A DNA stretch of 22,258 nucleotides. Source: a virus. The notes under the pieces were generated by a model, which searched no databases, was not told the origin of the DNA, and was given only the letters and a program-made list of their open reading frames with translations. The DNA lies in the IMG/VR virus record IMGVR_UViG_3300024054_000062, positions 1-22,258 of that record; one strand, written 5' to 3'. The position numbers were made by a program, and so were the translations under genes. Shown one piece after another: positions 1 through 22,258 of the stretch (the stretch's first letter is position 1; every line of letters begins with the position of its first letter).

Positions 1-959
1 GTCGGGCAGAAGCGGCTCTGAACAAGCTGCAACGAACCCCATCCAGTATTTACGGAAGTGATTGGCAGCATACCAAATTCGGTATTTTGCAGGGTCACAT
101 TCACAAAGGATGAGCTGTCATAGACATCGCGCAGATCGCGAGCGGATGAGGGATGAACCACGAACAAATCCGGGTTTCCACCATAACCGTAGATGCTTTC
201 GGCCAGGTCGTCCACCATCGTCTTATTCACCTTCCCGGTAGTGGAGGTGGTATTTGTGGTAACGAAGGTGGCCAAACCGCCAAAGGAACGCGGCGCGCTA
301 ACGGTGCCAGCGGCGCGGATACCCTGGAAGACCGATTTTTCAATCAGTCGCATCAAGCTGGGGATTTCCTTCATCGCCTGGTATTCCCATTGGTCAGCGA
401 TACCGTACTGGCTGATCACTTCCTGGGTGCCGGTGATCTTCAACCCTTCCTGGAAGATGGCAGTATAGTTGTACGGCACAGAAAGCTGTGCAATACCACG
501 ATAGTCTGCGTCATCACCTTCGAGGCGGGCCTGGCCAACGATCTCAATCGCAGAAGTGCTGGCGTGAGTTGCATTGGTGCCGCCGTAAGAGCGCGAGTAA
601 ATAGAGATGGTATTGTTGGTCGCATCAGAAGCCGATACAACCATGTATTCGGAATCCACCTTGATTACATCGCCATCTTTGAACAGAGAGGCGTCCGTAA
701 CAGCAAAGCTGGTGCTGTTGGTTGCAATGGTTGTGGTGTCATCCGCCGTTGTGGTCAGCGAAGAGAGGGCGTCTTCCAGCCATTCAATCTTGGTGCCATT
801 GCGGTTGATGCGGAATTTGGAGCTTGCGGAATCCAAACCGCCCAGCGCGATGATCAGCGGGGTATCTCGCGGGTCGATCATCTTGACGACATCGGAAATT
901 ACCCGAATATCCGGGCCGGTGTCGCTGTAGGTACTTTTGGGTTGATCGTAAACAGACAT
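1..959 (-). CDS. Major capsid protein, SU10 family (C-terminus beyond window)
   Basis: I translated the minus strand from the ATG at 959; the frame stays open to base 1, giving 319 codons with the C-terminus missing. The N-terminal part has the pattern seen in SU10-type (DUF5309) capsid proteins: a segment VISDVVKMIDPRDTPLI near residues 20-38, an Ig-like or beta-rich insertion with SFAVTDASLFKDGDVIKV around residues 85-105, then NYTAIFQEGLKITGTQEV near residues 165-185 and a helical stretch with IEKSVFQGI near residues 215-225. These proteins form the HK97-fold capsid shell. An AGGAGA ribosome site at 962-967 lies in the 8-nt gap after the upstream gene's stop. It sits directly after the putative scaffold gene, the usual scaffold-capsid order. 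The family call rests on recognised motifs, not on a search. Confidence 0.85.
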   Translation of the reverse strand, partial: MSVYDQPKSTYSDTGPDIRVISDVVKMIDPRDTPLIIALGGLDSASSKFRINRNGTKIEWLEDALSSLTTTADDTTTIATNSTSFAVTDASLFKDGDVIKVDSEYMVVSASDATNNTISIYSRSYGGTNATHASTSAIEIVGQARLEGDDADYRGIAQLSVPYNYTAIFQEGLKITGTQEVISQYGIADQWEYQAMKEIPSLMRLIEKSVFQGIRAAGTVSAPRSFGGLATFVTTNTTSTTGKVNKTMVDDLAESIYGYGGNPDLFVVHPSSARDLRDVYDSSSFVNVTLQNTEFGMLPITSVNTGWGSLQLVQSRFCP

Positions 960-967
960 TTAGTCTC

Positions 968-1618
968 CTATATGGACAGCCCTTTCTCGCGGTACTTCTG
1001 TTTCAGGTTCATCAGAGAATGAATATCTCCCTGTGGTATGCCCGAAAGTTCTCTGCGGTATTCCGCTGAAAGGTCTGTCTGGCTGATGGTAACTGGTTGG
1101 GTCGCCGTTGAAATTGGCGGCGGGGTTTTCCTGCGGTCTACGATGGCCTTCACTTCACTGGCGTAAGCATCGGCGGGAAGGTTGCGGTTTGATAGCAGGA
1201 TCACATCCGGGTCTGATTCGTTCAGTCCAGCCAGAGACAGAACGGCGCGTTGCAGTTCGGAAACATTGACCGCCGTGCCGGGGCGATTGTCTGTTTGCGC
1301 GATGGGTTGCGGCTTTTGGACGTATTGAGAAACAGCCTCTTTGGCTTCTTTCTCCGATAGTCCAGAGTCAACAAGCTCCTTCGTAGTCTGATCTTGCAGT
1401 TGGTTCAGGCGTTTCTCAAAGTCGCTGATGCGTTTATCTTTGACGGATTGCATCATGGGGCGCAACCGCGGTTCGAGCTTCGCAAGAATCTTCTCTACAA
1501 GAACATCCTCTGGTGCAACACTTTGAGAATTTGAGCTGTCAGATGGGCTTCCCGATGCGGGTGTTGGCACACCCTGACCGGAAACTTCCACCCCGCTTTC
1601 CTCAATTGGATCTGACAT
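968..1618 (-). CDS. Putative capsid scaffolding protein
   Basis: A 216-residue protein directly upstream of the capsid gene, the place and size of a phage scaffold. The first about 40 residues are Ser/Pro/Gly/acidic-rich and probably disordered. Residues 38-95 are charged and helical (VEKILAKLEPRLRPMMQSVK, then KRISDFEKRLNQL), consistent with a coiled coil. A Pro/Gln-rich linker follows, and the C-terminus is basic (LKQKYREKGLSI), as expected for a scaffold helix that touches the capsid. No protease signature is visible, so a fused maturation protease is unlikely. The start ATG at 1618 has an AAAGGG ribosome site about 8 nt upstream. A terminator-like hairpin sits 16 nt before the start, so expression of this gene and of capsid may be set separately from the upstream genes. 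The function is inferred from position and composition. Confidence 0.6.
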   Translation of the reverse strand: MSDPIEESGVEVSGQGVPTPASGSPSDSSNSQSVAPEDVLVEKILAKLEPRLRPMMQSVKDKRISDFEKRLNQLQDQTTKELVDSGLSEKEAKEAVSQYVQKPQPIAQTDNRPGTAVNVSELQRAVLSLAGLNESDPDVILLSNRNLPADAYASEVKAIVDRRKTPPPISTATQPVTISQTDLSAEYRRELSGIPQGDIHSLMNLKQKYREKGLSI

Positions 1619-1633
1619 TTTTCATACCCTTTC

Positions 1634-1668
1634 AAAAAAGAATGTGTAGAAAACTTGTTCTACACATT
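1634..1668 (-). terminator. Rho-independent terminator or attenuator hairpin before scaffold and capsid genes
   Basis: Perfect 11-bp stem AATGTGTAGAA (1641-1651) with TTCTACACATT (1658-1668) around a 6-nt loop. On the minus strand the stem is followed by a CTTTTTT tract (1639 down to 1634). It lies after the stop of the 2030-residue gene and just 16 nt before the scaffold ATG, leaving no room for a promoter between hairpin and gene. I see no convincing promoter upstream of it, so partial read-through is possible. Confidence 0.8.
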
Positions 1669-1704
1669 CAGAATAACAGGTTTTGAGGGGGTGTTTTTAC
1701 GGGA

Positions 1705-4700
1705 TCATGGAATGTAGGATAGCACCTCTTCGGCAGTCATTCCAAGCGGTTGGCCAATCTGGTTCAACAACTTTATTACAACAGACGGTAAATTTCCGTC
1801 AGACAATTTAATCAGTTCGTAGGTATATTCATCCATCTGCGACATAATAACAAGCCGCTTATATTTCTCTGCCTGGTCAAAGTTTCCTCTTACCGTATTG
1901 GAATACAAATTCCGCATAGACTTGCCAAAGTTCTCGTATGCGGCAATGTCTGGGTTATCGTTGTAATACTTTCTTGCCTTTGTTGTATCCATTGACATAG
2001 ATTTAAAATTCTCGTACTTTGTCAGAATACCCGGCCAGCGTTCTTCGGCAACCCGATCAATTTCAGCAGAAATCGAGAAGTTTCCATTACTGCTATCCGT
2101 TTTACTTTTCTGATATTTCATCAGCAAAGCAGCATTATCCTCATCCGGTGTAGTTTCGCTAATCCCCTTCAAAATATCCTGCGCCCCAACAGAATTTAAT
2201 TGTGCGTCTGTTCGGATCAGCGGCTTCGGCTGTTCAGGAAAGAGATCGGATGCTTTGTCTATTGCTTCCGCAATCTTGCCCTCATAATTATCTTTCAATT
2301 TCCAGTATTCTTTGACTTTCGGAAAATCCCTCAAATATTGAGCGGTATCACCGTTGTTATCTTTGAGATAGTAATACCCGTCCAGTTGTTCAAACACTTC
2401 TGCGCCGAATTTCTTGCCGGCTTCCCGGTAAAATTGAGAGCGATAATAGTTTTCCAGGTAATCCAATCCGCCATAATATTTGGACAACAGCGGATCAGCC
2501 AAAACAACCTGTTGTCTGTACTGCAAATAATTCTGCACATTCGGGTGCTGTTGTAAAAACATTTCAGCTTTTGAGTAATCTTTGGTTCCAAGCACCTGGT
2601 AATACTGATCCACAAGTTCTTTGGTATCAGTACCAAACGTCTCAACGCTATACCGGTTCAACAAAGAATTTCTGGCCCGCACCGCCGCCCATTCGTGTGA
2701 TGTGGTTCCATCCGGCACCGCCAGCACAATACCAATATCGCGCGCTGCGGCAATCAGGTGCATCCGGTCTGTTTCAGCCATCCCCGCAAGTCCCTTGTTG
2801 TCATAAAAAGCGTTTAGAATATTACGGCTCAATCCAACCGAGTCGATGATATTATCCTGTGAACCTGGCGGTATCCTGTTTAGCACCGCCCATACGTATG
2901 CCTCGTCCCGAACATCATCCGACTTTCGCGATAGCATCACCGTTTCCATGAACGGGTAGCGTTCTTTGAATTTCTGCCACGCCATTGCGTACTTTTCAGG
3001 TGACATATTCGGCTTGTTTAGCATAATAGCGTTCATTTCAGAATATGCCTTGTCAATCAGGGCATCCCCGGTATTTCTCCCCTTGAAGCCAATTCCCAGC
3101 ACGCCGCCCATAGCCTGCGAGAATCCTCTTTGCGAGTAGAACGGCTTTTCCGGGTTGTTAACAGAATACTGCATTGCCATATTCCATATTTCACCGGACT
3201 GTTGATAAGCAGCATCGTCTGCCTGTTCGAGGGTGATCACGCCATTATTTACCATCTGCCCCAGAGTCCTACCAACGCGCCGGCGGTCATAATTTGACAT
3301 GCCGCCCTGCATCAGCATCAACGGATCAAGCTCGATACCGGCTGGTGTAATGATCGGGTTATTGCCCTTTACACCCAACATCGCAGATGCGCCTTTGATT
3401 GCACTGGTGATTGGAACCATGCGCCCGGCAAATACGCCGGCAGATTCAGGATTTCCCTTGATCCAATAATCCAACGCCACAGCCATTGAAATAGGTGTCC
3501 AAACAGAAGGGCCGAATTTGCCAAGACCATCCACGGTTGCGCCAAAAGCAGACTCTCTCCTCTGCGGGTCGTCAAAGTCCACGCCGATGATCCCATTCAG
3601 CGGATTGAGTGTCGCTTCCAGGTTGAAGTACAACGGATTTTCACTGTCAATTCCAAGTAATTCATTGGTATTCACCTGGTATCTGTACCACTCTGGCATC
3701 CCGGCATGAATCTTTTCCATGTAATCACGGTATCTGCCATAGGTCGCGCCCAAATAAGGGTTTTTTACGATTCGTTTCATCCAGTTACCGTAGGTTCTGG
3801 AATACCAGTATTGATACGGGTAAACATAGGCCAGCAGTGCATCTATTCCACGCTTATCTCGGTAATCCAACAGAGTGAATTTACGCGCCGCGCCGCTGAT
3901 CTTCATTGCCGTGGCTCTGGCCGTTGCCATACGCCCTTCAATAACCTTACCAAATTGAGCGAGTGCCTTTTCCTGCGCGGTTGTCAAAACAATCGGTTTT
4001 TTGGGAACATAGTTTCCAAGAGAATCCATCACCATATTTACCGTGCGCTCGATCTCCGCGACCGTTTCCTGCGCCATATCATATTGTGTCGGTATCTCTG
4101 GTGTGGCGTTCTTTATGTGAGCTCCAACATTCTGGGTCTCGCCATCACCGGCTATTTCCGCTCCAATCTTATTCCCGGCCCTGTACGTTAAATCATCCAT
4201 TTGGTCTGCATCGTTCACATCCAGCGGGCGCAAATCGGAGATTTCGCCATCAATATCACTCAATTCCCGCTCAAGTTCCGCGACTTTATTGGTCCTTCTG
4301 CGCTCATTGATTTCCGTAACATTCATCCGTGATTGTTTCGCTGTATTTTTTCCAATGGTTGCTTCCTGTCTGGAAGTCTTATATGATTTTGACCGCCACT
4401 TTTTTAGCTCCTCCTGCACATTCGCGCGTTTTCCCTGTAATACGTCAAGCTTCTTTGCGTCCTCTGGTGAAAGGGTTTTTCTCAAACCAACCAGGTCGGA
4501 TAACTCGTCCACGTCCTTTTGGGTGGCTTTGCCATCACTGACCTTTTCGATCAATTCTGTGGCGCGTTTAGTCTTTTCGGTGTATTTAGGTTTCTCAATG
4601 ACGCGAAGTTTTCCCGTACTTCTAAAATACTCCTTGTCCGCTTTATCCATCTGGTTGCACTCTTCCCCCAGATTTTGCGCTTTCAATACAGCGGAATCTT

Positions 4701-7700
4701 CCACCAGCACATCGGGGTAGGCGGCTTTCAGGTCTTCTAATGCGCCGTCATATTCCGCAAACAACTGTTTTCGCAAAGAAGTGTTAAGTTTTTCTTTTGT
4801 TGCATAAAACTTTTTCCAGGCAGTATGTTTCTTGATAGCCGCTTCCGATTCGGTGATCTTGCCGGCTCGTTGTTCCTCGATAATATCGTCAATGGCTTTT
4901 TCGATATTCGCGTGCAGTTCTTGTGTCTTTCGCCGCAAGGTATCTGAATACGTTTTCCAGGCAGTATCGCGTCTGGCTCTGGCCGCATTCAACTTGCGAT
5001 AATCACCAGTTGTTCCAAGCGTTCGGTTGATCTGATCCACCTGCCCATCAAAAGCATTCTGATACACCCGCACAGTCTCATCTTTTTTCAGGTTCTTACG
5101 GGAAAGCAGGTCATATTCGTAATTACCAGAATCCTCGTCCAGTTCATCCAGTTTTTTTAGCAGGTCATCTTCCATGTCCTGCACTTCTCTGTGAATCCCA
5201 TCTGGTGCCTTGCCGGCAGCTTCCTGTGCATTTGCCCGGTCAGCCAGTCTTCGTCTTTCCTCGATGGTCTGGCGTAACATTCGCTTCATTTCAGCCGGAT
5301 TGTCCCGGTGCTGGCGAATAATATCTAAAACCACATCGTCCAGTTCTGCTTTGTGCAATTCTGCGATCTGGTCTACAGAAAGGAAATCTCCAAGATCCAC
5401 CTGTTTCCCGGCAACGGTGTCCTTGATAGCCTTCCACACATCCCCGTAATTATCCCAGGTGCCGTTTTTGATAGCCTCGACCTGCGCCGGTGTGAAGCCT
5501 GCATCCGCAAGAATACCTTGCGCATCCTGCATCATCACCTTCCACATCCTGCGCATTTCTCTATCCACCGTCTTCGCGGCCACCATCTTTGCTGAAGCTG
5601 TCTCGATCTTTGCATTCCACCTGCGAGAGAAAGCCATCCGATCCCAGATAGATTTACCATCAATGGTATTTTCGATACCACCACCCTTGAAACCAATCGT
5701 TGCAAGGTGACCGGCTCCCCAGCCATCCAATATTCTATCTGCTCTGGCACCGGAATACTTGAACCCGCCCAGCAAAGCATCTGGGTGATCTATTCCAATA
5801 TGGAACATATTAGTCAGATAGTTTCTGGTAGCAAATGCCGGGTTGATACCCATATAGGTAAAGGCAAAGAAGCGATTGATCGGGCCGACCAGGTTCTTTT
5901 GTACCGCTTCATGGAATTGCAATATCCTGACAAGTGCCGGGTTTACAGTTCCAAGTTTTCCGTTCTTTGCCAAAGTTAGCATGTAAGCTGGAATGTCTTT
6001 GCCGGATTCTAATGCGACTTGTACCGCCTTCGCTTGTTCTGCCTGTTTCACAATAGACGGGAACATTCTGGCCGCTGCGTTTTCAATCCGTTTAGATAAC
6101 TTATCTGTCAGGAAGGTCAATGCGTTGGCTCCATCCCCTTTGACACTCTCCAACAGTTTTGTAATGCCCTTAATGTCAAACACGCCGTCAGAATTGCTGA
6201 ACATCTGCTTGAAACCAAGAAAAGCGTCCAGCATATCATCGCCGAGAAGTATTTGCGCTTCCGGCATTTTAGATATTCTCGCAACAGCCTCTAATCGTTC
6301 CGCGTCTGTTCCAGCCACGATCTTTAACATGTCGTGTACAACATTTCCAAAGTCTTCCATCGTGCGAATTTGTTTAGACTTTGCCAGGATGGTAAAGGCA
6401 TCGTGCATCTTATCCACTAATCTGGCTTGCAAAGCGGTTGAAACTGGCGAGAAGATGCTCCTTTGCGTTGCGCTTTTCACTTGTTCCGCTGTGCGAATTT
6501 TTACCCGTTCGGCAAGCCATGAAGATAACTTTTGTGTGGGTGATTCAACCCTTTTAACTACTTTGGCAGAATCAACCACCTCTTCCGCCAAATTCGCTGT
6601 GTCAGAAACAGCGTTGGTTGTTCTGGCAATGTCACCCAGATTGTCGGCAGCGTTTGCCGCTTCACCCAGATTACCCGCAACTTTGGCGGTATCGCCCACG
6701 GCATTTGTAACCCTGGATACATCCGAAACAGTATCCAGCGAATCAACAATACTTTCTGCTTTGGCAATATCTGTTACTGCATTCACGCTTTTCAACAGAT
6801 CAGCCCCATCATCGGCGATCATCACGCCTTTGACGCCTGCTTTTGCGGCTCCAGCACCACCCGGAAATAGTAAATTCAGTGGATCTAAAAAAGACTGGCC
6901 GACCATTTCTGCCAGCGGATTCTGCAATTCCTGCATCAACAAGATCGGGTTTTCGCCCGCCCTGTATCTTCGCAAGTATTCAGCGATTAATCCGTCTTTG
7001 AATAGGGATGAATAAGCGATGCGCGAAGCAGCCCAGGCTTCATACCCGGAAATATCCTCTCCCATCTTTGCCTTGATTGCAATGGTTCCAATCAATCGCT
7101 CCGCGCCGTACCCAATATTGCCGAGCAATTCCATACCCCCGCCAAGTAATTGTTTTACGCCTTTCAGCACATATCCGATTCCATAGGGTAAGGTCAGTCT
7201 TTCGGCGTTTGTCCAGGCTCTTCCAGCGGTAGATACAGCCTCTCCAACAGTTTGCAAGACAGGGGAGGCGGCTTTGGTTGCATCCTCAACGAAAGTACCC
7301 GTCTTATCAGATATAGCAACACCGGCTTGTTTAAACGATTCTGGGATTTCATCCCAGTTATCTTTCTGGATGATCACAATTGGTGTCGTGTCCTTGTTCT
7401 GAAAATCATAAAGGACATTTCCCCACCAGTTCTTCATGGCATTACTGACCTCTCCCCAGAAATTGGGGTCTGGGTCAATATCTCCCCAGTAAGGTTTCCC
7501 GTACTGGTCAAACATGGTTGCCATCCACTTCGTTCCATCAGTCCGCTGGATAGTCGGCAGCGGTTCACCGCTCATACCCGTTTTGCCGCCAGGTTCAAAG
7601 TTTTCGTTGGATTGTTTAGGGTCTATTACGGGAGATTCAGCACTTCCGATATCAGACGCTTTCGCCTGAACCGGTTGTTGTAAAACGGGCTCCTGTTTCA

Positions 7701-7797
7701 GTTCTGCCGGCCTTTTTACAGAAATATTCCCGGCCTCAATGTTGGCGGCTATATTTTGCTGAATGTCCTCAATTTTGGTTGATTTCGTTTTAGCCAT
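1705..7797 (-). CDS. Giant 2030-residue phage protein, probable virion or DNA-ejection protein
   Basis: I do not recognise a catalytic domain. Residues 1-85 are Gln/Pro/Glu-rich and probably disordered. Residues 150-330 are Gly/Ala-rich with amphipathic and hydrophobic helices (PYGIGYVLKGVKQLLGG). Residues about 335-415 form a degenerate repeat of VTD/VSDTAxxA-type units. Residues 640-670 hold FAFTYMGINPAFATRNYLTN, and residues about 840-1220 are long Lys/Glu-rich coiled coils. Residues about 1330-1560 are aromatic-rich (YPYQYWYSRTYGNW) with hydrophobic stretches. The C-terminal 400 residues are helical and Tyr/Asp-rich. Size, coiled coils, membrane-compatible helices and position between portal and scaffold match internal or ejection proteins such as T7 gp15/gp16 in kind, not in sequence. 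Its ATG overlaps the stop of the LysM gene by one base (TAATG), so translation is probably coupled. Confidence 0.55.
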   Translation of the reverse strand: MAKTKSTKIEDIQQNIAANIEAGNISVKRPAELKQEPVLQQPVQAKASDIGSAESPVIDPKQSNENFEPGGKTGMSGEPLPTIQRTDGTKWMATMFDQYGKPYWGDIDPDPNFWGEVSNAMKNWWGNVLYDFQNKDTTPIVIIQKDNWDEIPESFKQAGVAISDKTGTFVEDATKAASPVLQTVGEAVSTAGRAWTNAERLTLPYGIGYVLKGVKQLLGGGMELLGNIGYGAERLIGTIAIKAKMGEDISGYEAWAASRIAYSSLFKDGLIAEYLRRYRAGENPILLMQELQNPLAEMVGQSFLDPLNLLFPGGAGAAKAGVKGVMIADDGADLLKSVNAVTDIAKAESIVDSLDTVSDVSRVTNAVGDTAKVAGNLGEAANAADNLGDIARTTNAVSDTANLAEEVVDSAKVVKRVESPTQKLSSWLAERVKIRTAEQVKSATQRSIFSPVSTALQARLVDKMHDAFTILAKSKQIRTMEDFGNVVHDMLKIVAGTDAERLEAVARISKMPEAQILLGDDMLDAFLGFKQMFSNSDGVFDIKGITKLLESVKGDGANALTFLTDKLSKRIENAAARMFPSIVKQAEQAKAVQVALESGKDIPAYMLTLAKNGKLGTVNPALVRILQFHEAVQKNLVGPINRFFAFTYMGINPAFATRNYLTNMFHIGIDHPDALLGGFKYSGARADRILDGWGAGHLATIGFKGGGIENTIDGKSIWDRMAFSRRWNAKIETASAKMVAAKTVDREMRRMWKVMMQDAQGILADAGFTPAQVEAIKNGTWDNYGDVWKAIKDTVAGKQVDLGDFLSVDQIAELHKAELDDVVLDIIRQHRDNPAEMKRMLRQTIEERRRLADRANAQEAAGKAPDGIHREVQDMEDDLLKKLDELDEDSGNYEYDLLSRKNLKKDETVRVYQNAFDGQVDQINRTLGTTGDYRKLNAARARRDTAWKTYSDTLRRKTQELHANIEKAIDDIIEEQRAGKITESEAAIKKHTAWKKFYATKEKLNTSLRKQLFAEYDGALEDLKAAYPDVLVEDSAVLKAQNLGEECNQMDKADKEYFRSTGKLRVIEKPKYTEKTKRATELIEKVSDGKATQKDVDELSDLVGLRKTLSPEDAKKLDVLQGKRANVQEELKKWRSKSYKTSRQEATIGKNTAKQSRMNVTEINERRRTNKVAELERELSDIDGEISDLRPLDVNDADQMDDLTYRAGNKIGAEIAGDGETQNVGAHIKNATPEIPTQYDMAQETVAEIERTVNMVMDSLGNYVPKKPIVLTTAQEKALAQFGKVIEGRMATARATAMKISGAARKFTLLDYRDKRGIDALLAYVYPYQYWYSRTYGNWMKRIVKNPYLGATYGRYRDYMEKIHAGMPEWYRYQVNTNELLGIDSENPLYFNLEATLNPLNGIIGVDFDDPQRRESAFGATVDGLGKFGPSVWTPISMAVALDYWIKGNPESAGVFAGRMVPITSAIKGASAMLGVKGNNPIITPAGIELDPLMLMQGGMSNYDRRRVGRTLGQMVNNGVITLEQADDAAYQQSGEIWNMAMQYSVNNPEKPFYSQRGFSQAMGGVLGIGFKGRNTGDALIDKAYSEMNAIMLNKPNMSPEKYAMAWQKFKERYPFMETVMLSRKSDDVRDEAYVWAVLNRIPPGSQDNIIDSVGLSRNILNAFYDNKGLAGMAETDRMHLIAAARDIGIVLAVPDGTTSHEWAAVRARNSLLNRYSVETFGTDTKELVDQYYQVLGTKDYSKAEMFLQQHPNVQNYLQYRQQVVLADPLLSKYYGGLDYLENYYRSQFYREAGKKFGAEVFEQLDGYYYLKDNNGDTAQYLRDFPKVKEYWKLKDNYEGKIAEAIDKASDLFPEQPKPLIRTDAQLNSVGAQDILKGISETTPDEDNAALLMKYQKSKTDSSNGNFSISAEIDRVAEERWPGILTKYENFKSMSMDTTKARKYYNDNPDIAAYENFGKSMRNLYSNTVRGNFDQAEKYKRLVIMSQMDEYTYELIKLSDGNLPSVVIKLLNQIGQPLGMTAEEVLSYIP

Positions 7798-8732
7798 TAG
7801 AACTTCCAGGTGTATTGTCCGACAGAACCGAAGTATTTGGTCGGATCAATCTGTTCGGGATGGTTGGCGTTATATCTTGCCTGCGCCGCCTGCTCTGCGC
7901 TATAAATAATCTTTCCGTTCGGGTCGTAGATCACATAATTTGCGCCCAATGGTTTCGGTTTGGGATTTTCTGGTTTGCTTGTAGGTACATTCACGCCGGT
8001 ATATTGATTAACAGCGGTATTCGTCAAACCGGGGTAAGTCAGGTACGGAACATTATTCACATTGACTGTATATCCGCCCTCTGCAAGTGCAGTCGGACCG
8101 CCACCGTATACAGCGTTATAATTTGCCTGTTGTTGAGCGGCGTTCTGTAAACTCCCAATCTTGTTTTGCGTAGATGTCATCGGTTTGGGCTGGATCACAG
8201 GCTGATTAGCATATTCGTACCTCTTAAAATTCGCCATATTCGCGCCGTTTTGAGCTGCTAACCAGGCGTCATATTGTGCCTGATAGCGGTTACTGGATGC
8301 AACAGCGGCATTGGCAGATTGCAGAGACATTCCTTCGCGAATCAGCGCATTTCTTCTGTTTAGATCTTCCTGCATCTTTCTTTCCTGTTCAGATGTCGTA
8401 AAGAAATCGCCCACCCTTTTTGCGCCTAAACCGATTCTATTGGCCGCAAATCCAATAAGATCTTGACCGTTAAACAAAGTCTGATTTAACTCACCCAACA
8501 CTTTATTTCGTGCATCCCAAAATGCGCCAGGAACAGGACTATAAGCATAGCCCATACCGCTGCTGCGCATATTCCCTCTGGGAGAAGCGTCTGTCGGTAC
8601 TCTAATTACCAGACCCGGCGACAGTATGGAAACGCCAGGGTTCGACGCCTTCAGTTGTGCCACCGTCACCCCGTATTTCTTCGCTATGGTTTCCCAGGTA
8701 TCCCCGGTCATTACTTGTCTGTCCGGCATCAT
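7797..8732 (-). CDS. LysM-domain virion-associated protein
   Basis: A 311-residue protein whose residues 5-48 form a LysM module: TGDTWETIAKKYGVTVAQLKASNPG, then the usual LxPGxxIRVP ending. LysM binds N-acetylglucosamine polymers such as peptidoglycan. The rest is Asn/Gln/Tyr/Ala-rich with no recognised enzyme; residues 175-205 are Gln/Asn-rich, residues 245-265 Pro/Lys-rich, and a short module with YVIYDPNGKIIYS lies near residue 265. No signal peptide is visible, so it probably acts as part of the particle, perhaps contacting the wall during entry or assembly. The start at 8732 has a strong GGCGAGGTGA ribosome site and a TGA in frame directly before it, which fixes the N-terminus at MMPD (second ATG at 8729). 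It is coupled to the giant gene downstream. Confidence 0.75.
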   Translation of the reverse strand: MMPDRQVMTGDTWETIAKKYGVTVAQLKASNPGVSILSPGLVIRVPTDASPRGNMRSSGMGYAYSPVPGAFWDARNKVLGELNQTLFNGQDLIGFAANRIGLGAKRVGDFFTTSEQERKMQEDLNRRNALIREGMSLQSANAAVASSNRYQAQYDAWLAAQNGANMANFKRYEYANQPVIQPKPMTSTQNKIGSLQNAAQQQANYNAVYGGGPTALAEGGYTVNVNNVPYLTYPGLTNTAVNQYTGVNVPTSKPENPKPKPLGANYVIYDPNGKIIYSAEQAAQARYNANHPEQIDPTKYFGSVGQYTWKF

Positions 8733-8811
8733 TCACCTCGCCTAAAAGTTCCTGTACATAAAGTCGCGCTTCTAGAATATCAATCAACATCTGCTTCCTA
8801 GAATCCGACAT
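8602..8811 (-). CDS. Possible small overlapping ORF between portal and LysM genes
   Basis: A 69-codon frame whose ATG (8811) lies inside the last codons of the portal gene; its last 43 codons or so run out of frame through the LysM coding sequence. The unique first 26 residues (RKQMLIDILEARLYVQELLG) look like a genuine amphipathic helix, and the portal-LysM gap would otherwise be about 65 nt of unexplained sequence. The rest may be read only because the LysM gene lacks stops in that frame. It could be a short coupling peptide that keeps ribosomes moving to the LysM start. Low confidence. Confidence 0.3.
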   Translation of the reverse strand: MSDSRKQMLIDILEARLYVQELLGEVNDAGQTSNDRGYLGNHSEEIRGDGGTTEGVEPWRFHTVAGSGN

Positions 8812-10570
8812 CCTGCCCTCCCTGCGTCATGCCAGTCTGCATTTCCCTGGTCATTTCCGGGTTCATCATCTGCGCCGGGATACCGCCCTGGTTCGGATCA
8901 AAACCAATCCCGTTAGCCGGGTTCTGCGGTAATGGCGCGTTATTTGCCATCTGGTTTACCTGCGCCTGCTGCTGTATTTGTGACTGTTGTAATTGCAAAG
9001 CCATTTGGCCCTTCTGTTGCATCAGCGCAAGTTCATTCTGCAGCATCGCCTCGCGCACCTTCTCCTTATCAGAAATGCGCATAGCCCTTGCTGGATCTGT
9101 AACCCCGATTTCTTCCAGTGCATATTCTTTGGGGAAGCCTAATTGCAGGGCCATCATAGCAGCATTAATCTTTTGCTGTCTATCGGTTGCCACGTCCGGC
9201 GATAGCTCAACGCTCAAATTCAGCCTTTCTGGCAAAGCATTAGGATCAAGTATCATTTGTTTTCCAAATGCATCCGCAGAACGGTCGTTATAGAACACCG
9301 CACTATTGTTATGTCTGATCCACTTGAAGAACAATTTGCAAATATCCGCAGTGACCTGTTCGGCAAGTTCCCGATATTGCCTGATTTTTGCAACACCAGT
9401 TTGAATGGACATGTTATAAGTGGCAAAGTTCACGTTCACTGGTGTATTGCCCTCTGTCATCATTCTGGGTAGGGTGCTTTTTGACATGGATTGCGTCAAT
9501 AAGTTCAAAGCGGTCGGAATATTTGGGTCAACCGGCTCTACTGGGATAGACTTATAGTCCACACCGGTTGGCAAATCCACCCTGCCACCGGGTGTCATAT
9601 AGTCAAACTCAACCACTTCGCCGCCCGGCCCTTGAAAGATATGTCTGGGGGCAGCGGCCCTGGCGATCATGTCAGAGATCAACAAACTTTGCGCGATATT
9701 CACGGTCTCCCAATCACCAGAATGATAGATGGGTGCCAATAAAGGACTAACTTGATACTGTGGGTCAGTATCCAAAGTAGTGCCGCCCACGCGACAAGCC
9801 CACGGCATGAAAGGCAATCCGTGATCTTCGTCTAAAATTCTATAGGTAGCCCCGCCGCCATACCCATCCCCGGAAGCCCACACAACTTTTCGGTCAATAT
9901 CACAATACTCATAAATATAAATATCATCGTTCAGGTTTGACGGGTTTCCCTCATTCACCCTGGAAGTCAATTCCTTTGCGGATTTACCGTAGAAATTGAT
10001 CACGTCCGCCACTTTCCATTTGCTGACATACAGAATCTGTTCCGGGACAATATCAGAGTAATTGACATGCACATCTTTGGGGTGTCTGACGGTGACAATC
10101 CAATCTCCGTACTCATCCCGTGCGTTTTTCCAGCGTTTTTCTTCACCCGGTCGTTTAGCAATCTTTTCCTGCCACGGCAAATAGGTTACCTGGGCGGCCA
10201 CCATATCATATAGAATAGCCGAGCGCATCAGATCACGAATCACAGAAGTTCTGCGTCTCAATGAAGCCTCTTTCAGGCATATACCGAGATACCGTTCCCA
10301 GGTTTCCGCCTGATCCTTGTTCGCGTCATCATCAGCGAGTGGCACGATCTTAATTCTTGGATCCAACCCGGAAAATATCTGAATTGCAGTCTGAACCGCA
10401 TCTCTGGGATCACTATTTTTTACCGTTCTGATCCACTTATATGACTTCAAAGCGGGTGGTAATTCCCACTTTACATGGTACATGTCATCCATTTTCGAGA
10501 ACAAGTCATTTCTTTTGCCATCATTCCCGATCATTTCTGTTGCCAATTGTGTATAGTATGAAAAATCCAT
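8798..10570 (-). CDS. Portal protein
   Basis: A 590-residue protein directly after TerL (stop TAA followed immediately by ATG), with GGGAGG at the end of terL serving as ribosome site. Portals form the dodecameric ring at the capsid vertex through which DNA is packaged and the tail attached. Typical features are an N-terminal helical part, a segment with NSDPRDAVQTAIQIFSGLDP near residues 50-72, a beta-rich wing region with VRHPKDVHVNYSD near residues 160-175, and long helical crown segments after residue 380. Residues 500-590 are Gln/Asn/Met/Pro-rich (QLQQSQIQQQAQ), a common low-complexity portal tail. The call follows from gene order, size and general pattern; I did not see a single diagnostic motif. 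Confidence 0.85.
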   Translation of the reverse strand: MDFSYYTQLATEMIGNDGKRNDLFSKMDDMYHVKWELPPALKSYKWIRTVKNSDPRDAVQTAIQIFSGLDPRIKIVPLADDDANKDQAETWERYLGICLKEASLRRRTSVIRDLMRSAILYDMVAAQVTYLPWQEKIAKRPGEEKRWKNARDEYGDWIVTVRHPKDVHVNYSDIVPEQILYVSKWKVADVINFYGKSAKELTSRVNEGNPSNLNDDIYIYEYCDIDRKVVWASGDGYGGGATYRILDEDHGLPFMPWACRVGGTTLDTDPQYQVSPLLAPIYHSGDWETVNIAQSLLISDMIARAAAPRHIFQGPGGEVVEFDYMTPGGRVDLPTGVDYKSIPVEPVDPNIPTALNLLTQSMSKSTLPRMMTEGNTPVNVNFATYNMSIQTGVAKIRQYRELAEQVTADICKLFFKWIRHNNSAVFYNDRSADAFGKQMILDPNALPERLNLSVELSPDVATDRQQKINAAMMALQLGFPKEYALEEIGVTDPARAMRISDKEKVREAMLQNELALMQQKGQMALQLQQSQIQQQAQVNQMANNAPLPQNPANGIGFDPNQGGIPAQMMNPEMTREMQTGMTQGGQDVGF

Positions 10571-12124
10571 TTAGCCTCCCAAAGCCAAGAACGGGTTCAA
10601 CGTCTTCTTCTTCTCAAAAGACGGTAATTCATCGTTGTTGTAAGGCATAGCCAGCACATCCGGCATACCGCGCAAAGCCCAATAGACTGCATCCATTGCA
10701 TCATCATGTCTATTGTTAGGGTACTCCCGCAATTCTTTCCGCAGTTCGTTCAGGAACGGAGTATCGGCATCCGAAATCCTTACGCGCATGCTTTCAAGCC
10801 ACGGGCCCATTTGCCGCTCCAGCCTTTCCATCTTCCCTTTGCCGCCGGTTTTCATCGGAGTGATCTTCAATCCAGGCTTCATCATCAAAGCCTGTATAAA
10901 TTCCTCGCCTTTACCATCTCCCTCGACCACACAATGCTGCCACCCCGGAAATGTTCCCTGCGCCTTCTCCACATAACCCAATGCGGGAAGCATGGTGGTT
11001 CTCTCCAGCACTCCGTCCATCACTACCGCTCCACCCATCGGCAATTTGCACACATACGCCAGAGCGAAATAATCCGTATCTAATTTGGCTCCGCCGCCAA
11101 CATTCTTCATAGAGGACGCATAGTCCACCCCGCCGACAACCGGCCACGCACCGTTGATCTGCGCTGCCGGAAAATCATAGAACCGGAACACCTGACTATC
11201 CGCCTTACTCAAATCCAATAGATACATCCTGGCAAATTCGATCTTCGCACTCATCGCCCGCCTGATCCTAATCTCGCTCTCCGGAAATCTGGACGGCCAA
11301 ATGCTCTTATACTTCACCCCATCTAAATCAAAACCATCCTCACACTCAATCACAATCGGCGTCTTTACGCGAATAAATTCATCCAACTCCGTCATTCCCA
11401 TGACCGGATCATTTTCTTTCCACGGCGTAAAGACACAGCACATCCACGCGCCTTTTACGATAGTAGGAAATAGAGTACCTGTCATAATCTTCCTGACAGT
11501 CTCCATCTCCTTATCGCTGGCCGTATTGTTCTCATCCAGAATGTCATCAATCAACAACATCCCGGTAACGCGCTTACCAATAATTGCCCGGCTTTTATAC
11601 CCCAATCCAATGAACGTCGGGTCTTTCCTGTCCGAGTTCAGCCTTCTCCATTGACCATACGGAATATCATCCCTCTTTACTTCATACCCACCAGCCCCCC
11701 AGCCCTTCTCCATATCTGGAACAACATTCGGAAAACACGACTTCCACCCCGGATTATTGGCTATAATATCCGCTACTTTCTCGGAATTGTCCTGTGCAAT
11801 ATCATCACCCACCTGAACAGTCAAATAAGTTTTATCTGGCTCATGCCCAATCCGAAAACAAAGAAAACTGGTCAATACCGTTGTCTTGGCACTGCCACGA
11901 AAAGCCTCAATAGCAAAATACTTCCCCTGTTCCCTGGCTTCATACAACTGCTCAATCCAATCAATAGCAAACTTCGTTAGCCTTCTGCCAGTAATAACCT
12001 CAAAGAAAGCGGAAAAACCCTCAACATTATCATTCTCTCTGGCAACAACAGATAAGAGTAACTCTTCCGTAGCCTTGATCTGCTCCGGCGTGAGCGACTC
12101 TATATAATTCTTGATTTCATCCAC
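10571..12124 (-). CDS. terL: Terminase large subunit (packaging ATPase/nuclease)
   Basis: A 517-residue two-domain terminase that pumps genome into the prohead and cuts it. Walker A is FRGSAKTT (residues 75-82), Walker B MLLIDD (189-194), and the coupling segment VFTPW (231-235). The RNase H-like nuclease has acidic residues in GGVDYAS (D334), VVEGDG (E401) and HDDAMDA (D474, D475, D478). Length is normal. The start is GTG at 12124; the frame is closed by TAA 15-18 nt upstream and there is no ribosome site. A TATACT hexamer ends exactly 6 nt before the GTG, suggesting a leaderless mRNA. Portal follows immediately. No convincing small terminase is next to it. Confidence 0.95.
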   Translation of the reverse strand: MDEIKNYIESLTPEQIKATEELLLSVVARENDNVEGFSAFFEVITGRRLTKFAIDWIEQLYEAREQGKYFAIEAFRGSAKTTVLTSFLCFRIGHEPDKTYLTVQVGDDIAQDNSEKVADIIANNPGWKSCFPNVVPDMEKGWGAGGYEVKRDDIPYGQWRRLNSDRKDPTFIGLGYKSRAIIGKRVTGMLLIDDILDENNTASDKEMETVRKIMTGTLFPTIVKGAWMCCVFTPWKENDPVMGMTELDEFIRVKTPIVIECEDGFDLDGVKYKSIWPSRFPESEIRIRRAMSAKIEFARMYLLDLSKADSQVFRFYDFPAAQINGAWPVVGGVDYASSMKNVGGGAKLDTDYFALAYVCKLPMGGAVVMDGVLERTTMLPALGYVEKAQGTFPGWQHCVVEGDGKGEEFIQALMMKPGLKITPMKTGGKGKMERLERQMGPWLESMRVRISDADTPFLNELRKELREYPNNRHDDAMDAVYWALRGMPDVLAMPYNNDELPSFEKKKTLNPFLALGG

Positions 12125-12159
12125 AATTACAGTATAGGGTTATACAACCTACTGTTTTT
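12125..12159 (-). promoter_or_regulatory. Candidate leaderless promoter of terL
   Basis: Minus-strand -10 TATACT (12136-12131) lies 6 nt before the GTG start of terL. At the -35 distance (17-nt spacer) is AAAAAC (12159-12154), not a sigma-70 box but shared with the promoter candidate of the next gene upstream. There is no Shine-Dalgarno sequence between it and the start. Confidence 0.4.
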
Positions 12160-12337
12160 TATGCCAGCATCTTTTGATCTCCAACCACTCTAAATCAGCT
12201 AATCTTGCCCCGTGCATTCGGTTACAGTAACACCACGGACAGCTACCATGCGGACGACAGGTAAGATCGTATTTACCAGACCTCCAATAGGGTTTCCGAT
12301 GTTCCTTGCCATGAAGAATACCTTTGTCTAGGCTCAT
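12149..12337 (-). CDS. Small Cys-rich phage protein
   Basis: A 62-residue basic protein with CRPHGSCPWCYCNRMHG at residues 27-43. A C-x5-C-x2-C-x-C cluster with a following NR is a pattern I have seen in small hypothetical phage proteins and could bind zinc. It lies 24 nt upstream of terL on the same strand and probably belongs to the same late transcription unit. No ribosome site precedes the ATG at 12337; instead TATCAT ends 6 nt upstream. Function unknown; a small DNA-binding or packaging accessory role is possible but unproven. Confidence 0.65.
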   Translation of the reverse strand: MSLDKGILHGKEHRKPYWRSGKYDLTCRPHGSCPWCYCNRMHGARLADLEWLEIKRCWHKKQ

Positions 12338-12343
12338 ACATAC

Positions 12344-12372
12344 ATGATACAGAGATAAGTAGCTGCGTTTTA
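12344..12372 (-). promoter_or_regulatory. Candidate leaderless promoter of the leftward late operon
   Basis: Minus-strand TATCAT (12349-12344) is exactly 6 nt before the ATG at 12337, with TAAAAC at the -35 position after a 17-nt spacer (12372-12367). The geometry and the AAAAC box match those in front of terL. Confidence 0.4.
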
Positions 12373-12576
12373 CGCGAAAGAGGTGGGGAGATATTACTAG
12401 AACGTAACTTACCTGAATATCGGTAACTTGGAGGAAATTATTGGGTGAGAAATGCGCGCACTGTAAGCCAACGGTCTGCCAATAGGATCAACCAACGAGC
12501 CCCCACCCTACCGACCATCCGCTTGCTGACGCTGAAGAAACACGCCTGATCCGGCTCGATCTGGGGTATCGTCACC

Positions 12577-12703
12577 CATACCCGTACATATAGCCATGCC
12601 ATCGTGCATACCCGTACAGGTGGGGGGCTTGCTTTCGATAATGTCAATTATCGCAAGCATACGCATGATACCGGCCAGGATCGCATACCAGACGCAACAT
12701 ACC
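12577..12703 (+). repeat. Iteron-like CATACC repeats
   Basis: CATACCCGTACA occurs twice, 30 bp apart (12577-12588 and 12607-12618). Further CATACC copies are at 12684 and 12698, and a CATACG at 12658. Spacing between the two long copies is close to three helical turns, so one protein could bind both from the same face. Confidence 0.5.
12627..12658. other. Two-segment hairpin
   Basis: GCTTGC (12627-12632) pairs with GCAAGC (12653-12658). Inside it GATAAT (12637-12642) pairs with ATTATC (12647-12652) across a GTCA loop. It has no T tract, so it is not an obvious terminator; it could be an operator or part of an RNA. Confidence 0.5.
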
Positions 12704-12782
12704 CCCCGGGAGTATATGCGAGGGGGCTTGCAGTCTCTCACACCAGACATGACAAATGTCACATCATATATATGACATTAAT

Positions 12783-12799
12783 CACTGGTAACGCCAGTG
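12783..12799. promoter_or_regulatory. Dyad CACTGG-N5-CCAGTG upstream of the first accessory gene
   Basis: A perfect 6-bp inverted repeat with a 5-nt centre (TAACG), 38 nt before the ATG at 12837. Another dyad, TGACA-N2-TGTCA, lies at 12750-12761. Both could be operator sites for the 76-residue gene; I see no clear promoter boxes. Confidence 0.45.
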
Positions 12800-12836
12800 T
12801 ATCATGCTACACTATGTGTATATCACAGAAAGGATC

Positions 12837-13067
12837 ATGAAAATGAACAAGATTAATTATTTTGGCATGGTGTGTAATAGCGTGGACTATGGCGGAGTGC
12901 AGATTGTTCAGAACCCCCTAACCGGCTCCTGGATGTTGTTCTTCGATAATAAGTATCCCGACCAACTACCATATAGCGGGACGCTGACAGCGATGAAGGC
13001 GGTGGTCAATACGGCCGTGCGTAAGGGCGGCGAGGGGTATTTCATCAAGGCTGGAACGTACAAATAA
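12837..13067 (+). CDS. Small accessory protein, unknown (anti-defence candidate by context)
   Basis: A 76-residue protein. I chose the ATG at 12837 because AGAAAGG lies 4 nt or so before it; an ATG at 12804 in the same frame has no ribosome site, and a second ATG at 12843 is possible. The protein is neutral to slightly basic and compact, with aromatic residues (GSWMLFFDN near residue 30, GEGYFIKAGTYK at the end), and could fold as a small alpha/beta domain: beta strands at residues 7-35, a helix around residues 50-62, and a last strand. I recognise no family. It is read away from the structural operon and opens the accessory block carrying the solitary CRISPR repeat, so an anti-defence role is an inference from context only. 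Confidence 0.6.
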   Translation: MKMNKINYFGMVCNSVDYGGVQIVQNPLTGSWMLFFDNKYPDQLPYSGTLTAMKAVVNTAVRKGGEGYFIKAGTYK

Positions 13068-13121
13068 GTATTAACCACCCGCCCAGAGGATGACAGCCGG
13101 CCCGCTACCGGCGGCGGGTAT

Positions 13122-13157
13122 AGCAGGTGTGCTGCTAACCCTATCGCAGGGTATAAT
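13122..13157 (+). promoter_or_regulatory. Promoter with two abutting dyads before the acidic-protein gene
   Basis: TATAAT (13152-13157) is a full -10 box, about 24 nt before the ATG at 13182, with AGGAG as ribosome site. No good -35 is visible. Two 5-5-5 dyads sit just upstream: AGCAG-GTGTG-CTGCT (13122-13136) and ACCCT-ATCGC-AGGGT (13138-13152), the second running into the -10. A regulator bound there would block or help the promoter. Confidence 0.55.
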
Positions 13158-13181
13158 CTATCTAGTTCAGAGGAGATTATT

Positions 13182-13739
13182 ATGTCAGAATTAATCGTCG
13201 TCAACACCCGCCCGGAGCCGGATCCGTATTTTACCAACCAGGCAACCCAAACCGTCGTCTACGTTGTTCTGTCGAACGGTCAGTATGGCATCGTCCAAGA
13301 GGACGATGCCAACGCGATCACCAGGACACGCTGGCATCAGCATGAGCTAGCAGCCACCATCACCCGCCCGGATCAGACCGCCGCTGTCGCGTATATGCAG
13401 GGGGCTGCGGAGCTGGTCGACCGTATCATAGCTGGATCGTCCATCGACTATGACGGCCGTCACCTGGCGGGTAACCTGGACGACGACGCGCGCGCCGCCT
13501 GGGATCAGCTGGTAGATGAGCTCGGGCAGCTGCCGTCGTCCGACTGGACGCTCTGGCATGCCTCGGAGTGGATCGATCAGGCGCTCCCCAACGACGCCGA
13601 GCTAGCCGCTCTCACCGATGATCAGATATCGTCTATGGCCGCCGAGTACGCCGACTACGCCGAGTCAGAGCATGCCGTGATCGCTGGATCGATCCAGGAC
13701 GCCATCCTGGCCGCCAGAGACCTGGCCCGGGCCGAGTAG
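13182..13739 (+). CDS. Strongly acidic lysine-free protein, unknown (possible DNA mimic)
   Basis: A 185-residue protein with 32 Asp/Glu, no Lys and only 9 Arg by my count, so its net charge is very negative. The N-terminal 45 residues look beta-rich (TVVYVVLSNGQYGIVQED); the rest is helical with acidic clusters (NLDDDARAAWDQLVDELG, then ALTDDQISSMAAEYADYAESEH). Such composition is typical of DNA-mimic proteins that block nucleases or repressors, but also of proteins from high-GC donors, and codon use here is visibly richer in GC than in the structural genes. No family is recognised. It has a good ribosome site (AGGAG, 7-nt spacing) and its own TATAAT. It is followed by a GC hairpin and the lone CRISPR repeat, making it an anti-CRISPR or anti-restriction candidate by context. 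Confidence 0.7.
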   Translation: MSELIVVNTRPEPDPYFTNQATQTVVYVVLSNGQYGIVQEDDANAITRTRWHQHELAATITRPDQTAAVAYMQGAAELVDRIIAGSSIDYDGRHLAGNLDDDARAAWDQLVDELGQLPSSDWTLWHASEWIDQALPNDAELAALTDDQISSMAAEYADYAESEHAVIAGSIQDAILAARDLARAE

Positions 13740-13761
13740 ATCATCCAGTAGTTTTTCTACA

Positions 13762-13786
13762 TGCCGCGGGGTGATTGACCGCGGCA
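13762..13786. terminator. GC-rich hairpin between the acidic-protein gene and the CRISPR repeat
   Basis: A perfect 8-bp stem, TGCCGCGG (13762-13769) with CCGCGGCA (13779-13786), around a 9-nt loop. No T tract follows on either strand, so intrinsic termination would be weak. Read on the minus strand it lies 20 nt downstream of the repeat and could define the 3' end of, or stabilise, a short repeat RNA. Confidence 0.45.
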
Positions 13787-13806
13787 GCCCCATATGTAAT
13801 AAGAAG

Positions 13807-13839
13807 GTTTCAATCCACGCCCCCCATACGGGGAGCGAC
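13807..13839 (-). CRISPR. Solitary type I-C-like CRISPR repeat (candidate RNA anti-CRISPR)
   Basis: A single 33-nt element that on the minus strand has all parts of a type I-C repeat: 5' GTCGC, stem CGCTCCCC with GGGGGGCG closing a GTAT loop (one G-U wobble in RNA), then the 3' end GTGGATTGAAAC (13818 down to 13807), which would supply the 11-nt Cas5d-generated crRNA handle. There is no second full copy at the 65-70 nt period of an array and no cas gene in the window. Only minus-strand RNA has the correct orientation; plus-strand RNA would have a C-A mismatch in the stem. The neighbours are a GC hairpin 20 nt away on the handle side and a small HTH gene that starts 18 nt away. Lone repeats in phages are known to mimic crRNA and trap Cas proteins (Racr). 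Confidence 0.85.
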
Positions 13840-13840
13840 C

Positions 13841-13855
13841 AATAGGATATTAACC
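13841..13855. repeat. Motif AATAGGATRTTAACC, copy at the HTH gene start
   Basis: AATAGGATATTAACC ends 2 nt before the ATG of the HTH gene and contains its ribosome site (AGGA). It begins 1 nt after the CRISPR repeat. A near-identical copy lies at the end of the same gene (14069-14083) and a shorter form, AATAGGATCAACC, at 12481-12493. On the minus strand it reads TATCCT just before the repeat, which could serve as a -10. Confidence 0.5.
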
Positions 13856-13857
13856 AT

Positions 13858-14073
13858 ATGAACACTAGCGATGATACTATGGAGATCATGACCACGACCG
13901 AAGCCGTCCAGTATGCCCTAGACGCCGGGGTCAGGATAACATACACAGGGATTGTGGGCGCGGCCCAACATGGCCGGATACCCGGGGCCCGTAAATTTGG
14001 CCGGGACTGGGTCATCCCATTAGCCGGGATGATCTACTACCTGGAGCACCGGTCAACGCAAAGGCCCAAATAG
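13858..14073 (+). CDS. Small HTH DNA-binding protein (excisionase- or Aca-like)
   Basis: A 71-residue protein whose residues 11-66 resemble the MerR/excisionase-type helix-turn-helix: MTTTEAVQYALDAG, a turn, ITYTGIVGAAQHGRIPGARKFG as recognition region, then the wing-like RDWVIPLAGMIYYL. Two roles fit. It may be the recombination directionality factor for the integrase encoded 0.6 kb away on the other strand. Or, since it follows the lone CRISPR repeat at 18 nt and is itself bracketed by copies of a 15-bp motif (13841-13855 and 14069-14083), it may be an autoregulator of the accessory block, as Aca proteins are for anti-CRISPR genes. The ribosome site AGGA is 10 nt upstream of the ATG. Fold call moderately sure; role open. 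Confidence 0.7.
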   Translation: MNTSDDTMEIMTTTEAVQYALDAGVRITYTGIVGAAQHGRIPGARKFGRDWVIPLAGMIYYLEHRSTQRPK

Positions 14074-14083
14074 GATGTTAACC
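14069..14083. repeat. Motif AATAGGATRTTAACC, copy at the HTH gene end
   Basis: AATAGGATGTTAACC differs by one base from the copy at 13841-13855. It contains the TAG stop of the HTH gene (14071-14073) and touches the stop of the convergent gene at 14083. The HTH gene is thus flanked by direct copies 228 bp apart. Confidence 0.5.
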
Positions 14084-14658
14084 TAATCCTCGTCTATAAT
14101 CTGCCCGTCTATGATCTCCCGCCGATCACGCAGCATCGCGAGCATTTCTTTGGCAACGTCCGCAGATATGGATACCTGTACTCCGTCCGGCTGGTCTTTG
14201 TATCGTCTGTCCCGCAACAGGCCAGCCGCGCCGAAAATAAATTTTGCGGCCTCGATACTGTCCCGGTTTCCGCCATCCAGGGCGATCTGGATGATCCTGC
14301 CGGCAATCGAGTCCGCGCCGCCCTCCCAATTAACATGCTTGGTGTGTTTAGCCATCGCGCCGCGCACGATCTCTTGCGCCCGCTGCTGGAAGAAGTCGCC
14401 TTTTTTCTCCCCCTGGTTTTCTTTTGTGATCGCATAGGCTCCACCGCGCGGGGGACCCTTCAAAAATGCCCCCGTAACCGTATCCAGAATTGCCCCACTG
14501 GCCAAAACCCTCTGATGATCTGGTTCTTCGCAAGTGACTCGATGTATCTCTCCGGTGGCCGCCAGGCGGATGTCGCGTATAACCGGATGCCCATGAGTTC
14601 CAACCTCTATAACGCCGTCATTCTCTAGCGGTTCAATTTCCTTTTTTGTTTCGTCCAT
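14083..14658 (-). CDS. Unidentified phage protein, small-terminase-like C-terminal half
   Basis: I chose the ATG at 14658 (191 residues) because a perfect TATAAT (14670-14665) ends 6 nt before it, as for other leaderless starts here; an ATG at 14697 in frame would add 13 residues and has no ribosome site either. Residues 15-65 carry a beta-rich segment ending near GAILDTVTGAFLKGPPRGG. Residues 85-155 are helical with ADSIAGRIIQIALDGGNRDSIEAAKFIFGAAGLL; the end is charged (EMLAMLRDRREIIDGQIIDED). Repeated-helix segments of this kind occur in small terminase subunits, and no other TerS candidate is in the window, but the gene sits beside the integrase, over 2 kb from terL. The function is therefore left open. 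Confidence 0.6.
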   Translation of the reverse strand: MDETKKEIEPLENDGVIEVGTHGHPVIRDIRLAATGEIHRVTCEEPDHQRVLASGAILDTVTGAFLKGPPRGGAYAITKENQGEKKGDFFQQRAQEIVRGAMAKHTKHVNWEGGADSIAGRIIQIALDGGNRDSIEAAKFIFGAAGLLRDRRYKDQPDGVQVSISADVAKEMLAMLRDRREIIDGQIIDED

Positions 14659-14664
14659 GTTTAT

Positions 14665-14670
14665 ATTATA
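14665..14670 (-). promoter_or_regulatory. -10 box TATAAT before a leaderless start
   Basis: A full-consensus minus-strand TATAAT separated by ATAAAC from the ATG at 14658. No -35 box at 17 nt. Transcription would start at or next to the start codon. Confidence 0.45.
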
Positions 14671-14700
14671 CGGCCAATGAATGATATCGGTATTCATACT

Positions 14701-14715
14701 GTGTTACCGTAACAC
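14701..14715. promoter_or_regulatory. Perfect 15-bp palindrome GTGTTACCGTAACAC, probable operator
   Basis: Two 7-bp arms with one central base. It sits in the short gap between the integrase stop (14718) and the downstream gene, about 30 bp upstream of the TATAAT at 14670. The form is that of a dimeric HTH-protein operator. Confidence 0.6.
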
Positions 14716-14717
14716 AC

Positions 14718-15620
14718 CTATAAGTGATCCCCGGGGCTAAATCGAACGGATAGGCGCAGATCATCTTCCGTCTGTTTCAGATATCTACGGAGGACTTGCA
14801 GGTCTTTATGGCCCATTAACAATTGAAGCGTGAAAATATCCACCCCGGAGCGAAGGCAGTTTAATGCGTAGGATCGCCGGAATGCGTGGGGATACCAGAT
14901 GTGCGTTCCAGCCCTCTTGCAGATAGCAGCTAGAATGTGCTGTATGCTGCCATTTTTATAAGGCTCACCATAGCGATTACTAAATAATGATTGGCAGTTG
15001 TCGTTCCTGTGGAGCAGGTAGGCTCGCATCGCACGGCGTGCCTTCGCACCCAGCCATACTTTACGAGGTTCCCCGTTCTTCGTATCAGTCAGGACGATCT
15101 CCCCTGTGATCATGTTGTATTGTTTTCGCGTCAGTACAGACCATTCTCGCGCGCGGATACCGGTATCGTAGAGGAACAGCAATATAGCTTTTTCTTTCAC
15201 GCCGCAGACTTCCAGCATCCTGATAATATCTTCCGGCGGAACTGGTTCCAGCCGCTCCGGTTTCGGAGAGCAGAGTTTGACCTTATGTATTCCCGTCCTG
15301 GCGTCCGTTTCTAACTCGTACCACCGGAGGAAAGAGCGTATCGAACGATAAGCACCATGAACCCCCCCGGGATTGTGGGTGAGTTGCAGGTAGGCCAGAT
15401 AGTTCCGGACTACTTCCGCATTGATCTGGTTCATACTGTATATCTGACGATCTTCCAGCCAGCACGCCCAGGGCAACAGCTTTTTTGTATAGAAATCTAT
15501 TGTTGCCGGCGACCTTCCGGACACCTCTACGCAGCGCAGGTACATGTCCAGGAGATCCATAATCCCTTGTATTTGAATCTCATCAGATGTATAAGGTGTT
15601 TTACTCAAAATAACCCCCAT
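14718..15620 (-). CDS. int: Tyrosine-family site-specific integrase
   Basis: A 300-residue phage integrase that recombines attP with the host tRNA-Met. The N-terminal SAM-like core-binding domain spans residues about 18-105 (LDMYLRCVEVSGRSPATIDFYTKK, then YLAYLQLTHNPGGV). The catalytic domain follows: R156 in TGIRAREW, probable Lys in TDTKNGEPRK (K181), H245 and R248 in HAFRRSYALN, H271 in LLMGHKDL, and nucleophile Y280 in RRYLKQ. All key residues are present, so it should be active. The ATG at 15620 lies in one of two repeated ACCCCCATAT sites, suggesting that Int binding represses its own gene. attP is about 50 bp upstream. The start is not fixed by a ribosome site; TATAAC 8 nt upstream again suggests a very short leader. 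Confidence 0.95.
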   Translation of the reverse strand: MGVILSKTPYTSDEIQIQGIMDLLDMYLRCVEVSGRSPATIDFYTKKLLPWACWLEDRQIYSMNQINAEVVRNYLAYLQLTHNPGGVHGAYRSIRSFLRWYELETDARTGIHKVKLCSPKPERLEPVPPEDIIRMLEVCGVKEKAILLFLYDTGIRAREWSVLTRKQYNMITGEIVLTDTKNGEPRKVWLGAKARRAMRAYLLHRNDNCQSLFSNRYGEPYKNGSIQHILAAICKRAGTHIWYPHAFRRSYALNCLRSGVDIFTLQLLMGHKDLQVLRRYLKQTEDDLRLSVRFSPGDHL

Positions 15621-15661
15621 ATGTGCCGGTTATAGAGCACGTTACCCCCATATATAGCGGT
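15611..15661 (+). repeat. Probable integrase arm-type sites
   Basis: Two copies of an imperfect direct repeat, TAACCCCCATATGTGCCGGT (15611-15630) and TTACCCCCATATATAGCGGT (15642-15661), 31 bp apart (about three helical turns). They lie between the integrase start and the tRNA-derived core at 15671, where tyrosine integrases usually have arm sites. A possible related sequence, CACCTATATATAGGGC, is on the other side of the core at 15781-15796. Confidence 0.55.
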
Positions 15662-15670
15662 GTTTTTAGG

Positions 15671-15712
15671 TGGCGAGGGTGGGATTTGAACCCACAACCA
15701 ATGGCTTATGAG
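15671..15712 (-). other. attP core: 3' half of a tRNA-Met (CAT) gene
   Basis: On the minus strand 42 nt match the 3' part of a tRNA: anticodon loop CTCATAA with anticodon CAT (15710-15708), 3' anticodon strand GCCAT, variable loop, a perfect T arm (GTGGG, loop TTCAAAT, CCCAC), acceptor strand CCTCGCC and discriminator A. The identity starts at the anticodon loop: the bases before it do not pair with GCCAT, and no D arm or GGCGAGG acceptor strand exists upstream. This is how a phage attP restores a host tRNA on integration. Confidence 0.85.
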
Positions 15713-15820
15713 TCGTGTCCGCATTCCCAGCCGATTCTTTCCAGAATTACCAGTACATATACGATTATTCATTCTTTGAGCACCTATATATAGGGCTTTC
15801 CGGATATAAATAGTCCAATG

Positions 15821-15970
15821 CTATTTCAATACCAGGAACAAAACACCAACGAAGATCGCAATGATAGACAACCACCAGAAATCTGTCCCCAATGCAGCTA
15901 AACCGACCAGGATCAGTACTACTCCAGAGCCTTTACGCCGTGCCACTAGCAAATTCCGTAATGTACCCAT
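15821..15970 (-). CDS. Tiny two-helix membrane protein
   Basis: A 49-residue ORF with a textbook ribosome site (AAGGAGG, 5 nt before the ATG at 15970). A short basic N-terminus (MGTLRNLLVARRKGSG) is followed by two hydrophobic segments, residues 16-28 (GVVLILVGLAALG) and 33-48 (WLSIIAIFVGVLFLVL). Positive N-terminus and short turn suggest a hairpin in the inner membrane. It follows the repressor gene on the same strand at 114 nt, so it may be expressed in lysogens and act in superinfection exclusion; that role is inference from position only. Confidence 0.7.
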   Translation of the reverse strand: MGTLRNLLVARRKGSGVVLILVGLAALGTDFWWLSIIAIFVGVLFLVLK

Positions 15971-16009
15971 TGAATCCTCCTTCGGTATATCATGTTGTAT
16001 ATGACAGTA

Positions 16010-16052
16010 TTGCTTCAGAGAACGGATGTTCTATAATCATTGCACAGGGAGA
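16010..16052 (+). promoter_or_regulatory. Sigma-70-like promoter firing antisense into the repressor gene
   Basis: TTGCTT (16010-16015), 16-nt spacer, TATAAT (16032-16037), followed by AGGGAGA (16046-16052) 6 nt before an ATG at 16059. The frame behind it (66 codons) runs antisense through the 3' half of the repressor gene. Either a small ORF or, more likely, an antisense RNA would result. Confidence 0.45.
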
Positions 16053-16084
16053 TAACGAATGAACATTGAAGCGAGCGGGAATTG

Positions 16085-16444
16085 CTACGAACTGGATTTG
16101 ATCCCATACCTGGACAGCACCGATGAGATGATTGCCTTACCAGCTTCGCTGGTAGGGCTGATGTTATGGGCTTCACAGTCAGATAAAGCTTCCTGGATGG
16201 CCTGCCTGACAATCTCGGAGACAGACTCCGAAATATCACGGGTGAATAGCACTGAATGAACGCCGGGTAGTTTCTGCTCGATTGTCCGGATCGTTTCGAC
16301 AGAAGGCAACATATCCGGGTAGAGCATATATCTGTTTACAATAGTTTGTTTCAGGCCAAGCCAGTCTGCGAATTCAGATTTGCTCTTGGTGGTTTTCCCG
16401 CGCCACTTGATAAATTCACCATAAAGCCATTCTCCAAATTTCAT
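16085..16444 (-). CDS. XRE-family repressor (lysogeny regulator)
   Basis: A 119-residue protein with an N-terminal helix-turn-helix: residues 22-45, KSEFADWLGLKQTIVNRYML, with the turn at LGL and the recognition helix starting at KQTIVNRYM, followed by LPSVETIRTIEQKL as helix 4. The remaining 60 residues (ISESVSEIVRQAIQEAL onward) are helical and probably mediate dimer formation. There is no peptidase domain, so induction does not go through RecA-stimulated self-cleavage. The ribosome site is AGAAAGG about 5 nt before the ATG at 16444. It is divergent from the early operon, with a 130-bp operator region between them, the CI-type arrangement. A candidate own -10 is TACAAT (16479-16474). Confidence 0.85.
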   Translation of the reverse strand: MKFGEWLYGEFIKWRGKTTKSKSEFADWLGLKQTIVNRYMLYPDMLPSVETIRTIEQKLPGVHSVLFTRDISESVSEIVRQAIQEALSDCEAHNISPTSEAGKAIISSVLSRYGIKSSS

Positions 16445-16494
16445 TCTAACCTTTCTAATTCAAATGTATCACCATTGTACTAATTTTGCAATAG

Positions 16495-16535
16495 GTGCTA
16501 AAACACTTGACAAGTAGTTAGCACTTTGTTACTAT
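16495..16535 (+). promoter_or_regulatory. Genetic switch: early promoter overlapped by nested operator dyads
   Basis: Plus-strand TTGACA (16507-16512), 17-nt spacer and TACTAT (16530-16535) form a near-consensus promoter for the early operon. Perfect 7-bp inverted arms GTGCTAA (16495-16501) and TTAGCAC (16518-16524) straddle the -35, and inside them is ACTTG-A-CAAGT (16505-16515) centred on it. Another AGTGCTA half-site lies at 16564-16570. Repressor binding would block the rightward -35 directly. Confidence 0.75.
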
Positions 16536-16574
16536 ATACCCATAAATAGCTACTTGGAAAGGAAGTGCTACTGG

Positions 16575-16772
16575 ATGGAACGTATTGCACACGGAACCAC
16601 AAGGAAGGCCGTACTGGTTTACATCACTGAACACCCAGGCTGCTCGTTAGACGAGATTGCCGGCGCGGTCGGAGTAACAAAAACGCCAGTCAAATACCAT
16701 GTTCAAACACTGATCAGCGAAGGGAAGCTTTCCTTCACCCCGGGCCGCCACCGCTCCCTACGGGCTATATGA
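16575..16772 (+). CDS. Winged-helix transcription regulator, first early gene
   Basis: A 65-residue protein starting at ATG 16575 (ribosome site GGAAAGGAAG 9 nt upstream; a TTG at 16556 is the ribosome-site region itself). Residues 12-62 are a winged helix: VLVYITEHPGCSLDEIAGAVGVTKTPVKYHVQTLISEGKLSF, with helices 2 and 3 in LDEIAGAV and KTPVKYHVQTL and the wing near FTPGRH, as in LexA/MarR/ArsR-type domains. It is essentially only the DNA-binding domain. As the first gene after the switch promoter it may be the Cro-like or early activator protein. The next gene overlaps its stop by ATGA. Confidence 0.75.
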   Translation: MERIAHGTTRKAVLVYITEHPGCSLDEIAGAVGVTKTPVKYHVQTLISEGKLSFTPGRHRSLRAI

Positions 16773-16945
16773 CCTGCCAGCACGAAAGTTTAGACATTGA
16801 GGAGGAGGTGATCGAAGAAGGACCGATCGCGTTTATCGCCGGTGAGGTGATCTATCGCAGAGAAACGCATCTTTACTATCGCTGTTCTTTCTGCGGTCAA
16901 CGAGTGGAAGGTGAAGTACCACTCGACTATTCAGAAGAGGAATAA
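16769..16945 (+). CDS. Small acidic Zn-ribbon-like protein
   Basis: A 58-residue protein with an N-terminal MTCQHE and a later YRCSFCGQRV: C3, H5, C41 and C44 could make a CxH...CxxC zinc site holding the chain as a small ribbon. The middle and the end are acidic (IEEEVIEEGP, then DYSEEE). Its ATG overlaps the stop of the regulator gene (ATGA), and its TAA is followed at once by the ATG of the Sak4-like gene, so the three are translated as one unit. No family recognised. Confidence 0.7.
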   Translation: MTCQHESLDIEEEVIEEGPIAFIAGEVIYRRETHLYYRCSFCGQRVEGEVPLDYSEEE

Positions 16946-17911
16946 ATGGAATTTATCAAGGCAACCAAACGAAAAAGCAAGTTACGTTTAGCTATTGACG
17001 GTCCGTCAGGATCAGGAAAGACCTACACCGCCCTGACCGCCGCCAAGACACTCGGCGGCAAGATCGCCGTGATCGACACCGAGCGGGGATCGGCCTCTTT
17101 GTATTCCGACAAGTTTAACTTCGATGTGTTGGAGTTGCACACTTTCTCACCCGCTTTGTACATTGACGCTATCGAAACCGCGGAGAAAGCCGGTTATGAC
17201 GTAATCGTCATAGACTCGCTCTCACATGCCTGGGAAGGTGAAGGTGGGGCGTTGGATATGGTAGACCAAGCCGCCAAGCGCAGTCAGTCCAACAACACCT
17301 ACACTGCCTGGAAGGATGTTACTCCATTGCAGCGCAAGCTGGTGGATGCCATGCTCCAAAGCCCCGCGCACATTATAGCCACAATGCGCTCAAAAACCGA
17401 GTACATCCTCGAAACCAACGACAAGGGCCGCCAAGTTCCAAAGAAAATTGGCATGGCGCCCATCCAGCGTCAGGGCATGGAATACGAGTTTACGCTCGTC
17501 TGCGATATGGATTTAGACCATAACTGCATCGTGTCAAAATCGCGTTGCGAAGCCGTTGCCGATAAGGTAGTCAATAAGCCGGACGCAAAGTTTTTTGACA
17601 TCCTGGTTAACTGGCTTAACTCCGGTGAAGAAGTTAAACAGTCCGAGAAAACAAAACCTGTTGAGGTGAAGCCGGTCGAACAAACTCCACTGGACGCGCT
17701 GGTTTCTGCAATGCCATCCATGACTACCGAGGAAGCCCGCGCAATGGTTGGCAGCGATGGTCGAACGTACGGCGAGTGCGACAAAGAAGAGTTAAAAAAC
17801 AAGGTTCTTGGTATCAACAAGGCCATGAAAAACCCAGCCAACACGCCGGAAAAGAATGACGAGTATCTGCGAAAATTGCAGGCCGCCAACATCTGCATTA
17901 CTAACCTCTAA
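16946..17911 (+). CDS. Sak4-like RecA-fold ATPase (phage recombination)
   Basis: A 321-residue P-loop protein with Walker A GPSGSGKT at residues 19-26, DTERG at 44-48, Walker B DVIVIDS at 85-91, and a RecA-core-like stretch with HIIATMRSKTEY and PIQRQGMEYEF. This is the pattern of the phage Sak4/AAA_24 group, which works with single-strand binding protein in homologous annealing and recombination of phage DNA. The C-terminal 90 residues are a Lys/Glu/Pro linker with a small helical domain (MTTEEARAMVGSDGRTYGE) seen in some relatives. It is the third gene of the early operon, before replication genes. No separate SSB gene was found in the window, which is odd for a Sak4 system. Confidence 0.8.
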   Translation: MEFIKATKRKSKLRLAIDGPSGSGKTYTALTAAKTLGGKIAVIDTERGSASLYSDKFNFDVLELHTFSPALYIDAIETAEKAGYDVIVIDSLSHAWEGEGGALDMVDQAAKRSQSNNTYTAWKDVTPLQRKLVDAMLQSPAHIIATMRSKTEYILETNDKGRQVPKKIGMAPIQRQGMEYEFTLVCDMDLDHNCIVSKSRCEAVADKVVNKPDAKFFDILVNWLNSGEEVKQSEKTKPVEVKPVEQTPLDALVSAMPSMTTEEARAMVGSDGRTYGECDKEELKNKVLGINKAMKNPANTPEKNDEYLRKLQAANICITNL

Positions 17912-17953
17912 ACATCACCCTGGCGGCCGGGGCAAAGACCGCCGGAGGTTCTT

Positions 17954-18097
17954 ATGTACACAGTTATGTTTATCAGCATGTGTCTGGCTTTCATCCTAGA
18001 CCGACTTACTAATTTCCATGATTTTGCGCTAATCGTATTCTGCTTGATCCTGTTCATTCTGGCAGTAAAACATGGCGCCTTTGATTTTGGAGATTGA
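17954..18097 (+). CDS. Tiny membrane protein
   Basis: A 47-residue ORF with GGAGGT 5 nt before its ATG. Residues 1-15 (YTVMFISMCLAFIL) and 24-39 (FALIVFCLILFILAVK) are hydrophobic, giving one or two membrane helices around the polar turn DRLTNFHD. It is followed by the next gene with one base between. A GC hairpin (GGCGG at 17931-17935 with CCGCC around 17939-17943) precedes its ribosome site. Function unknown. Confidence 0.6.
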   Translation: MYTVMFISMCLAFILDRLTNFHDFALIVFCLILFILAVKHGAFDFGD

Positions 18098-18098
18098 T

Positions 18099-18308
18099 AT
18101 GACCGGTCAGCAATTTGTGGATAACAGGGTTGTGATGATCAAGCTCATCCCTCCGTACGATGTTCCGGAAGGTTGCGCTGTCTATTATACCGACAGCGTG
18201 GAATATGCCTTAAGGCTGTTTAGTATGTCGCACGCCCAAAGACCAAAGCTGGTTTGGCAGGATTTCACCAATCATAGGATTTATATCCCAGAGGTTGCGG
18301 ATGATTGA
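18099..18308 (+). CDS. Unknown 69-residue early protein
   Basis: The start at ATG 18099 is preferred: GGAG lies 6 nt upstream inside the end of the previous gene, while the in-frame ATG at 18072 lies inside that gene without a ribosome site. The protein alternates strands and a helix (RVVMIKLIPPYD, then VEYALRLFSMS, then HRIYIPEV), a small alpha/beta domain without visible catalytic residues. It overlaps the next gene by 8 nt, so translation is coupled to the nuclease gene; it could be a partner of it, but nothing in its sequence shows this. Confidence 0.6.
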   Translation: MTGQQFVDNRVVMIKLIPPYDVPEGCAVYYTDSVEYALRLFSMSHAQRPKLVWQDFTNHRIYIPEVADD

Positions 18309-18852
18309 CATCCCGCTAACCCGGAATTTCAGGGACTGGTGTCATGAGTACGCGCTTGGGAATATGGTGAAATCGGTGACCAGGGAACCGGGGACGCTGG
18401 AGATGCAGCTATCAGGTGTGATTGGCCAGAACGCGGTGCTGTGGATGCTGGGAATGCCGCTGATGAAGCACCAGCAGGGTTATGACGGCGGGTACGACCT
18501 GGTACTGGACGGCGTGCGGGTGGACGTTAAGACACAGACCAGAAAGGTCACCGTAAAAGAGGTCATGGTGGCCAATTTCGTGGACGACCAGCGGCGATTG
18601 AACGCGCAGGCATACATCTTCACTTCGTATAACTGGGTGAAGCAGATCGTGACGGTGTGCGGCTGGGCGCCGAAGAACTGGCTATTTGAGCGGGCCGAGT
18701 TCCACAAGAAGGGTGATCTGCGTTACCGGAGCGATGGCACGAGTTTTTTTAACCGCTACAACAACTGGGAGATGCCGTTATCAAAGCTCTTCCCATGCTA
18801 CTCGGCGTTCGACCTGCGGGACAGTATCAGAAACAAAATGGTGAGCCTGTGA
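18301..18852 (+). CDS. PD-(D/E)XK superfamily nuclease
   Basis: A 183-residue protein from ATG 18301, chosen because CCAGAGG (18288-18294) is 6 nt upstream; a TTG at 18295 is too close to it. Residues 38-90 carry the fold's core: GVIGQNAVLWMLG as first helix, then GGYDLVLDGVRVDVKT, where an Asp in GYD and the DVK triad (D and K ten residues on) match the D-x(n)-(D/E)xK signature. The end includes an aromatic region (FFNRYNNWEMP). It may be a resolvase or a replication-associated nuclease. It lies between recombination and initiation genes. The stop overlaps the next GTG start. Confidence 0.7.
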   Translation: MIDIPLTRNFRDWCHEYALGNMVKSVTREPGTLEMQLSGVIGQNAVLWMLGMPLMKHQQGYDGGYDLVLDGVRVDVKTQTRKVTVKEVMVANFVDDQRRLNAQAYIFTSYNWVKQIVTVCGWAPKNWLFERAEFHKKGDLRYRSDGTSFFNRYNNWEMPLSKLFPCYSAFDLRDSIRNKMVSL

Positions 18853-19646
18853 AAAAAACATGGATCAAGATCAAAAGAGGCCTTCTTGAGCCGAAGCACA
18901 TCGAGCAACTTGGCCAGGCCTGGTATCTGTACTTATACATTCTGGATCAGGCCGATTGGGATAACGGTCAAATAAAAGAATGGAAAGACGAATACGCGGC
19001 TTCTGATCTGAATAAACCGGTCAGACTAATTCAGGAACATCGCAAGCATTTGGCCAGCGAAGGCTATATCACCTGCGCGAAACGACAGCACAACCAAGTG
19101 ATTATTGTCCATAATTGGACAAACCCGCGTAACTATGATGGCGTTGTGATGAATGAAAATGACCAGAGTTCAGAAAATTCTGAATTCAGAAATAACGTAA
19201 CTCTGGATGAGAGTACAGGTCAGAGTACAGGTCAGAGTACAGGTCAGAGTACAGGTCAGACTTTTTTTTCTCCCTCTATTAATTCACACTCTTCATCTAA
19301 CCACATAACCACAATACCACATAGCCACAGTAGCCACAGTGCAGCCGGGAACACCGAAAGTGTCTTCTCGGTTTACGAGAACAACATCGGACTTCTGACA
19401 CCGCTCATCGCAGATGAGATCAAGTCAGCCGAGAAAGATTACGGGCCGCAATGGGTGGCGGATGCCATTGCCGAGGCCGTCAAAGCAAACGTCCGCCGCT
19501 GGAAATATATCCGGGCGATTTTAGAACGCTGGGCCGTGGAAGGCCGGGGCGATAAGCCAAAGAAGAATAAACACGAGGATACAAACATGGCGATTTTCGG
19601 CCTGACGCCTGACGAGGAAGGAGAGATTTATGGCAAGCCTGGCTGA
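18849..19646 (+). CDS. DnaD-like replication initiator
   Basis: A 265-residue protein from GTG 18849, overlapping the previous stop (GTGA); an in-frame ATG at 18795 would lie inside the nuclease gene and has no ribosome site. Residues 5-95 look like the N-terminal winged-helix part (LYLYILDQADWDNGQIK, VRLIQEHRKHLASEGYI). Residues 122-137 are four exact STGQ repeats, followed by a Ser/His-rich linker. Residues 174-230 are a DnaD/DnaB_2-type domain (VYENNIGLLTPLIADEI, then YGPQWVADAIAEAV and WKYIRAILERW). These proteins load helicase at the origin. The linker DNA contains a dyad and 12-bp iteron-like repeats, a likely origin. Confidence 0.85.
   Translation: MKKTWIKIKRGLLEPKHIEQLGQAWYLYLYILDQADWDNGQIKEWKDEYAASDLNKPVRLIQEHRKHLASEGYITCAKRQHNQVIIVHNWTNPRNYDGVVMNENDQSSENSEFRNNVTLDESTGQSTGQSTGQSTGQTFFSPSINSHSSSNHITTIPHSHSSHSAAGNTESVFSVYENNIGLLTPLIADEIKSAEKDYGPQWVADAIAEAVKANVRRWKYIRAILERWAVEGRGDKPKKNKHEDTNMAIFGLTPDEEGEIYGKPG
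19163..19206. other. Compound dyad at the candidate replication origin
   Basis: CCAGAGTT (19163-19170) is mirrored by AACTCTGG (19199-19206). Between them are TTCAGAA (19169-19175), TTCTGAA (19178-19184) and TTCAGAA (19185-19191), the last two forming a 14-bp palindrome. The whole could extrude as a cruciform. It stands only 4 nt before the tandem repeats. Confidence 0.6.
19211..19258 (+). repeat. Four tandem 12-bp repeats, candidate origin iterons
   Basis: GAGTACAGGTCA is repeated four times without a single change. In frame it encodes STGQ x4. It is followed by a T tract (19262-19269) and a low-complexity Py/A-rich stretch with CCACA repeats (19301-19340). Repeats in the initiator gene next to an easily melted tract resemble the lambda origin inside gene O. 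Confidence 0.65.
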
Positions 19647-20169
19647 AGTCAAAGTCATCATGGGAACGATGTCCATCGCCTACCCGAACTACGTGGCGAA
19701 GCAGGGCGCGCCGGAGATTTACCACATGATCCTTTCAGACTTGCCGAAGGACGCGCTGGAAGCGGGAGCCAAAGCATATCTTGCCACTTCCAACGCCTTC
19801 TTCCCTTCACCGGGGCAGTGGCGGCAAGCTGCGCTGGATATTGTTCTCTCAAATGCTGCTCCGTCTGCGCTGGAAGCCTGGGGGGAAGTTTTGAATCAGA
19901 TCGAAAGCGTTGGGTATTACCGTGAGCCGGAGTTTAGCTCCCCGCTGATCGAGAAGATCGTGAACCAGTTTGGTTGGCAGAATCTATGCTCCTCTGAAAA
20001 TCAAGTAGCAGACCGGGCCAGATTCTTACAAGCTTACGAAGCTGCCTTACAGACCGCGAGTAGTGATGCGCGTATGCTGCCAGGCGTGAAAACCGTAGCT
20101 GAAAAATACCGGCTGGAACGAGTTGACGAGAGTATCAAAAAGCTAACGGAGGGAATTGTCCATGACTGA
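19630..20169 (+). CDS. Putative helicase loader (SPP1 G39P-like)
   Basis: A 179-residue protein without a P-loop. Residues 5-75 have the pattern of the G39P N-terminal domain of helicase loader/inhibitors: VIMGTMSIAYPNY, IYHMILSDLPKDALEAGAKAYLATSNAFFPSPGQWRQ, i.e. helices with a conserved YP and the FFPSPGQ turn. Residues 85-179 are helical with NQFGWQNLCSS and a basic-acidic tail. Such proteins carry the replicative helicase to the initiator. The position right after the DnaD-like gene matches the SPP1 order initiator-loader. It starts at ATG 19630 (ribosome site GGAGAG) and overlaps the initiator gene by 17 nt. No helicase gene is in the window, so the host's DnaB is a likely partner. Confidence 0.65.
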   Translation: MASLAEVKVIMGTMSIAYPNYVAKQGAPEIYHMILSDLPKDALEAGAKAYLATSNAFFPSPGQWRQAALDIVLSNAAPSALEAWGEVLNQIESVGYYREPEFSSPLIEKIVNQFGWQNLCSSENQVADRARFLQAYEAALQTASSDARMLPGVKTVAEKYRLERVDESIKKLTEGIVHD

Positions 20170-20305
20170 ATCAGAAGTATACGAAGTTTATATCAGGAGT
20201 TTTGATTTTGTGACCAGGCTGCTGATGATCGCCAAGAATTATAAAAGCACAGACGAGATCACAGCCGAAGATATTAATTTCATCAACAAGGCGGTTGGGC
20301 TATGA
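20162..20305 (+). CDS. Small unknown protein
   Basis: A 47-residue ORF beginning within the end of the loader gene (8-nt overlap) with GGAGGG about 9 nt upstream. Sequence: acidic N-terminus MTESEVYEVY, helix FDFVTRLLMIAKNY, then DEITAEDINFINKAV; probably two or three short helices. Its TGA overlaps the next ATG (ATGA). Function not recognised. Tight coupling on both sides supports it as a real gene. Confidence 0.6.
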   Translation: MTESEVYEVYIRSFDFVTRLLMIAKNYKSTDEITAEDINFINKAVGL

Positions 20306-20670
20306 AAATCATTCAGCTTTGTTTCCTGGATAATATCCGCGCCTGTGACGATTGCGGCGAAATGTTTCTTTCCCCAGACAGGCATCGCAAGTTCTGCGCT
20401 TCTTGCCGGAGTTTGCACCACTTTGCCGCGCGAATGAAATACAAGAAAGCTTTTGTCCCTCACTATGTGCCCAAACCGAGTCACAACACCTGCAACGAAT
20501 TGTACCGCGAGGCAAAGTACATTGTTCTGGAAGACCCCAATGGACTTTATCAAGGCAGTAAATTTTCTTTGAGATCCATCAAAGATATGGTCGCAGACGG
20601 CTATTTTTATACAGCCATCATCCAGCATGAAAAGACGCACAGGGTATGCCTGGCGGGCGAGTTAGCATGA
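20302..20670 (+). CDS. Zn-finger-containing phage protein
   Basis: A 122-residue protein with CDDCGEMF at residues 15-22 and CASCRSLH at residues 32-39, a CxxC...CxxC zinc site of treble-clef or ribbon type with an intervening basic SPDRHRKF; this unit is common in small phage DNA-binding proteins. Residues 65-122 are an alpha/beta part (LYREAKYIVLEDPNG, then FSLRSIKDMVADGYFY). It overlaps both neighbours by ATGA junctions. It could assist in regulation or DNA handling; specific function unknown. Confidence 0.65.
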   Translation: MKIIQLCFLDNIRACDDCGEMFLSPDRHRKFCASCRSLHHFAARMKYKKAFVPHYVPKPSHNTCNELYREAKYIVLEDPNGLYQGSKFSLRSIKDMVADGYFYTAIIQHEKTHRVCLAGELA

Positions 20671-20837
20671 CAGAAGACTTCTTAATTTGGCTTATTGAAT
20701 TGATCACCATTCTAGTCGTTGGCGCAATCATGTACAAAGCCGGTGAACTCGCCAGGTACCGCGCCGGCAGCCAAGATACTCTGGAAGAGATGATCGAACG
20801 GATGATTTCGAAGATCAAATCCGATCATACGAGGTAA
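20667..20837 (+). CDS. Small single-span membrane protein
   Basis: A 56-residue protein. ATG 20667 overlaps the previous stop (ATGA); an upstream in-frame ATG at 20646 is inside the previous gene. Residues 6-25 (IWLIELITILVVGAIMY) form one membrane helix, and the rest is a charged cytoplasmic helix (DTLEEMIERMISKIKSD). Function unknown; the form resembles small phage inhibitors or spanin-like pieces, but without a lysis gene nearby this cannot be said. Confidence 0.6.
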   Translation: MTEDFLIWLIELITILVVGAIMYKAGELARYRAGSQDTLEEMIERMISKIKSDHTR

Positions 20838-20839
20838 GA

Positions 20840-21430
20840 ATGAAAAAATATGAGCTTACTGACGAGGTAAACGAATATGGATTGCGCCGCATCAAATATC
20901 TGATTGATTTGCCCGGAATAAATGCTGGCGAATTAGGCGGATGGATTGAAAGCGAAAAAAATTTATCGCAGGATGGCAATGCGCAGGTATTCGGCAATGC
21001 GTGGGTGTACGGCGATGCGCGGGTGTACGGCGATGCGCGGGTGTACGGTGATGCGTGGGTGTACGGCAATGCGCAGGTATTCGGCAATGCGTGGGTGTAC
21101 GGCGATGCGCGGGTATTCGGCAATGCGCAGGTATTCGGCAATGCGTGGGTGTACGGCGATGCGTGGGTGTACGGCGATGCGCGGGTGTACGGTGATGCGT
21201 GGGTATCAAAAAAAACCGATTACCTGACAGTTAGCCCTATTGGCTCTCGCAATAGTACTACCACCTTCTTCCGAGAGGAAAAAGGCATTGCCGTAGTCTG
21301 TGGATGTTTCTATGGCTCATTGGATGATTTTACCAAGCGGGTCATAGAAACTCACGGCGATAACCGCCATGCAAAAATGTATCTAGCGGCAATAGAACTG
21401 GCTAAATTGCAGATGGAGACAGACAAATGA
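20840..21430 (+). CDS. Hexapeptide-repeat beta-helix protein
   Basis: A 196-residue protein. Residues 1-45 form an N-terminal cap (MKKYELTDEVNEYGLRRI, then AGELGGWIESEKNLS), residues 46-123 are 13 hexapeptide units of the form G(N/D)A(Q/W/R)V(F/Y), and residues 124-196 are a C-terminal domain (IAVVCGCFYGSLDDFTKRV, then HAKMYLAAIELAK). The hexapeptide is that of a left-handed beta-helix. N-terminal and C-terminal parts with this central region are found in phage and bacterial proteins of unclear role. The ribosome site is GAGGT 5 nt before ATG. The repeat DNA varies almost only at amino-acid-changing positions (see findings). It overlaps the next gene by ATGA. Confidence 0.75.
   Translation: MKKYELTDEVNEYGLRRIKYLIDLPGINAGELGGWIESEKNLSQDGNAQVFGNAWVYGDARVYGDARVYGDAWVYGNAQVFGNAWVYGDARVFGNAQVFGNAWVYGDAWVYGDARVYGDAWVSKKTDYLTVSPIGSRNSTTTFFREEKGIAVVCGCFYGSLDDFTKRVIETHGDNRHAKMYLAAIELAKLQMETDK
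20975..21208 (+). repeat. Thirteen tandem 18-bp repeats
   Basis: In-frame units GGC RAT GCG NNG GTR TWC, where the second codon is AAT/GAT and the fourth CAG/TGG/CGG; the last two are GTA TTC or GTG TAC. GGC and GCG never change. The order of units is NQF NWY DRY DRY DWY NQF NWY DRF NQF NWY DWY DRY DWS, which includes longer-period repetition of the block NQF-NWY. Confidence 0.9.
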
Positions 21431-21594
21431 ACAAAAACGAATTGCCAGATACTCCTGAAAGAACACCCAACCCGGGAAGCGATGAGGCCGTCAAATTAGG
21501 TTGCACCTGCCCTGTTGAGGACAACAAACACGGGGATGGTGTACCCTCATCCATAGCCGGAGTTGCGCAAGTACAGCGAGTATCCGACCATTGA
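21427..21594 (+). CDS. Small CxC phage protein, C-terminus apparently replaced
   Basis: A 55-residue ORF starting with ATGA overlap to the beta-helix gene. Residues 14-37 contain PNPGSDEAVKLGCTCPVEDN followed by KHGDG, a highly characteristic segment of a family of small phage proteins, which normally continue to a second Cys motif (CPLH type). Here the sequence after HGDG (VPSSIAGVAQVQRVSDH) is unlike the family and runs out of frame over the beginning of an exonuclease fragment. This looks like a deletion junction near 21535-21562, so the protein may be non-functional. Confidence 0.6.
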   Translation: MNKNELPDTPERTPNPGSDEAVKLGCTCPVEDNKHGDGVPSSIAGVAQVQRVSDH

Positions 21595-21823
21595 TCTGAT
21601 GGGCATCTTGTACGGCTGGGGGCCGGCGAAAGGTCTGAAATTTGTCTGCAAACGGTACGGCATAGAGAACCCACTACCGGAACTGAACGGCTCTCTGGTG
21701 GATGGAATGGAGCCAGAGACGCTGCGGGCGTACTGCGGCAACGATGTGGAGCTCACACTTCGCCTGTACCAAAAGATGTGTGGCGTGTATTTGCAGGATT
21801 TCCAGACCGACACCTCCGAATAG
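21563..21823 (+). pseudogene. 3' fragment of a DnaQ-like (PolB-type) 3'-5' exonuclease gene
   Basis: The frame to the TAG at 21823 gives about 86 residues (from a TTG at 21563) with YPTIDLMGILYGWGPAKGL, then GIENPLPELNGSLVDGM and ETLRAYCGNDVELTLRLYQK. The last segment is an ExoIII-type motif (YxxxD) of RNase H-like proofreading exonucleases. The first half with the DxE ExoI motif is missing, and the fragment has no proper start: TTG 21563 lies inside the preceding ORF without a ribosome site. I take it as the remnant of a gene cut by the deletion that also truncated the CxC protein. A fused or programmed-frameshift product is possible but less likely. Confidence 0.6.
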
Positions 21824-21860
21824 AGCAAACTTATCACAGTATGATGAATATGAGGAAATT

Positions 21861-22258
21861 ATGATCACTCAACTAACAAAAGAACAGACAGATAAGTTTC
21901 CTGCCTATTTAAAAGAATGGACTGGCTACGGGTTATTCACCGAACCAGCGAATAGACCGCTGGCTGAAGAAGGAATCCGCGAGATGTATGCTGTAGTGGG
22001 TTTGAAAGAGCCAAAAATTATTTGGACAACCAGCCCGATGGCAAACGCGTTGATTTACGCAATGGTAAAAGATAAGGCTTCCGTCAGGGCTTCCGTCAGG
22101 GATTCCGTCGGGGCTTCCGTCTGGGCTTCCGTCGGGGATTCCGTCGGGGATTCCGTCATGGCTTCCGTCTGGGATTCCGTCGGGGATTCCGTCTGGGATT
22201 CCGTCAGAGCTTCCGTCAGGGCTTCCGTCAGGGATTCCGTCAGGGCTTCCGTCAGGGC
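21861..22258 (+). CDS. Protein with DUF6745-like start and SV tetrapeptide repeats (incomplete)
   Basis: Open from ATG 21861 (ribosome site GAGGAA, 5 nt) to the window end, 132 codons. Residues 4-70 read LTKEQTDKFPAYLKEWTGYG, then GLFTEPANRPLAEEGI, MYAVVGLKEPKIIWTTSPMA; this resembles the N-terminal part of DUF6745-type proteins of unknown function (from memory). From residue 73 the chain is made of (A/D)SV(R/G/W/M) tetrapeptides, at least 15 units, a form likely to make a solenoid or coiled structure. The gene continues past the window. It follows the beta-helix protein, a second repeat protein built by the same kind of repeat expansion. Confidence 0.6.
   Translation, partial: MITQLTKEQTDKFPAYLKEWTGYGLFTEPANRPLAEEGIREMYAVVGLKEPKIIWTTSPMANALIYAMVKDKASVRASVRDSVGASVWASVGDSVGDSVMASVWDSVGDSVWDSVRASVRASVRDSVRASVR
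22077..22258 (+). repeat. Tandem 12-bp repeats encoding (A/D)SV(R/G/W/M)
   Basis: Fifteen complete units GMT TCC GTC NGG plus the start of another. TCC and GTC are never changed. Differences fall at position 2 (C/A: Ala or Asp) and position 10 (A/G/T: Arg, Gly or Trp), plus one ATG (Met) and one silent AGA. The array reaches the window end. Confidence 0.9.

What the first reader, a model, noticed from the sequence alone, without database searches (positions are those of the whole stretch)
13807..13839. Solitary type I-C-like CRISPR repeat in a phage: candidate RNA-based anti-CRISPR
Seen: one intact 33-nt repeat with GTCGC start, 8-bp hairpin (one G-U) with GTAT loop and GTGGATTGAAAC end on the minus strand; no partner repeat, no cas genes. 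Known: type I-C repeats have this length and form, Cas5d cuts at the hairpin base leaving an 11-nt handle, and solitary repeat units in phages can trap Cas proteins (Racr). Inference: the phage makes a short minus-strand RNA that titrates or misassembles the I-C Cascade.
Basis: partly seen in the sequence, partly recalled or inferred. Interest (0 to 1): 0.92.

Follow-up and report, generated by a model that had tools for sequence, protein, structure and literature searches.

The report
Lone CRISPR repeat in a phage
A bacterial virus carries one intact copy of the repeat used by the type I-C CRISPR immune system of Clostridia, most likely as an RNA decoy that jams that system, a strategy already known since 2023 (including for type I-C), so this is an untested new example rather than a new mechanism.

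Summary
Window 13807-13839 (minus strand) is an intact 33-nt repeat with an 8-bp hairpin, one U-G pair and a GUAU loop. There is no second copy in the window or in a 37,120-base record of practically the same phage. It differs by 1 base (the last) from repeats of Lachnospiraceae TD116_bin70 and Intestinimonas, and by 2 from Thermoclostridium caenicola, whose array sits beside type I-C cas genes. So it is a type I-C solitary repeat unit (SRU), far beyond chance. It lies between genes, in a cassette of opposite-strand cargo genes between terminase small and large subunits. Relatives keep that layout and the HTH gene there, but carry other cargo and no repeat. The best reading is an RNA anti-CRISPR (Racr) candidate that occupies Cas5/Cas7 of type I-C hosts. 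RacrIC1 was validated in 2023 and 2,103 viral SRUs were catalogued then, so this is a new member of a known kind. Not shown: minus-strand transcription (the repeat is antisense to its cassette; no convincing promoter), the real host, or inhibition. Guide, attP, coding and chimera readings were tested and look weak; an unexpressed remnant or a plus-strand antisense RNA cannot be excluded.

The parts
13807..13839 (-). solitary type I-C repeat unit GTCGCTCCCCGTATGGGGGGCGTGGATTGAAAC
13818..13837 (-). hairpin of the repeat: arms 13830-13837 and 13818-13825, loop GUAU 13826-13829, 8 pairs, one U-G
13807..13817 (-). would-be 11-nt 5' handle UGGAUUGAAAC if Cas5 cuts at the hairpin base as in characterised type I-C systems
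   Evidence: sequence; processing rule from PMC5965380; inference for this RNA
13762..13786 (.). second hairpin (TGCCGCGG/CCGCGGCA) 20 nt past the repeat on the minus strand, no T-run on either side; falls inside the 'spacer' position and makes a guide role unlikely
12831..13067 (+). cargo gene, 78 aa, pI 9.5, no family; only copy seen is in the same phage
13182..13739 (+). cargo gene, 185 aa, strongly acidic (pI 4.1, charge -23), 62% GC against 49% for the window; orphan
13858..14073 (+). small HTH DNA-binding protein (71 aa), 45% identical to a gene at the same place in two related phages; Aca-like or excisionase-like position
13843..13858 (.). TAGGATATTAACCATA, operator-like motif directly beside the repeat; a 2-mismatch copy lies at 14071-14086, so the pair brackets the HTH gene
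14083..14697 (-). putative terminase small subunit by position (no family match); conserved flank of the variable cassette
10571..12124 (-). terminase large subunit (phrog_38), other conserved flank
14718..15620 (-). tyrosine recombinase/integrase; 64% identical in relatives that lack the repeat

Best explanation
The phage carries a single type I-C repeat as an RNA decoy (Racr candidate). Shown: an intact, isolated, intergenic repeat with the hairpin and handle of Clostridia type I-C repeats, inside an accessory cassette that related phages fill with other genes. Inferred: a minus-strand transcript through 13839-13807 folds into the repeat hairpin, is bound and perhaps cut by host Cas5 at the hairpin base (22 nt upstream product, 11-nt handle), recruits Cas5/Cas7 into complexes without a useful guide, and so takes subunits from real crRNAs, protecting the phage. 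Expression could come from a weak local promoter or from read-through from the terminase small subunit gene.
For: Exact repeat architecture, 32/33 and 31/33 identity to arrays in Clostridia; the T. caenicola array adjoins Cas5c, Cas8c, Cas7c, Cas4, Cas1c, Cas2 by curated models. Differences keep the fold: stem A-U pair to G-U, and last base T to C. Solitary in two assemblies of 22 and 37 kb. Located in a variable cassette with orphan cargo (one strongly acidic) and an HTH gene, while relatives 73-81% identical on both flanks share no alignable DNA there except one 95-base element and have no repeat. Precedent: RacrIC1 next to AcrIC5 blocks type I-C immunity; 83% of prophage SRUs match the host subtype (PMC10651486).
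Against: No transcript data. The repeat is antisense to the cassette genes, whereas RacrIC1 is co-transcribed with acrIC5. Promoter-like sites upstream on the minus strand are at chance level (3 found in the region, 5.2 expected; the best one ranks 49th in the window). No genome searched has precisely this repeat, so a matching host CRISPR system is not shown. No known anti-CRISPR gene was recognised nearby.
Confidence: 0.6

Rival explanations
1. Recently captured, unexpressed remnant: the repeat came from a host CRISPR array by recombination or mis-integration and has no function yet.
For: No good promoter on its strand; seen only in one phage population; closest relatives lack it.
Against: Precisely one repeat with no leader or spacer remnant: flanks show no convincing match to the host arrays or leaders; all 33 bases fit the I-C form and fold; it sits in an accessory cassette.
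Confidence: 0.2
2. The plus strand is the active one: the 5' leader RNA of the HTH gene carries the reverse complement of the repeat and acts as an antisense RNA on host pre-crRNA, or as a regulatory hairpin for the HTH gene.
For: The repeat lies in the 118-nt leader of a plus-strand gene, where relatives have only about 16 nt; neighbouring genes are plus strand.
Against: The stem is better paired on the minus strand (-15.9 against -12.4); pairing to the structured repeat RNA would be slow; no precedent found in the papers read.
Confidence: 0.1
3. A one-spacer or one-repeat mini-array: the minus-strand RNA carries a guide against a rival phage or plasmid.
For: Viral mini-arrays are known (PMC11656645).
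Against: Only one repeat; the 38 bases after it hold part of a strong hairpin and match nothing convincing in 2.9 million viral contigs (exact 20-mer), plasmids or phages.
Confidence: 0.04
4. A DNA site: attP or recombination target for entry into host CRISPR arrays through the tyrosine recombinase.
For: An integrase gene lies 0.9 kb away.
Against: Relatives with a 64% identical integrase in the same place have no repeat; the repeat is not next to the integrase gene.
Confidence: 0.04
5. Assembly chimera between a host array and the phage.
For: Contig L021 (cas1/cas2-like genes and one repeat joined to virion genes) suggests that such joins occur in the same collection.
Against: Both flanks are phage, continuous, and identical in two records.
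Confidence: 0.02

Closest known systems
RacrIC1 (type I-C RNA anti-CRISPR next to AcrIC5, Bifidobacterium pseudocatenulatum prophage; PMC10651486)
   Same: Solitary type I-C repeat in a phage, intergenic, with the I-C hairpin
   Different: Here antisense to the neighbouring genes, no AcrIC5 or other known acr recognised, Clostridia-type repeat, no expression or activity data
RacrIF1 (Thiocystis violascens prophage SRU; PMC10651486)
   Same: Single repeat mimic with flanking phage RNA, proposed to occupy the processing nuclease and Cas7
   Different: Type I-F with Cas6f; here Cas5 is the processing enzyme; mechanism in I-C not resolved
Viral SRUs catalogued by SRUFinder (2,103 in viruses; PMC10651486)
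   Same: Meets the search criteria: repeat match, intergenic, no partner repeat
   Different: I could not check whether this record was in that catalogue
L019, IMGVR_UViG_3300021399_000309
   Same: Another viral contig with a solitary repeat of the same I-C family
   Different: There the repeat is in the same direction as its neighbours, between two small genes, followed by a terminator-like hairpin

Membership tests
SRU (solitary repeat unit) | matches a known CRISPR repeat of a defined subtype | tested here: met
   1-2 mismatches to arrays in Clostridia; one array beside I-C cas genes
SRU (solitary repeat unit) | no other (partial) repeat nearby | tested here: met
   best other 33-mer at shuffle level in 22 and 37 kb
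SRU (solitary repeat unit) | intergenic in a mobile element | tested here: met
   between stop at 13739 and start at 13858; the overlapping minus ORF 13665-14015 is antisense to a conserved HTH gene and not conserved itself outside that mirror
Racr, type I-C | keeps the repeat's RNA fold | tested here: met
   same 8-bp hairpin as host repeats
Racr, type I-C | host has a type I-C system | tested here: inconclusive
   repeat family belongs to I-C Clostridia, but the phage's host is not identified
Racr, type I-C | transcribed as a non-coding RNA in the repeat orientation | not testable with these tools
   promoter predictions at chance level
Racr, type I-C | inhibits type I-C interference | not testable with these tools
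   needs a plaque or plasmid-interference assay
Racr, type I-C | near anti-CRISPR genes (common, not required) | tested here: inconclusive
   orphan small genes and an HTH gene; no known acr matched in Pfam, PHROGs or NCBIfam
Viral CRISPR mini-array | at least two repeats around a spacer with a target | tested here: not met
   one repeat, no target found

The most novel reading that the evidence does not exclude
The repeat is used in the opposite sense: the plus-strand leader of the HTH gene carries an anti-repeat RNA that pairs with host pre-crRNA, or lets host crRNA or Cas proteins regulate that gene, so that the phage senses or silences type I-C immunity by antisense pairing instead of by repeat mimicry.
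Probability: 0.07. Interest if true: 0.75.

Novelty: new member of a known kind. Interest (0 to 1): 0.3.

Why it matters
It adds a Clostridia-type I-C repeat mimic to the few known I-C cases, in a terminase-side cassette whose cargo differs between related phages, and with an HTH gene beside it. The neighbouring orphan genes (78 aa; 185 aa, very acidic) become candidates for anti-defence proteins. Its antisense placement is a small open question about how such RNAs are expressed.

Tried and rejected
Partner repeat or hidden array: none. Array truncated by assembly: excluded by a longer record. Chimera at a spacer: both flanks phage in two records. Guide role: no target. attP role: relatives with the same integrase lack the repeat. 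Coding reading of the minus ORF 13665-14015: it is the mirror of the HTH gene. Rfam: no hit. Host by spacers: 159 spacers from eight array loci; the best match, 21/22 bases with one gap to 9195-9215 for a Lachnospiraceae TD116_bin70 spacer, is within chance for this many spacers and shifts frame. Host by terminase: no match in 391 Clostridia genomes at 1e-30; only distant (27%) spring-metagenome phages. Exact repeat in about 820 genomes of three orders: none. Structure of the 185-aa protein: pLDDT 47, unusable. The last viral scan with terminase relatives gave only already known loci because of poor seed peptides. One search used a mistyped pattern and is ignored.

Full report
Observation. The minus strand of 13807-13839 reads GTCGCTCCCCGTATGGGGGGCGTGGATTGAAAC. 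RNA folding gives the 8-bp hairpin with one U-G pair and a GUAU loop, -15.9 kcal/mol, z -2.9; the plus strand is weaker, with an A/C mismatch. The next best 33-mer in the window shares 19 bases, the level of shuffled sequence. The window is a virus record of 22,258 bases. A 37,120-base record of practically the same phage (IMGVR_UViG_3300044996_000123) is identical over the first 15,629 window bases. Apart from one base at 16543, its differences in the best aligned stretch after that fall in a tandem-repeat gene. It also has the repeat once. An array missed by assembly is therefore excluded.

What it is. A scan of 84,980 species genomes for this repeat, with one stem base and the last base free, found eight stretches in six genomes, all Clostridia or Bacillota by title. 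Lachnospiraceae TD116_bin70 and Intestinimonas have repeats identical except for the last base (T for C); T. caenicola and Bacillota FC6 differ at two bases. In T. caenicola the array follows Cas5c, Cas8c, Cas7c, Cas4, Cas1c and Cas2, each above the curated cut-off. The phage element is thus a type I-C repeat, and its changes keep the fold. None of the genomes has exactly this repeat, and a search of about 820 genomes of three orders found none either.

Surroundings. The repeat lies between a 185-aa gene (13182-13739) and a small HTH gene (13858-14073), both on the plus strand, in a cassette between the putative terminase small subunit (14083-14697, by position) and large subunit (10571-12124), both on the minus strand. 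Two related viral contigs (terminase large subunit 91% identical) have the same layout. DNA identity stops at about 12160 and 14084 on either side of the cassette, apart from a conserved 95-base element at 12425-12518. They keep the HTH gene (45% identical) but carry other cargo, have only about 16 nt before the HTH gene where the window has 118, and have no repeat. The interval is therefore a variable cargo site. The 185-aa protein is orphan, very acidic (pI 4.1) and GC-rich, 62% against 49%, as might be expected of an acquired anti-defence gene; that is inference. An operator-like motif, TAGGATATTAACCATA, adjoins the repeat and recurs after the HTH gene.

How it most likely works. In type I-C, Cas5 cuts the repeat at the hairpin base, leaves an 11-nt handle and stays on the hairpin (PMC5965380). 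RacrIC1, a phage I-C repeat, restores infection under I-C targeting on its own, and RacrIF1 traps Cas6f and Cas7f in a dead complex (PMC10651486). The same decoy action is the best-supported reading here. Shown: repeat identity, fold, isolation, cassette position. Inferred: transcription, binding, inhibition. The weak point is transcription. The repeat is antisense to its cassette, promoter-like sites on its strand are at chance level (best rank 49 in the window), and read-through from the terminase small subunit gene is possible but unproved.

Rivals. A guide role is unlikely: one repeat only, a hairpin in the would-be spacer, no target. An attP role is unlikely: relatives share the integrase but not the repeat. 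A remnant, or a plus-strand antisense or leader role, cannot be excluded.

Novelty. Phage solitary repeats, including type I-C, are known, and 2,103 viral ones were catalogued in 2023. Five other viral contigs in the same collection carry a single repeat of this family, of which L019 and L024 look like true solitary cases inside a contig, and one carries a six-repeat array. This is a new member of a known kind, with an unusual antisense placement.

Noticed in passing
L021 (IMGVR_UViG_3300008009_000668), 3169-4704: cas1- and cas2-like genes and one I-C repeat are joined directly to phage virion genes; probably an assembly join at a spacer/protospacer, otherwise a phage inserted in an array.
   Followed up: no
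L024 (IMGVR_UViG_3300050335_000039), 4858-4890: A solitary I-C repeat is flanked by a direct repeat (TGGCAGAAAGGGGGGGGGCTGGAGCAAAAAAAA on both sides), as if inserted with duplication of its target.
   Followed up: no
window 12425-12518: Non-coding 95-base element about 80% conserved in two related phages inside an otherwise unalignable interval next to the terminase gene; candidate packaging site, origin or regulatory element.
   Followed up: no
window 13843-13858 and 14071-14086: TAGGAT(A/G)TTAACC motif brackets the HTH gene; possible operator for autoregulation. Not found in the relatives searched.
   Followed up: partly
window 20975-21204 and 22076-22258: Tandem repeats (periods 18/54 and 12 bases) inside protein-coding frames; the first differs between the two records of the phage.
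   Followed up: no

Follow-up and report, generated by a model that had tools for sequence, protein, structure and literature searches.

A probable coding minisatellite of 12 bp units with two mixed codons in phage proteins of the DUF6745 family

The tetrapeptide array described here is best read as a coding minisatellite; in the phage protein that contains it, it separates an N-terminal domain from DUF6745, and it is real, widespread in viral contigs and unusual. Its units appear to be copied from one another while two codons in each unit are kept mixed, a pattern that is well supported. We propose that this process is perhaps PRDM9-like and that the array serves as a changing interaction surface, a function that we infer; the account as a whole seems to us evenly poised between right and wrong, and the role as a surface is its weaker part. 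If true, phages would offer a counterpart to PRDM9-style evolution, in which units are copied and two codons are near-maximally mixed. The carriers of the array are many viral contigs and some bacterial replicons, in which the gene goes by names like hypothetical protein or DUF6745.

The window and the complete array gene

The window, 22258 bases long, covers virus record G000 from end to end and contains phage genes: among the Pfam matches to ten of its proteins are terminase, integrase, AAA_24 ATPase, DnaB_2-type replication protein and LysM. The features that concern us are as follows.

20840..21430, + strand: hexapeptide-repeat (YdcK-type) gene (PF18836, E 4.8e-21), a neighbour outside the array module
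21861..22258, + strand: 5' part of the array gene, with ATG at 21861; the open frame leaves the contig at its right end
21861..22076, + strand: N-terminal domain of 72 aa, predicted by AlphaFold2 to be mostly helical with one strand
22077..22258, + strand: 12 bp (tetrapeptide) array of 15 whole units plus 2 bases, then the contig end
L002:5001-6218: P0001, the complete array gene product of 406 aa, with N-terminal domain, 32 xxSV units and DUF6745

TCCGTC is exact in all 15 whole units from 22077, in agreement with an earlier note on this DNA that had counted at least 15 such units. The preceding codon is GCT in eight units and GAT in seven, and the codon that follows is AGG in six, GGG in four, TGG in three and ATG and AGA in one each. 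The switching between Ala and Asp and between Arg, Gly and Trp that the note described is present at both codons, with one Met (ATG) that it left out, and the single silent change that it mentioned is the AGA, found once among the 15 units. TRF reported the array at 22076-22258 with a period of 12, 15.2 copies, 88% matches, 0% indels and a score of 254. A further 12 bp in-frame repeat (STGQ; 4.2 copies, 100% matches) lies at 19210-19260, in the DnaB_2-type replication gene.

The earlier note had suggested obtaining the rest of the gene, and L002, part of a 37120 bp viral contig found by the search for relatives, supplies it in full as P0001, which is 100% identical over the window query. The L002 contig matches window positions 1-12000 with a bit score equal to that of the window's self-match, differs by a single base in 12001-20974 (at 16543) and by a single base in 21211-22258 (at 22244); the latter is inside the array and 14 bases from the contig end, where the assembly may be at fault. 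Otherwise the two differ by 54 bp (3 x 18) in the hexapeptide array next door, as the 18 bp array of the YdcK-type gene (20975-21204) has 13 units in the window and 16 in L002. Residues 203-405 of P0001 match Pfam DUF6745 (PF20530) with an E value of 4.7e-62 and 209.4 bits against a cut-off of 27; the truncated window protein has no DUF6745 match in Pfam, the domain lying beyond the contig end. Pfam gives no function for PF20530, and a literature search on DUF6745 found no paper. The note's 'undescribed' thus does not hold for the gene, which in full matches a Pfam family, but does for the array: among the literature matches listed for phage tetrapeptide repeats, hypervariable phage tandem repeats and unit strings, we found no description of it. 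Chance-level matches only, such as GreA/GreB, were returned for the truncated protein by Pfam, PHROGs and NCBIfam.

The hexapeptide gene had been taken to be diversified by the same repeat process as the array gene. It does differ between the window and L002, but the pairing is incidental: by a fixed motif, such a gene accompanies only two of the 137 array stretches surveyed below in the DNA examined, which rules out a beta-helix gene as a constant neighbour of the array. The units of the YdcK-type array likewise vary at a few codons (CAG/CGG/TGG). A stretch of ~100 bp in the window (21456-21554) matches L002:7369-7468, downstream of the array gene, at 98%.

Variable and shared positions of the unit

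Arrays were collected by a pattern scan of viral contigs in which the third codon bases were free (at least 120 stretches) and from the search for relatives that gave L002. The 254 deduplicated chains were reduced to 172 with mostly Ser at position 3, then to 162 by A/D and W/R/G content and finally to 137 with at least eight units; these are stretches and not genes, as some genes (L049) contribute two. They have 8-59 units, with a median of 18 in the 82 stretches for which both ends of the frame are closed, and 37 of the 137 reach the end of the sequence examined. Variation is beyond chance, each of the two codon positions varying in 135 of the 137.

Every unit had to contain Val, which by design leaves bases 10 and 11 without variation; in the loci that it brought, the scan pattern fixed or limited bases 2, 4, 5, 7 and 8, and the restriction to A and C at position 5 is partly built into it. 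The argument therefore rests on bases 3, 6, 9 and 12, which the search left free. Over the 137 stretches, the entropy within an array has a median of 1.50 bits at base 1, where the W/R/G codon starts, and of 0.98 bits at base 5, the middle of the A/D codon; for each of the remaining ten bases, the free ones among them, the median is 0. Base 1 has a higher entropy than bases 6, 9 and 12 in 133, 133 and 132 stretches, respectively, and a lower one in 2, 3 and 4; for base 5 the corresponding counts are 130, 130 and 129 against 3, 5 and 5. Bases 6, 9 and 12 are invariant in 82 of the 137 stretches.

Within the arrays, GGG makes up 92.5% of 785 Gly codons, AGG and CGG together 97.4% of 883 Arg codons and GCY 97% of 1269 Ala codons, compared with 22.7%, 34.2% and 54.2%, respectively, elsewhere in the same frames. 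The third bases would be shared because the units copy one another: Trp forces TGG and Asp forces GAY, and the other residues inherit the base. The surveyed arrays have 27 silent-codon signatures, and as the silent codons are unlike between phages, each array appears to be homogenised separately. Among pairs of DUF6745 genes with SV arrays, the signature is shared by 23 of 403 at 20-30% identity of the C-terminal domain and by 11 of 51 at 60-70%, which indicates that signatures turn over. Silent sites are alike inside an array and unlike between arrays, as in a coding minisatellite.

Turnover between close relatives

The earlier note expected in-frame gain and loss of 12 bp units, and close relatives do differ by whole units. 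L155 and L166, whose flanks agree at every base over 400 + 400 bp, have arrays of 25 and 24 units with two changes; L024 and L026 have the first 27 and last three units in common and differ by four units. The arrays are reorganised with the same silent codons in L052 and L066 (downstream flank 93.5% identical) and in L149 and L188 (flanks 88-90%). The variation in length and sequence among close relatives is thus found in these other pairs; over the part compared, the window array differs from that of L002 by one base.

The most clear-cut case is an array gene annotated as 'hypothetical protein' in the Mycobacterium abscessus prophage record MW584211 (prophiGD102-1); its C-terminal domain is 100% identical in three further viral records, which are probably also from M. 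abscessus. L334 and L368, whose flanks do not differ over 2000 + 2000 bp, have 46 and 19 units; L370, identical over the downstream 2000 bp, has yet another array, cut at its start, with 20 units present, and in L369 (flank identities of 93.7% and 98.4%) there are 62. Across the four arrays of the MW584211 type all of the 147 units keep CAGCTC, and variation is limited to W/R/G and D/G, save three Glu codons in first units. Alleles thus differ between near-identical genomes, as those of a coding minisatellite do, with the proviso that part of the length differences may be assembly collapse, since the accessible text of PMC8092301 describes paired Illumina sequencing with reads of 300 bases, supplemented for some samples by Nanopore. 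Since nature supplies alleles that share their flanks but not their arrays, the role of the array is open to a direct test.

Array sequence lies at or near both contig ends in L014/L082, L018/L071, L030/L064, L057/L145 and L105/L153; contigs flanked in this way look as if they were circular genomes broken there. As the array tends to break metagenome assemblies, it is probably under-counted.

Other cores, members without an array and a second protein family

A motif search of the frame before 94 distinct DUF6745 C-terminal domains gave SV cores in 65, QV in six, QL in two, KV (a run of five units), SSL and AV in one each and none in 18. Truncation or degeneration of the array accounts for some of these 18 (L076, L108, L346 and L365); clear array-less DUF6745 genes include those of L326 (an actinobacterial genome), L338 (a Streptomyces plasmid), L337 (a Nostoc plasmid), L353, L356, L361 and L364. 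The array gene belongs with the DUF6745 family by its full-gene match and differs from some phage, Streptomyces and Nostoc plasmid members, which are array-less. The first codon of the QV, QL, KV and SSL arrays is mainly NGG for W/R/G, with Glu also in L333 and L335. At the second codon most have D together with A or G; L351 is more mixed there, and L333 has an invariant Ser. The SSL array varies at the first codon only. Among bacterial genomes sampled from two phyla, DUF6745 is rare, with 3 of 149 and 5 of 199 positive. In L328, from an actinobacterial genome, a DUF6745 gene has the array (H/G/D)(G/D)AV, with the first two codons variable, and the array-less Streptomyces gene of L338 is near two STM4015 family genes.

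The SV array is also present in a second, unrelated protein family, B (34 of 105 N-termini); three family B proteins scanned had no Pfam match. The frame of L073 (contig 3300009285_000194) starts as family B, passes through the array into the YGQHE of family A (the DUF6745 proteins) and runs to the contig end, which is either domain swapping through the common array or an assembly mis-join.

A scan of bacterial genome contigs (at least 120 stretches), which serves as a contrast and not as a count, was dominated by near-uniform GASV/GACV/GATV repeats, by their titles mostly from gut Clostridia; by eye, the W/R/G by A/D type was seen only in L210, L231, L276, L286 and L319 among the matches listed. 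The near-uniform 12 bp repeats of the bacterial contigs in L201-L320 are without the two-codon mixture, and their reading frame is putative.

Structure predictions and family searches

AlphaFold2 models of P0001, made with 18 relatives, have block means of 75-96 for residues 1-70, mostly 84-94 for DUF6745 and 26-46 for the array; for family B (L061, with 21 relatives) the array was modelled as helices with two breaks and block means of ~58-84 past the first residues. The confidence of the array helix is thus low for P0001 and moderate for family B. As an in-frame repeat with a few variable codons the array resembles the YdcK-type hexapeptide beta-solenoid (PF18836), but the latter has a six-residue unit and a known profile, whereas the tetrapeptide array of the window protein matched no solenoid family in Pfam. 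Foldseek found no match to the P0001 model in the PDB at an E value of 0.001 or better, and the best Z score for the family B model in a VIA comparison was 4.6, which is not meaningful by the tool's own note. The best match of P0001 in a PDB search by sequence aligned its array with a stretch of gametocyte surface protein P230 (E 0.0048), which we judged to be chance. PHROGs gave weak matches to families of unknown function, phrog_31813 for P0001 (E 6.5e-6, within the DUF6745 part) and phrog_18326 for one family B protein (E 4.1e-5, mostly in the array). PADLOC gave weak matches only.

Copying, composition and order

In the explanation that we favour, unequal recombination or template slippage between units would keep the units alike and selection would keep the W/R/G and A/D codons diverse. 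The array would consist of successive helical segments whose W/R/G and A/D side chains may make up an interaction surface that changes against a varying target in the host or in a rival phage; these last steps are the weaker ones. The phage array has no zinc finger, is part of a phage protein and has a 12 bp unit, where the PRDM9 unit is 84 bp, and it is not known to have a ligand. What the array has in common with the PRDM9 zinc-finger minisatellite, going by the accessible text of PMC3890296, is tandem coding units, fast turnover of alleles and variation centred on a few codons.

The main rival is that composition matters and order does not. The array would then be a low-complexity polyampholyte with Trp/Arg stickers and Gly/Ala/Ser/Asp spacers that acts in self-association or solubility, and uniform repeats would aggregate or lose the property; we consider this possible but doubtful. 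Overall, W:R:G is 0.33:0.35:0.32 (109 arrays) and A:D is 0.50:0.50 (110 arrays), and such even proportions suit a composition rule as well as they suit our explanation. The order of units is near random, with small excesses, for example of W before D (458 against 406 expected); a weak alternation of the A/D codon is the sole lag signal (z of -2.1, 3.6, -0.4 and 3.2 at lags 1-4). A near-random order in which alternation, strongest at lag 2, is the only structure fits the composition rule and speaks against a specific recognition code. A like mix in family B and in the QL/QV arrays and the low confidence of the P0001 array model point the same way. However, per-array composition is over-dispersed (chi2/df of 2.07 and 2.39) and so only loosely constrained, the model of the family B array shows helix with moderate confidence, and the fixed V or L at every fourth residue suggests packing.

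A minisatellite that is neutral or selfish, acting as a spacer of drifting length in which slippage adds and removes units and the residues at the two codons are irrelevant, would account for the variable number of units (8 to 59), for the existence of array-less members and for the block duplications, which are significant in 21 of the 93 arrays with at least 15 units. We nevertheless find it very unlikely. A neutral simulation of block duplication and loss, small in scale (20 units, five mutation rates, two runs each), gave a three-allele site and a silent site like entropy and so predicts like entropy everywhere, whereas the observed entropy is close to zero at the free silent sites and close to its maximum at the two codons; moreover, the same residue choice returns on different cores. 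What these sequence comparisons leave is copying combined with selection that would keep the two codons mixed.

Targeted mutagenesis of the two codons is highly improbable, although variation at two positions per unit recalls the diversity-generating retroelements, in which variation is likewise confined to set positions of a phage protein. The bases at the variable codon are not random: among the 131 arrays with Arg, 95 have AGG only, 31 CGG only and five both, and the use of one Arg codon in 126 of them argues against base randomisation, from which a mixture of A and C would be expected. A search of 30 records, which may be incomplete, gave no reverse transcriptase (PF00078), and 3 of 14 control genomes were positive. 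Least credible of all is an assembly or sequencing artefact, for which one could cite the window stopping inside the array and the 37 stretches that reach a sequence end, since SV arrays occur in at least 123 loci (some on one contig) and two protein families, and SSL and QL arrays occur in the complete records MW202476 and MW584211.

A small gene beside DUF6745

Neighbour clustering brought out a partner gene of ~104 aa in 52 of 81 family A loci; the largest cluster for family B covers 4 of 42. Its motif, read by eye, is RQGDVLI ... GHxHxI ... HxEHxxIxLPxGxYxVxxQREY. A partner profile, built from seven of the loci later searched, located the gene at 55 of the 59 distinct DUF6745 genes with enough flank, on the same strand in 55 of 55 and at less than 2 kb in 54; it is upstream of the DUF6745 gene in 25 and downstream in 30. 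It accompanies DUF6745 genes with an array (45 of 47) and without one (10 of 12). In L347 it is fused to DUF6745, and in L002 it is directly downstream of the array gene, in a frame from about 6247 that is past the window's end. The family of unknown function phrog_27831, matched by 15 of 87 neighbour proteins, is probably the RQGD partner family. Five partner members had no Pfam match over the cut-off, and the best PDB match by sequence had an E value of 0.67.

In the favoured explanation the array protein may work with this adjacent gene, which again is a weaker step. A bolder version, which we think unlikely, takes the six unit types (W/R/G by A/D) as a portable, self-shuffling peptide code on a locked core, placed in two unrelated proteins and, with at least five cores, in the DUF6745 slot; the near-random string of each lineage would serve as a changing recognition surface or would mark the lineage, and a factor of the host or of a rival would read it together with the RQGD partner.

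The conserved His and Glu residues of the partner might bind a metal. Relatives of the partner at 35-37% identity were found by tblastn in ten phage records, eight of them of Microcystis phages.
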